NCBI GenBank assembly: GCA_025174535.1
Contig: JALBUN010000001.1
Location: 1,054,001-1,118,000, forward strand
Length of the DNA stretch: 64,000 nt
Reading direction: 5' to 3'
DNA from: Cantharellus purpuraceus
Lineage: Eukaryota > Basidiomycota > Agaricomycetes > Cantharellales > Hydnaceae
Positions 1 through 64,000 of the stretch are shown piece after piece. The first letter of the stretch is position 1; the number at the start of each line of letters is the position of its first letter. The notes below the pieces were generated by a model that had not been told where the DNA came from, did no database searches, and was given only the letters and a program-made list of their open reading frames with translations. The position numbers were made by a program, and so were the translations under genes.

Positions 1-1394
1 ACCTCCTGGTCGAACTTTATCTGTATGACCTGCCCTTTATGTCTGCCTTGAAGGGGATGAACAAAGAGCTCATCCCAGCCATCAATGTTCGCCTTAAACA
101 TAACATGTTCCTCAGAGACGTGAAGGCTCCCTACGTCCCATGGGATGGGCCTAATTGCGCGCAGGTTTGGCTCGGGAGTTGTGATGTGAACAATAGACTT
201 TGTCTGGATATCATATGTGAGAACAGATGCGAAATCACTGTATGCGTCCGTTATGAGATACAACAGACGTGTCTGACTGGGGTTTTGTGAAAATGACGCA
301 TAAGTGGTCGCTATGTCCTCTTGAGAGGTGACGCCAGGAAGGGAAATATACTCCGGCTCTGGGAGCGTAGTGGCAGCATTAGAGATATTGACAATATAAA
401 GCGGCTGGTAAGACGAGCTCTCGAGTTTAGCGAGGATCATGTAGCAGTCATCCAGAGATATGGACCTGATTGTCCACATCGTTGTCTTCCCGTCCGAGGC
501 TGAGGGTGTGACAAGAGTCGAAGGGAGTGTAAAGGCTTCACTGTTCGCCAGTGCACCAGTAAACGAATCGACAAGCTTCGAGACATAGATTAAGGTATCT
601 TTGCCGTTTTCCTTTGTTGATGAGTATGCCATAATCCTGCCAGTGTAAAGGATAAATACATCAACGCGTCAACACCTGCGCACGGTCCGAGTCTTGGCTT
701 ACTTATTGGACGAGGACACGGCAACCTGACTATATCGGAACGCATCATGGGTGAGGCGTTCGATACGACCTCGGCCAGGCTTGTTGTCCAATTCTGTAGA
801 TATCGGCGGAAGGACTTGATGGCTTTCCGAGTTTTCCCAGTAGCGCCTTGGATGAACAAAGAGATATGTCAGGGTCATGTCAAGGTCAACGAAAGAATTG
901 GCTTCACCAAAGCTGAAACACTTCAGACCCATCTAGATCCATTGCAAAAATGGCGCCGCCAGCTCGCCACACACCACGCCAGTCATCTCCTTGGATGGAA
1001 AGGAAGGTCAAGATGGTTCTGCCAGTACTCATATTGAAATGAGTGACACGTTCGAGTTCAGTGGAATTGGTATCATATGGTATTCTGAAAACTTGGGAAA
1101 CTTGTTCATTATCTGGCCTGTGTGTCAAGTATACCCTTGCTTGACTACTGGCTTGCTTCTCTTTTGGAAGTCGTTCCAGCCCTGCGACGTTGTAACCTGC
1201 CAGGTAAGCGTATACGGGTGAACACGAGCACAGATGAATTCAATGGAAGGTGTACCCTGTGCTGCATCCTGGTACTTCTCCAGTACATCCTTGATGTTGT
1301 CTTCAAGTGGGGGAACATTCAGAGTCTTGATCTTGTCCGCAGGGCGTTCGTATGGTAAATTATTGGAATCAGGAGAAATATAAGGATGCGACAT
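1..1394 (-). CDS. S9 (prolyl oligopeptidase)-like peptidase, N-terminal part
   Basis: I spliced this as exons 1394-1226, 1181-908, 846-703 and 636-1; introns of 44, 61 and 66 nt all have GT-AG ends and the frame is kept through to the window edge. About 407 residues are visible and the gene continues beyond base 1. The product opens with MSHPYISPDSNN and then shows repeated beta-propeller-like strands (for example DAFRYSQVAVSS followed by IMAYSSTKENGKDTLIYV, and QTRLLYLITDAY), the pattern of the WD40-like propeller that precedes the alpha/beta-hydrolase domain in dipeptidyl/acyl-aminoacyl peptidases. The catalytic Ser-Asp-His domain would lie outside the window, so enzyme activity is inferred from the propeller alone. 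No signal peptide is seen. A TATA-like box lies 57 nt upstream of the ATG. The propeller could also belong to a non-peptidase. Confidence 0.68.
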
Positions 1395-1449
1395 TACGAT
1401 GGTCTTCGTTAAAAAGGCCGCGGGAATGATCCCAGTGGACCATGTCCTG

Positions 1450-1457
1450 CTTATATA
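1450..1457 (-). promoter_or_regulatory. TATA-like box of the S9-like gene
   Basis: The minus strand reads TATATAAG here, about 57 nt upstream of the ATG at 1394, a normal distance for a fungal core promoter. The rest of 1395-1809 holds no ORF I can support and probably contains this gene's promoter and the 3' flank of the next gene. Confidence 0.45.
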
Positions 1458-1809
1458 GCATGCTGTTCTGAATGCTCAATTGAGCTTCTATCGAAGGCGC
1501 GCCCGCATTAATTTTATCACGTCACTGATCATATTTCGATCAATTCAAGAGATCTGTACACACGTCTAGTACTTGTAACGTAATGGAACTATCCACGCGT
1601 CCCTGCTATGTATACGGTGCAGAGAATTCAGATTCCAAGCCAAACATTTACTACACTGCACTGAGAGTTGAAAGAGGAGATACGTGCCCAGGTTGGCAGT
1701 GACTAATTTACCAGATCCAAATTGTGACCCCAAGTCTCGAGACTCCCTCGTGAAGAGCTAAATCTTTCCATGTACTCAACTACTACAGGATACACAGTGA
1801 GAGGTCATA

Positions 1810-2397
1810 TCAACAATCGAAAGGATATTTGGCCGGATAACTATTCTCTGCCCGCCCGACTTCCCACTCGATCCTACGATAACCTCTCCCAACTGGGAAA
1901 AACAGTCGAGATGTTTCCAGGTCCCACCACTGAGCTATGATTCTCGGCAGCATTGGACGCAAAGAGACGGTCGTGCGTCGTTGTAATTCCTCCTGAGCCT
2001 TCTCGAACGTAAGACCTTCGGCACCCATGAGACAGGCAATTGCAATGGTTGCGCCTAAGTTTATACCACTCTCGCAATGGACCAAAACTCGGCTACTGGG
2101 GCCCTCGCTGAGGCTCTTTCTGATAGAGGTGATAATATTGTCGAAGACAGCAAGAGACAAGGAATTGAGATCCTCGGAGACAATATATCGAGTGTGACTG
2201 ATCGGCGGGGGGTTGGGGCAAAACTCGTGGTAACGAACTTGTCCAATGCAAACGACGTGGGTAATAGACAAATGTTGCAAGGTGAATTTATCGGTACCAG
2301 CGGTCTGGTCAGCGATCCATAGCCTCTCTGGTAGGACCTTTGAAAAACGAAGAGTGTGGGCAGATGTACGACGGGCGAGAGGTTGTATCCTTTCCAT
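1810..2397 (-). CDS. Dual-specificity-phosphatase-like protein, probable pseudophosphatase
   Basis: A single exon of 195 codons starting at the ATG of MERIQPLARR; the frame is open 23 codons further upstream but contains no other ATG, and a TAA at 2464-2466 closes it. The fold signature is that of small cysteine phosphatases: LPERLWIADQ near the N-terminus, a beta strand ITHVVCIG, and the P-loop segment VLVHCESGINLGATIAIA. The canonical motif is HC-x5-R-S/T. Here the cysteine is present, but the arginine position is leucine (codon TTA) and the next residue is glycine. The Arg binds the phosphate, so catalysis is expected to be lost, as in STYX-type phospho-binding pseudophosphatases. The gene is otherwise intact, with no stops. 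A role as a phospho-reader or scaffold is inference. An upstream non-coding or short first exon cannot be excluded. Confidence 0.7.
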   Translation of the reverse strand: MERIQPLARRTSAHTLRFSKVLPERLWIADQTAGTDKFTLQHLSITHVVCIGQVRYHEFCPNPPPISHTRYIVSEDLNSLSLAVFDNIITSIRKSLSEGPSSRVLVHCESGINLGATIAIACLMGAEGLTFEKAQEELQRRTTVSLRPMLPRIIAQWWDLETSRLFFPVGRGYRRIEWEVGRAENSYPAKYPFDC

Positions 2398-3154
2398 GCC
2401 AGGTGTCTTCGAGTCAGAGTATTCGGTGAGTGGCAATGGGCATAACAGTAAGAGAAGACGAATTTATAGCTTTTAGGCGGATTCAACAACGCTTTAAGCT
2501 TGGCAGAAGTCCCACAAAGGCATGATCTTGTGATACAAGGTTGCCCACAGAGCGCAATGTCACATGGAAAGCCACTGTTGAAAATTGTAATCACCAGTCG
2601 TTGTTTAAGCCACAGCCATTTCAATCAAATATGGTGGACCTGAGCACAGAAAAGCCACACAGCTAGCCACTGATAGTGTTTGAGGAAAGCGCCATGTGTC
2701 ACCAAACGACACAAGTTTTCACTCCGACATATTTCGACACTTATACTTTTCTCACCTGCTAACAGCCTACGCGCAGTTCACCAAAGTGTTACTGGTCGCA
2801 ACGACTCACCCATTTTCTGGTCTCAAGAACAGTTCAATGTTACCCTTTGGGACACCGCAAACAAGTAAACAGTGAAGACCATAGCTTCATGCTGATGATA
2901 GTTACGGGGCTGTAAGATGAGGCGTAGCCAGAAGGAAGGTGAAAGACTTTTTCCTCTTGCACACCATCCTATGTGCATCTGGCGTCCAGACCTTCGCTAT
3001 CCTGCCCCAACACCGGGTCTCGATTTTTCAGTCATGCATTGTACATTCCTTTCGCTGTCTAGTTGATACAACACTTCTAACAACTTTAAAAGCCTGCGTG
3101 ATTGTGACGGCTACACTGAACCAAGACACTGCTTATCCACATCATCAACATCAT
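2398..3154. other. Intergenic region, no gene supported
   Basis: Between the pseudophosphatase start and the TAF1 stop. Only short overlapping ORFs without recognisable features occur here. It should hold the phosphatase-like gene's promoter and the TAF1 3' UTR. Confidence 0.5.
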
Positions 3155-6100
3155 TCATGCCTTCTTCCCAAGCTTTAGTTTGATCTTCGGCGGCCCAATC
3201 CCCGCAGGCTGAGGCGCGACGACCGGTGGCTGTGGCGGCTGACTCTCATTGTCAAACCCATCAAACGCTGCCGCAGACACAGGAGGGCTCGTCGCGAGTG
3301 GTGAGGGCACAGCGGCTGGGAACCCGTATGCAGAACTAGGTGGTCGATAGGAGGAAGGGAAGAGTCCATCAGGAGCAGACATGTATCCGAGGCCTTGTGG
3401 AGCACCTGATGCGGGCGGAGAGAGTGCACCACCTGGGGCGGGAGGGGATGTTGCGCTGGGAGTCGGTACGACCCCCACGGCGCCCACCGGCTGCGGTGTG
3501 TTATACTCTGCCCACTTGGGACAATTCCGGTTGGTCTCTGTAAGGATTGGGTAAGAGCAGTCCAAGACAGGGTGGTTAACTAACTCACTCATGTGTCCCA
3601 TTTGTCCGCAATGACCGCAGCGTCGCTGGTAAAGACCCTTAGCACGGGAAAATCAAACAGCAATAAACACTCACTGTCGTCTCCGTCTTGATCACGCGTT
3701 TCAACTGCAATGTAATACCACCTTCCTTCACAGCCTTTGCATTTTTGCGGTTCACACGGCGCTCCTGGTTCTTCTTCAACTTGATGATGCGTTCCTCCAG
3801 CCTATTTCGAATGGTCAGTTATCTGCAACCCCACTGATAAAAGTTGAGTATACTTCTTCCTCGCACGGGCATCCCTGTCCATATCACCCGTTGGTGCAAG
3901 TGCCTCCTCGGCGATCAACTCCTCCTCAATCTGCTGGCGTTTCCGAACATATGCACTGATCACCGCGGAGTCTCGCACGATCTCGGTTTGCCAAGCACCG
4001 TCGATCTGCAGGACCTTCAGCAACGGAGAAATAAATAACACATGTAAACAACGAACTAGTCTGCGAATTTTCAGGACTTTCTGTGCATTCTCAGGGCCAA
4101 TGCTCATGTCTCGATCCATCGATGACCCACGACTGAAGGCAGGAGATGCTGGGATGGATATAGACCTAGCTGGAGCTTCCGTGTCCCCCACGGTCACTGA
4201 AGGAGCCGCAACAGGAACAGGAACCGTAGTAACAGGAGGAACAGCAGGTGCTGGTGTTACCACTGGAGGAGAATTGGCCGTAGCCAATGGCGATTCGTCC
4301 CGTGCCTCTCCAGAGATCCGACGTTTTTTCACAGGACGCTTGTCTTCCTCGTCTTCCGTCAGCTCGGGTTCAGTCCTGCGCACTAACGAGTTCCACTGAT
4401 TGTTCCATATTCGTACAATTTCCTGATTGTACTTTGTTTGTTGTTCCTGGACATTGTAACGATGCTGAGACTTGGGCCGATTCTCCGCTTCAGCTACATG
4501 ACGATTAAGTAAGAATGCTCAGTGAAATAAGCAACGAACCTACCCAATTTGGCTTCATAGTCCTCATCGGCCCCCACGAATATTTCTTTCATAGACACTC
4601 GAATGCAACTGAAAGCCTCTCCACGGCCTGTCGGATCACCTTCACCGTGCAATTGCAACATCGCCTTGCCCTGTGTCGCCAGTAAGAAATTCTTCGTCGT
4701 GATCCACGGAGCGAGCCGTTGTTCAATAGCCAACTGTGATTCCTCGCCCTCGTCGCCTGCTTCGGCGCCGGCGTAGCCAGAGTCTTGCAAATGACGCTGG
4801 CCGACTTGCATGCTCTCCGAGAGTACCACCGCCTCGGGCTCAACCATCTTCAGCATGTCTGCGTCGCTCGGAATAGTCCAATTTGCTTTCAGCCGCCAAA
4901 ACCCTTGATGTGGCCCTCGCCGGTGATACTCCATGAATTCCTACCGACTTATTAAGCAAAATTCACGCAGACAACATACCCACCTGAACATACCTTCAAT
5001 CGCTGGCGCATTTGCAACTCGTTCTGGTCTGGAAAGTACTTCATGAGCCTCGAAATCTTCAAGCGCTCCCCTTGACTCTTGCGCAGTAATTTGAAGGCAA
5101 TGATTTGCAGACGGTGCTTGAGAGTTGTGGTGATCTTCCGTGAGTGAGGCCCGGGTACTTCATGCACGGGATACGTCTGCCCGGTGACGAACAGTGTCTT
5201 GATTTCCCTGAGATAGTATTTGGGCTCCCCTTTGATGGTACTCCTGTTTAAAAAGCACTATTAGAAGAGGGCATCTAAATGTCTGTCCGGAAGAACACGC
5301 ACCGCACAACAAGAAAATCTGTATGGTAAGGCTTTTGTCGGAATATAGGGACACGGATCAAATTATTGTATAGAGCTTGAACAACCTGTCCTTTATGCAC
5401 GAAACCGAATTTTTGAAAGGGTGACTGGTCGTCCGGTTCGATAAGGAAAGGTTCTCCAACGTCATACTGATGGTACATGGCTTCATTGCGGTCCAAAAGT
5501 GTCGTAGCAAGTTGTCACACACCTTGGGGACATGCTCATCCTGTTGATCACGTTTCCTGTAATAGTTCACAACCATACTACCCATTCCAAAGCTGGACAT
5601 GATCGGAGGATGCTCCTCCTACGCTTTTCCATCAATCATACCGCACAACAAAGCAGAACCGCAAAGCAAAAACCTACGCACCGAGAACTCGAACAGGATG
5701 TACGAGCTAGTGTCTTTCAGCGTCAAATCGGTTGTCTTTCGTAATGCCTCTCCTGCGTCGCCGCCACGCCCAATCGTCCTCCCCTGTCGATCTTTCTTTT
5801 TCTTCGCAGTGCGCACTTTGCTGAACCGTATCTCGATATTAGACGGGAATTGCAGTGCCGGGCGGTGGAATGATCGCGCCTCTTGCTTGGTGAGACGTGT
5901 TTTGTACTGTGTGTCAAGAGTAAGCAGGAGCCTTGCGGCGAAAATGTTGATCCGCACGTACAAAGGGAAGCTGGAGCTTCTGAGCGGGATACGAATGGTG
6001 GATATGAAGGTCCTGGAAGGTCTGCCGCACGCGCTGCCGAGCAGTCTCCTTGGACACCTCGTATTGCTGGTCATTAGATAGATTGAATTTATCGCGTGGC

Positions 6101-7242
6101 TGGTTAGCCTCCATGCGCAGTCGTTTCTTGGAACGCGTTGGCTCTGAACGACCGTCAGCACACCCAAGACACCAAGCAGATCTCACGACCGGAACATACC
6201 GGGAGCAGCTGGAGCCTCAGGCTCCTGGGCCACCTCCTCATTCAACTCGAGCTGCGTAAAATCACGGAACGGCGTTGTGGAGTCCCAAATAATACTTTGT
6301 GTCCATACACCAGACTCAAGCGTCGCGTTGGCGGGTGTCATGACCTCTTCCGCTTTCTTGTATAACATGGTAGTAGTTTGTTTTTCAGGTGCAGGTGGCT
6401 CCACGCCATTGATACCGTTACCATTACCGCCCTCAAAGGCCTCATCTTGCGCATCAGGCTCGTATATGATTTGTTCCTCCCAATCAGAGAGCAAAACGAG
6501 ATCAAAAGAGCGGTCAGAAAGACGGAGATTGACGGGTGTGCGGCCAAGCTGGGTACGCTCTATGAGTGCCTTGCGGAGATCGTCCTCGACCGTGCTGGAA
6601 GTGACCACTTCTTCCACGCGTCGAGTCTCGACTTCACGCTTTGTGTCTCCCACCACATCGCTCAGGTATCCGCGGGGCACCCGCTTCGACTTTGGAAGCA
6701 CAATCTCCACTGCGCACATGAAACATTGCAAACGTCACCACCACCATCAACACAAAACCTTTCTCTTCTTACTCACCATTAAAAGATTTCTTCGTTATCC
6801 TCGACTTTTTCACAGCAAACCCCTTGAACAACTCGGAAAACTCCAAAATCCTCCCCTTCTCAAACGCCGGAAACCGCTCATACACGGTCTTTGGCCTCTC
6901 CATCAACCTCTTCACAATCCTCGTCTTCCTCTTTGGCTCCTCAGCACGTAGCGGGGTGGTCGGCTCCTCCTGCTGCTCCACCTTCACACCGGACGCACCG
7001 TCCTCACGCATCAGATCCTCCTCCCTCCTCACCTCCGCATCCACCTCGTCCTCCCAGTCTTCGCCCTGGCCACTATACAAACTATCCCCCCACGAAAGAC
7101 CCGACAAACCGGAGATACCAAGCTGACTTCCCAGACTAGACGTACTGGGCAGATTCAGGCCTTTAAGGACGTGGTCCAAGCCGAATCCAGTCAAAGACGA
7201 CATGGCTTGGCTCTCATCCTGAGCAGTGTCGTCAGTAAACAT
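3155..7242 (-). CDS. taf1: TAF1, largest subunit of transcription factor TFIID
   Basis: Thirteen exons read by eye: 7242-6777, 6709-6200, 6143-5962, 5906-5682, 5618-5523, 5466-5303, 5243-4994, 4940-4544, 4493-4057, 4005-3854, 3801-3675, 3625-3589 and 3537-3155. The introns are 49-67 nt with GT-AG ends, and the CDS totals 3426 nt (1141 aa) in frame. The N-terminus is acidic. The central conserved block (about residues 340-790, DUF3591) includes NLSNDQQYEVSKETARQRVR, QEARSFHRPALQFPSNIEIRF and SSFGMGSMVVNYYRKRDQQ. Near residues 1003-1020 is a zinc knuckle (C-x2-C-x4-H-x6-C, RRCGHCGQMGHMKTNRNCP), followed by a Pro/Ser/Ala-rich tail ending KIKLKLGKKA. I see no bromodomain, which matches fungal TAF1. 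The protein scaffolds TFIID at RNA polymerase II promoters in the nucleus. The gene is essential in yeast and appears intact here. Confidence 0.95.
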
Positions 7243-7658
7243 AATTTAGAACAGATTATGAAATGCACCTTTTGGGACGATTTATTAGACATGACGAACG
7301 ACACTGAACCAGAATACTGATCTTGACAAGGGGGTATGCCAATCCACTCACGAGCACGTCGAATACCAAGTGGCACGCGCTCCAGCAAAATTCAGGGAGC
7401 GCGTCAAACAAGAACGGTCTGACTACACCCAGTACACAACCACCCACAGGCCGCGGATCTGACCACAATAGGCAAGTCGCCGAGGTCAACATTACTTTGC
7501 TATTTTGTAGGATGCAAACGCGACAGCGACGTATGATACACTCCAAGAAGAACACCCAAAGCAAAAAAGGGACAGGAACGAGGAAGGAGAGAATGCCACC
7601 ACCAAATACATACAGATCCACCAACTAGACCACCGACCCTCGACCTAGTTACCGGCAC
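7243..7658. other. TAF1 promoter / pacC 3' flank
   Basis: This 416-bp spacer separates two minus-strand genes. I see no further coding region. It should contain the TAF1 promoter and 5' UTR and the pacC polyadenylation region; no clear TATA box was identified. Confidence 0.4.
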
Positions 7659-10600
7659 TCACGCCCCAACCATCTCAACATCTCTCCCCCGCTCCACTCT
7701 CGTCTGTCGCAGCGGGGGTGACGATGGTGGCACGGGCAAGCGCGGGATCGATGTGGGAACAGGCGGCGGCGTCCCATACCGCTCCCGATACTGCGCGTTA
7801 ACATACACCAATAAATCACGCACAATCAGCGCGTGTCGTGTCCTCTCCCCTCCATCGTCCCCTGGCCGGCCAGATGCAGTGGCAGTTGCAGGCGCACACG
7901 ACGGGGCAGCAGGCATGCGTCTCAGCGCATCACTCCTCCCCCTCTTCACCTCCTCATCCACATCCATCGCATCCTCCTCCCCTCTACCATCCTCTCGTCT
8001 AAGCACAATCCGGCTCACCCCCTTTTCAAGCTCCACATCCCCACCATTCATATCTACATCTCCCCCTCTCCCCGCAACCGCCGTTAGCGTCGGCAAAGAC
8101 GGAAGCGTCGGATACCGCACCGTCGACAATGACGGTGTAGGCGTACCTGACCGTGTAGATACAGACCCAGAAGTAGAAGGTCGGGAAGTAGGTGTTGATA
8201 CCCGAGTAGGACGTAGGGGCGGAGACGACTGTGTAGATGACATTGAAGGTGAAGGCGACCGATGATGTGGACGCAGCAGCGGATTCGCATAAAGTCCCAG
8301 GCCATTACCGCTGCCGACGACGCTTCCCGAACATACCGAGGAAGCAGCGGGGAGCCGAAGCGCAGGAAGCTTGAACACAGGATCCCCAGAGGTGCGAAGC
8401 GTCGATAGCGTATCCTTATCCCTCTGGATGTCCTTATCGTCTGGAGATATCGGTGACTTATCCAACGCCACAGCTGCAACGACCTTCTCAAAGCTAGGGA
8501 GCGACGGATATATCCTGTCCTTCTCTCCCTTCTTACCACCCTCCTCCGCCCTCTCCCTCTCTCCACCCCGTTCAAACGTCCCTGGCGCCGTCTTCAGTCG
8601 CACGACATGTTCATGCTTCACCGCCATACGATTCAATGCTGCAAGCATCGGAGGCGCAAGCGGCTGCCCTCTCCTCGGCCCAAACTCAAACTCCCCAAAG
8701 TCATAATCCAACTGTCCACCTTGGGGATGAGAGGGATACCTCTGCGCATGCAACGGCGGCACCTGGTGTTCTCCGCTCGGGAGCTGCACATGCGCTCCGG
8801 AATTCCCGTATGGGAATGTGTGTCCCATGTCAGGCGAATACCTGCCTCCTCCGGCACCGACACTCCCGTTCCCGCCATCATGGGGCGGACTATCGCGGTC
8901 CCCAAGCCCACCTGCACTCGACGAACTCGGCGTCGACGGCGGGCCCACAAAGAGCTGCTGTGGATGATGCATCTGGTGTTGCGCATACTGTGGAATCGGG
9001 ATATCAGGAATGGTGATATGGGTGTTAGGCGGGTAAGGCGGGTACACGCCGTCCGTGTCGGGCTCAAACTTGTGCACAGGCGCCGGACGGCCGAGGCCTG
9101 GCGTGCTCGCGCTTGTGGTCCAGTGTTGCTGGTCATACATTCCACCGCCCCCTGCTCCTGGGTGCTGCACATATGCCGCTGCCGCCCCTCCTCCGCCTCC
9201 TCCGCCGCCACTACTCCACCCGATGCCAGGCATCCCGGTCAACCCCAACTGCGCCAGAGTGGTCGGATCAAAATACACCCCAGCACCTCCTCCCCCCCCG
9301 TCCCTGCCAGCCTCTCCTACACCTGTCACTCTCCCGTCCCGCCCGGCAGACACGTCCCGTCCCAGCGCAACGAGGAACGTGTTGACAACCGCCAATTCTT
9401 CGGGCGTACGAATATCCACGCTTATTTGCTGGGGGTTGAACTGCATATTTGGATGCTGTGCAGCCTGCTGATGCGAATGCGCATGTGGCTGTGGAGGATG
9501 GCGCTGGTGCCCGTTGGTGGGCGACTGAGAGGTGGGAGAATGCGACGAATGGACATGTGTCTGCGCCGGGGCCTGATGATGGGCGTGGTTCTGGGTGTGG
9601 CTCTGTCCTTGCGACAGGGACTGCGAATGTGCAGGTGCGTGCATGAGCGGTGCCGACGCAAACGTGTGCTGTGGCGGCTGCTGATGTCGCTGATGCTGCT
9701 GCTGGGGTTGCGAGTGCGTGGGGTTTGCAATATGGCCGGCGAATGCAATGGAACTAAGACGAGAAGCCATTTCTTCAAAGCGGTCAGTGTTGCCCAGGTG
9801 TGTAGGCCAATACAAACTGACCAGCATCATAGCGCGGATCCAATTTCCGTCTCTTCATATCCGCCAAAAAGTCGTCCACGGACCCGCCGCCTCCACCTTG
9901 CTGTTGTTCGAATTCACGCACACGTTTCACACCTCCCGAGTGGCCGCTCCCGTGGGGATGAGCTTGAGCTTGGGACCAGCCACCGGGTGTTCCCGGACCA
10001 GTAGGCTGGTAACCCGACGCTGCTCCGCCAGCGGCGGCACCGGTATACTCGGCGCCGACACCTTTGGCGGCAAATTCGGAAGCAGGGGTGTCGCCCATAA
10101 AGTATTCGGGCCGCTGGAGACGCACGTCGGGGTGAGGGATTTCGGGGCTGGGGGTGGGGATGCCAAAGTGGCGCTGCGTGTGGGTGTGAGAGAGACTGAG
10201 GGAGTGGGAGCGGCTGTGTTGCTGCGGGGCGGGGGGACGGAGATGGTGTGCAGAGAGCGAGCCAGAGTGCTGGTGCTGGTGCTGGTGCTGCGGGGGTGAC
10301 GACTGCTGGGGCTGGGAGGACGGCGTGCCGGGGACGGTGATGGCCTTTGAATGTTTGTGCTGGGCATGGTGCTCCTCGGTGTGAATTTTTTCGTGCTTTT
10401 TCAGGTCTTGGGGGCGCTTGAAAGACTTTGTGCACACGTCGCACACGTGTGGCTTGAGGGGGGTGTGGACTTTGCGTGTGTGAGCGGACGGGAGAGCAGG
10501 CAGGACGGGGCTTGGCGCACTCACCGCGGAGATGGCTTGTGATGTGGTCGCGCTTGGCACAGGTGGTGTCGCAGTCCTTCCACTTGCATGAGAGACAGAG

Positions 10601-10795
10601 GTTGTTGGTGCTCTTGCGGCCAATGTGGTCGTTGCAGAGGTGCATGTAGAGGGCCTCGGGGTCAGGGGCGACTCTGTCGCAGCGCTCCCACTGGCATCTG
10701 TGTCCCTCGGCGGTGGGACTGGCGGGGGGGGCATTGGGGTCGTCTGGATGGGGCGAGCTGGTGTCGGAAGAGTCAGATATGGCTATGGAGGGCAT
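7659..10795 (-). CDS. pacC: PacC/Rim101 pH-responsive C2H2 zinc-finger transcription factor
   Basis: Exons 10795-10525, 10469-9822 and 9772-7659, with GT-AG introns of 55 and 49 nt; the CDS is 3033 nt, giving 1010 aa. Three consecutive C2H2 fingers lie near residues 34-57, 70-92 and 100-120. Finger 2 ([20 protein letters not shown]) and finger 3 ([21 protein letters not shown], after VHTPLKPHV) are the diagnostic PacC/Rim101 sequence, and the basic stretch after finger 3 is also typical. A segment [19 protein letters not shown] lies at the end of exon 2. The remainder is long, low-complexity (Gln/His, Pro, Gly and Ser tracts) and extends the protein well beyond ascomycete PacC (about 680 aa from general knowledge). 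The protein is expected to be activated by proteolysis at alkaline pH and to bind GCCARG; a dense cluster of such sites lies directly upstream. The start was chosen because its ATG leads directly into finger 1. Confidence 0.95.
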
Positions 10796-10856
10796 GGTGG
10801 GAGGAAAGAGAAAAGAGGGATGGCTGGGGATGCTATTGGAGACGGGCATTTGTAGT

Positions 10857-11796
10857 GCCAAGAGAGAGAGAGCAGAGCCAAGCCCATCAGGTAGACGCCG
10901 TGCCAAGCACATCAAAAGAAGGGGTCCACAACCCGACACTCGGACCCTCCCGAAGCCGTGTCCGGGGGCCGTCTTGATCGGACAGCTCCGGCAGCCAAGA
11001 GAAGACACCAGGCACTCTGTTCTGCCACAGGGCCACGCCAAGCCATGACTCGATCTGCTGCGCGGGTTCAGGGTCACCCAACAACGTGTTCTGATTTGCA
11101 GTCATACCTGGCACAGCTTGGTACTGGACTATGCAGAATTGCCAATACTTGCGTACTGCCAGAGCGTACCAACGTAAGCGGTGATCCAAGCCGACTGATG
11201 CTGCACTGGGCACACCGACTTGTTCTGTGTTGCGGCAAGGAGAGAACACACCACGTTCGCCCACCTCCAGTTCTGGGCTCCACAGCTTGGCAGTCCAAAA
11301 CGCATCTTGCAACAGCTCTCGGCGACTCGGATTCGGCGGTGGCTCTCTACTCTCGACCGTCCTTGCAAGCCTAAAGTGGCCACTGTTCCGCGCCAACCAA
11401 GTATTCTCGTTATTTCAACTGCAGCCGAGTTGAGCGGTAAGAAAGACTCGAAAAAAAAGTCAATCAGCACGGTTTGAAACTCAGGTGCTGCCCAGCTATC
11501 CTTGGCGCAACCGAACACGCTGCCGGCATCCCAAATGGCCTCACCACCCCACGCCAGAACACATCGAAGCTGACACAGCCGTGCCCAGCCGCCGACGACA
11601 CCCATCAACTCACCACCGCAACGCACGTTCGAGTGCCGACAGAAACCCTCCTCTAAATCCCTTGTGTGTGTGATCTGATGCCGCCCAGCCAAACCCACAA
11701 CCAACACTCTACTGCAAACGAACCTTGTCTACCACGCACGCACGGATCCCCCCCGCGCCTTCTATATAGCGCCAAGCAGCCAGATCTTACGCCAAG
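10857..11796 (-). promoter_or_regulatory. Cluster of GCCAAG (PacC-type) sites upstream of pacC
   Basis: GCCAAG occurs at 10857, 10877, 10902, 10994, 11037, 11771 and 11791 (plus strand), and its complement CTTGGC at 11286 and 11501. That is nine hexamers within about 940 bp, 62-1001 bp upstream of the pacC ATG, against roughly 0.5 expected by chance. GCCARG is the established binding core of PacC in Aspergillus. Autoregulation is the natural inference. Only short shadow ORFs occur in this interval. Confidence 0.6.
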
Positions 11797-11869
11797 CACA
11801 ACTATGACGTCGCGCATGCTGCTATACGCAGCGGGCAAGCCGACTCGGCAGTCGTGGAATCGACAACTG

Positions 11870-12304
11870 CTACCGCTGACACGAAATAATATCCTGCTTT
11901 TGATTACGACGGACATGTCTCACAGAGTCAAATACTGTGCCAGCGGGCAAAGTGAAAAATGAAAGTTGATAACCCTGTGCCTGACCGTATTCACCGTTCT
12001 CCAAGATCAAACACGCAGCCATGCATTTGCCAAGCATCTCCGATGGCTGGCCCGATATGGGAAGCAGCGCGTGACCACTTTCGAGTCGCCTTGCATAGAG
12101 TTGGGTGACGATGACGTGGAAGACATCGCCTGTATAAAATTGAATGTCGAGTGGGACCTTAAACTTGATACCCCAGGTGAGCGATGGACCAAGTCCTGCT
12201 GACACCTCGATTCCTCCGCTGGACACAACCGTGTCATACCCACAGTGAATAACGAGGGAGGGCCAATGGATGAACACACAAAGGGCCGCAGTGGGATCCC
12301 CGCC
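11870..12304 (-). CDS. Possible exon of an unrecognised gene
   Basis: An open stretch of about 145 codons between an upstream stop (near 12305) and a stop at 11870. It has host-like, C-ending codon use (for example the stretch reading DIQFYTGDVFHVIVTQLYARR). No ATG fits its start, so it could be an internal exon or a decayed gene. No domain is recognised. It may simply be a chance open frame in the long pacC upstream region; the protein-like composition is the only support. Confidence 0.27.
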   Translation of the reverse strand, partial: GGDPTAALCVFIHWPSLVIHCGYDTVVSSGGIEVSAGLGPSLTWGIKFKVPLDIQFYTGDVFHVIVTQLYARRLESGHALLPISGQPSEMLGKCMAACLILENGEYGQAQGYQLSFFTLPAGTVFDSVRHVRRNQKQDIISCQR

Positions 12305-15300
12305 TCAGAGCCTCGACGTCGAACCAGCCTTCTACTCATCCGACAGCACAAGCGTTGTTTGCTAGGTACCTCCGCGATGAGTGGTGGGCACAACGGGATC
12401 GTCCGTTAAAAAACGCAGACCATCCCGTCTGGGCGAAACGCACCGGTCCCGACACACCCGTTCCTGGTGCTTCTGCATACAGCGGAAGGGCACATGTGAT
12501 GCCAGTCACTGCGATTATGCCCGGGTTTCCAAGCGTGCCTACAAGGCGGAGTGTCTGGCATAGATCTTACAAGGCATGGCGTCATAGCGTTGACTATCTC
12601 CTTGCGGCTCGGGGAAACGATCAGGATGGGACACCAGTAGCGCCTTGACGATGCATATCGTTTTATCACACACCAAGGGGCCGGTACAATCAATACACGA
12701 TGATTATCAGGCAACACAACACCCGCACTCACCACGCACATGTCTCTTCACGCGTTGAACGCTTTCCGCAACCATGTTGCTTGCTTGCAACTGATGCCCA
12801 ATAGCAGACCACGAGGGTGAGTGTACGCTGACATGTCTGCGGTACGAGAATTTACCGAGCGTCTGATGACAACGCCCCCCGGTCTTTAATGAGGACCATA
12901 GGAACAAATAACAGTTGACCAACCAATCCAGTTCCGCTCATACAGCGTTATCACATCCAGTAACAAACGAGGCCATTATGGCTGGCCCAGATCGAAGAGA
13001 GCGGTGACGCCTCTGTCAATGCTGCAATTGTCCACTCTCCCACGAATTCAAAAGGAGAGATTGCCTAGAGTTCATATAGGTAGTGCAATTGGGGGAGGAC
13101 TGGCGGCCTATCATTTACGGCATCCAATATTAGCCACAATGCACACAGTGTCCGGCCTCAAAACTTTAGAGATAAGTTTGTCCGGGCTGGTCGTTTTCAA
13201 ATAAGCTGGATTTCAACACTACATGTCCTGTCCCGGATCGTCTGTCAGGAGCCAAATCTAGTCTGATTAGATCTTTGGATACCCCCAGAAACCCCTGGAC
13301 TTACATGCGATCGCCGAAACTCAGGACAAAGGAGGCAATAACAAGTAGCTGAATAAATTATCGACCCGCGCACTCACTAGAACCGCGCAAGAGTCGAAAG
13401 CTGCCGACGAGGGGGATTCGTTGACTGCCTTTGGTCACTTAGAGATTCGGCTCTCCCTCCTCGAAGCTATTGCAAATAGAGGATTCGGGCACCTGTTTAG
13501 TCAGAATGACCAATGGTATCTACCATATGCAAATGGAACATAATCACCCCTGTGCATAGCGCATCATTTCATACATCCAGGGGCTGAGCGCTAGTTACAA
13601 GGGCCTATTCGATATGCCAATCGCTCGAAGAGGCATACATTCGTGGATAATTGTATTGTCCTCGACCAAGTTGAATCCGCCCCTCACTCCTCTAATGAGT
13701 CCCTCCTACTATGGTCGCGATCAGTGTTGACATCACCAACTCCAAGGTCTGAAAAATGAACGCGTGTTGCTATCCATAAGCGCAGCGGGCTAATGACATC
13801 ACTCACTTTTGCACTGCGGCCACACCGAGCAATTGAAGGATAAGAATGCCGGTGAATGGGGAATTCTATTGCAGAAAACGTGGACAATTCCGCCGCCATC
13901 ACTCCTTACTTTCGACGCTGGATACCAGGGCGGCAGGAGGTGGCAGTGCTCATAGCTGTTCGACCTTCTGTTCGACCTTCTGTTCCCTGCCACTCCAGAT
14001 CCAGCATGAGTACTTAAACGCCCTGAAATTTAGTCACTCACAGACTGAATATTTTAGCGTAGCAAAACAACGCTAACTTCCATTGACTGCGGTTGCACAA
14101 CTTGAAAATATCTAGCTCACGGAACATAGGAACATCACAAGTCGATATCTTGAAAGATACCAACTTCATTTGTTCTCCACAGCGCCGATGGACAAAAATA
14201 GAAACCCACTGGACCCTGAGTGAACGCACTCGATAAGAAACGGATAGAGGCCAACTGAGAATAAGGCCAGTACGTTGGGAAGTACCGAGTATACTAGCCA
14301 TCAGTAGATGATGAGTTGGCGTAGGTTGGATTCTGGATTCAGACCTCCCAGGAATCTCAAATTCAGGCATTCATTATGAACATCCGCGAATGATCATGAT
14401 GGTGCCACTATGTCAGCATGTGAGTTCAGCGTCTTGGCCGTCCACACCTCGTTCCGAGGGTCTCACAGTAGTGCCAAGCGCCTTTCGAATACGGACATTC
14501 TTGGCGTAGATCAATGCGGAAAAGCTCGGTAGGTTAGATATCAAAGGGGTGGTGGTTATCTCGAAACGGAAGGCTGCCAGTGGTAGCAATCTGCCCTTGC
14601 CAATAATGCTAATCAGAAGGGAAACTACTTACGGAGTAGAGGGTGCCTGGACAAATTGACAGCTGGTCTCGTCTCAACCAGGTGCTGCCCGCAAGGAGTC
14701 CAGGGGTCTTCATTAATACGTATGGGCGGGTTTGAGAAGATCTGATGTAATGGACATGACATTCATCCAAACCGCTATACCAACCTAGGGAAACAGGCGC
14801 TTGTCGTCAGGGTTAGGGTTGGGGAGCTAGCGAAGAGAGGGTACATATTTATGGAGTCCAGGCTAGGCTATCGGATACAAGCGATGCACGTATATTGGCC
14901 CGATTGTGTTGCTTGGAGGGGTTCGGGACCGAACCTATCAATACCGCTTTGTTCCATGGAGACACGGGTCAATCGTCTAGTTCCAATTACCTTTGTCATC
15001 TTGCAAGGAAGCTTGCGTGTCATTGATGAAGGTTTTCAGGCCTCATTAAGGAGCTGAGTCACGAGGCCATTATGCGAGAAGGACGGGGAATAGTTACTGG
15101 CAGGTGACTAGGGTGACATACACATGCATAGCACATGCACCTATTAGTTTTCAGAAGATGAACGGAACTTCGCGTCGCTTTACGTAATATTTTGAAAGCC
15201 AGACATCCATCATCACTTGAGCTTTTAACGCAGCGTTGACTGGTAGCGAGGCTTTCATCCCCGCCACTCGATAGATGCGTCAACATTGCATTGATGTCAG

Positions 15301-17009
15301 GATTTCTAGCAGATCCAGTCCACCTGTACGTGGAATATCATCTGTACTAGGAACATTGGACTTGAAAATGCTGGCTGCTTCGATAAGAGTTAACGTGCGT
15401 ACAGATTGCAATATCCTATTTTAAAACACGCCGCATGAGGAACATGCCAGTGGGGTTATCTTGAAATGGCGGGTGCTCTCTGCTGTCGCTGGGGGACTTC
15501 GAGGACCCGCTCCCAAACGCTGCAACAATGCGAGGCATCTTGGCATCTGCATCAGGGGTTGGACTGAGTTTATTTCGGTCTTCTCTTAGTTACCGGGGTC
15601 CTGTACCTTGGGGAATGCCCGGACGGATGATAAAAGCTGCTGTCAAGTGTGACACTAGTCACAAGACGGTCCACAGAAGGACTCAAGGGTGATGACTCCT
15701 TGGAGCTCAAGCGCTCATCACTCCGGCTGCATAGCGAACTCTTGATAGAACGACGGACAACCAATCGCCACAAATTATGCTATCGTCAGTACGCAGGCAA
15801 ACGTGGCATAAAATAGTGAGATGTTTATCATGAAGATGAGCCAATTACACCGAACGCAAAAGGACAGCAGTGTGTTTTTATGGTTTGTTTTAAGTTGAAC
15901 TTGTTCCAGAGGATGAAGAAGATGCAGTCCTTGAATATTGAATACCGTTCCATTGCTCACTAGCAGTGATCGCGCGTAACCTCCTCCTCTAGGCCAGTCG
16001 CTCCCTCCTGTCTCGCAACCTATATCGACATGGCCTGATACAGGTAGGGCTCATATCGACTCCCGGTTTTTCCCCAGAGAAGGTACGCACCAGCGCCCCC
16101 CGTCTTCATTATGAACGCGCACGGCAGAGTTGAAGGGTTTGTAATGGATTGGGCATCATCAAGTTCGAATTCAATGTCGCTTCGTCTATTAACAGGCGAT
16201 GTGCACTCCAAAATCTACCTTACTACGTCCACACCATGTGATTTCAAGACTCTATCGCAGCTGTTCATTTTGCATGCATCATCAGTCGAAGTTCTTCAGT
16301 GAGAAGAGAGTTCTCCAGCAACTTATATTTGCATCAAGATTTGTCCATCAAGGACACAGATGTCAAAGATTGGCATCCCCAAATACCAGGGGCTGCTATG
16401 TCCACTGTGGCTGATGGGTTCAGTTTCTTCAAGACTATGTCGGTGTGAAATATTATAAAACACTTTGCATGGCACATTTCTCAGAGAACGTGTATCGCAT
16501 TGCCTCATAGTGTTGTACAAAGGAGTCGTAGCAAAGTAAGCTCATTGCATATCGGTCACAAGTCGACTTAATTGACTGGAGCTTTGCAACGGTCTGCAGA
16601 GAACCCTTCATCGACCGTTCAGCGGGTTGGTAGATTAGAGTAAATCGTAATTCTCACCATCAGCAAGTGAAGGATTACCCCACTGGTTTGTGAGGCTCAG
16701 TACCAGAAGCTTTTGAGTCCTATAATTAGCTACTCACCCACGTCGGGAAATCGTGTGCTAATTGCAAGTGTAGGGTCAGGCCTAGCATTACGTATTCAAT
16801 AAAACTTACGTGTTCCGGCTGCTCCAAAGACAGCGAAGGACTGAGACAGAACTCAGCTGATGAGATAAGAGTAGAGGCAAGAAGCACACCAGAATAAAGA
16901 TCATGACTAGCCCATAGTCAGCCGGTGCCTAAAGAAGTTTAAGGGAGTGAAAACAACGTGCCTTGCGTTCCCCCGTCCTGAGTATCAAGCAAAATTAAAT
17001 TAATGGTGT
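12305..17009. other. 4.7-kb gene-poor interval
   Basis: No ORF longer than about 110 codons and no recognisable protein, tRNA or rRNA was seen on either strand. The only structure noticed is a short tandem duplication at 13958-13985. It may hold decayed genes or promoter sequence. Confidence 0.4.
13958..13985. repeat. Short tandem repeat, 12-bp unit
   Basis: GTTCGACCTTCT is repeated twice head to tail and is followed by a third, truncated GTTC. No function is suggested. Confidence 0.7.
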
Positions 17010-20000
17010 TCATTCATTGAAGACATTAGGGCTCACGATAGCCCCAGAGACAATGTAACTGAAGCGGGCAGGATGGGATGATTAGCAGTCAATTTACTAA
17101 TAGCTTGACTAACAATGGCGTACTTGTACTGGAGATGCAATAAGTCAGCTTTGGAGTCATTATTAGGGATGAATGCGTACTTTGGTGAACCATCGAGGAT
17201 ATCTGGTGCGCACCCAGCTATAACCCATATGTAAGAATGTGTCTAACACCTTTCCGTGACTCACTATTGGCTGTACAAACCAATAATGACCGTCATAGTA
17301 ATGCTGCAAAGTATGGGGATTAGACATTTCGTTGTCAGACGACACCTGAACCACCTTGAATTTAAGCCGACTGTAAGCCAGGCGGAATACTGATGCGCGA
17401 GGCGTCAGTCTTTTTCTGAAAATGAAGCGGTGAGGGAAATACCTGGGCGATGATCTGGAGTTCCACGAAGACGGTTACAATTAGGCTGTACATAGTGAAC
17501 TAAGAGACAGACTGGTGTTATGACCCAGTCAAACCCGGCCCTAGGTAACCATAAGTCCCCTGAATAGATATTTGAAGTTGCAATCAAACTCACCTAGGGT
17601 ACTTTCTATGCAACAGCCAGAACGGAATAGGGAGAACCACACCGAAAGCCAAAGCAAGCGGTACAGCGACATACGTCCCTCCAGCGCCAAACATTTGAGG
17701 GCCAAGTGCACCCCACGAGATTGCACTGAGGGTATTTAGCGAGCCTTATATCTCAACTGCCTAGGACTTACTTGCTATTATATGCCTGTGGGTTCTGTCC
17801 ACTCCACAAGCGTGTTCCAGAGATGCTGAGAAGCGCGGGCCGGTTGTCTACAATGGGCTTAGATGGTTCATGGCCTCGAAGCATCAAACAACTTACTATC
17901 GATGATATCTGAACAAATTTGTGCGTGTGAGTGGAGAGAATAAAGTAAAGGGTTATCTACTACCCACTGATCAACATTACATAGTTCAGCACAGATCCCA
18001 CCATGGCACCGCAAATCTGGGCTATGAACGTCACCCTATGGGGAAGTTTACAATACTGTCCAAGTTTGAAATCTTGGAGCAACCCGAGAGCCTGAAAGGA
18101 AATTGTATAGTAGAACACGACCAGATCGAAACTAATTACCTGATTCATGGTATGTTGGGCGTATAGTGTGCCGTACCTATACGATATAGTGTTCGTATTC
18201 GATACTGGGTGAAGGTAAGAGTCGGTGCTCACATGTTCGCAATGGGCTTTCCTGGAATCATGAAGGCTACTATCATCTAGAGAAAGGGGGTTGGAGGTGG
18301 ACACAGACATTTCATGCGATCAAAACCGACCTGGAAGAATCCAGTTCCGAACCAAGAAAGAGAGAATCCCGTAACCTGAGCAAAATAGATAAACTGTGAG
18401 CTAATGCTGGACCTACATCATGAAAAATACCCACGGCAGCGAGGAATCCGTACAAAACAGTCAAAACGAAGGTAATGATCAGGAGTACCGTCAAGGCCCA
18501 CCAAGGGAGACCACTGTTTCCTTTGTAATTGGTGGTCTTGCATAGAACATTATCATAAATATGCTCATAGGACTGTCAAATAATAAGTACCTGAGCGACA
18601 GCATACGACACTGCAAAAAGGACAAGGAACCACCTGTAACAGAAGCTTATTAGATTGCTAAGTCATGCAATGTCCAGATAGTAGAATACCAGGTTGGCAC
18701 GGGTTTGTATGCTTTCATCTTTTCATAATGAGGGTCGGTGATCGTCACTTTGCCTCGAAGATTAGAAGCAGTAAATGCCCCACGAATGGCAGGCCAATGC
18801 CATAAAAAGACCTATATACTTTGTCACTTCGTGCAGTTAAAGGTGAGTAATGGCAAATTACATGAACCAACTTCAAGTCGCGAGCCTTGCGTTAGGCCTG
18901 CACGATTCAGATATTAAAGTACGACTCACGCAAGCCCCGAGAGCAAGGTTCGACACCAGAAGGAAAAGAGCCTAGAGATCAAGATGAGAACTGGTTCTTC
19001 AATGAATATGCTGCACATTAATGGACTCACATTAGAAGCCGAGAAGAACGCAGGTCCTACTTGGCTGTACTTCTCGGCATCACTAGACTGGTTTCAGAAA
19101 TTTGAGGTTGGATAGGGTGAGAACTTCATACAATTCGTTGTTTGTCAATATCGCAGTTTGGTCATATTGGGTGCCATTCTCGAAGAATAGAGCTTGAGAC
19201 ATGAACGGGAAGTTCTTAGCTTTCCATATGTTCCCTAAGTATATTATTTAGCTATAATTAACAACCACCTCAAACTGCGGCTCACCGTAATAGAGGGCAA
19301 CCATGAAGATATATGTAAAAATGTATCCGCCGAGATAGTTGAGCTGAGTCTTGAGTGGGAACCAAAGAGCGCTTCCGCCTGTGATCGAGGGTATCGTCAA
19401 ATGGCCAATAACTAATGAAGAGCATGGGAATGCCTGACCTATGTAGTTCCAATCAAAGCACCCGGCGAGCAGTCCCATTCCTTCGTTGTTAGATGCACCT
19501 CCAAAGATGTTTCGGATTGCATCGCCACGACCGTTAGCTACCAGGCAGAAAATGGAAAACCCTGATAGTACGGGAAAGATGTACTGCGTAAAATATATAA
19601 AAAAAGGAAAAGGGTAATAGAGATCCCGCATGTGCTTACTTGTGGAACGATCTCCCAGATACCGACGACGCTGGAATAGGGGATGAGACTTGTTTCAGTA
19701 CGTTTTCACCCATCAAGGGGGTAAAACATACGCGAAGACCACCCAGAACAATTTGACACGCTTGCTTGCCATGTTGCGATCAAAGTGCAACGCTTGAAAA
19801 ACCTAGGGAAGGATGCGTGGATCTCATATAGTATTTAGTCCAAGACAGTGCACTTACATTCGCCGTAGTGATGATGGTGGGCCACCAGGTCATTGTCGGG
19901 AAAACCAAGAATTCGCGCAGGAAACTAGATGATGATGAGTTGGTTGGGACCTCTATAATTCCTCCGACACATACCCAGCAAATCCATATCCCAAGAGCTG

Positions 20001-20868
20001 TGAGGAGAATAACATGAAGATGGCCAGCCCAGCGTTCAACTGCTTGTTATAATAGAGGTTATCCACTGCGATAATTTCTGACGCTGTTGCAGACACCGAC
20101 GCAGTCGAACACCTTCAAAAACAATTAGTGCATTGTCAGAGACTAGAAAACGGACAGACATTATGATCAATCCTGATTTTCATGTTTTAATTTATTGAGA
20201 ATTCGTCAAGACAAGATGAACGGACCTGTGTGCTCCTTGACTAGAAGTTCCCAGTAGATATGAGCATTCAAAGCGACGCCGAAAGTGTCCATGTACGTAC
20301 TGTTAAAGGGGCCGGGGTTCAGATAACGGAACCAACCCCAAGTTGGGATGACTTTCGCCATAACGTTTCCCAATACATAGGACACAAGAAGGAGGAACAG
20401 TTGAGCAACGCTAGTCACAAGTGTTTGCCATCGGCTCTTATGAATATTCCACACTGAAGAACGCACTTGACTGTCTGGGGCTTGAAACTAGTGAACCAGA
20501 TGATCAATGAAATTGGAGATGGGATAACAAGAAAAAGCCAACCCACTAGTATATTTGCGCCAATACGCTTCCGAATGCACTGAGACCAAGGCCCAGGAAC
20601 CAGAATCGAAAAGTCAAGGCAGGCTGCGATGGATCATCTTGTGTAGATAACACCTGCAAGGAATATTGATGTTGAGGGATATGGGTGGTACGTTAGACCC
20701 GCTGACCTTTATAGACACATCTCGAGCATAGTCTTCGACTAAATACTCTTGTTCAACAGAGATGGTTTGGTTCTTCTCTACTTCAGCAACATCTACAGAT
20801 GCGATGTCGCCTTTGTCAGACCCAGATACAGAGAGTTTTTTGTCTTCCCAGTGCGGAGCAGTATCCAT
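17010..20868 (-). CDS. OPT-family oligopeptide transporter, many introns
   Basis: Starts at the ATG of MDTAPHWEDKKLSVSG (20868) and is broken by many introns of about 50-60 nt, several verified by frame. Conserved OPT (peptide-transporter clade) segments appear in order: DDPSQPALTFRFWFLGLGL, VAQLFLLLVSYVLGNVM with TWGWFRYLNPGPFN (the NPG motif), FDWNYIGQAF, SALWFPLKTQLNYLGG, PVPTWYSIWWFLVLF, YAQHTMNQALGLLQDFKLG, KLPHRVTFIAQICGAMVG, LLSISGTRLWSGQNPQ and WGALGPQMFGAGGTYVA. These imply a plasma-membrane protein with over ten hydrophobic spans importing tetra- or pentapeptides or related ligands by proton symport. I could not fix every splice site. The C-terminal exons are uncertain, and the stop is either 17010 or about 17032. 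I saw no disabling mutation. Confidence 0.88.
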
Positions 20869-21727
20869 GAATGCCAACACCAAGTCAAGGAGCCCTTGCT
20901 CTTGAGAATGGACTCAGAATTCTAAGGACCAGAATATATGTGCTGCGGGGGACTACTTTATCATAGATAACGTCTTTTTGTCCAATCCAGGTGCGGCTCA
21001 GGCGACGTCTTGACGCCATGTGGAGGCAACTTGGTGAAGTGTGAGAGCAGGCCTCTTGCAGAGCCTAGAAGTCATATGCCGTGGCTGCTCTCTTCGCTAA
21101 TAAGGAAGTCAGGGCAGCATTCTTTCGGAATGAGCGTCCCAGGGGACGTACCGCCTCATATTATTGGTAGAAGTTGCAGGCTGTAGGGCGATAACGTAAT
21201 GTGTAAGTGATCGGGGTGTGCTGTAAGCTTGGAAGATTATGCAGCATCCACTTGAGGGGAGATTAATTCATCGACATGGACCTTTGGGTGATATTTGGGG
21301 TAGCAATAAAACATCAGCTGCTCGAGTCCTGAGACGAAAGACAATCTTGAAGGCGGGGAAGACCCGACAGTCATATGACCAGTTTCCAAGATAGATATGA
21401 TGCAGTGCTGCGATTGTGTCATTCCGATATATGCGACAAGATGATTGTGCATATCAATGCTGAATGCGGTGATTAAATTATTCGATGGTGTTATGGCAAC
21501 TACAGACAATTGGTTTGAGAGCTCAAACACCATGAAGCTGCCATGCGAGAGTCTATAAGTGTCCGACTGAAAATAGGGCCGATAAGGCGGAGGCGGGTGA
21601 GAGTCCCCATTTACGCGTGATGATCGCGGCAGGTCACGTGCCTTCGCGTTGTTGATAAGTCAAATGCAAAAATGAATAATGTCCTCACACATTCCATTTT
21701 GGTCCCTGACATGCCATGTCTGTCCCA
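20869..21727. other. OPT promoter region
   Basis: The interval upstream of the OPT gene. Apart from a small unrecognised ORF at 21237-21533, no gene is supported. The host/transposon boundary is near 21728. Confidence 0.4.
21237..21533 (-). CDS. Small unrecognised ORF (98 aa)
   Basis: ATG-initiated, starting MVFELSNQLSVVAITPSNN and ending ELISPQVDAA. The look is of two or three beta strands (a WD/F-box-like fragment is conceivable), but no family is recognised. It lies about 370 bp upstream of the OPT start and may be a gene remnant. Confidence 0.25.
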   Translation of the reverse strand: MVFELSNQLSVVAITPSNNLITAFSIDMHNHLVAYIGMTQSQHCIISILETGHMTVGSSPPSRLSFVSGLEQLMFYCYPKYHPKVHVDELISPQVDAA

Positions 21728-22600
21728 CTGTTTTAGAACCTGCAAAATTATGGTGTTAGGGCAAACTCTAAATCACCACAATTCCGTGAATGAACAGCTG
21801 AGAAGAATATCAAACCCTGCTGCAGCACAACTCCAGAAACAATTTAACATTTGTACTTTGGTTACAATCCTTTGTATTGGTCAATGCAGACTATACGCAG
21901 AAAAGTAATACGTTTCTTAGCAGCAAGAAATGAATAAGACTTCCAGAGTCTAGAGTTCACAGATGCTTAGGGGTCCAGATATTCCAAAAAGAGGGGAATG
22001 CACTTAGAGGCTAAAGGAAGTAGGTGGATGAATCCAACCGTCCAACCAGTGGCACTCAGAAGCGGGTAACAGCAATGTGGGAAGTAGTCTAGCAACTGCT
22101 TCACACGAGTTCAAGCTTCTAATGCTCTGCAAAGGCAGTACACACTAGTAACTTAAACAAGAGCACTAATGGCAGGACTATCAACAGACAATCTCACCCT
22201 GTAGATTCGTAGTCACGTGAGGCAGATACTACACTCATGCCCAAAGCAGGAATATTACTACTTCGAGTGCAATCAGGTACAGTTACACAACTGTAAAAGA
22301 TCCTTGAACTGGTAATCAACAGTTACTGAGATATAGAGGATGACACTGTATGTCACTCTAGTCACACTGGTGTGCAGAAGATGGGTAGAATAGGTTGAAT
22401 ATGTTACTATTTCAGAGGCAGAATGACCTCCTTATATATTGTATTTACAGGAGCTGACTAATGCTTCTGGAATATTCTACCTATTAATAGATGGAAACTA
22501 CTGGAAGGTTGTGGAAGGTGGAAGAAAGGGGTAGAATATTGCAAGCCAATCACAGGTTCTGATCACTGGACTAACACTGATCAGGAGCTGAATAATGGTT
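21728..22600 (+). repeat. 873-bp dispersed repeat R1, copy A
   Basis: By eye nearly identical to 49879-50751, with the same length; I saw only about three substitutions (for example near 21734 and 22080). It is interrupted at its right end by the copia LTR at 22601, whereas the other copy continues. It contains imperfect internal repetition (segments resembling GAATATTCTACCTATTAATAG). It is probably part of an older retroelement or of a segmental duplication; no protein is recognised. Confidence 0.85.
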
Positions 22601-22855
22601 TGTTGGATTTTCAAGCCGTGTGTTGATTATGGATGCGCAATGCATCATATTTTGGCATGTATCACTATATGTATGAATGGCTCATGCTGTTGTCTCGCTG
22701 AGCTTTAAAATTTGTAGGTAGGATATATTTTTGCAGGTGTGCTCGTTTCACCTCAGTGCTTTTGTCACTTGCACTGAGGTGAGTAGGTCTATTCAGTTGT
22801 ATGTTATGTGTCCTGATAGTTTTCAGTTGTATACTAGCTCCTCCGTGTTGTCACA
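22601..22855 (+). repeat. Probable copia 5' LTR
   Basis: Starts TGTTGGATTTTC directly at the break in repeat R1 and ends near TGTCACA, 12 bp before the primer-binding-like site. No partner LTR is in the window, so the borders are estimated. Confidence 0.5.
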
Positions 22856-22866
22856 AATTTTTCTAT

Positions 22867-22880
22867 GGGTTATGGGCCCC
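22867..22880 (+). other. Half-tRNA primer-binding site of the copia element
   Basis: GGGTTATGGGCCCC is complementary to the anticodon arm of eukaryotic initiator Met-tRNA (core GGGCCCATAACCC). Drosophila copia is known to prime from an internally cleaved iMet tRNA at a comparable site. Confidence 0.6.
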
Positions 22881-22887
22881 GGCAGTT

Positions 22888-24079
22888 ATGTCTTCCAAAA
22901 CCAAGTACCTTAGTGTCCAAATCAAAAAACTCGCTGTTGATGGCGCAAACTGGCTCTCTTGGAAGAGCCGGATGTTGACAATTCTGGAGTCGAGCTATTT
23001 GTCGAAGCATGTTCAGGGGACAGCTCGTGTCCCTGCGACCCCTAAGGTTCCACCAAAGGATCAAACACTGGATGAGGACGAGCTCAAAGCTTTGGATAAG
23101 CAAGAGCAACATTTTGAGAAGTATCATGCATGCGAGAGCCTTGACGCTTGTTCGGAATCATGTCAGTATACAATATTCTGATGTATATGAGATATACATC
23201 AGAATTTCAATGATACATAAAGCCAGGGAGTTACAATTTGGATATCTTAAAAGATTTCGGATGTGTGAAATTTTCATAAATATAAACATATATTCTATAT
23301 TTTAATAAACTTTAAAAGATGAGATATTTGGTTGAGATGAACATAATCATTTACATGGATATAATGGGAATGTATGTATTAATATAATTGGTATTATATA
23401 GGGTATTTAGATATACAAATACCAGGTGGGGATTAAAGATAGTTCAAATTATGTTATAAGTATTGTATAAGAAAGAATCAATGATATTTGGATGTTCCCT
23501 CAAGAGAGTTGCCACCACTAAATGGGGAAAAAACAATTATTTTTGAGAATTATGCCAAAATATCAAAATATGTTTTAATCTAGTATATTGTGTAAAATTT
23601 GAGAATCATGTTGAAATATGAAAATAAGTTTGAATTGAAGTGTATTGTGTAAAATTTGAGGAAAATAGGTTGTATATATGTATTTGTTGTATTTCTGAAC
23701 AAGCGACCTTGCTAAGGCTCAAATTTTCAATTCCATCTCCAACGAGCTGCTCCTCAAAGTCAAGGATTTGCAGTCTGCGAAGGAGGTTTGGGATGCTGTG
23801 TGTAATGAGTTTGAGGGCCAGCGGGAGATTATCCAAATTGACCTTTGCCGCTGAATGCACACCTCCAAGTGTGAGGACGGTGCAAACATTCAAAAACACC
23901 TTGCTGAACTTCTCTCAATGCATGAGAGGCTAGCTGGTATGGGTGTTGCGATGCCTGCCAACGAGTTCTTTGGTATCATCCTTACATCACTTCCAAAGGA
24001 TTTCTGGCCATTTGTGAACTCAATTAAAACTGCTGTCTCCATTGCGGGGAAGCATCCAGATCCATGAGACCTTATCAAG
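22888..24079 (+). pseudogene. Copia gag, N-terminal part, interrupted
   Basis: Begins MSSKTKYLSVQIKKLAVDGA and has the copia-type gag pattern NWLSWKSRMLTILES, later SISNELLLKVKDLQSAKEVW and LLSMHERLAGMGV. The 565-bp element sits between Leu and Ala codons at 23142/23711. There is a frame problem near 23850 and a TGA at 24065-24067. The coding sequence resumes after the gypsy insertion at 39803. Confidence 0.8.
23143..23707 (-). mobile_element. Solo 565-bp terminal-repeat element, copy 1
   Basis: Same sequence family as the terminal repeats of the two large elements, in the orientation of the 41702 copy. It starts GACGCTTGTTC and ends GAACAAGCGAC (one base off the usual GCGTC). The 3-bp duplication CTT (23140-23142 and 23708-23710) flanks it. 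Removing it restores the copia gag codons, so the borders are firm. It carries several private substitutions and so is older than the large copies. No coding capacity. Confidence 0.92.
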
Positions 24080-24084
24080 CTCAT

Positions 24085-24664
24085 TGTTATGACTATATTC
24101 ATTAACGTCCAGATCCCTGTCCGATCCACTCAGATCCCTGCGCATATGAAATCTACACTCCATTTGGAAACCACCGTCTCCATCTACCTGTCCGATTGTC
24201 ACTGCTGATTCCGCCCATCTGTCTCTGGTTCCGATTGATGCATCAGCATCACCATAGGAACCCAGACATCTGTCCCCATCGGACTCGGACATGCTCATGT
24301 AAGGCTGTCGGCCTCAGAGACCCATCACCAGAGTAATTATTATTAGATTTCAAATATGTATTTAAGTTGCCCAACTGGGGACTTCATTCCCCAGTTCGAA
24401 TATCGCCTAGTTCCTAAGTCTGATCCTAACTCTCTAAGTTGTACTCTGTCTCCAAAATCTCGGACACCGGTATCAGTGAGGGTGCAGCACATAAGCTGAA
24501 GCCAAGTCTGTTCCGACCCCCGTGACGTACTCCAACTCCGACCCGACCTCTGACCTCAATCTCCAACCCAATCTCCAACCCAATCTCCAACCCAATCTCC
24601 AACCCAATCTCTGACCCAATCTCCGACCCAATCTCTGACCGCCAATCGGACCTAGTGCATAACA
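24085..24664 (+). repeat. Gypsy-1 5' LTR
   Basis: 580 bp, TGTTATGAC...GCATAACA. It is longer than its 3' partner mainly because of extra copies of a 14-bp unit (CAATCTCCAACCC-type) at about 24557-24639. Confidence 0.93.
24557..24639 (+). repeat. 14-bp tandem array inside the gypsy LTR
   Basis: About six head-to-tail copies of a unit reading CAATCTCCAACC(C/A), with T/C variants. Copy number differs between all LTR copies in the window. Confidence 0.8.
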
Positions 24665-27520
24665 GTATATTTGAACTGCCATACTCACTCCTACCAATGC
24701 CACGATCCACCACCAATTCCGAACGTGCACGAACTGTCGAGGTGCCCGCCCCCAGCATCGACACCATCCCCAAGGTCGTCGAAGAACCGACAGACCACAT
24801 AGAGGCTGTCAATGAAGAAGACGACACCCCACCCTCTCCAAATCTGGTGCAAGCCATCTCCCTGCTCGCTAGCAGCATCCATAACCCACAAGCCCCTAAG
24901 TCCCGGACCAAGGTCTGAGAACCCGACCCATTCGATGGCTCCGATCCGCGCAAGCTCCAGCCGTTCTTGGTGCAATGCCGGTTGAATTTCCACGACCGCC
25001 CCAACGTTCACATCCGATCGGGTGAAGGTCACCTTCGCCATGTCCTATCTCAAGGGCACTGCACTGGGCTACTTTGAGCCAGCGCTCATGGACGACTCTG
25101 ATGACCCGATATGGTCAGAGGACTACTCCGACTTCATCTCCGAACTTCGGACCAATTTTGGTCCTTACAACCCTGAGGCTGATGCCGAGAACGAACTCGA
25201 TTGACTTTGGAAAATCACAAAATTGCAAAATACATTGTGAGTTTCCAGCAGCTAGCCCCAAAAGTCCAATGGGGTGACACCGCACTCTGACGCCAATTTT
25301 ATGTTGGACTCCCATCCTGCATCAAGGACGAGATATCACGCGTCGGTAAACCAGATACTTTGGTTAACCTCCGCAAGCTTGCCCAATCCATCGACGCCCG
25401 TTATTGGGAATGACAATCCGAGGTCTCCCGTGAAAATTCGGCCAACAACAAATCGGACAAATCATCGGACAAGACCCCAAAGTCCAAGAAGGGGTCCAAT
25501 AAGCGGGCCACCGCCAACTCAGGCCAGAAGTGAAACACTGGTAATGCTGCCGCTTCTGGTTCCAGACAGAACAATTCCGGCACCAGCAATAACTCCAGAG
25601 CTTGCAAGAGTACTCTGGACCTCTCCACCAAGCTGGGGAAGGATGGAAAACTCACCCAGCAGGAACATCAGCGCCACATGGACAACAACCTCTGTCTGTT
25701 CTGCAGAAAGCCTGGTCACCAAGCCAAGGATTGCAACAAGGCAACCTCGTCTGCAGCAAAGGCAAAGGGCCGCGCCGCCAACGCCACGACGGACAAGTCC
25801 GATGCTAAAGCGATGGACCAAAAAAAGGCCTATAGCCTCCGTATGGGCTGAGGGCTGTGTTGGTACTCCCTGTACGACAAACAAGGTCCGCCTGAACGCA
25901 TCTGCTCTTTCCCACTCCGACTCCCTTACCCTCCTCATCTACTCCAACTCCATTCCCGATACTGCTATTCAAGCATTAATTGACTCCGGTTCTACTCACT
26001 GTTTCCTCAATTCCTCTTTTTCCCATTTACATAAACTCCATACATACACCATAACTCCAATACCACTCCGATTATTTGATGGCACTACTAATGCTGTTAT
26101 TTCACGAGCTATAGATCTGTCTATCCGTTTTTCTGTCGGAGAAATCCAGAACCTTACATTCTATGTTACTCCGCTTGACTCCAGCTGTTCTGTGGTTCTC
26201 GGACATAACTGGCTCACCTGCTACAATCCATTGATTGACTGGGCATTGGGCCATATCACATTCCGCTCTCCAGCACAGGCTGTGTCATCCCCAACGTCAC
26301 CAGCAACTATAGGTGCGAAATTATCTTCCGCCTCCGCTGACTCCGCTCTGATAGATACTCTGTCTACCCCTCCGTTTATATTGATGGTGGACGCTATGGT
26401 CTTCGCCAGACTAAGCAAACTGGATGGTTCTCACACATTCCAGGTCCACCTCTCCGATCCGATATTCCTCGCCGCTCGTTCTGCCCGATCAACTCCACCG
26501 GACCTCTCTATGGTTCCCAAGGAGTATCATGAGTTCGCCGATGTGTTCAGCAAGTCTAAAGCCAACTCCCTAGCGGAACACCGACCATATGATCTCAAGA
26601 TTGAACTGGATGACAACTCCACCCCTCCGCTTGACCCTATCTACTTGCTATCACAAAAAGAGCTACTGGCTCTCCGAACATTCATAGACGAGAACTTGGC
26701 CATGGGCTTCATCCACCCATCCCTATCTCCTCATGGAGCTCCAGTCCTATTTGTCCACAAAAAAGACGGATCACTCCGTCTATGCGTTGACTTCCGTGGA
26801 CTCAACAAGATCACCAAGAAAGACCGATACCCAATACCCCGCACCGCGGACCTACTCGAGAGTCCTCGAAAGGCTAAGATCTATTCCAAAATAGATCTCT
26901 GGCATGCCTACCACCTAGTCCGCATCCAAGACGGCGACGAATGGAAAACGACCTTCTGCACATTATATGGATCCTTCGAGTGGTGCGTCATGCCCTTCAG
27001 ACTAACCAATGCTCCGGCCGCCTTCCAGAGGTTCAGGAATGATACCTTCGCCGACCTCCTCGACGTAACTGTCCTCGTTTACTTAGACAACATTTTGGTA
27101 TATTTGGACAATGAAGAAGAACATCAGACACATGTCCGAGAGGTACTCCGACGTCTCCGAAAACATGGCCTCTTCGCCCGCGCTGACAAATGTGAATTCC
27201 ACTCCGACTCAGTTGAATACCTAGGCTATATCCTCTCCCCGGCAGGATTGACAATGTCCAATGACAAAATCAAAGCCATACAGGAATGGCCAGAACCCCG
27301 GAAAGTTAAGGACGTACAGTCCTTCCTTGGGTTCACCAACTTCTACCACCGCTTTATTCATGGCTACTCCGATATCACCGTTCCGCTCACCTGACTCACT
27401 AGGAAGGGTATCCAATGGAATTTCACTGACGAATGTAGACAGAGCTTTGAGACCTTCAAAAAGGCCTTTACTTCTGCTCCAATACTGACTCATTGGGTTC
27501 CAGACATTCCTATCCTATTA

Positions 27521-28085
27521 GACGCTTGTTCAGAAATACAACAAATACGTATATACAACCTATTTTCCTCAAATTTTATACAATACACTTCAATTCAAAC
27601 TTATTTTCATATTTCAACATGATTCTCAAATTTTACACAATATACTAGATTAAAACATATTGTGATATTTTGGCATAATTCTCAAAAATAATTCTTTTTT
27701 CCCCATTTAGTGGTGGCAACTCTCTTGAAGGAACATCCAAATATCATTGATTCTTTCTTATACAATACTTATAACATAATTTGAACTATCTTTAATCCCC
27801 ACCTGGTATTTGTATATCTAAATACCCTATATAATACCAATTATATTAATACATACATTCCTATTATATCCATGTAAATAATTATGTTCATCTCAACCAA
27901 ATGTCTTATCTTTAAAAGTTTATTAAAATATAGAATATATGTTTATATTTATGAAAATTTCACACATCCGAAATCTTTTAAGATATCCAAATTGTAACTC
28001 CCTGGCTTTATGTATCATTGAAATTCTGATGTATATCTCATATACATCAGAATATTGTATACTGACATGATTCCGAACAAGCGTC
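27521..28085 (+). repeat. 565-bp direct terminal repeat (left, copy 1)
   Basis: Runs GACGCTTGTTC to GAACAAGCGTC, so each repeat has its own inverted ends. A perfect 14-bp-arm hairpin (ATTCTGATGTATAT, 3-nt loop) lies at 28023-28053, about 32 bp from the inner end. AT-rich and non-coding. Confidence 0.95.
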
Positions 28086-28164
28086 TAGGGAGGTCATTTT
28101 AAAAACAAAAATCATCACCTTATATCATCAACAAGCTTCTTTCTCCATAGATTTAGACATGCCA

Positions 28165-28662
28165 TTATGAATTCTTATCTTCATTGGTATGTCTGGACAC
28201 TGTCCAACACAGCAAAGCCAATAGTATACCAATACTAGTTATGTAGATCATGTGCACTGTACGGCCAAGATATAGTTTCTGCCTATTTATATCTGGGCCT
28301 GGCTGTCTAACAAACGCCTGATTCACATGTGTGGTTATAATGTGTGCATATCCAGAGGTTGGATCAGAACCACTTACAAATCTGTTGGTTTTATTCAGAA
28401 AACCTGCAAATTCTGCTACAAAAATAGGATCACTTTCATTATAGCCTATTTTATCAGGTTGTAGACCAAGAAATACATATTTGATATGAGGATACTTTGA
28501 AAGCTGGAACACTTCACCTTCAGCATATGAACGGTCCAGATACTGCCCAAAGGGGTACCAGTCACACGTTGTACAATTAGCTAGCCGGTGTGGATTGCTG
28601 TGAAAAGGCTTTTGGTAAAACTGTTGATTGAGACGCTGTTTCAGTAATGGATCAGTCTCCAT
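28165..28662 (-). CDS. Predicted tail-anchored membrane protein (copy 1)
   Basis: 165 aa starting METDPLLKQRLNQQFYQKPF. A Cys-containing segment (ANCTTCDWYPFGQYLD) and a mixed alpha/beta body are followed by one hydrophobic span near the C-terminus (MIYITSIGILLALLCWTV) and a short polar tail. There is no signal peptide, so a C-tail anchor in the ER or nuclear envelope is the simplest prediction. The reading is intact in both copies of the element, which argues for selection. It lies downstream of the transposase, on the same strand. No family recognised. Confidence 0.7.
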   Translation of the reverse strand: METDPLLKQRLNQQFYQKPFHSNPHRLANCTTCDWYPFGQYLDRSYAEGEVFQLSKYPHIKYVFLGLQPDKIGYNESDPIFVAEFAGFLNKTNRFVSGSDPTSGYAHIITTHVNQAFVRQPGPDINRQKLYLGRTVHMIYITSIGILLALLCWTVSRHTNEDKNS

Positions 28663-28718
28663 AGATACCTATAAGTATAAAACATACAAATATTCAATTT
28701 TATTCTGGGAAAAAAAAT

Positions 28719-30193
28719 TTACAGTTGAATGTAGCATAGGTATACAATAATATTATTACTATTGTCTTTCCAATACTCTTTAATACATTCTGTAGATTTA
28801 AAGCTTGATGTTGCTTCCCAAGTTTTCTCTGCATAACATTTCCATTTAACTAAATATTCTACGTACTTTCCTTTTTCTTTGCCTTATTATTTGTTCTACT
28901 TCATTTTCAGTCTCATAATGCATCTCCACATCATACTCACATCTTTCTAATAGTCGTTGTTGAGATAGAGTCATCTTGTCAACATCTTCTGCTCTTTCCA
29001 GTAATGATCTGGGTGGCTCAATATCTGGGTCCTCTTCCTCAGGGTAATCAAAATATTGTTCACACCATTTTTCATGATAAGGGGATGGTTTGATCTTACG
29101 TAGTTCTACAAATTTCTTAATATTCCATAATAGACATGCTACCTTTAATTCCAGATTAAAGACAGCAGGATTTGTAGTTCTAATAGATCTCTTATTATCA
29201 AATTTTTCAAACAATATTGCAAACCCTCCAAAGAATGCTTCTACTGTTGAACGAAAGGCACCAAACTTCTTATTAAAAATCTTTTCTTCAGGTTTAAGTT
29301 CAACATTTTTGGCTTCCGAAAAGGATAAAAGAAGTTCTTAGGCTTTAATATACTTGCCTTTACTACTTCTGGAATAGCAGATGGATAAGCTCCATCAAAG
29401 CCTATCTGATCATTCTTATCTATTTTATTCCATACAGCCATCTCTACAAACATTTTTGCATCAGGATTTAGTTTACATGCCAATGAAGGTGAGGTGAATA
29501 GAACCATTTGATTAATGTCAATGCATACTTGAGTACGAAATCCTGCCTTTTTAAATTTATGTGAGTACCCCTCTTCAGATGTCGATCCAATCAAAATTCC
29601 TCTTGTATCATGACCATCAAGAAGTAATGTCACTGATTCCATTTTTGGAGGATTCTTTATAAGAGCTGATAATATCCTTATTATTATATTTGAGAACATT
29701 GTACGCAGTGAATCAGTAACTTGTTTATCTAGATCAAAGTTAAGATGATGCAGACGACCATAAAATTCCTTATGAACATCATAAAAGCTACTTGATGGCA
29801 TGAAATTTCCTATTTCTTCATAAGTAGGACCTTTGAGTAGATGATATAGTACTAACAAGCCTTTTTCTATCTCTCTATAAGGTGTAGAATGTTCTTCAAC
29901 TGAAAACAATACCACAAGAAAGAAAAATACTGGTATTGGTCCAAGCTTGTTATATACTACTTTTTTACATCATCCATGTCATTCATATCTTTTAGTTTTG
30001 TTCTATGATATTTTTTGTGTTCTAAGACAGGCCACTTTGTGTATAGAAAATTCCAATGATTGTCCATCAACTTATTATATGCTCTGTCCCTTTGATCATT
30101 CCACATTTTAAGTTGCTGAAGCTCTTTTTCTTCTTTCTCTTTTTGCTCTTTCTCTTTTTGCTCCTTTGTGTGTTTTTGCTGGTCTGAGGGCAT
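28719..30193 (-). pseudogene. DDE transposase with chromodomain, frameshifted (copy 1)
   Basis: The counterpart of 47193-48668. In addition to the two frame changes shared by both copies (A5 runs at 29306-29310 and 28872-28876), this copy lacks one A in the run after codon 77 (ending DVKK-stop near 29957). The N-terminal 78 codons are therefore separated from the DDE core. Motifs and domains are as described for copy 2. Confidence 0.85.
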
Positions 30194-30288
30194 TTTGACT
30201 AAGATACTCTTATATTACAGTAAAACAAAAATATGTTCATTTTTTGATAATTGAATTTTAAATTAAATAATATTTATTCTATGAAGCT

Positions 30289-30939
30289 ATGTTGTCTGTC
30301 TCTAAGCAAGTTGTTAGTAAAATATCTACTGTCTTTGTTAAAAAAGAACCAGAGGATGATGAAAATCCTTTGTATATAGACTCTGACACCATCTACATAA
30401 AATTCAGATTAAGAAATCCCCCAAAGGACTTCTTTCCAGCTGGATCGGTTTCTCAGGAAAGAGATAAAACACCAGAAGCACTGTACAATAAGATGATTGA
30501 AAAGGGCAATGAAATAAGTAATTCAACCTGGATTCAACAAAATCATTGTATGTCAAGTCTGCAAACCATGCAACAGGATAATCTGCCTAGTTGTAATATT
30601 TCTATTGCTAGAGAAACTGGCAAGAAGTGTGATATTTCTATTGCTGGGGAAACTTGTAAGAACTGTGATGTGTATAACAATTTGGTTACATCAATGGTTG
30701 TTGCATTGAAACAACAGCAGAGAGTTTTCAAGAAAAGTAAAATCACAATCTATGGTATGATCATAACTAAGGATGGTAGGTTAAAATTATATGAAACCAC
30801 CAATAACAATCAGGGTGTTTCAATTGTTGTATATCCTTCCTCTGGATACAGCATAGAAGCTCAGTTTGAAGAGTGTTCTAATGCTATTGACATTATATTC
30901 CAAAGTATAAGAAATCAGATGTTCAAAGAATCCTCATAA
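30289..30939 (+). CDS. Divergent 216-aa protein of the large element (copy 1)
   Basis: Starts MLSVSKQVVSKISTVFVKKE and is transcribed away from the transposase across a 95-bp spacer, so the two probably share a bidirectional promoter. It contains an acidic segment (EPEDDENP), a duplicated Cys/Ser motif (CNISIARETGKKCDISIAGE) and a globular-looking C-terminal half (YGMIITKDGRLKLYETTNN). No family recognised. PIF/Harbinger elements often carry a second, DNA-binding protein gene; whether this fills that role is unknown. Intact in both copies with only a few substitutions. Confidence 0.7.
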   Translation: MLSVSKQVVSKISTVFVKKEPEDDENPLYIDSDTIYIKFRLRNPPKDFFPAGSVSQERDKTPEALYNKMIEKGNEISNSTWIQQNHCMSSLQTMQQDNLPSCNISIARETGKKCDISIAGETCKNCDVYNNLVTSMVVALKQQQRVFKKSKITIYGMIITKDGRLKLYETTNNNQGVSIVVYPSSGYSIEAQFEECSNAIDIIFQSIRNQMFKESS

Positions 30940-30957
30940 GGAGTTGATTTAAAAGTC

Positions 30958-31182
30958 CTAGTTTCTACACTCACAACATTTTTCATCTATTTTCACTTGG
31001 ATAATTTCAAGATTTGAACTTTTGTTCACACAACAATAAGTACCATTAGTATCATGATGAGTGTTTTTTGAATGTTCAGAGCTCTTAGGACATTTAATAT
31101 CCTTACAATCTGTAACTACAGATGTAGTGGTTATATGATTGCACTTCCAAGTAATTTGAATTTTTTCACTATCACCACACAT
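30958..31182 (-). CDS. Cys-rich small protein (74 aa, copy 1)
   Basis: MCGDSEKIQITWKCNH...KCCECRN, with nine cysteines including CCV and CCEC. A small metal-binding or disulfide protein is possible. The other copy has lost one A in the run after GTG and is frameshifted. Convergent with, and 18 bp from, the 216-aa gene. Confidence 0.5.
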   Translation of the reverse strand: MCGDSEKIQITWKCNHITTTSVVTDCKDIKCPKSSEHSKNTHHDTNGTYCCVNKSSNLEIIQVKIDEKCCECRN

Positions 31183-31233
31183 GCCTTCATTTGAGTGAAT
31201 AAAAATATTGCATATTCACTTATCTGATTTATC

Positions 31234-31413
31234 TTATACTTGTTGTAGTGCACATAGTGGTAGCTGAATCTCATTGTCATCATAAGTAACAGTTATTAGC
31301 AAAGTGTCATCTGACAAAGTGCCAGTTACTAATGTAACAATACCTGTCACTGTCATTTGTGTTCTTGCATTGATAAATGATACCTTATCACCAATCTCGG
31401 GTATATTCAACAT
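31234..31413 (-). CDS. Small ORF, 59 aa (copy 1)
   Basis: MLNIPEIGDKVSFINARTQM...; alternating Val/Thr strands suggest a small beta-barrel (SH3- or OB-like). Conserved in copy 2 (45973-46152). Confidence 0.45.
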   Translation of the reverse strand: MLNIPEIGDKVSFINARTQMTVTGIVTLVTGTLSDDTLLITVTYDDNEIQLPLCALQQV

Positions 31414-31451
31414 GGTGTCTCTGGTTATTATATATTAATTTTCAAAACTCA

Positions 31452-31697
31452 TTATTTCTCATCTAATTTCCTATCAAGTATATCTACAAACTTCTTAAAT
31501 GCTTCAAAACACTGTAGAACATTCTTTCTACTATTAATATGTTTCATACCTGTTACTGTTACAGGGAAACAACACCTTACATTTGTTATCACTTCTGAAA
31601 ACAACCCTTCTGTGATAGCATGATCAAGCTCTCTTGTAACAGTTACTAGGTAAAACTGGGGGACTTTTCTCGATGTTTGAATGCAAGGTATTGTCAT
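31452..31697 (-). CDS. Small ORF, 81 aa (copy 1)
   Basis: Starts MTIPCIQTSRKVPQFYLVTV and ends FVDILDRKLDEK. ATG start; conserved in copy 2 (45689-45934). No family recognised. Confidence 0.5.
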   Translation of the reverse strand: MTIPCIQTSRKVPQFYLVTVTRELDHAITEGLFSEVITNVRCCFPVTVTGMKHINSRKNVLQCFEAFKKFVDILDRKLDEK

Positions 31698-31774
31698 TTC
31701 CTCTAAAGCACTTTTTCCCTTATTCTTCCTTATCTAAGTATGTAAAAATTTTCTTGAAGACTCCTTTAAACATT

Positions 31775-31942
31775 TCACATCATCTTTTTGTAATCAAAAC
31801 TGAGGATCTCATCATCAGTATCTAAAGTAATATCTCTAAAATCTGTCTCAAAAAACTGTTTAGTCCATTGTGTGTCAACCATTATACCATAATCCCAAAG
31901 ATCATGAGAACTCCAATCATTGCACTTCTTATCTTTACCCAT
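31775..31942 (-). CDS. Small acidic ORF, 55 aa (copy 1)
   Basis: MGKDKKCNDWSSHDLWDYGI..., rich in Asp and Trp. Its stop overlaps the region of a 17-codon ORF (MFKGVFKKIFTYLDKEE) that follows. The arrangement is the same in copy 2. Confidence 0.4.
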   Translation of the reverse strand: MGKDKKCNDWSSHDLWDYGIMVDTQWTKQFFETDFRDITLDTDDEILSFDYKKMM

Positions 31943-32265
31943 GATGTCAATAAAGAAGGATATATAAAATTTATTTACTAGATATGTGCATAGTTCTGAA
32001 GAGCAGAATGTCCATATTTTTATCTAATATTTATAAATTGAATTATATATATTTTCTAAAGTTGTCAATAGCCAGATGCATGCACTCGTTCTGAATACTA
32101 CAACAAAGTCCCATACAGAATTCCCTGTCCTTTCATCTATCATTCTTCTACCAGTTCCTTGTTTCCTATCTTGCCAGTCTTTCATTCCAAATTCTTTGCT
32201 GCATAGCTAAATAGGTGTACCAGCCGATTGGATATTATCATATCATGGTAATGACGTCGGATGGA

Positions 32266-33092
32266 AGGTCACCTTGTCAGGAGCAGTTTGATCACATTAT
32301 CAAAGGACAGCCTTTTGGCTGTGAGGGTTGATAATGATGCACTTACTGAGCAGACAGTAGGTGAGACTTTGCAGCGGCATGGTGTACCAGATAATTGAAT
32401 CGTTGTCCTTGAGCAGCCCGATGATGTCACTCGGTGTCGGTTCGCTTATGGAATAGATCCTATAAGCCTGCGTGCAATGGTCCTAGCAAGCAGACGGTGT
32501 GTAACGCAGTTGTTCAGCACTCCAAAGATCAATCAGGGCGAGGGGTACGTAACAGGGAAGTGGGATAGTGCTCTGTGGTTGGATGAGGATGGGAGCAAAA
32601 GGTCGGTCCCGATGGCTGATCGTGCTCTATGACTGGATGACAATGCGGAGCCCGGTTGGAAGGTACGCGAAAGCTGGTTTCAGGAGAAGCAACCTCTCGG
32701 TGGCGGAGGGAAATCTGATCGTTGAACCAAGGTGTTTTACCTCAGTGTAGAGATGATGGATTGTGATGTAGAGTGTAGACTTAGAGCGTTGGCTGAAAAC
32801 TTGTTTTTTGATTCCAAAGGCAAAAACTAGCGCCCTTTTATATACAAATTCCCAGGGCACAACGACACAATATGAGGAGCAAATGATGCAAGAAATGCTG
32901 ATCAAGCCAGCTGATGAAGCGTGTGAAGTTGAGCTACTAAAGGGGAAATCATGGAGAAATGAAACGACAGATAGGGACATCATTAGACTGCTCATGGACA
33001 GCCATTCACTCCAAGGTGACCTTGTATCCTACGTCTTTGGAGGCTTACATTACTGGGTTCTCCCTCTACATCTTTTTCTTGAACTAGGAATT
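32266..33092 (+). pseudogene. Decayed ORF in a GC-richer module (copy 1)
   Basis: This stretch is visibly less AT-rich than the rest of the element. On the plus strand one frame stays open for about 180 codons apart from a few TGA codons, with protein-like text such as VDNDALTEQTVGETLQRHG and CRFAYGIDPISLRAMVLASR. A second frame (32808-33092) reads ALLYTNSQGTTTQYEEQMMQ... and overlaps the end of the coiled-coil gene on the other strand. The same layout occurs in copy 2. It may be a captured and decaying gene. No family recognised. Confidence 0.3.
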
Positions 33093-34158
33093 TGAGATTG
33101 ATCAGAGTCTGAATCAGATTGATCAGAGTCTGAATCAGATTGATCAGAGTCTGAATCAGATCGTTCCTTAGACCTTTTTTCTTGATGCCTTGAACTAGGA
33201 GTTTGAGATCGTTCATTAGACCTTTTTTCTTGATGCCTTAAACCTTGAGTCATTCCTTGCTTCCATGTTTGAAAATTAATCCTATTACCATCTACGTCAT
33301 ATGATGACATTTCATTCTTTCTAGTATATATTGTAGATAGTTTTCTAGGCTCACCATTTATGAATAATTCCATTCTATTTAGTCTACAAGACTGATCTGA
33401 GTCTATAAGTATATAGTCTACACCTCTTTTCACTATCTTAAATGTCACCTTTCTGGTACCATTTTCCTGTAACCTTGTTACCTCCTGTTCTTGTTTTCCA
33501 GCCCAGTGATTCATATCAAATTTCCAGTCAACAATCTCAGATATTATTGCTTTATATTTATCACCCTGTTTCTGAAGTTTATTAATGTCTGTTCCAAGTT
33601 CCACTACAGTATCATCTGTTTCTACAATCCACTCATGCACTTCAGATTTCCATTCCACAATGTCTGATATTGTTGCAATACATCTATTAACCTGTTTCTG
33701 AAGTTTATGAATATCTGTTCTATAGTCCAATATAAGATTCTCTGCATTATGTGTATTGACCTGTTGATGAATATCTGTTCCATGGTCTGATATTGTGGCA
33801 ACACACCTATTAACCTGTCTCTGAAGTTTATGAATATCTGTTCCAAATCCTGATACAATATCATTCATTTCACTCATCCATTCATCTAAATTCTCTTTCC
33901 TGTCTGTCAAAGTAGTTATAATTGTATTTTTTCCTCAACCTGTTTCTTAAGCACCTGAATTTCCTGACTCTGGGAATTAACCTGTTGTTCAAGCATAGTG
34001 ATCTGCCTATCCTTTTCACTCATCCAAGACTTGACATTTATAAGATCAGATATTAATTCATCTTTTACTTCCATTTGACTTGCCATAGCTTTTATCAGTG
34101 CATCATTGTCACTTATCCAGCCTTTGATTGCTTTTATATCTTCAAAGATTTGTGGCAT
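33050..34158 (-). pseudogene. Coiled-coil protein with SDSDSDQ array, frameshifted (copy 1)
   Basis: The counterpart of 42807-44336. One A is missing from the run after VEEK (near 33925-33935), splitting the frame into 82 and about 286 codons. Only three SDSDSDQ units (33095-33157) against 23 in copy 2. Confidence 0.85.
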
Positions 34159-34697
34159 TTTCAAATCCCTCTCTGCTTATAAAACAGAAATGAAAAAACA
34201 TAATAATCATTTTTTCTGAACATTTGATATTTTGTATAGGCAGTAGATATATACATCTTGCTTTCTTAATAAAATGATTATTATGTTTTTATGTTATAAG
34301 CATTATGAAGATGCTCTCTTTTATGCTTCAATGCAAGATAGAGTTTGATAGAAGAGTTAATGATTGGTATATATCTCGGATAGGATCCCTCCATGATTTG
34401 TTTCTGAGGTAAGTTCCTTTATAAATATCAAGGTTCCAATCACTGACTTTATACAGATGTACTGATGGCACACTTCTGGAACAGAAATTAACAGAGTTAT
34501 ATACTAGTATGGAGCAGGATCATTATTTTCCACCACTTTGGATGGAAAATCTGATGGTATTGCACCCTAAAGTACGAGGGATAGTCATACAGTCTCATGT
34601 TAGAACAAGATTATCTACCACTATGCCCTAACTAAGTTACTTTGTTTTAAAAATAGCTTCACTGCATTAAAGGTGTTTGTTTCCAAGACTTTCCTAA

Positions 34698-35262
34698 GAC
34701 GCTTGTTCAGAAATACAACAAATACGTATATACAACCTATTTTCCTCAAATTTTATACAATACACTTCAATTCAAACTTATTTTCATATTTCAACATGAT
34801 TCTCAAATTTTACACAATATACTAGATTAAAACATATTGTGATATTTTGGCATAATTCTCAAAAATAATTCTTTTTTCCCCATTTAGTGGTGGCAACTCT
34901 CTTGAAGGAACATCCAAATATCATTGATTCTTTCTTATACAATACTTATAACATAATTTGAACTATCTTTAATCCCCACCTGGTATTTGTATATCTAAAT
35001 ACCCTATATAATACCAATTATATTAATACATACATTCCTATTATATCCATGTAAATAATTATGTTCATCTCAACCAAATGTCTTATCTTTAAAAGTTTAT
35101 TAAAATATAGAATATATGTTTATATTTATGAAAATTTCACACATCCGAAATCTTTTAAGATATCCAAATTGTAACTCCCTGGCTTTATGTATCATTGAAA
35201 TTCTGATGTATATCTCATATACATCAGAATATTGTATACTGACATGATTCCGAACAAGCGTC
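34698..35262 (+). repeat. 565-bp direct terminal repeat (right, copy 1)
   Basis: Same orientation as the left repeat and no difference noticed. Flanked internally by ...TTTCCTAA and externally by the TTA duplication. Confidence 0.95.
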
Positions 35263-37382
35263 TTAGAGACTGACACCTCTGACTATGCACTTGCCACAAT
35301 CCTGTCCATCATCTCTCTGGACGATGGACAAGTCCATCTGATCGCTTTTCACTCGCGTACATTTACGCCCCCCGAACTGAACTATGACATCCATGACAAA
35401 GAGCTCCTTGCCATATATGAAGCCTTCTGGATATGGAGACACTACCTCAAAGGTCCCTCCGATCTGGTGGACGTCATAACCAACCACAAGAACTTGGAAT
35501 ACTTCTCCACAACAAAACTACTCACCCGGAGACAAGTCCGATGGTCCGAGTACCTATCTCAGTTCAATCTCATTATCCGTTTCCGTCCTGGTCAACTCGG
35601 AGCAAAGCCCGACGCTTTAACTAGACGATGGGACGTCTACCCTAAAGAGGGGAATAGCGACTATGCCACTGTAAACCCACACAACTTTTGTCCTGTGTTT
35701 ACTAACGAGCAGCTGGCATCGTCCCTACGAGCATCCACCCTCATGACTCCCACCCTCCGAGCTGTCACCATTATGGACATCAACCAACTCTGCTCTGACA
35801 TCCGCTCATCACTCCGATCCGATCCTGTTGCAGTTAAACACTTGGACAACCCTTCCGATCCGAAATGGTCACTTGACCCCGAAGGACACCTCTGACACAA
35901 CAACCGGATATACGTCCCCAACACCAACGGCCTCCGACTCCAAGTTTTGCAGTATTATCATGATCACCCAATCTTGGGCCATTTTGGGCAAAATCACACA
36001 CAAGGATTAATCCAATGAGACTATGTATGGCCAAAAATGTGAGAATACATTCAACACTACTGTAACTCCTGCACCACATGTATGCGCTCAAAATCGCAAA
36101 GGCACAAACCCTATGGAACGCTTAAGCAACTTCCGGTCCCGGAGCAACCATGAAACTCCATCTCCATGGATTTCATAGAGAAGCTCCCCCCATCGCTTGG
36201 ATATGATACCATACTCGTGATTGTCGACAGGTTCACCAAACAGTCACTATTCATTCCGATGCATGACACCATCACCTCCGCCTCGCTAGCTAAATTGTTC
36301 GTTCTCCACGTATTCTCTAAACACGGAGTCCCATCGCATGTCACATCTGATTGGGGCTCGGAGTTCGTGTCCTCCTTCTTCCGCACATTAGGAAAGGCTC
36401 TCAACATGAAGCTTCATTTCACCTCCAGATACCACCCTGAAGGAGATGGACAAACAGAACAAATGAATCAGTCCCTGGAACAATACCTCTGAATCTATTG
36501 TAACTATCAACAAGACAACTGGGCTGATCTACTTCCAATAGCAGAGTTTGCCTACAACAATGCTCCGAACGCGACTACTGGTGTCTCTCCGTTCTTTGCT
36601 AATAAAGGCTATCATCTGAACATCTCCCTCCACCCTGAGAAAGAACTTGCCTCCACCAAAGCCCACCAATTTGTAACCGACCTCGATCAACTACACCAAC
36701 ATCTCCGAGAAACCATCTCCGATGCCCAGAAACAATATCAAGTCTCTGCAGACCAACGCTGCATTCCGGCTCTGGACCTGCAAATCAGAGACAAAGTATT
36801 CGTTAAGGCCAAACACTTCCGGACCACCCGTCCATTGAAGAAGCTCTCTGAGAAATACTTAGGTCCTTATGAGGTCATTGCTTGCGCAGGCAGCAGGTCC
36901 TTCACCCTCCACCTCCCAGACCACTTCCGAGCAGTTCATCCGGTTTTCCATATATCAATGCTCGAACCTGCTACTACGAATGAGATCTCCATGCAACCCC
37001 CACCTCCCCCGATCATCATTGAAGGAGACAATGAACATGAGATCTCTGAGATCCTGGACTCGAAGATCAACCGTCGATACAAGTGCAAGCTCCAGTACTT
37101 AGTCAAATGGGCTGGATACAAAGGCACCGATGAAGAATCCTCATGGATCTCTGCATCTGAACTCAATCATGCATCCGAATCCATCTCCGACTTTCACTCC
37201 GCTTATCCAGACAAACCTGGCCCCCTTATGAATCTTTAAGTTCAATTACTAATGCTAAGTCTATTATTTCGCATCATCATTTTATTACAAGTCAAGGGAA
37301 ATTACATGCCTGCCCAAAAAGCTCCAAAGGAATCACTCCGCCTCATTTTTCTCTGCTCCAAAATTTATAATCATTTTCATTT

Positions 37383-39141
37383 TTATACATCGCGTTTCCT
37401 TTTCCCCTTTCCCTTATCTACCTCAGGCTCCATCTCTGACTCATCATCACTCTCTACATCTGACACCCAATCTTTCTCATCCCCCATGTCCAAATCCTCA
37501 TCCAATGGGGCCATGAACTTCTGCAACCGACGTAACTCGGCTGTCTGACGACCCTCCAGAACCTCCTTCCATTTCATCATCTTCACCAAGTCCACTAGCA
37601 ACCCCTCTGTCCGCCAGAGGTGCTCCGACTGCAGGTTAACCAGCCGGATAAGCTGGCCCACGGTACTATTGGGCACAGAGACACGCCCCATACCTGCACC
37701 GGTCGTTGCCCCTTCCGATCCGACACCACTACCCCCGGCTGCCACAGCACCTGTCTCCGTCTGCCTCTTTTTGGTCAGACGACCTTCCGATTCTTTCTCT
37801 GCCCCTCCTTGTACCACTAGTTGGGGCTTGATGCTCTGACTCTGGGGGATCGAACTTCCCATCAATCCTACACCCTCCTTTCCGACCCCGACAATGATCG
37901 CAGGACCGAAGTCGGCGAGTTGGGCCGGTAGGCCACACGCACTCCACACCCGCATCACGACATAAGTCGCAAGTTACGCCGGGTCCGCCAAATGGCTCTG
38001 TTGGAGCCAGAGCCTTGGGTGGTCCGCCCCTTCTTGCTGTGGCCTCCAAGCATTCCCTCTCCTCCTCCTTGTCCTACTGTTCTGCCGCTGCCTTCTCCAT
38101 CTCACGCTTGCGAAGCTGGATCGCCGACCTCACGACATGCAGCTCCTTCTTACGGGTTGCCAACACGCGACTCTCCGCCTTGCACCATATGACCCTCTGA
38201 TCCGCCTCCCGCTTCTCCGTATCAGCACTCGGGTATGCCTTCAATGAAAAAACCGCGACGTCAAGATTCTTCTTAGTGGTAGCGGCATAGAGCTCCACTC
38301 TTTTGCGAGCCTCGACCGCAGCTACCCAAGCCATCTCCTCGTAAGAATTCGAAGTGGGATCCGGCTCTGCATCCATCTCAACATCCACACCCGCCTCAGG
38401 CTCCACATTTGCATCGAGCTCCATATTGGCATCAGGATCCGCCTCCACCTCCGCCCTCTCCGTCTCCACCACATCATCTTCCTCAGCTGCCCCCAACTCA
38501 AATAAGGGCCATGCCCGCGGACGTAACAGCGAGTCCTCCACAGTGACAGTCTTCGAATGAGTCATCTCCGTCCGTGTAACAGAGATGATGGCGACTTCAG
38601 GGGTCCCTGGCCGTATCGGCACACTCAGACTTCCTGGACTGGTCGCCCCTGCCCCGGTCACCTCCTCCTCTACCTCCATGGTGGCTTCCAGCTCGTGCGC
38701 CTGCTCCTCCACTTCCTTCAGTCTCGCGGCCTCCATCGCTGCCGCAAGTTCCTTTACCATCTGGGCCCTCTTGGCCTTCGCTTCCTCCTCTTTCCTTCTC
38801 CGTTCCGTCTTCGCCGCCTCTTTCCACCTCTGCTCTTCCTCCTCCTTCCGTCTCCGTTCCACCACCTCCTCCTCCTTCTGTCTCTGTTCCGCCTCCTCCT
38901 CCTCCTTCCGTCTCTGCTCCACTGCCTCCTCCTCCTTCCATCTCCGTTCTGCTTCCTCCTCCTCTTTCCGTCTCCGTTCTGCTTCCTCCTCCTCTTTCCG
39001 TTTCCATTCCGCTTCCTCCTCCTCTTTCCATTTCTGCTCCTCCTCCTCTTCCTTCCGTCGGGCCAAGAGCAACTGCTCAAGCTCGGCCACGCTCATGCTT
39101 GCCAAAGGGTTTGACATTGTTGAGGATAAGACCTCAATCAT
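37383..39141 (-). pseudogene. Antisense ORF of gypsy-1 (coiled-coil / Cys-cluster protein), broken
   Basis: Lies between pol and the 3' LTR but on the opposite strand. It starts MIEVLSSTMSNPLASMSVAE, followed by a long Lys/Glu/Arg/Trp-rich coiled coil. A CAG-to-TAG stop interrupts it near 38074, and frameshifts follow. The Cys-rich segment (CDLCRDAGVECVWP, SCDHCRGRKGGC) and the acidic C-terminus match the intact ORF of gypsy-2 at 53233-54957. Confidence 0.8.
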
Positions 39142-39258
39142 GCCCCTCCTTTTATATGTCTCCAGACCCCCAGTATAACTCCGACCGTGCCCAATCGTCT
39201 CACCTATTCAATCCATGGACATGAGGCCTCAGGGGCTCGGCCTTAAATGGAGAGATAC

Positions 39259-39797
39259 TGTTATGACTATATTCATTAACATCCAGATCCCCATCTGATC
39301 CACTCAGATCCCCGCGCATATGAAATCTATACTCCATTTGGAAACCGCCATCTCCATCTACCTGTCCGATTGTCACCGCTGATTCCGCCCATCCGTCTCC
39401 GGTTCCAATTGATGCATCAGCATCACCATAGGAACCCAGACATCTGTCCCCATCAGACTCGGACATGCTCATGTAAGGCCGTCGGCCTTGGAGACCCATC
39501 ACCGGAGTAATTATTATTAGATTTCAAATATGTATTTAAGTTGCCCGACTGGGGACTTCATTCCCCAGTTCAAATATCGAATCACACCTAGTTCCTAAGT
39601 CTGATCCTAACTCTCCAAGTTGTACTCCGTCTCTGAAATCTTGGACACCAGTATCAGTGAGGGTGCAGCACATAAGCTGAAGCCAAGTCCGTTCCAACCC
39701 CTGCGACGTACTCCGACTCCGACCCAACCTCCGACCTTGATCTCCGACCCAATCTCCGACCCAATCTCTGACTGCCAATCGGACCTAGTGCGTAACA
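39259..39797 (+). repeat. Gypsy-1 3' LTR
   Basis: 539 bp, TGTTATGAC...GCGTAACA. It is preceded by a short purine-rich stretch (GGAGAGATA) that may act as a polypurine tract, and followed by the CTCAT duplication. Confidence 0.93.
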
Positions 39798-39802
39798 CTC
39801 AT

Positions 39803-41701
39803 TGAGGATGAAGATGATCTCCGCAAGTCTCAAGAATGGCCCACTACTAGTGCAACTGTTGAGAATACAGCACTTGCAGCAAAACTCACGTGGTGCAAAA
39901 GGGAAACAAGGCAGCGTAGACCATTCAAAAACGGAGTGTCACAATTGCAAGAAGCTTGGGCATATACGTGCTAATTGTTGGGCTAAAGGTGGTGGAAAAG
40001 AAGGTCAGGGCCCTCATGGGAAATGTACAAGGCATAGCAGAGGTAGCGGTAATAAGGGTGGAAGTGGTGGCAATACTGTTACCACTGCTGCGAATACTGC
40101 AACTATGATGGCACCAGCAAAGTCAGTGGTTCAAGACACTGATTATGCATTTACCTCATCTTTTGGTGGTACTGCGCTTGCAAAAACCGTCACCAATACA
40201 ACACTGGACAAAATTGTGTTGATCTTTGACACTGGTGCTAATACTCATATGTCGCCCTACCGTAACCTCTTTCAAAACTACACACCATTCACCACACCGA
40301 GAATTATCCATGCCGCTGACAAAACCGTCTTCAAGGCTATCGGAAAAGGGGACATTATTATCTCCATCCCAAATGAGAAGGGAAACATGAAACTTACCCT
40401 CACAGATGTGCTATATGCACCGACTATTGCCTTCACACTGATTTCCGTCAGCCGCTGTGATCAGGCTGGCTTCTTTGCCACTTTTGGAGGAGGCCAATGT
40501 GTTGTGCGCGATTGCAATGGCAAGACATTTGCTGCAATCCCAAGTTACCATGGATTGTATCTTCTTGAACAGGAGACAAATGTTAACCCTTATGTTGTGA
40601 ACATTTCACTTGGTGACTTACATGCTTGTCTTGGTCACGTATCACATACTGCCGCCCAACGTTTAATACAGGAAGGCTACATGACTGGTATTCACCTTGA
40701 CCCAAATTCTTCAGCTGGATTTTGTGAAGCATGTGTCAAAGCCAAAGTTACTTGTATGCCTGTCCCAAAAGAACGAGTTAATGATCATGTAAAGGCACAG
40801 GGAGAGAAGATTCATACCGATGTCTGGGGACCAGCGCAGACTGAAACCATTGCTGGAAAGCATTACTACGTCACTTTCACAGATGATTTCACACATGAAA
40901 CCAAGACGTACCTCTTGCACACAAAAGCAGAGGCCTTCGAGAAATACTGGGAGTACGAAGCCCTCCTGGAAACACAAAGAAACATCAGAATCAAAAGGCT
41001 TCAATTGGATCGTGGGGGAGAATACCTTAGTGATGCATTCAATCATCACTTAGCTATTCATGGCACAAAATGTTCACTTACTGTCCATGATACACCAGAG
41101 CAAAATGGTGTGGCAGAATGTTATGACCATATTCATTAACACCCAGATCCCTGTCCGATCCACTCAGATCCCCGCACATATGAAATCTATACTCCATTTG
41201 GAAACCGCCACATCTCCATCTACCTGTCCGATTGTCACCACCGATTCCACCCATCCGTCTCTGGCTCCGATTGATGCATCAGCATCACCATAGGAACCTG
41301 GACATCTGTCCCCATCAGACTCGGACATACTCATGTAAGGCTGCCGGCCTTGGAGATCCATCACCGGAGTAATTATTATTAGATTTCAAAATATGTATTT
41401 AAGTTGCCGACTGGGGACTTCATTCCCCAGTTCGAATATTGAATCACACCTAGTTCCTAAGTCCAATCCTAACTCTCTAAGTCGTACTCTGTCTCTGAAA
41501 TCTCAGACACCGGTATTAGTGAGGGCGCAGCACATAAGCTGAAGCCAAGTCTGTTCTGACCCCCACAATGTACTCCGACTCCGACCCAACCTCCGACCCA
41601 ATCTCCGACTCCCAATCAGACCTAGTGTGTAACACAGAACACCTCAACCGCACCCTTGTAGAACATGCCTGTGCCATGCTTCTAGGTGCAGACTTACCTA
41701 A
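39803..41701 (+). pseudogene. Copia gag C-terminus, protease and integrase (truncated)
   Basis: Resumes copia coding after gypsy-1. It contains the zinc knuckle CHNCKKLGHIRANC, the protease motif IFDTGANTHMSPYRN, the pre-integrase zinc finger (HACLGHVSHTAAQRLI with CEACVKAK), and the integrase core (TDVWGPAQT with TFTDDFTHETKTYLL, and LQLDRGGEYLSDAF, then NGVAE). A solo gypsy LTR splits the last segment at 41118/41635, within a Glu codon restored by its removal (VAEHLNRTLVEHACA). Coding ends abruptly at 41701 in a Leu-Pro-Lys stretch, before RT. Confidence 0.85.
41119..41634 (+). repeat. Solo gypsy LTR
   Basis: 516 bp, TGTTATGAC...GTGTAACA, flanked by the 5-bp duplication CAGAA (41114-41118, 41635-41639); inserted in copia integrase. 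Confidence 0.93.
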
Positions 41702-42266
41702 GACGCTTGTTCGGAATCATGTCAGTATACAATATTCTGATGTATATGAGATATACATCAGAATTTCAATGATACATAAAGCCAGGGAGTTACAATTTGG
41801 ATATCTTAAAAGATTTCGGATGTGTGAAATTTTCATAAATATAAACATATATTCTATATTTTAATAAACTTTAAAAGATAAGACATTTGGTTGAGATGAA
41901 CATAATTATTTACATGGATATAATAGGAATGTATATATGAATATAATTGGTATTATATAGGGTATTTAGATATACAAATACCAGGTGGGGATTAAAGATA
42001 GTTCAAATTATGTTATAAGTATTGTATAAGAAAGAATCAATGATATTTGGATGTTCCTTCAAGAGAGTTGCCACCACTAAATGGGGAAAAAAGAATTATT
42101 TTTGAGAATTATGCCAAAATATCACAATATGTTTTAATCTAGTATATTGTGTAAAATTTGAGAATCATGTTGAAATATGAAAATAAGTTTGAATTGAAGT
42201 GTATTGTATAAAATTTGAGGAAAATAGGTTGTATATACGTATTTGTTGTATTTCTGAACAAGCGTC
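41702..42266 (-). repeat. 565-bp terminal repeat (left, copy 2), diverged
   Basis: GACGCTTGTTC...GAACAAGCGTC. It carries private substitutions relative to the other large-element repeats. The hairpin is at 41734-41764. Confidence 0.93.
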
Positions 42267-42806
42267 TTAGGAAAGTCTTGGAAACAAACACCTTTAATGC
42301 AGTGAAGCTATTTTTAAAACAAAGTAACTTAGTTAGGGCATAGTGGTAGATAATCTTGTTCTAACATGAGACTGTATGACTATCCCTCGTACTTTAGGGT
42401 GCAATACCATCAGATTTTCCATCCAAAGTGGTGGAAAATAATGATCCTGCTCCATACTAGTATATAACTCTGTTAATTTCTGTTCCAGAAGTGTGCCATC
42501 AGTACATCTGTATAAAGTCAGTGATTGGAACCTTGATATTTATAAAGGAACTTACCTCAGAAACAAATCATGGAGGGATCCTATCCGAGATATATACCAA
42601 TCATTAACTCTTCTATCAAACTCTATCTTGCATTGAAGCATAAAAGAGAGCATCTTCATAATGCTTATAACATAAAAACATAATAATCATTTTATTAAGA
42701 AAGCAAGATGTATATATCTACTGCCTATACAAAATATCAAATGTTCAGAAAAAAATGATTATTATGTTTTTTCATTTCTGTTTTATAAGCAGAGAGGGAT
42801 TTGAAA

Positions 42807-44336
42807 ATGTCACAAATCTTTGAAGATATAAAAGCAATCAAAGGCTGGATAAGTGACAATGATGCACTGATAAAAGCTATGGCAAGTCAAATGGAAGTAA
42901 AAGATGAATTAATATCTGATCTTATAAATGTCAAGTCTTGGATGAGTGAAAAGGATAGGCAGATCACTATACTTGAACAACAGGTTAATTCCCAGAGTCA
43001 GGAAATTCAGGTGCTTAAGAAACAGGTTGAGGAAAAAAATACAATTATAACTACTTTGACAGACAGGAAAGAGAATTTAGATGAATGGATGAGTGAAATG
43101 AATGATATTGTATCAGGATTTGGAACAGATATTCATAAACTTCAGAGACAGGTTAATAGGTGTGTTGCCACAATATCAGACCATGGAACAGATATTCATC
43201 AACAGGTCAATACACATAATGCAGAGAATCTTATATTGGACCATAGAACAGATATTCATAAACTTCAGAAACAGGTTAATAGATGTATTGCAACAATATC
43301 AGACATTGTGGAATGGAAATCTGAAGTGCATGAGTGGATTGTAGAAACAGATGATACTGTAGTGGAACTTGGAACAGACATTAATAAACTTCAGAAACAG
43401 GGTGATAAATATAAAGCAATAATATCTGAGATTGTTGACTGGAAATTTGATATGAATCACTGGGCTGGAAAACAAGAACAGGAGGTAACAAGGTTACAGG
43501 AAAATGGTACCAGAAAGGTGACATTTAAGATAGTGAAAAGAGGTGTAGATTATATACTTATAGACTCAGATCAGTCTTGTAGACTAAATAGAATGGAATT
43601 ATTCATAAATGGTGAGCCTAGAAAACTATCTACAATATATACTAGAAAGAATGAAATGTCATCATATGACGTAGATGGTAATAGGATTAATTTTCAAACA
43701 TGGAAGCAAGGAATGACTCAAGGTTCAAGGCATCAAGAAAAAAGGTCTAAGGAACGATCTCAAACTCCTAGTTCAAGGCATCAAGAAAAAAGGTCTAAGG
43801 AACGATCTGATTCAGACTCTGATCAATCTGATTCAGACTCTGATCAATCTGATTCAGACTCTGATCAATCTGATTCAGACTCTGATCAATCTGATTCAGA
43901 CTCTGATCAATCTGATTCAGACTCTGATCAATCTGATTCAGACTCTGATCAATCTGATTCAGACTCTGATCAATCTGATTCAGACTCTGATCAATCTGAT
44001 TCAGACTCTGATCAATCTGATTCAGACTCTGATCAATCTGATTCAGACTCTGATCAATCTGATTCAGACTCTGATCAATCTGATTCAGACTCTGATCAAT
44101 CTGATTCAGACTCTGATCAATCTGATTCAGACTCTGATCAATCTGATTCAGACTCTGATCAATCTGATTCAGACTCTGATCAATCTGATTCAGACTCTGA
44201 TCAATCTGATTCAGACTCTGATCAATCTGATTCAGACTCTGATCAATCTGATTCAGACTCTGATCAATCTGATTCAGACTCTGATCAATCTCAAATTCCT
44301 AGTTCAAGAAAAAGATGTAGAGGGAGAACCCAGTAA
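42807..44336 (+). CDS. Coiled-coil protein with a 23-unit SDSDSDQ array (copy 2)
   Basis: 509 aa from the ATG at 42807 (MSQIFEDIKAIKGWISDNDA). The first 240 residues are repeated heptad-like blocks (ILEQQVNSQSQEIQVLKKQV, DIHKLQRQVNRCVATISD, DIHKLQKQVNRCIATISDIV) and should form a long coiled coil. Next comes a small beta-rich segment (KVTFKIVKRGVDYILIDSDQ), a basic linker (SSRHQEKRSKERS, occurring twice), the perfect heptapeptide array and a basic tail (SRKRCRGRTQ). The array is rich in acidic residues and potential CK2 sites. A structural or oligomerising partner of the transposase is one guess. No family recognised. Intact here, frameshifted in copy 1. Confidence 0.75.
   Translation: MSQIFEDIKAIKGWISDNDALIKAMASQMEVKDELISDLINVKSWMSEKDRQITILEQQVNSQSQEIQVLKKQVEEKNTIITTLTDRKENLDEWMSEMNDIVSGFGTDIHKLQRQVNRCVATISDHGTDIHQQVNTHNAENLILDHRTDIHKLQKQVNRCIATISDIVEWKSEVHEWIVETDDTVVELGTDINKLQKQGDKYKAIISEIVDWKFDMNHWAGKQEQEVTRLQENGTRKVTFKIVKRGVDYILIDSDQSCRLNRMELFINGEPRKLSTIYTRKNEMSSYDVDGNRINFQTWKQGMTQGSRHQEKRSKERSQTPSSRHQEKRSKERSDSDSDQSDSDSDQSDSDSDQSDSDSDQSDSDSDQSDSDSDQSDSDSDQSDSDSDQSDSDSDQSDSDSDQSDSDSDQSDSDSDQSDSDSDQSDSDSDQSDSDSDQSDSDSDQSDSDSDQSDSDSDQSDSDSDQSDSDSDQSDSDSDQSDSDSDQSDSDSDQSQIPSSRKRCRGRTQ
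43809..44291 (+). repeat. 21-bp coding minisatellite, 23 units
   Basis: GATTCAGACTCTGATCAATCT repeated 23 times without any variation I could see (483 bp). The counterpart in copy 1 has 3 units. Confidence 0.95.
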
Positions 44337-44339
44337 TGT

Positions 44340-45180
44340 AAGCCTCCAAAGACGTAGGATACAAGGTCACCTTGGAGTGAATGGCTGTCCATGAGCAGTC
44401 TAATGATGTCCCTATCTGTCGTTTCATTTCTCCATGATTTCCCCTTTAGTAGCTCAACTTCACACACTTCGTCAGCTGGCTTGATCAGCATTTCTTGCAT
44501 CATTTGCTCCTCATATTGTGTCGTTGTGCCCTGGGAATTTGTATATAAAAGGGCGCTAGTTTTTGCCTTTGGAATCAAAAAACAAGTTTTCAGCCAACGC
44601 TCTAAGTCTACACTCTACATCACAATCCATCATCTCTACACTGAGGTAAAACACCTTGGTTCAACAATCAGATTTCCCTCCGCCACCGAGAGGTTGCTTC
44701 TCCTGAAACCAGCTTTCGCGTACCTTCCAACCAGGCTCCGCATTGTCATCCAGTCACAGAGCATGATCAGCCATCAGGACCAACCTTTTGCTCCCATCCC
44801 CATCCAACCACAGAGCACTATAACACTTCCCTGTTACGTACCCCTCGCCCTGATTGATCTTTGGAGTGCTGAACAACTGCGTTACACACCGTCTGCTTGC
44901 TAGGACCATTGCACGCAGGCTTATAGGATCTATTCCATAAGCGAACCGACACCGAGTGACATCATCGGGCTGCTCAAGGACAACGATTCAATTATCTGGT
45001 ACACCATGCCGCTGCAAAGTCTCACCTACTGTCTGCTCAGTAAGTGCATCATTATCAACCCTCACAGCCAAAAGGCTGTCCTTTGATAATGTGATCAAAC
45101 TGCTCCTGACAAGGTGACCTTCCATCCGACGTCATTACCATGATATGATAATATCCAATCGGCTGGTACACCTATTTAGC
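44340..45180 (-). pseudogene. Decayed ORF in a GC-richer module (copy 2)
   Basis: Same module as 32266-33092, on the opposite strand here. A protein-like frame is interrupted by TGA codons, and a shorter ORF (44294-44578 region) overlaps the coiled-coil gene end. A TATAAAAG sequence near 44540 on the plus strand suggests a promoter in the module. Function unknown. Confidence 0.3.
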
Positions 45181-45443
45181 TATGCAGCAAAGAATTTGGA
45201 ATGAAAGACTGGCAAGATAGGAAACAAGGAACTGGTAGAAGAATGATAGATGAAAGGACAGGGAATTCTGTATGGGACTTTGTTGTAGTATTCAGAACGA
45301 GTGCATGCATCTGGCTATTGACAACTTTAGAAAATATATATAATTCAATTTATAAATATTAGATAAAAATATGGACATTCTGCTCTTCAGAACTATGCAC
45401 ATATCTAGTAAATAAATTTTATATATCCTTCTTTATTGACATC

Positions 45444-45611
45444 ATGGGTAAAGATAAGAAGTGCAATGATTGGAGTTCTCATGATCTTTGGGATTATGGT
45501 ATAATGGTTGACACACAATGGACTAAACAGTTTTTTGAGACAGATTTTAGAGATATTACTTTAGATACTGATGATGAGATCCTCAGTTTTGATTACAAAA
45601 AGATGATGTGA
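45444..45611 (+). CDS. Small acidic ORF, 55 aa (copy 2)
   Basis: MGKDKKCNDWSSHDLWDYGI...DYKKMM, the same product as 31775-31942. It is followed two bases later by a 17-codon ORF (45613-45666, MFKGVFKKIFTYLDKEE). Both are short enough to be missed by gene finders. Confidence 0.4.
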   Translation: MGKDKKCNDWSSHDLWDYGIMVDTQWTKQFFETDFRDITLDTDDEILSFDYKKMM

Positions 45612-45688
45612 AATGTTTAAAGGAGTCTTCAAGAAAATTTTTACATACTTAGATAAGGAAGAATAAGGGAAAAAGTGCTTTAGAGGAA

Positions 45689-45934
45689 ATGACAATACCT
45701 TGCATTCAAACATCGAGAAAAGTCCCCCAGTTTTACCTAGTAACTGTTACAAGAGAGCTTGATCATGCTATCACAGAAGGGTTGTTTTCAGAAGTGATAA
45801 CAAATGTAAGGTGTTGTTTCCCTGTAACAGTAACAGGTATGAAACATATTAATAGTAGAAAGAATGTTCTACAGTGTTTTGAAGCATTTAAGAAGTTTGT
45901 AGATATACTTGATAGGAAATTAGATGAGAAATAA
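45689..45934 (+). CDS. Small ORF, 81 aa (copy 2)
   Basis: Identical in translation to the copy-1 ORF at 31452-31697. Third in a run of closely spaced same-strand small ORFs (45444-46152). Confidence 0.5.
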   Translation: MTIPCIQTSRKVPQFYLVTVTRELDHAITEGLFSEVITNVRCCFPVTVTGMKHINSRKNVLQCFEAFKKFVDILDRKLDEK

Positions 45935-45972
45935 TGAGTTTTGAAAATTAATATATAATAACCAGAGACACC

Positions 45973-46152
45973 ATGTTGAATATACCCGAGATTGGTGATA
46001 AGGTATCATTTATCAATGCAAGAACACAAATGACAGTGACAGGTATTGTTACATTAGTAACTGGCACTTTGTCAGATGACACTTTGCTAATAACTGTTAC
46101 TTATGATGACAATGAGATTCAGCTACCACTATGTGCACTACAACAAGTATAA
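45973..46152 (+). CDS. Small ORF, 59 aa (copy 2)
   Basis: MLNIPEIGDKVSFINARTQM...; the same as 31234-31413. Thr/Val-rich strands suggest a small beta fold. Confidence 0.45.
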   Translation: MLNIPEIGDKVSFINARTQMTVTGIVTLVTGTLSDDTLLITVTYDDNEIQLPLCALQQV

Positions 46153-46203
46153 GATAAATCAGATAAGTGAATATGCAATATTTTTATTCACTCAAATGAA
46201 GGC

Positions 46204-46427
46204 ATGTGTGGTGATAGTGAAAAATTCAAATTACTTGGAAGTGCAATCATATAACCACTACATCTGTAGTTACAGATTGTAAGGATATTAAATGTCCTAA
46301 GAGCTCTGAACATTCAAAAAACACTCATCATGATACTAATGGTACTTATTGTTGTGTGAACAAAAGTTCAAATCTTGAAATTATCCAAGTGAAAATAGAT
46401 GAAAAATGTTGTGAGTGTAGAAACTAG
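46204..46427 (+). pseudogene. Cys-rich small ORF, frameshifted (copy 2)
   Basis: The counterpart of 30958-31182. One A has been lost after MCGDSE, which breaks the frame; the rest of the cysteine pattern is still readable. Confidence 0.5.
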
Positions 46428-46445
46428 GACTTTTAAATCAACTCC

Positions 46446-47096
46446 TTATGAGGATTCTTTGAACATCTGATTTCTTATACTTTGGAATATAATGTCAATA
46501 GCATTAGAACACTCTTCAAACTGAGCTTCTATGCTGTATCCAGAGGAAGGATATACAACAATTGAAACACCCTGATTGTTATTGGTGGTTTCATATAATT
46601 TTAACCTACCATCCTTAGTTATGATCATACCATAGATTGTGATTTTACTTTTCTTGAAAACTCTCTGCTGTTGTTTCAATGCAACAACCATTGATGTAAC
46701 CAAATTGTTATACACATCACAGTTCTTACAAGTTTCCCCAGCAATAGAAATATCACACTTCTTGCCAGTTTCTCTAGCAATAGAAATATTACAACTAGGC
46801 AGATTATCCTGTTGCATGGTTTGCAGACTTGACATACAATGATTTTGTTGAATCCAGGTTGAATTACTTATTTCATTGCCCTTTTCAATCATCTTATTGT
46901 ACAGTGCTTCTGGTGTTTTATCTCTTTCCTGAGAAACCGATCCAGCTGGAAAGAAGTCCTTTGGGGGATTTCTTAATCTGAATTTTATGTAGATGGTGTC
47001 AGAGTCTATATACAAAGGATTTTCATCATCCTCTGGTTCTTTTTTAACAAAGACAGTAGATATTTTATGAACAACTTGCTTAGAGACAGACAACAT
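46446..47096 (-). CDS. Divergent 216-aa protein of the large element (copy 2)
   Basis: As 30289-30939, with very few substitutions (for example VVHKI for VVSKI). It diverges from the transposase across 96 bp of AT-rich spacer. Confidence 0.7.
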   Translation of the reverse strand: MLSVSKQVVHKISTVFVKKEPEDDENPLYIDSDTIYIKFRLRNPPKDFFPAGSVSQERDKTPEALYNKMIEKGNEISNSTWIQQNHCMSSLQTMQQDNLPSCNISIARETGKKCDISIAGETCKNCDVYNNLVTSMVVALKQQQRVFKKSKITIYGMIITKDGRLKLYETTNNNQGVSIVVYPSSGYSIEAQFEECSNAIDIIFQSIRNQMFKESS

Positions 47097-47192
47097 AGCT
47101 TCATAGAATAAATATTATTTAATTTAAAATTCAATTATCAAAAAAATGAACATATTTTTGTTTTACTGTAATATAAGAGTATCTTAGTCAAA
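47097..47192. promoter_or_regulatory. Probable bidirectional promoter of the large element
   Basis: A 96-bp, very AT-rich spacer between divergent start codons (216-aa gene and transposase), present identically placed in both copies (30194-30288 in copy 1). Confidence 0.4.
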
Positions 47193-48668
47193 ATGCCCTC
47201 AGACCAGCAAAAAAGCACAAAGGAGCAAAAAGAGAAAGAGCAAAAAGAGAAAGAAGAAAAAGAGCTTCAGCAACTTAAAATGTGGAATGATCAAAGGGAC
47301 AGAGCATATAATAAGTTGATGGACAATCATTGGAATTTTCTATACACAAAGTGGCCTGTCTTAGAACACAAAAAATATCATAGAACAAAACTAAAAGATA
47401 TGAATGACATGGATGATGTAAAAAAAGTAGTATATAACAAGCTTGGACCAATACCAGTATTTTTCTTTCTTGTGGTATTGTTTTCAGTTGAAGAACATTC
47501 TACACCTTATAGAGAGATAGAAAAAGGCTTGTTAGTACTATATCATCTACTCAAAGGTCCTACTTATGAAGAAATAGGAAATTTCATGCCATCAAGTAGC
47601 TTTTATGATGTTCATAAGGAATTTTATGGTCGTCTGCATCATCTTAACTTTGATCTAGATAAACAAGTTACTGATTCACTGCGTACAATGTTCTCAAATA
47701 TAATAATAAGGATATTATCAGCTCTTATAAAGAATCCTCCAAAAATGGAATCAGTGACATTACTTCTTGATGGTCATGATACAAGAGGAATTTTGATTGG
47801 ATCGACATCTGAAGAGGGGTACTCACATAAATTTAAAAAGGCAGGATTTCGTACTCAAGTATGCATTGACATTAATCAAATGGTTCTATTCACCTCACCT
47901 TCATTGGCATGTAAACTAAATCCTGATGCAAAAATGTTTGTAGAGATGGCTGTATGGAATAAAATAGATAAGAATGATCAGATAGGCTTTGATGGAGCTT
48001 ATCCATCTGCTATTCCAGAAGTAGTAAAGGCAAGTATATTAAAGCCTAAGAACTTCTTTTATCCTTTTCGGAAGCCAAAAATGTTGAACTTAAACCTGAA
48101 GAAAAGATTTTTAATAAGAAGTTTGGTGCCTTTCGTTCAACAGTAGAAGCATTCTTTGGAGGGTTTGCAATATTGTTTGAAAAATTTGATAATAAGAGAT
48201 CTATTAGAACTACAAATCCTGCTGTCTTTAATCTGGAATTAAAGGTAGCATGTCTATTATGGAATATTAAGAAATTTGTAGAACTACGTAAGATCAAACC
48301 ATCCCCTTATCATGAAAAATGGTGTGAACAATATTTTGATTACCCTGAGGAAGAGGACCCAGATATTGAGCCACCCAGATCATTACTGGAAAGAGCAGAA
48401 GATGTTGACAAGATGACTCTATCTCAACAACGACTATTAGAAAGATGTGAGTATGATGTGGAGATGCATTATGAGACTGAAAATGAAGTAGAACAAATAA
48501 TAAGGCAAAGAAAAAGGAAAGTACGTAGAATATTTAGTTAAATGGAAATGTTATGCAGAGAAAACTTGGGAAGCAACATCAAGCTTTAAATCTACAGAAT
48601 GTATTAAAGAGTATTGGAAAGACAATAGTAATAATATTATTGTATACCTATGCTACATTCAACTGTAA
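47193..48668 (+). CDS. PIF/Harbinger-type (DDE_4) transposase with C-terminal chromodomain; two frame changes
   Basis: ORF part 1 (317 aa, 47193-48146) has a Lys/Glu-rich start (SDQQKSTKEQKEKE) and a helical region (EIEKGLLVLYHLLKGPTYEEIG, read in pieces). The core carries Asp193 in LLLDGHDTRG, then TQVCIDINQMVLFTSPS, and Asp267 in GFDGAYPS, equivalent to the family's GDxGYP. The catalytic Glu (codon 48146-48148, RSTVEAFFG) lies in another frame, reached at an A5 run (48077-48081). That frame continues to a second A5 run (48511-48515). Beyond it, in the original frame, lies a chromodomain (GKYVEYLVKWKCYAEKTWE) ending at 48668. Both copies share both changes. Either the gene is dead and mobilised in trans, or slippage at the A runs makes the full protein. 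The 3-bp duplication TTA fits the family. Confidence 0.8.
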
Positions 48669-48723
48669 ATTTTTTTCCCAGAATAAAATTGAATATTTGT
48701 ATGTTTTATACTTATAGGTATCT

Positions 48724-49221
48724 ATGGAGACTGATCCATTACTGAAACAGCGTCTCAATCAACAGTTTTACCAAAAGCCTTTTCACAGCAATCCACACCG
48801 GCTAGCTAATTGTACAACGTGTGACTGGTACCCCTTTGGGCAGTATCTGGACCGTTCATATGCTGAAGGTGAAGTGTTCCAGCTTTCAAAGTATCCTCAT
48901 ATCAAATATGTATTTCTTGGTCTACAACCTGATAAAATAGGCTATAATGAAAGTGATCCTATTTTTGTAGCAGAATTTGCAGGTTTTCTGAATAAAACCA
49001 ACAGATTTGTAAGTGGTTCTGATCCAACCTCTGGATATGCACACATTATAACCACACATGTGAATCAGGCGTTTGTTAGACAGCCAGGCCCAGATATAAA
49101 TAGGCAGAAACTATATCTTGGCCGTACAGTGCACATGATCTACATAACTAGTATTGGTATACTATTGGCTTTGCTGTGTTGGACAGTGTCCAGACATACC
49201 AATGAAGATAAGAATTCATAA
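48724..49221 (+). CDS. Predicted tail-anchored membrane protein (copy 2)
   Basis: Same 165-aa product as 28165-28662, intact, 55 bp downstream of the transposase region on the same strand. One C-terminal hydrophobic span and a ten-residue polar tail. Confidence 0.7.
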   Translation: METDPLLKQRLNQQFYQKPFHSNPHRLANCTTCDWYPFGQYLDRSYAEGEVFQLSKYPHIKYVFLGLQPDKIGYNESDPIFVAEFAGFLNKTNRFVSGSDPTSGYAHIITTHVNQAFVRQPGPDINRQKLYLGRTVHMIYITSIGILLALLCWTVSRHTNEDKNS

Positions 49222-49300
49222 TGGCATGTCTAAATCTATGGAGAAAGAAGCTTGTTGATGATATAAGGTGATGATTTTTGTTTTTAAAATGACCTCCCTA

Positions 49301-49865
49301 GACGCTTGTTCTGAATCATGTCAGTATACAATATTCTGATGTATATGAGATATACATCAGAATTTCAATGATACATAAAGCCAGGGAGTTACAATTTGGA
49401 TATCTTAAAAGATTTCGGATGTGTGAAATTTTCATAAATATAAACATATATTCTATATTTTAATAAACTTTTAAAGATAAGACATTTGGTTGAGATGAAC
49501 ATAATTATTTACATGGATATAATAGGAATGTATGTATTAATATAATTGGTATTATATAGGGTATTTAGATATACAAATACCAGGTGGGGATTAAAGATAG
49601 TTCAAATTATGTTATAAGTATTGTATAAGAAAGAATCAATGATATTTGGATGTTCCTTCAAGAGAGTTGCCACCACTAAATGGGGAAAAAAGAATTATTT
49701 TTGAGAATTATGCCAAAATATCACAATATGTTTTAATCTAGTATATTGTGTAAAATTTGAGAATCATGTTGAAATATGAAAATAAGTTTGAATTGAAGTG
49801 TATTGTATAAAATTTGAGGAAAATAGGTTGTATATACGTATTTGTTGTATTTCTGAACAAGCGTC
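49301..49865 (-). repeat. 565-bp terminal repeat (right, copy 2)
   Basis: Reverse complement of the copy-1 repeats with very few differences (for example TTCTGAATC near the start). The outer border is followed by ATATTCATTAATG, which resembles the start of the gypsy LTR. Confidence 0.93.
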
Positions 49866-49878
49866 ATATTCATTAATG

Positions 49879-50751
49879 CTGTTTTGGAACCCGCAAAATT
49901 ATGGTGTTAGGGCAAACTCTAAATCACCACAATTCCGTGAATGAACAGCTGAGAAGAATATCAAACCCTGCTGCAGCACAACTCCAGAAACAATTTAACA
50001 TTTGTACTTTGGTTACAATCCTTTGTATTGGTCAATGCAGACTATACGCAGAAAAGTAATACGTTTCTTAGCAGCAAGAAATGAATAAGACTTCCAGAGT
50101 CTAGAGTTCACAGATGCTTAGGGGTCCAGATATTCCAAAAAGAGGGGAATGCACTTAGAGGCTAAAGGAAGTAGGTGGATGAATCCAACCGTCCAACCAG
50201 TGGCACTCAGAAGCGGGTAACAGCAATGTGTGAAGTAGTCTAGCAACTGCTTCACACGAGTTCAAGCTTCTAATGCTCTGCAAAGGCAGTACACACTAGT
50301 AACTTAAACAAGAGCACTAATGGCAGGACTATCAACAGACAATCTCACCCTGTAGATTCGTAGTCACGTGAGGCAGATACTACACTCATGCCCAAAGCAG
50401 GAATATTACTACTTCGAGTGCAATCAGGTACAGTTACACAACTGTAAAAGATCCTTGAACTGGTAATCAACAGTTACTGAGATATAGAGGATGACACTGT
50501 ATGTCACTCTAGTCACACTGGTGTGCAGAAGATGGGTAGAATAGGTTGAATATGTTACTATTTCAGAGGCAGAATGACCTCCTTATATATTGTATTTACA
50601 GGAGCTGACTAATGCTTCTGGAATATTCTACCTATTAATAGATGGAAACTACTGGAAGGTTGTGGAAGGTGGAAGAAAGGGGTAGAATATTGCAAGCCAA
50701 TCACAGGTTCTGATCACTGGACTAACACTGATCAGGAGCTGAATAATGGTT
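49879..50751 (+). repeat. 873-bp dispersed repeat R1, copy B
   Basis: Partner of 21728-22600. Here the sequence continues past the position where copy A is interrupted by copia (into CTGGGATGTTC...), which shows the pre-insertion state. A further imperfect copy of the last ~135 bp follows (about 50736-50875). Confidence 0.85.
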
Positions 50752-52089
50752 CTGGGATGTTCTATCTAATAATAGAAGGAAACAGCTAGAATGTTATGGA
50801 AAGGGCTAGAATATTCCAAGGCAATCACCTGATCTGATCCCTGAATTAGGCACTGATCAGGCAAAAAGAAGGGTGTCCACCCTGTTTTCTGCACTGGTTT
50901 GGACAGCCATGGATAGCCACATCTCAGGTGATGATCTCCATGGAAAATAGTGCCCTGAGAGGCTGTGGTTGTCAAGTTAGAGAATATTTATTGATCAGAG
51001 ACATCTGAGCTTGAACTCAGGCTGAATGCCTGGTCCAAAGGGGGAGAGCTGGCTGTGGGAAGGTTTGTGGGCGCCTATGGGTCCACAGCTGTAGCACAGC
51101 AGAAATAAATGATTCTGGGCTGAGTTCTGCATGGAATATTCCCGAAAAAATATGGAAAAATAGAGAATATTTGAATAAGTCCATTCCAGGTACAAGCACC
51201 AAATATATGCTGATATTTAGGAATGGAAAAGCAAAGTATGGCACATTGGTGCTGCATAAATAGGATTTCATAGGGAAAAGGTGGCTCCCATACAGATAGG
51301 GGTAATCTTTGTAAGAATAGATGATGGGTAATAAAAGAACCAAAAATAGAACAAGGATGAGTAAATCATGTATGAATGAATTAAAAGAGGAAACAGGGGT
51401 GAGTCATATAAAAGAACAATAGAAACGTCCACCAATACCATCTTCCCTATGGCTCCAAAGGTAAGTTGACCCTGAGTCACATGAGGACTTCAGTCAGCAA
51501 CCACAACAAATACTCCTTATTGTCTTGGTGATCCATCTCCATATGGTATCCTGTTCCAAGGGTATTTGGTCCCTTTGCCTGACACAATGTAACCTGAGTC
51601 GGATTGAAGTGGGAGGATAGGTTGGCAATGGTGACTGAAACTCTACCTCACATTCAACTCTTTTATCCATGTTACAATATAGAGGTGAAATGCCAAGGAA
51701 TGTATATGGTTCAACAGAATTGTGAAAGAATATGGGATTGCTGATGCATAGGAGAGACATGGTGGGGATCTTGGACATTGAAAGAGTTTTGGAAGTATTT
51801 TGGCACATGGAGGTGGCTTTACATGCTCATGGAGCTTGGCATATTTTTGATAGTCCTCCATGTCCAGAGACCAGTGTGACATATTATGGAATAGAATTGG
51901 AAGCCATGTGAATGATGATGAAAGAATCGGTGTGAATAGAAGGCTGATAATGATTGATGGCAATGAAACACAAGTGATGATCAATGGCTAGAAATAGAGA
52001 ATGAGGCGGAGAGGGAGTTGCAGTGCTATTTAAAGGTTTGATACAAAAGATGCTGGCAGAATTTAACTATCAAAGTGATTTAATATACG
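50752..52089. other. Repeat-derived interval without recognisable genes
   Basis: Continuation of the R1-containing sequence. Only short ORFs without family features occur. It contains no LTR borders I could pair, and is probably old transposon sequence. Confidence 0.4.
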
Positions 52090-52536
52090 TCCTCAATGCA
52101 TCCTGGCTCATCATCAGATCAAGTGGACTTGGCTTCAACTTGTGTGTTGCGCCCCCTTGGATCGTCAGTCCAATATTTTGGAGTTTGGAGTATGAAGTTG
52201 GATCAGGGATCCAGAGTTCAACTTGTCAAGAAGCTAGCAACCAAGAAGTTGATGGGGGAAATCTTAGTCGATGTATGAACTACTATAACATACAGAGAGT
52301 AGCCCATGAAGAATTGAATGATAAACTAAAAGCAATAGGACAATAAGATGGAAGTGGAATACAACACAGAGAGGAGTTTGGAGTTTGGACTCAAGTCCAA
52401 ACTAATACTAAGCAATATAAAAGATAAAGGTTTGTTGTAACCCATAAGAGGAAAACTACTTATATAGAGAACAATAACAGAGTTCAGGGTTGATGGATGG
52501 AGTCTGGAGATCAGACTTGGTGTTACAGGGTGTAAC
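52090..52536 (-). repeat. LTR-like repeat family R2, copy A
   Basis: In minus orientation starts TGTTACACCCTGTAACACC and later contains CTCTATATAAG (TATA-like) and ACACACAAGTTGAAGCCAAG. A shorter, related copy is at 61292-61540 in the opposite orientation. Internal coding partners were not identified. Confidence 0.6.
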
Positions 52537-52600
52537 ATTACTCCTTTGAACCCCATATAACAGCCCTTAACACCTAGACAGATTTGACATTCAAACTGTG

Positions 52601-53115
52601 TGTTACGCACTAGGTCCGGTTGGGGGTCGGAGATTGGGTTGGAGGTTGAGTCGGAGTTGGAGTACGTCGTAGGGGTCAGAACGGACTTGGCTTCAGCTTA
52701 TGTGCTGCGCCCTCACTAATACTGGTGTCCGAGATTTCGGGGACGGAGTATGACTTAGAAAGTTAGGATTGGACTTAGGAACTAGGTGTGATTCGATATT
52801 CAAACTGGGGAATGAAGTCCCCAGTCAGCAACTTAAATACATATTTGAAATCTAATAATAATTACTCCGGTGATGGGTCTCCGAGGCTGACAGCCTTACA
52901 TGAGTATGTCCGAGTCCGATGGGGATGGATGTCTGGGTTCCTATGGTGATGCTGATGCATCAACCGGAACCGGAGACGGATGGGCGGAATTGGCGGTGAC
53001 AATCGGACAGGTAGATGGAGACGTGGCGGTTTCCAAATGGAGTATAGATTTCATATGCGTGGGGATCTGAGTGGATTGGATGGGGATCTGGACGTTAATG
53101 AATATAGTCATAACA
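52601..53115 (-). repeat. Gypsy-2 3' LTR
   Basis: 515 bp, TGTTACGCAC...GTCATAACA on the plus strand. Confidence 0.93.
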
Positions 53116-53232
53116 GTATCTCTCCATTTAAGGCTGAGCCCCTGAGGCCTCATGTCCGTGGATTGAATAGGTGAGACGGTTGGGCGCAGTCGGAGTTATA
53201 CTGGGGGTCTGGAGACATATAAAAGGAGGGGC

Positions 53233-54957
53233 ATGATTGAGGTCTTATTCTCAATGATGTCAAACCCTTTGGCAAGCATGAGGGTGGCCGAGCTTGAGCA
53301 GTTGCTCTTGGCCCGACAGAAGGAAGAGGAGCGGAAACAGAAGGAAGAGGAAGAGGAGCGGAGATGGAAAGAGGAGGAGGAAGCAGAACGGAGACGGAAG
53401 GAGGAGGAGGAGGTGGAACAGAGACGGAAGGAGGAGGAGGAGGCGGAACGGAGACAGAAGGAGGAGGAGGCGGAATGGAGACAGAAGGAGGAGGAGGAGC
53501 AGAGACAGAAAGAGGCAGCAGAGACGGAACAGGGGGGGGGGGGGGAAGAGGAGGAAGCGAAGGCCGAGAGAGCCCGCAGGGTCAAGGAACTTGCGGCCGC
53601 GATGGAGGCCGCAAGACTGAAGGAAGTGGAGGAGCAGGCGCACGAGCTAGAAGCTGCCATGGAGGTAGAGGAGGAGGTGACTGGGGCAGGGGTGACCAGC
53701 CACCCAGGAAGTCCGAGTGTGCCAATACGGGCAGGGACTCCCAAGGTCACCATCTTCTCCGTTACATGGACAGAGACAGCTCGTCCGACAACTGTCACTG
53801 CAGTGGACTCGCCGTTACGTCCATGGGTACGGCCATTATTTGGGTTGGGTGCGGCTGAGGAAGATGAAGCAGCGGAGGCAGAGAGGGCAGAGGTGGAGGT
53901 GGATCCTGATGCCAATATAGAGCTCGATGCAAATGTGGAGCCCGAGGTGGGTGTGGATGTTGGGACGGATGTGGAGCCGGATCCAACTTCAAATTGTTAC
54001 GAGGAGATGGCTTGGGTAGCCATGGTCGAGGCTTGCAAAAGAGCAGAGCTCTATGCTGCTACCACCAAGAAGAATCTCGACATCGCGGTCTTTTCATTGA
54101 AGGTGTACCTGAGTGCTGATATGGAGAAGCGGGAGGCGGATCAGAGGGTCATATGGTGCAAGGCAGAGAGTCGCGTGTTGGCGACCTGTAAGAAGGAGTT
54201 GCATGTCGCTAGGTCGGCGATCCAGCTTCGCAAGCGCGAGATGGAGAAGGCGGTGGCAGAACAGCAGGACAAGGAGGAGGAGAAGGAACACTTGGAGGCC
54301 ACAGCGAGAAGGGGTGGACCACCCAAGGCTCTGGCTCCAGTGGAGCCATTTGGCGGGCCCGGCGTAACTTGTGACTTGTGTCATGATGCGGGTGTGGAGT
54401 GTGTGTGGCCTACTGGCCCAACTTGCCGCCTTCGGTCCTGCGATCATTGTCGGGGTCGGAAAGGAGGGTGTAGGATCGATGGAAAGTTTGATCCCCAGAG
54501 TCGGAGCGTCAAGCCCCGACTAGTGGTACAAGGAGGGGCGGAGAAAGAATCAGAAGGTCATCTGACCAAAAAGAGGCAGACGGAGACAGGTGCTGTGGCA
54601 GCCAGGGGTAGCGGTGTCGGATCAGAAGGGGCAATGACTGGTGCAGGTACGGGGCGCGTCTCTGTGCCCAATAGTACCGTGGGCCAGCTTATCCAGCTGG
54701 TTAACCTGCAGTCGGAGCACCTTCGGCGGACGGAGGGGTTACTAGTGGACTTGGTGAAGACAATGAAACGGAAGGAGGTTCTGGAGGGTCAGTGGACGGC
54801 CAAGTTACGTCAGTTGTGGAAGTTCATTGCCCCTTTGGACGAGGATTCGGACATGGGGGATGAGAAAGATTGGGTGTCGGATGTAGAGAGTGATGAGGAG
54901 TCGGAGACGGAGCCTGAGGTAGATAAGGGAAAGGGGAAAAGGAAACACGATGTATAA
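53233..54957 (+). CDS. Antisense ORF of gypsy-2: coiled-coil protein with Cys cluster, 574 aa
   Basis: Intact from the ATG of MIEVLFSMMSNPLASMRVAE. It has a Glu/Lys/Arg-rich coiled coil (residues about 30-140), an acidic middle, another helical stretch (ATTKKNLDIAVFSLKVYL), a Cys segment near residues 380-420 (CDLCHDAGVECVWP then SCDHCRGRKGGC, two CX2C pairs with a central Cys, reminiscent of fungal Zn2Cys6 clusters), leucine-rich helices (NSTVGQLIQLVNLQSEHL) and an acidic tail ending KGKGKRKHDV. It is transcribed toward pol from near the 3' LTR. A G-run of 13 (53530-53542) replaces part of the coiled-coil repeat. Function unknown; a DNA- or chromatin-binding accessory factor is a guess. Conserved in gypsy-1. 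Confidence 0.7.
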   Translation: MIEVLFSMMSNPLASMRVAELEQLLLARQKEEERKQKEEEEERRWKEEEEAERRRKEEEEVEQRRKEEEEAERRQKEEEAEWRQKEEEEQRQKEAAETEQGGGGEEEEAKAERARRVKELAAAMEAARLKEVEEQAHELEAAMEVEEEVTGAGVTSHPGSPSVPIRAGTPKVTIFSVTWTETARPTTVTAVDSPLRPWVRPLFGLGAAEEDEAAEAERAEVEVDPDANIELDANVEPEVGVDVGTDVEPDPTSNCYEEMAWVAMVEACKRAELYAATTKKNLDIAVFSLKVYLSADMEKREADQRVIWCKAESRVLATCKKELHVARSAIQLRKREMEKAVAEQQDKEEEKEHLEATARRGGPPKALAPVEPFGGPGVTCDLCHDAGVECVWPTGPTCRLRSCDHCRGRKGGCRIDGKFDPQSRSVKPRLVVQGGAEKESEGHLTKKRQTETGAVAARGSGVGSEGAMTGAGTGRVSVPNSTVGQLIQLVNLQSEHLRRTEGLLVDLVKTMKRKEVLEGQWTAKLRQLWKFIAPLDEDSDMGDEKDWVSDVESDEESETEPEVDKGKGKRKHDV

Positions 54958-55104
54958 AAATGAAATGATTATGAATTTCAGAGTGGAGAAAAAATGAGGC
55001 AGAGTGATATTCCTTCGGAGTTTTTTGGGCAGGCTAGTAATTTTCCTTGTGACTTGTAATAAAATGATGATGCGAAATAATAGAATTAGCATTAGTAATC
55101 GAAC

Positions 55105-58100
55105 TTAAAGATTCATAAGAGGGCCAGGTTTGTCTGGATAAGCGGAGTGAAAGTCAGAGACAGATTCAGATGCATGATCGAGTTCAGACGTGGAGATCCA
55201 TGAGGACTCTTCATTGGTGCCTTCGTATCCAGTCCATTTGACTAAGTACTGGAGCTTGCACTTGTATTGATGGTCAATCTTCAAGTCCAGGATCTCAGAT
55301 ATCTCATATTCATTGTCTCCTTCAATGATGATCGGGGGAGGTGGGGGTTGCATGTGACCAGAGATCTCGTTTGTAGTAGCGGGTTTGAGCATTGATATAT
55401 GGAAGACCAGATGAACTGCTCGGAAGTGGTCAGGGAGGCGGAGGGTGAAGGACCTGCTGCCCACGCAAGCAATGACCTCATAAGGACCTAAGTATTTCTC
55501 AGAGAGTTTCTTCGATGGGCAGGTGGTCCGGAAGTGTTCGGCCTTAACGAATACTTTATCTCCGATTTGCAGGTCCGGAGCCGGAATGCAGCGTCGGTCT
55601 GCAGAGACTTGATATTGTTTCTAGGCATTGGAGATGGTCTCTCAGAGATATTGGTGTAGTTGATCAAGGTTGGTTACGAATTGGCGGGCTTTGGTGGAGG
55701 CAAGTTCTTTCTCAGGGTGGACGGAGATGTTCAGATGATAGCCTTTATTAGCAAAGAATGGAGAGATGCCAGTAGTCGTGTTCGGAGCGTTGTTGTAGGC
55801 AAACTCTGCAATCGGAAGCAGATCAGCCCAGTTGTCTTGTTGATAGTTACAATAGATTCGGAGATATTGTTCCAGGGACTGATTCATTCGTTCCATTTGT
55901 CCGTCTCCTTCAGGGTGGTATCTGGAGGTGAAATGAAGCTTCATGTTGAGAGCCTTTCCTAATGTGTGGAAGAAGGAGGACACAAACTCCGAGCCCCAAT
56001 CAGATGTGACATGCAATGGGACTCCATGTTTAGAGAATACGTGGAGAATGAACAATTTAGCTAGCGAGGCAGAGGTGATGGTGTCATGCGTCGGAATGAA
56101 TAGTGACTGTTTAGTGAACCTGTCGACAATCACGAGTATGGTGTCGTATCCAAGCGATGGGGGGAGCTTCTCTATGAAATCCATGGAGATGGAGTTCCAT
56201 GGTTGCTCCAGGACCAGAAGTTGCTTAAGCGTTCTGTAGGGTTTGTGCCTTTGCGATTTTGAGTGCATACACGTGGTGCAGGAGCTACAGTAGTGTTGGA
56301 TGTATTCTCGCATTTTTGGCCATACATAGTCTCGTTGGATTAATCCTTGTGTGTGATTTTGCCTGAAATGGCCCGAGATCGGGTGATCATGATAATACTG
56401 CAAAACTCGGGGTCGGAGGCCGTTGGCGTCGGAGACGTATATCTGGTTGTTGTGTCGGAGGTGTCCTTCGGGGTCAGGTGACCATTTTGGATCGGAAGGG
56501 TTGTCCAAGTGTTTAACTGCAACAGGATCAGATCAGAGTGATGAGCAGATGTCGGAGTGGAGTTGATTGATGTCCATAATGGTGACAGCTCGGAGGGTGG
56601 GAGTCATGAGGGTGGATGCTCATAGGGATGATGCCAGCTGCTCGTTAGTAAACACAGGACAAAAGTTGTGTGGGTTTACAGTGGCATAGTCGCTATTCCC
56701 CTCTTTAGGGTAGACGTCCCAGCATCTAGTTAACACGTCGGGCTTTGCTCCAAGTCAACCTGGACGGAAACGGATAATGAGATTGAACTGAGATAGGTAT
56801 TCGGACCATCGGACTTGTCTCTGGGTGAGCAGTTTCATTGTGGAGAAGTATTCCAAGTTTTTGTGGTCAGTTATGATGTCTACCAGATCGGAGGGGCCTT
56901 CAAGGTAGTGTCTCCATATCCGGAAGGCTTCATATATGGCAAGGAGCTCTTTGTCATGGACGTCATAGTTCAGTTTGGGGGGCGTAAATGTACGCGAGTG
57001 AAAAGCGATCAGATGGACATGTCCGTCGTCCGGAGAGATGATGGACAGGATCGTGGCAAGTGCATAGTCGGAGGTGTTGGTCTCTAATAGGATAGGAACA
57101 TCTGGAACCCAATGAGTCAGTATTGGAGCGGAAGTAAAGGCCTTTTTGAAGGTCTCAAAGCTCTGTCTACATTCGTCAGTGAAATTCCATTGGATACCCT
57201 TCCTAGTGAGTCAGGTGAGCAGAACGGTGATATCGGAGTAGCCGTGAATGAAGCAGTGGTAGAAGTTGGTGAACCCTAGGAAGGACTGTATGTCCTTGAC
57301 TTTCTGGGGTTCTGGCCATTCCTGTATGGCTTTGATTTTGTCATCAGACATTGTCAATCCTGCCAGGGAGAGGATATAGCCTAGGTATTTGACCGAGTCG
57401 GAGTGGAATTCGCATTTGTCAGCGTGGGCAAAGAGGCCATGTTTTTGGAGATGTCGGAGTACATCTCGAACATGTGTCCGATGTTCTTCTTCGTTGTCCG
57501 AATATACCAAAATGTCGTCTAAGTAAACAAGGACAGTCACATCAAGGAGGTTGGCGAAGGTATCATTCATGAACCTCTGGAAGGCGGCCGGAGCATTGGT
57601 TAGTCCGAAGGGCATGATGCACCACTCGAAAGATCCATATCATGTGCGGAAAGTTGTTTTCCATTCGTCGCCTTCTCGGATACGGACTAGATGGTAGGCA
57701 TGTAGGAGATCTTAGCCTTTCGAGGACTCTCAAGTAGGTCCGCGGTGCGGGGTATTGAGTATTGGTCTTTCTTGGTGATCTTGTTAAGTCCACAGAAGTT
57801 GACACATAGGCAGAGTGATCCGTCCTTTTTGCAGACAAATAGGACCAGAGCTCCATGGGGCAATAAGGATGGGCGGATGAAGCCCATGGCCAAGTTCTCG
57901 TCTATGAATGTTTGGAGAGCCAGTAGCTCTTTTTGGGATAGCGAGTAGATAGGGCCAAGCGGAGGGGTGGAGTTGTCATCCAGTTCAATCTTGAGATTGT
58001 ATGGTTGGTGTTCTGCTAGGGAGTCGGCTTTAGACCTGCTGAACACGTTGGCGAACTCATGATACTCCTTAGGAACCATAGATAGGTCCAGTGGAGTTGA

Positions 58101-58768
58101 TCAGGTGGAACAAGCGGCGAGGAATATCGGATCAGAGAGGTGAACCTGGAATGTGTGAGAACCGTCCAGCTTGCTTAGTCTGGCGAAGACCATAGTGTCC
58201 ACCAGTGATATAAACGGCGGGGTAGATGGAGTATCTATCGGAGTGGAGTCAGCAGAGGCGGAAGATAGTTTCGCACCTAAAGTTGCTGGTGACGCTGGGG
58301 ATGACACAGCCTGTACTGGAGAATGGAATGTGATATGGCCCAATGCCCAGTCAATCAATGGATTGTAGCGGGTGAGCCAGTTATGTCCAAGAACCACAGA
58401 ACAGCTGGAGTCAAGCGGAGTAACATAGAATGTAAGGTTCTGGATTTCTCCGACAGAAAAACAGATAGACAGATCTATAGCTCGTGAAATAACAGCATTA
58501 GTAGTGCCATCAAATAATCGGAGTGATATCAGAGTTATGGTGTATGTATGGAGTTTATGTAAATGGGAAAAAGAGGAATCAAGGAAACAATGAGTAGAAC
58601 CGGAGTCAATTAATGCTTGGATAGCGGTATCGGGAATGGAGTCGGAGTAGATGAGGATGGTAAGGGAGTCGGAGTGGGAAAGAGTGGATGCGTTCAGGCA
58701 GACCTCATTTGTCGTACGGGGAGTACCAATGCAGCCCTCAGCCCGTATGGAGGCTATAGGACTGCTTA
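55105..58768 (-). pseudogene. Gypsy-2 pol, defective
   Basis: Read 3' to 5': protease (IDSGSTHCFLDSSF), RT (VYLDDILVYSDN intact), RNase H region, integrase (MDFIEKLPPSLGYDTILVIV, HPEGDGQMERMNQSLEQYL) and a chromodomain (LQYLVKWTGYEG) ending at 55105. Defects include a CGA-to-TGA stop near 58098 and a 16-bp deletion between AGATCT repeats near 57705 that removes the KID segment of RT motif A. Pol follows gag by a -1 shift at an A7 heptamer (58772-58778). Confidence 0.9.
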
Positions 58769-59911
58769 CTATTTTTTTGGGTCTGTCACTTTTGCGTCGG
58801 ACTTGTCCGTCGTGGTGTTGGCGGCACGGCCCTTTGCCTTTGCTGCGGACGAGGTTGCCTTGTTGCAATCCTTGGCTTGGTGGCCTGGCTTTCCGCAGAA
58901 CAGACAGAGGTTGTTGTCCATGCGGCGCTGGCGTTCCTGCTGGATAAGTTTTCCGTCCTTCCCCAGCTTGGTGGAGAGGTCCGGAGTACTCTTGCGAGCT
59001 CCGGAGTTATTGCTGGTGCCAGAATTGTTCTGACCGGAACCGGAAGCAGCAGCGTTACCAGTGTTTGACTTCTGGCCTGAGTTGGCGGTGGTCCTCTTAT
59101 TGGACCCCTTGTTGGACTTTGGGGTCTTGTCTGATGATTTGTCCGATTTGTTGTAGGCCAAATTTTCGTGGGAGACCTCAGATTGACATTCCCAATAATG
59201 GGTGTCGATGGATTGGGCAAGCTTGCGAAGGGTAACCAAAGTATCCAGCTTACTGACGCGTGATATCTCGTCCTTGATGCGGGATGGGAGTCCAACGTAA
59301 AATTGGCATTGGAGTGCGGCATCACCCCATTGGACTTTTGGGGCTAGCTGCTGGAAACTCACAATGTATTTTGCAATTTTGTGATTTTCCTTCATCCAAA
59401 GTTGATTGAGTTCATTCTCGGCATCAGCCTCGGGGTTGTAAGGACCAAAATTGGTCCAGAGTTTGGAGATGAAGTCGGAGTAGTCTTCTGACCATATCGG
59501 GTCATCGGAGTCGTCCATGAGCGCTGGCTCAAAGTAGTCCAGTGCGGTGCCCTTGAGATAGGACATGGCGAAGGTGACCTTCGCCCGATCGGATGTGAAC
59601 ATGTTGAGGTGGTCGTGGAAATTCAACTGGCATTGCACTAAGAACAGCTGGAGCTTTCGTGGATCAGAGCCATTGAAGGGGTCAGGTTCTTGGACCTTGG
59701 TCCGGGACTTAGGAGCTTGTGGGTTACAGATGTTGCTGGCGAGCAGGGAGATGGCTTGCACCAGATTTGGAGAGGGCGGGGTGTTGTCTTCTTCATTGAT
59801 GGCCTCTATGTGGTCCGTCGGTTCTTCAACGACCTCAGGGATGATGTCGATGCTGGGAGTGGGCACCTCAACAGTTCGTGCGCGTTCAGAATTGGCAGTG
59901 GATCGTGGCAT
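58769..59911 (-). CDS. Gypsy-2 Gag, 380 aa, intact
   Basis: Starts at the ATG of MPRSTANSERARTVEVPTPS. It contains the retrotransposon gag core (DPFNGSDPRKLQLFLVQCQL, AMSYLKGTALDYFEPAL), a Ser/Asn/Lys-rich linker and a CCHC knuckle (CLFCGKPGHQAKDC). It ends KVTDPKK-stop, where AAA AAA TAG follows CCA, making the heptamer A-AAA-AAA directly before the stop: a typical -1 ribosomal frameshift site into pol. Confidence 0.88.
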   Translation of the reverse strand: MPRSTANSERARTVEVPTPSIDIIPEVVEEPTDHIEAINEEDNTPPSPNLVQAISLLASNICNPQAPKSRTKVQEPDPFNGSDPRKLQLFLVQCQLNFHDHLNMFTSDRAKVTFAMSYLKGTALDYFEPALMDDSDDPIWSEDYSDFISKLWTNFGPYNPEADAENELNQLWMKENHKIAKYIVSFQQLAPKVQWGDAALQCQFYVGLPSRIKDEISRVSKLDTLVTLRKLAQSIDTHYWECQSEVSHENLAYNKSDKSSDKTPKSNKGSNKRTTANSGQKSNTGNAAASGSGQNNSGTSNNSGARKSTPDLSTKLGKDGKLIQQERQRRMDNNLCLFCGKPGHQAKDCNKATSSAAKAKGRAANTTTDKSDAKVTDPKK

Positions 59912-59943
59912 TGGTAGGAGTGAGTATGGCAGTTCGAATATAC

Positions 59944-60459
59944 TGTTACACACTAGGTCCGGTTGGGGGTCGGAGATTGGGTTGGAGGTTGAGTCGGAGT
60001 TGGAGTACATCGTAGGGGTTGGAACGGACTTGGCTTCAGCTTATGTGCTGCGCCCTCACTAATACCAGTGTCCGAGATTTCGGGGATGGAGTACGACTTA
60101 GAAAGTTAGGATCGGACTTAGGAACTAGGCGTGATTCGATATTCAAACTGGGGAATGAAGTCCCCAGTCGGCAACTTAAATACATATTTGAAATCTAATA
60201 ATAATTACTCCGGTGATGGGTCTCCGAGGCCGACGGCCTTACATGAGTATGTCCGAGTCCGATGGGGACAGATGTCTGGGTTCCTATGGTGATGCTGATG
60301 CATCAACCGGAACCAGAGACAGATGGGTGGAATTGGCGGTGACAATCAGACAGGTAGATGGAGACGTGGTGGTTTCCAAATGGAGTATAGATTTCATACG
60401 CCATGGGGATCTGAGTGGATCAGATGGGGATCTGGACGTTAATGAATATAGTCATAACA
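59944..60459 (-). repeat. Gypsy-2 5' LTR
   Basis: 516 bp, TGTTACACAC...GTCATAACA on the plus strand; followed by the CTGTG duplication. Confidence 0.93.
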
Positions 60460-60464
60460 CTGTG

Positions 60465-61291
60465 GAATGAAGTCTGTAGTAGTATGACTTAAATACATAT
60501 TTGAAATCTAATAATAATTACTCTGGTGATGGGTCTCTGAGACTGATGGCCTTAGACGCTTGTTCAGAAATACAACAAATATGTACATACAACCTATTTT
60601 CCTCAAATTTTACACAACACACTTAGATTAAAACTTATATTCATATTTCAACATGATTCTCAAATTTTACACAATATACTAGATTAAAACATATTGTGAT
60701 ATTTTGGCATAATTCTCAAAAATAACTGTTTTTTCCTCATTTAGTGGTGGCAACTCTCTTGAGGGAACATCCAAATATCATTGATTCTTTCTTATACAAT
60801 ACTTGTAACATAATTTGAACTATCTTTAATCCCCACCTGGTATTTGTATATCTAAATAACCTATATAATACCAATTATATTAATACATAAATTACTGTTA
60901 TATTCATATAAACAGTTATGTTCATCTCAACCAAATGTCTTATCTTTTAAAGTTTATTAAAATATAGAATATATGTTTATATTTATGAAAATTTGACACA
61001 TCCAAAATCTTTTAAGATATCCAAATTGTAACTCCCTGGCTTTATGTATCATTGAAATCCTGATGTATATCTCATATACATCAGAATATTGTATACTGAC
61101 ATGATTCCAAACAAGTGTCTTATATGAGTATGTCTGAGTCTGATGGGGATGGGTGTCTGGGTTCCTATGGTGATGCTGATGCATCAATGAACCCAGGGAT
61201 GGATGGGCAGAAACAATGGTGTTGATCAGACAGACTAATGGAGACATGACAGTTTCCAAATGGAGTATAGATTTCATATGTGTGGAGATCT
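60465..61291 (-). repeat. Degraded gypsy-family LTR, split by the solo 565-bp element
   Basis: 60465-60554 and 61120-61291 are recognisably the gypsy LTR (TTAAATACATATTTGAAATC, GATGCTGATGCATCAA) but more diverged than the others. Gypsy-2 and then the 565-bp element inserted into it, and repeat R2 truncates it at 61292. Confidence 0.75.
60555..61119 (+). mobile_element. Solo 565-bp terminal-repeat element, copy 2
   Basis: GACGCTTGTTC...AACAAGTGTC (C-to-T in the last repeat), flanked by the TTA duplication (60552-60554, 61120-61122). The uninterrupted target (CCTTA(C/T)ATGAG) is visible in other LTR copies, which confirms the 3-bp duplication. It carries several substitutions relative to the large-element repeats. 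Confidence 0.92.
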
Positions 61292-61540
61292 GGTGTTACA
61301 TCCTGTAACACCAAGTCTGATCTCCAGACTCCATCTCCACCTCTATGTCTGTTAACTCCATCTCCAATAACCCTGAACTCTGTTTATTGTCTTCTTGATA
61401 GTGACTTCTTGACAAGTTGAACTCTGGATCTCTGATCCAACTCCATACCTCCAAACTCTGAAAAAACATTGGACTGATGATCTGAGGGGGTGCAACACAC
61501 AAGTTGAAGCCAAGTCCACTCAATCTGGCTCAATAGTATT
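61292..61540 (+). repeat. LTR-like repeat family R2, copy B (shortened)
   Basis: GTGTTACATCCTGTAACACC... to the solo LTR at 61546. Shares the CTTGACAAGTTGAACTCTGG and ACACACAAGTTGAAGCCAAG segments with 52090-52536 but lacks its middle. Confidence 0.6.
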
Positions 61541-61545
61541 GCTCC

Positions 61546-62073
61546 TGTTATGACTATATTCATTAACGTCCAGATCCCCGTCCGATCCACTCAGATCCCC
61601 ACGCACATGAAATCTATACTCCATTTGGAAACCGCTACATCTCCATCTACCTGTCCGATTGTCACCGCCAATTCCGCCCATCTGTCTCCGGTTCCGATTG
61701 ATGCATCAGCATCACCATAGGAACCCGGACATCTGTCCCTGTCGGACTCGGACAAGCTCATGTAAGGCTGTCGGCCTCGGAGACCCATCACCAGAGTAAT
61801 TATTATTAGATTTCAAATATGTATTTAAGTTGCTGACTGGGGACTTCATTCCCCAGTTTGAATATCGAATCACGCCTAGTTCCTAAGTCCGATCCTAACT
61901 CTCTAAAGTTGTACTCCATCTCCGAAATCTTGGACACCGGTATTAGTGAGGGCGCAGCATATAAGCTGAAGCCAAGTCCGTTCCGACCCCCACAACGCAC
62001 TCTGACTCCGACCCAACCTCCAACCCAACCTCCAACCCAATCTCCAACCCCCAATCAGACCTAGTGCGTAACA
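61546..62073 (+). repeat. Solo gypsy LTR
   Basis: 528 bp, TGTTATGAC...GCGTAACA, flanked by the 5-bp duplication GCTCC (61541-61545, 62074-62078). Confidence 0.93.
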
Positions 62074-62183
62074 GCTCCACTCTGTCTCCAGTAGAACTGG
62101 AACAGTAAAGTCCTTTCTCATTCTTCTCTAGCACCAACTCCAGTTACATCCTTGAACCTCAGTGTCACAGCACTTAACATCTG

Positions 62184-62229
62184 GGTGGATCAGACAGGGA
62201 TCTGGACATCAATGAATATAGTCATAACA
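62184..62229 (-). repeat. Gypsy LTR terminal fragment
   Basis: GGATCTGGACATCAATGAAT followed by ATAGTCATAACA matches the last part of the minus-oriented gypsy LTR; the rest is missing. Confidence 0.7.
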
Positions 62230-62236
62230 CCTCAGC

Positions 62237-62482
62237 CAGATGAAGAAAACAAGCTACCATTCATAGCATTTGGTGCAGCAGTTGATGAGCCAGCAAAAGT
62301 CATGGCAGATATGCTTTGTTTATGGGGATGAAAATGGGTGGACTAGGAGACATAAATGGAATGTGGACAGGACCAAAAATGTCCATCACAGAAACAGAAA
62401 TGTGTGGATACATGGACATAAACCACTTGGATGAGACAGAAATCGAATCTCAGGGACCAAAACCTGATGTGGAGGGACAATA
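62237..62482 (+). pseudogene. Retroelement-like coding fragment
   Basis: Two short protein-like frames in succession: PDEENKLPFIAFGAAVDEPA, then from 62327 MKMGGLGDINGMWTGPK continuing to DVEGQ-stop. They are adjacent to an LTR remnant. Family not identified; probably a decayed gag or other internal region. Confidence 0.35.
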
Positions 62483-63314
62483 ATAAGCTGTGCAAGTCAA
62501 ATAATGCCGGCTTTCAAATTGCAACAGTCCTTGTTCAATCCAAGGTTAGGTCCACCATAGCCACAAGAGTAGATATAGGATCGGTTCGACGCAGGAGGAC
62601 CACGAAAACATAGCATTGGCCAGCTCCTTGATGCATGGTCGTTGGCCTGGGCCCTGGCATGGCCGTCAGAACATGAGCGGAACAAGTTCTCTGCTTGGCC
62701 TAACTAGAAGCAGTGCATGCTAGCGCATAAATCTCCAGACAAGCTATGCACCTTGCTCCAGTGTGAGGTGTCGTGGGCAAACCATGTGAGAGAGACGGGT
62801 CAACTTGCAATGAGGTGACTTATGCGTTTTGCATTTAAATAAACTTGGTGATTGATCACAACAGACAGTGTGACAGCTGTGAACACTCTTCAAGCTTCGT
62901 CAGGGGACGCAATATACCCACGAAAGTCGGGTGCCTAACGTCGACGATTAAAAATGGGTTCAGGGTGAAAGCAAGCGTGTTCTATTTGAGCTTGAGATTT
63001 CAGCTTTCCGAGTCGTTATGATTGCACATAGTATTATGAAGAAATTTGAGTCAAAACCGTAAGTGGATGGGGTTTACATGTAATCAAAAGGAGGAAAACG
63101 ATGCCGGTATAACAAACATCAAAGGTGGTTGAAACGTTTGTAAAGACCCTATAGCGCACGGCTTCAAGTTGACCCATGTTGCAAACAGCAATGAGTTTGG
63201 CGCCCAAACAGTCTCCAGCTGGGCGCCGTATAACAAGTTCGACAACGGCGACGCTCAACTGTCTTTCTTTCCCTTCTCCGTGGCTCACGACGTTGAAGCC
63301 AGCCTTCCCGTGTA
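62483..63314. other. Boundary between transposon cluster and host sequence
   Basis: No repeat or gene recognised. It probably contains the promoter of the gene starting at 63315. Confidence 0.4.
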
Positions 63315-64000
63315 ATGATCACAGGGCATAAGAATCTCAATCCCCTTCTTGTAGCTGAGCCTTTCCAAGCGGTAAGGCGCGCCTCGCACATCTCGCGCAC
63401 AAGAAGACTACTGACGCGCCTCTAGTCCCAGGGAGATGAGGTGCCTACGTCTCCGAAAGACTTGCAAGACTTTTATGAGGACATGGAGAGACGCGAAATA
63501 GAGCGACGGCAGAGCCGTGGAAAGTCGCGACGCTGGACTCGCAGAGGGAGTAACAAAAGTGACCCGGCCAAGGACAAATCGAACCTGGAGCATGGCGAAC
63601 CGAGTTCGAACCAACGTAATCCCTCTGACCGAGAGTTTGAGCTCCACGACGGGCAAGCGCAGGCCACTGGAAGGTATACCCCTCTGGGTGATAACCTACA
63701 AGATGTTACCGATGATGGTCATTCGTCAGTGGCTGAGTTGCGTATTGGCGATTTGGTGCCACCTCCATGGTCTCCTGAATCCCAAGAACACGTAACTTCC
63801 CATAACGCTCCACCAAGCACCTATCGAACGTACTATAAGATACACAATCCTGTTGGCCCTCGATTCTACAGAAATCACCACCTTCGTCCTCTCAACCATT
63901 CCGCGGTTTCAGCTGCGTTACGCCCGTCTTCTGCGTTTTCTAGTGCATTTCCCCCGCTAGCTGCTCTTCCTCCTGCCTCGCCCCCACCACGTGGTTTGGG
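63315..64000 (+). CDS. Unrecognised host gene, 5' part
   Basis: Exon 1 is 63315-63371 (MITGHKNLNPLLVAEPFQA). A 54-nt GT-AG intron (63372-63425) follows, then exon 2 runs open to the window end. About 210 residues are visible. The product is charged near the start (LQDFYEDMERREIERRQSRG, SRRWTRRGSN), then polar. It has a distinctive segment (STYRTYYKIHNPVGPRFYRN) followed by a Pro/Ala/Ser-rich stretch. The body looks intrinsically disordered. I do not recognise the family. The start was chosen because this ATG and splice restore a single frame, whereas exon 2 alone is preceded by an in-frame TAG at the intron end. Confidence 0.55.

Follow-up and report, generated by a model that had tools for sequence, protein, structure and literature searches.

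A mobile unit with LTR-like direct terminal repeats and a PHIS-type transposase in the fungus Cantharellus purpuraceus

The window analyzed here, the whole stretch of 64,000 nucleotides taken from contig JALBUN010000001.1 of Cantharellus purpuraceus, contains a complete mobile unit at positions 27521–35262, consisting of two long terminal direct repeats (LTDRs), the interior between them (INT), and a TTA target-site duplication. The left LTDR (27521–28085, plus strand) is 565 bp long, with 26% GC and 11-bp inverted ends, and includes a near-palindrome of 31 nt (28023–28053). Each LTDR starts at its 5' end with GACGCTTGTTC and ends with GAACAAGCGTC, the outer nucleotides being GA..TC. The right LTDR (34698–35262, plus strand) is identical to the left one, with 0 differences over the 566 bases compared, which bears out the two identical direct repeats with inverted ends described in an earlier, sequence-only reading of this DNA. 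INT (28086–34697, plus strand) measures 6,612 bp, starting with TAGGGAGG and ending with TTTCCTAA. The left TTA (27518–27520) matches the right TTA (35263–35265), and a minus-strand relative of the flanking DNA elsewhere in the window (57056–57115) preserves the site uninterrupted by the unit, with one TTA. The flanking DNA carries the label gypsy pol in the sequence-only reading.

In terms of coding content, INT carries a DDE_Tnp_4-type transposase gene (28846–30193, minus strand), the frame of which is interrupted in the window copy but open over 451–456 codons from stop to stop in 4 of the 24 copies examined. A piece of the window copy matched DDE_Tnp_4 with an E-value of 0.041, the open copy L025 with 6.5e-5 (23 bits, just below the Pfam cut-off of 24.8), and 12 of 13 aligned family members matched the profile (best E-value 1.2e-15). 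The protein can be aligned to the DDE_Tnp_4 catalytic region, as is characteristic of the PHIS superfamily (PIF/Harbinger-ISL2EU-Spy), and no histidine was seen by eye between D267 and E319 of the L025 protein in the alignment. Thus, the interior does encode the DDE_4-type transposase that the sequence-only reading had assigned to it, although not in an intact frame at this locus, and the ORFs scanned, in line with that reading, contained no match to a reverse-transcriptase domain. The nearest relatives include P0001–P0005 and proteins from Apophysomyces, Rhizomucor, and Circinella. Among the 60 chains listed in a comparison with solved structures, matches were confined to the chromodomain part of the transposase alignment, and no viral contigs with a related transposase were confirmed. 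The other ORFs comprise one of 167 codons with no Pfam family and one remote relative, P0081 (28165–28668, minus strand), one of 222 codons on the strand opposite to the transposase, for which no relatives were found (30271–30939, plus strand), and coiled-coil ORFs with a repeat tract of variable length and no Pfam family above the cut-off (33050–34176, minus strand). Neither a Myb/SANT partner protein, a hallmark of PIF/Harbinger elements, nor a His-Me finger nuclease, a hallmark of KolobokP elements, gave a Pfam match in the ORFs scanned, which were unspliced and in which diverged forms of the nuclease could go unnoticed.

The same window holds further members of the family. A second unit (41702–49865, minus strand; LTDRs at 49301–49865 and 41702–42266, INT at 42267–49300) has unmatched flanks and 4 differences between its LTDRs, and is likely a recombinant. 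Two LTDRs stand alone, one at 23143–23707 (minus strand) between matched 3-bp flanks that read AAG on the strand of the element and the other at 60555–61119 (plus strand) with TTA on both sides. An Rfam search of the unit returned nothing at the gathering thresholds, and no tRNA genes were found within the window.

Across the genome, the 20-base LTDR end had 637 matches at up to 2 mismatches, compared with 0 for the reversed control. The left and right ends of INT had 58 and 60 matches, corresponding to approximately 58–60 INTs, in a search in which ends shortened by more than about 3 bases would go undetected. Exact LTDR junctions were present at 57 of the 58 left and 59 of the 60 right ends, so that the LTDRs adjoin INT at the same base. 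The 3-bp flanks were identical in 29 of the 35 units examined, whereas 10,000 shuffles gave a mean of 7.4 and a maximum of 17; the count of units leaves out L029, which belongs to an array containing a nested solo LTDR. The sequence-only reading had staked its proposal on the interior moving with both repeats and with matched 3-bp duplications throughout the genome, and both were observed. LTDRs are abundant, and two solo copies could in principle flank a piece of DNA by chance; this explanation, to which we assign practically no probability, is refuted by about 60 recurrences of a single INT whose borders with the LTDRs fall on one fixed base, and by the matching outer flanks of 29 of 35 units.

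The duplications in the 29 matched units were TTA (9), TAA (9), TAT (4), ATA (2), TTT (2), AAA (1), TGA (1), and TCG (1), and those of solo LTDRs also included AAG, ATG, ATC, TCT, and CAA. Therefore, the TTA duplication noted earlier is genuine at this locus, with its single-TTA empty site, but is not the rule for the family. TWA (TTA/TAA), the duplication of the PIF/Harbinger group, accounted for only 18 of the 29, and neither ANT nor CWG, which characterize the Pangu and NuwaI groups, occurred in any of them.

Solo LTDRs, estimated at about 500 genome-wide, far outnumber the units. One array contains two INTs and three LTDRs, the latter pairwise 2 differences apart, within a single outer TTA/TTA pair. 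No INT–INT junctions, which would be a trace of LTDR loss, were found genome-wide with exact 12-base arms and gaps of up to 20 bases; together with the location of nearly all INT ends on exact LTDR junctions, this means that there is no sign of LTDR excision. A sister LTDR subfamily of about 606 bp (L039, L041, L045, and L047, whose sites seemed empty in a listing limited to matches of at least 150 bases) had matched flanks in 4 of 4 cases, and no pair of its members at unit spacing was found among 40 scored places, suggesting that LTDRs may also spread alone. In these comparisons L044 and L008 are one place, and L029t and L005t, which are LTDRs within arrays, were excluded from the 18 true solos and included in the 20 single LTDRs compared.

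Aligning the left and right repeats of each unit, as had been suggested from the sequence, gave a clear result: the two LTDRs of a unit differed by a median of 1, and LTDRs from different units by 13. The same-site r2 between left and right LTDRs was 0.976 in the 20 units that combine INT with matched flanks (the 24 units with INT minus four with unmatched flanks), 0.933 in all 29 matched units, 0.890 in the 24 with INT, and 0.864 in all 35. At a given LTDR distance, left–right linkage equaled the linkage inside one LTDR. In contrast, individual INT blocks had r2 values of 0.057 to 0.118 with the LTDRs, where permutation (20 shuffles, with one third of the INT and one half of the LTDR sites) gave a background of 0.053, and Mantel tests of INT gave r = 0.15 (p = 0.13) with the left LTDR and r = 0.06 (p = 0.33) with the right. 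Reassortment of LTDRs and INT is not total: in the block at columns 500–1500, r2 reached 0.118 and 0.116 with the two LTDRs, roughly double the background, and the Mantel test for one INT segment out of six gave a nominal p of 0.04 with the left LTDR. As picked examples, one pair of units differed at 5 of 5,964 sites in INT but at 8 of 565 places in the LTDR, on both sides, and a second pair at 8 of 5,982 and 18 of 565, respectively. LTDR variants occur as shared blocks shuffled among copies. Among matched units, 17 unit-specific substitutions were on one side only and 3 on both, suggesting that the identity of the LTDRs dates from the birth of the unit rather than from continual conversion; the 32 left-only substitutions of C15d, an unmatched unit, are probably a misalignment. 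The two LTDRs of a unit thus behave almost as one locus, linked to each other and nearly unlinked to INT, and, judging from these patterns of variation, both were probably copied from one LTDR at the birth of each unit.

These observations bear on the composite, LTR-mimicking DNA transposon suggested by the sequence-only reading: the architecture was right, but "two short elements flanking cargo" understates the one-locus behavior of the LTDR pair, which is not explained by simple cut-and-paste of a composite. In its fuller form, the cut-and-paste explanation holds that the outer LTDR ends are used, that the whole unit jumps, and that gene conversion keeps its LTDRs alike. PHIS transposons move by cut-and-paste, as would then be the case here, and the 11-bp inverted ends and the matched duplications do sit at the outer ends. 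For Spy, cut-and-paste transposition is given as background in PMC4482050. The linkage values by themselves are compatible with rapid conversion, and at least 3 left–right differences were found in 7 of the 29 matched units, in 2 or 3 of which (C14a, C15c, and perhaps C15a) they lie in shared blocks; the block differences in C14a and C15c mean that exchange between LTDRs also occurs. However, under rapid conversion new mutations should be on both LTDRs or on neither, yet 17 of the 20 unit-specific substitutions are one-sided, and conversion would have to remove nearly all left–right differences after every INT reassortment. Loss of an LTDR beside INT left no sign, and left–right linkage with a free INT is unaccounted for by the simple form. 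We consider this explanation unlikely.

The near absence of linkage between LTDR type and INT type is also what would be expected if INT homed into resident solo LTDRs, with recombination and gap repair turning the one resident LTDR into two; integration of circles into solos is among the options named by the KolobokP authors in PMC9587614. LTDR types of units also occur in solos (that of L022 is identical to solo L043), two other places lie about 1 base from the LTDR of L030, and the identical LTDR pair of L016 is at least about 5 differences from any other copy (bit scores, 40 scored places), as for an aged resident. Furthermore, INT is less diverse than the LTDRs. However, the mutations of an aged resident are expected on both sides, and only 3 such substitutions were found in 35 units, compared with 40 in 20 single LTDRs, although 9 of these 20 had no substitutions of their own, which leaves room for homing into young solos. 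A simple crossover predicts complementary mosaics rather than identical LTDRs, and homing into old solos is weakened by the occurrence of LTDR variants as shuffled shared blocks. Homing on these grounds appears improbable.

Units with long direct terminal repeats, a feature usually attributed to reverse transcription, are easily classed as LTR elements. LTR retrotransposons also show identical ends, mosaics, solos, and arrays, and all of these could be produced by an LTR-like element that is copied through RNA by the reverse transcriptase of another element, INT and LTDR being shuffled by template switching. We attach little weight to this possibility, given the absence of a reverse-transcriptase domain in the ORFs scanned and ends of GA..TC rather than TG..CA. 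Inspection by eye found no TGG primer site directly beside the LTDR and, on either strand at the inner LTDR borders, no primer-binding site or polypurine tract, with no tRNA set for comparison, while the 3-bp duplication and the inverted ends suit the element's own DDE transposase.

The model that we prefer, and which the sequences make slightly more probable than its negation, is replicative insertion of a circle of one LTDR and one INT in the manner of an IS6/Tn3 cointegrate. The mobile form would be a molecule, most likely circular, with a single LTDR and a single INT. The transposase would recognize its LTDR, nick it at its ends, and join these to target DNA cut with a 3-bp stagger. As the LTDR is then replicated, the entire circle would become part of the chromosome, bordered by two new, identical LTDR copies, as in the cointegrates of IS6 and Tn3 elements. 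Homologous recombination between the LTDRs would later free the circle and leave a solo LTDR with its duplication, which would account for solos far outnumbering units. We infer the circle and the replication; the unit, the 3-bp duplications, the solos, the arrays, and the LTDR linkage were observed directly. An ancestral insertion of an LTDR into the donor may have left a duplication that has since decayed to the constant inner flanks, TAA and TAG. In favor of replicative insertion we count the unit with its empty site, the 29 of 35 matched flanks, the two-INT array, the left–right linkage, and the one-sided mutations; against it stand the left–right block differences, the residual LTDR–INT linkage, and the unpaired sister subfamily. 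The low diversity of INT (0.47%, against 2.25% in the LTDRs), calculated for INT from 5,982 of 7,518 columns, those in which gaps do not exceed 5%, and mostly omitting its length-variable middle, needs in addition a recent spread or constraint on INT. A full bacterial-style cycle in a eukaryotic DDE transposon, in which a one-repeat circle forms a cointegrate with two fresh direct repeats and host recombination yields a solo and a circle that continues, is a more tentative proposal that we hold somewhat short of even. Cointegrate formation is not known to us for any eukaryotic DDE transposon, and a literature search found no such case among the best 8 of 22 titles.

If the replicative cycle is real, a life cycle like that of LTR elements is achieved by DNA alone, and an LTR-like body arose among PHIS as well as among Kolobok transposons. 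With a second DDE lineage of this build, the design would prove to arise repeatedly among DNA transposons. The linkage test, in which ends are linked to each other and hardly to the interior, is a general discriminator between single-repeat copying and composite jumping, and with it one can test whether KolobokP transposons have circular or replicative intermediates.

Among known systems, LTR retrotransposons share direct terminal repeats that are alike within a copy, as well as solo repeats, but the present unit has a DDE_Tnp_4 transposase, no reverse transcriptase that we found, no TG..CA ends, and no primer site or purine tract seen by eye. PIF/Harbinger and other PHIS elements resemble it in their DDE_Tnp_4-type transposase, 3-bp duplications, and short inverted ends starting with A or G (G here), according to passages of PMC4482050; in contrast, the unit has 565-bp direct terminal repeats, a duplication not fixed to the TWA, ANT, or CWG given there, and no Myb/SANT partner in the ORFs scanned. 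No report of a PHIS/Harbinger element with long terminal direct repeats appeared among the best-matching titles, in a search that extended to neither subscription papers nor Repbase. The pseudo-compound transposons and replicative cointegrates of IS6/IS26 share direct copies of the end element around a segment, outer duplications, and arrays, and PMC7986276 describes the resolution by host recombination of cointegrates that carry two IS copies in direct orientation, proposed one-copy circular forms, and alternative transposition pathways for IS903 of the IS5 family. These systems differ in being bacterial and in having the transposase within the end element (PMC7986276), rather than within INT. 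The closest precedent is KolobokP, for which Kojima and Bao (2022, PMC9587614) describe long terminal direct repeats that have inverted ends and that also occur as solos and in multimers, features that the unit family shares, so that the architecture is not the new one that the sequence-only reading had offered as one possibility. The passages concerned report an LTDR-INT-LTDR body with LTDRs of about 450 or 660 bp and 11–18-bp inverted ends, tandem multimers, duplications at the outer ends, and a transposase in INT. They also report a Kolobok transposase, whereas ours is of the DDE_Tnp_4/PHIS type; a His-Me nuclease in most families, whereas none was found here; one family with evident loss of a single LTDR, of which we saw no case; and animal hosts, compared with a fungus here. 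What is new relative to KolobokP is therefore the transposase superfamily (PHIS/Harbinger-type), the linkage test, and, probably, the fungal host.

The window lies at C1:1054001–1118000 of the genome searched (40.15 Mb, 50 contigs). The reference unit (window 27521–35262) is bordered on either side by TTA. Its two ends are identical 565-bp long terminal direct repeats (LTDRs), each with 11-bp inverted ends, and they enclose a 6,612-bp interior (INT). Elsewhere in the window, DNA related to the flanks has the empty site, uninterrupted and with a single TTA. Among the units fetched from the genome, the inner flanks were constant, with TAG after the left LTDR and CCTAA before the right LTDR.

Outside the LTDRs, we compared the 3-bp flanks in 35 units with both LTDRs (2 from the window and two further sets of 23 and 10), a sample selected by contig, independently of the outcome, that leaves out the units of contigs C17–C44 and some others. 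The outer flanks were identical in 29 of the 35, whereas 10,000 shuffles of the right flanks gave 7.4 matches on average and never more than 17. The duplicated triplets were AT-rich, with TWA in just 18 of the 29 matched units, and flanks were also matched in 15 of 18 solos (single LTDRs) of the main subfamily. Left and right LTDRs differed at no more than two places in 22 of the 29 matched units, whereas the six unmatched units (the second window unit, W2, together with L010, L019, L028, C9a, and C15d) each had at least four differences (Fisher p 0.001), an excess that recombination between units would be expected to leave in the unmatched ones.

INT and LTDR had different histories. Pairwise divergence was 0.47% for INT (5,982 columns, 24 units) versus 2.25% for the LTDR. 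The Mantel correlation of INT was 0.15 with the left LTDR (p 0.13) and 0.06 with the right LTDR (p 0.33), versus 0.82 between the two LTDRs; when INT was divided into six segments, the correlation of one of them with the left LTDR had a nominal Mantel p of 0.04. Individual pairs, picked by us and with p values uncorrected for that choice, illustrate the difference: units L021 and L030 differed at 5 of 5,964 INT positions and, in the left and right LTDRs alike, at 8 places (p 2.6e-6), and L011 and L016 at 8 of 5,982 INT positions and 18 LTDR places (p 4e-14). The left LTDRs of L015 and L017 were identical, and their INTs differed at 37 positions. The opposite case is provided by L011 and L033, which had a rare LTDR type in common and a close INT (9/5,982), as if the whole unit had moved.

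The LTDR variants came in shared blocks, newly combined, with at least eight recombination events by the four-gamete test, and the median number of differing places was 1 within a unit versus 13 between units. The left and right LTDRs of a unit lie more than 6 kb apart. Their same-site r2 was 0.976 in the 20 units that had INT as well as matched flanks and 0.933 in the 29 matched units; without exclusions, it was 0.890 (24 units with INT) and 0.864 (all 35). Inside one LTDR, r2 was 0.39 at <20 bp, 0.08 at 120–250 bp, 0.16 at 250–400 bp, and 0.04 farther apart, and left–right r2 at a given LTDR distance was about the same as within-LTDR r2 at that distance. LTDR–INT r2 was 0.057–0.074 in five INT blocks and 0.116–0.118 in one (permuted background, 0.053). 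Because left–right r2 is high and LTDR–INT r2 is low, the recombination that parts LTDR from INT keeps both LTDRs together, and the two LTDRs of a unit behave almost as one locus. Either a single LTDR existed at the recombining stage, or both LTDRs were made alike later.

The second option is the main rival, in which gene conversion within a cut-and-paste composite keeps the LTDRs alike. LTDR exchange does occur, as units C14a and C15c show. Continual homogenization is at odds with the unit-specific substitutions of the matched units (specific within the 90 LTDRs compared), which were one-sided in 17 of 20 cases. That only the remaining 3 were two-sided speaks against a scheme in which units are born in an old resident solo.

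The first option has a bacterial parallel. IS6-type replicative transposition joins donor and target with a direct IS copy at each boundary, and the repeats that bordered the donor IS, like the newly made target duplication, are split between both copies; cointegrate resolution was seen to need recA, hence host recombination, and according to a figure legend it leaves the target with a single IS copy between target duplications (PMC7986276). The same review mentions the IS5-family member IS903 as capable of alternative pathways, and IS5-family transposases fall in one tree with those of the PIF/Harbinger–ISL2EU–Spy superfamily (PHIS) (PMC12730594). By analogy, the LTDR would be the end element, and INT the remainder, of a circle that transposes replicatively; the circle, nicking, and replication steps are inferred. 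Such a scheme predicts direct orientation, identical LTDRs, outer 3-bp duplications, constant inner flanks, arrays, and abundant solos. The inner TAA and TAG are perhaps a decayed duplication.

The LTDR end (20 bases, ≤2 mismatches) had 637 matches in the genome, which take in at least two LTDR subfamilies, and its reversed control had 0. INT ends numbered 58 (left) and 60 (right), and the LTDR–INT junction searches gave 58 and 61 places. When the lists were compared by eye, 57 of the 58 left ends were also junctions, as were 59 of the 60 right ends; the left exception is a diverged copy on contig C23, and the right one is L029, where the LTDR comes after altered bases. Subtraction of the unit ends gives an estimated ~500 solos. 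Arrays also occur; one on contig C45 contained two INTs and three LTDRs with outer flanks TTA/TTA, and a genome search for INT–INT junctions found none. At L044 (the place of L008), an LTDR is nested in another near position 307–310 with matched 3-bp flanks, and one unit (C1:2360412–2372856) has INT ends 12.4 kb apart and matched TAT flanks. A sister LTDR of ~606 bp, ~75–78% identical to the main LTDR, occupied 4 of the 15 solo places retrieved (L039, L041, L045, and L047), with matched 3-bp flanks in all four; its terminal 20 bases are common to both subfamilies by selection, since places were picked with that pattern. None of its 40 scored places in the genome formed pairs at unit spacing, and the sister LTDR may therefore be a short element that is spread in trans, or what is left of resolved units.

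The transposase gene, on the INT minus strand, matches DDE_Tnp_4 in Pfam. Its frame was interrupted in the reference unit, and 4 of the 24 copies examined kept it open. Among 80 relatives (best identity 53%; named sources Apophysomyces, Rhizomucor, Mortierella, Actinomortierella, Circinella, and Thamnidium), DDE_Tnp_4 was counted by eye in the Pfam column in 71 and a chromodomain in 53. Taken by themselves, the named sources would make the host probably a member of the fungal Mucoromycota in the wide sense. D193, D267, and E319 (numbered as in L025, a unit with an open transposase frame) were invariant in the alignment, and we take them, by family, to be candidate catalytic residues. The frame stops short of the chromodomain that most relatives carry in frame; by eye, a chromodomain-like tail follows the stop in another frame (window 28700–28870, minus strand), and the stretch at the frame end was of equal length in 24 of 24 copies. 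The coiled-coil ORFs (33050–34176), a 167-codon ORF (28165–28668), and a plus-strand 222-codon ORF (30271–30939) had no Pfam match above the cut-off, and no ORF scanned had a Pfam match to reverse transcriptase, Myb/SANT, or His-Me nuclease. INT length was 6,056–7,129 bp among 24 copies, partly owing to a tract within the coiled-coil gene that is built of 21-bp units (window 33095–33166 and ~43847–44249). The INT segment at window 32429–33019 was mostly absent from L017, L018, L022, and L028, and its relatives occurred as separate fragments near other LTDRs (flanks of L007, L015, and L021).

By transposase, the element belongs to PHIS, but its duplication matches no PHIS group tested. Its body is the same as that of the animal KolobokP transposons. 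Its transposase did not test as a Kolobok one, and the nuclease was not detected in the ORFs scanned. Among the possibilities that the KolobokP authors leave unsettled are circles, translocatable units, and recombination, and the passages listed from their paper contain no left–right LTDR comparison (PMC9587614). Relative to the text covered, the mechanistic hint given by the present element appears to be new.
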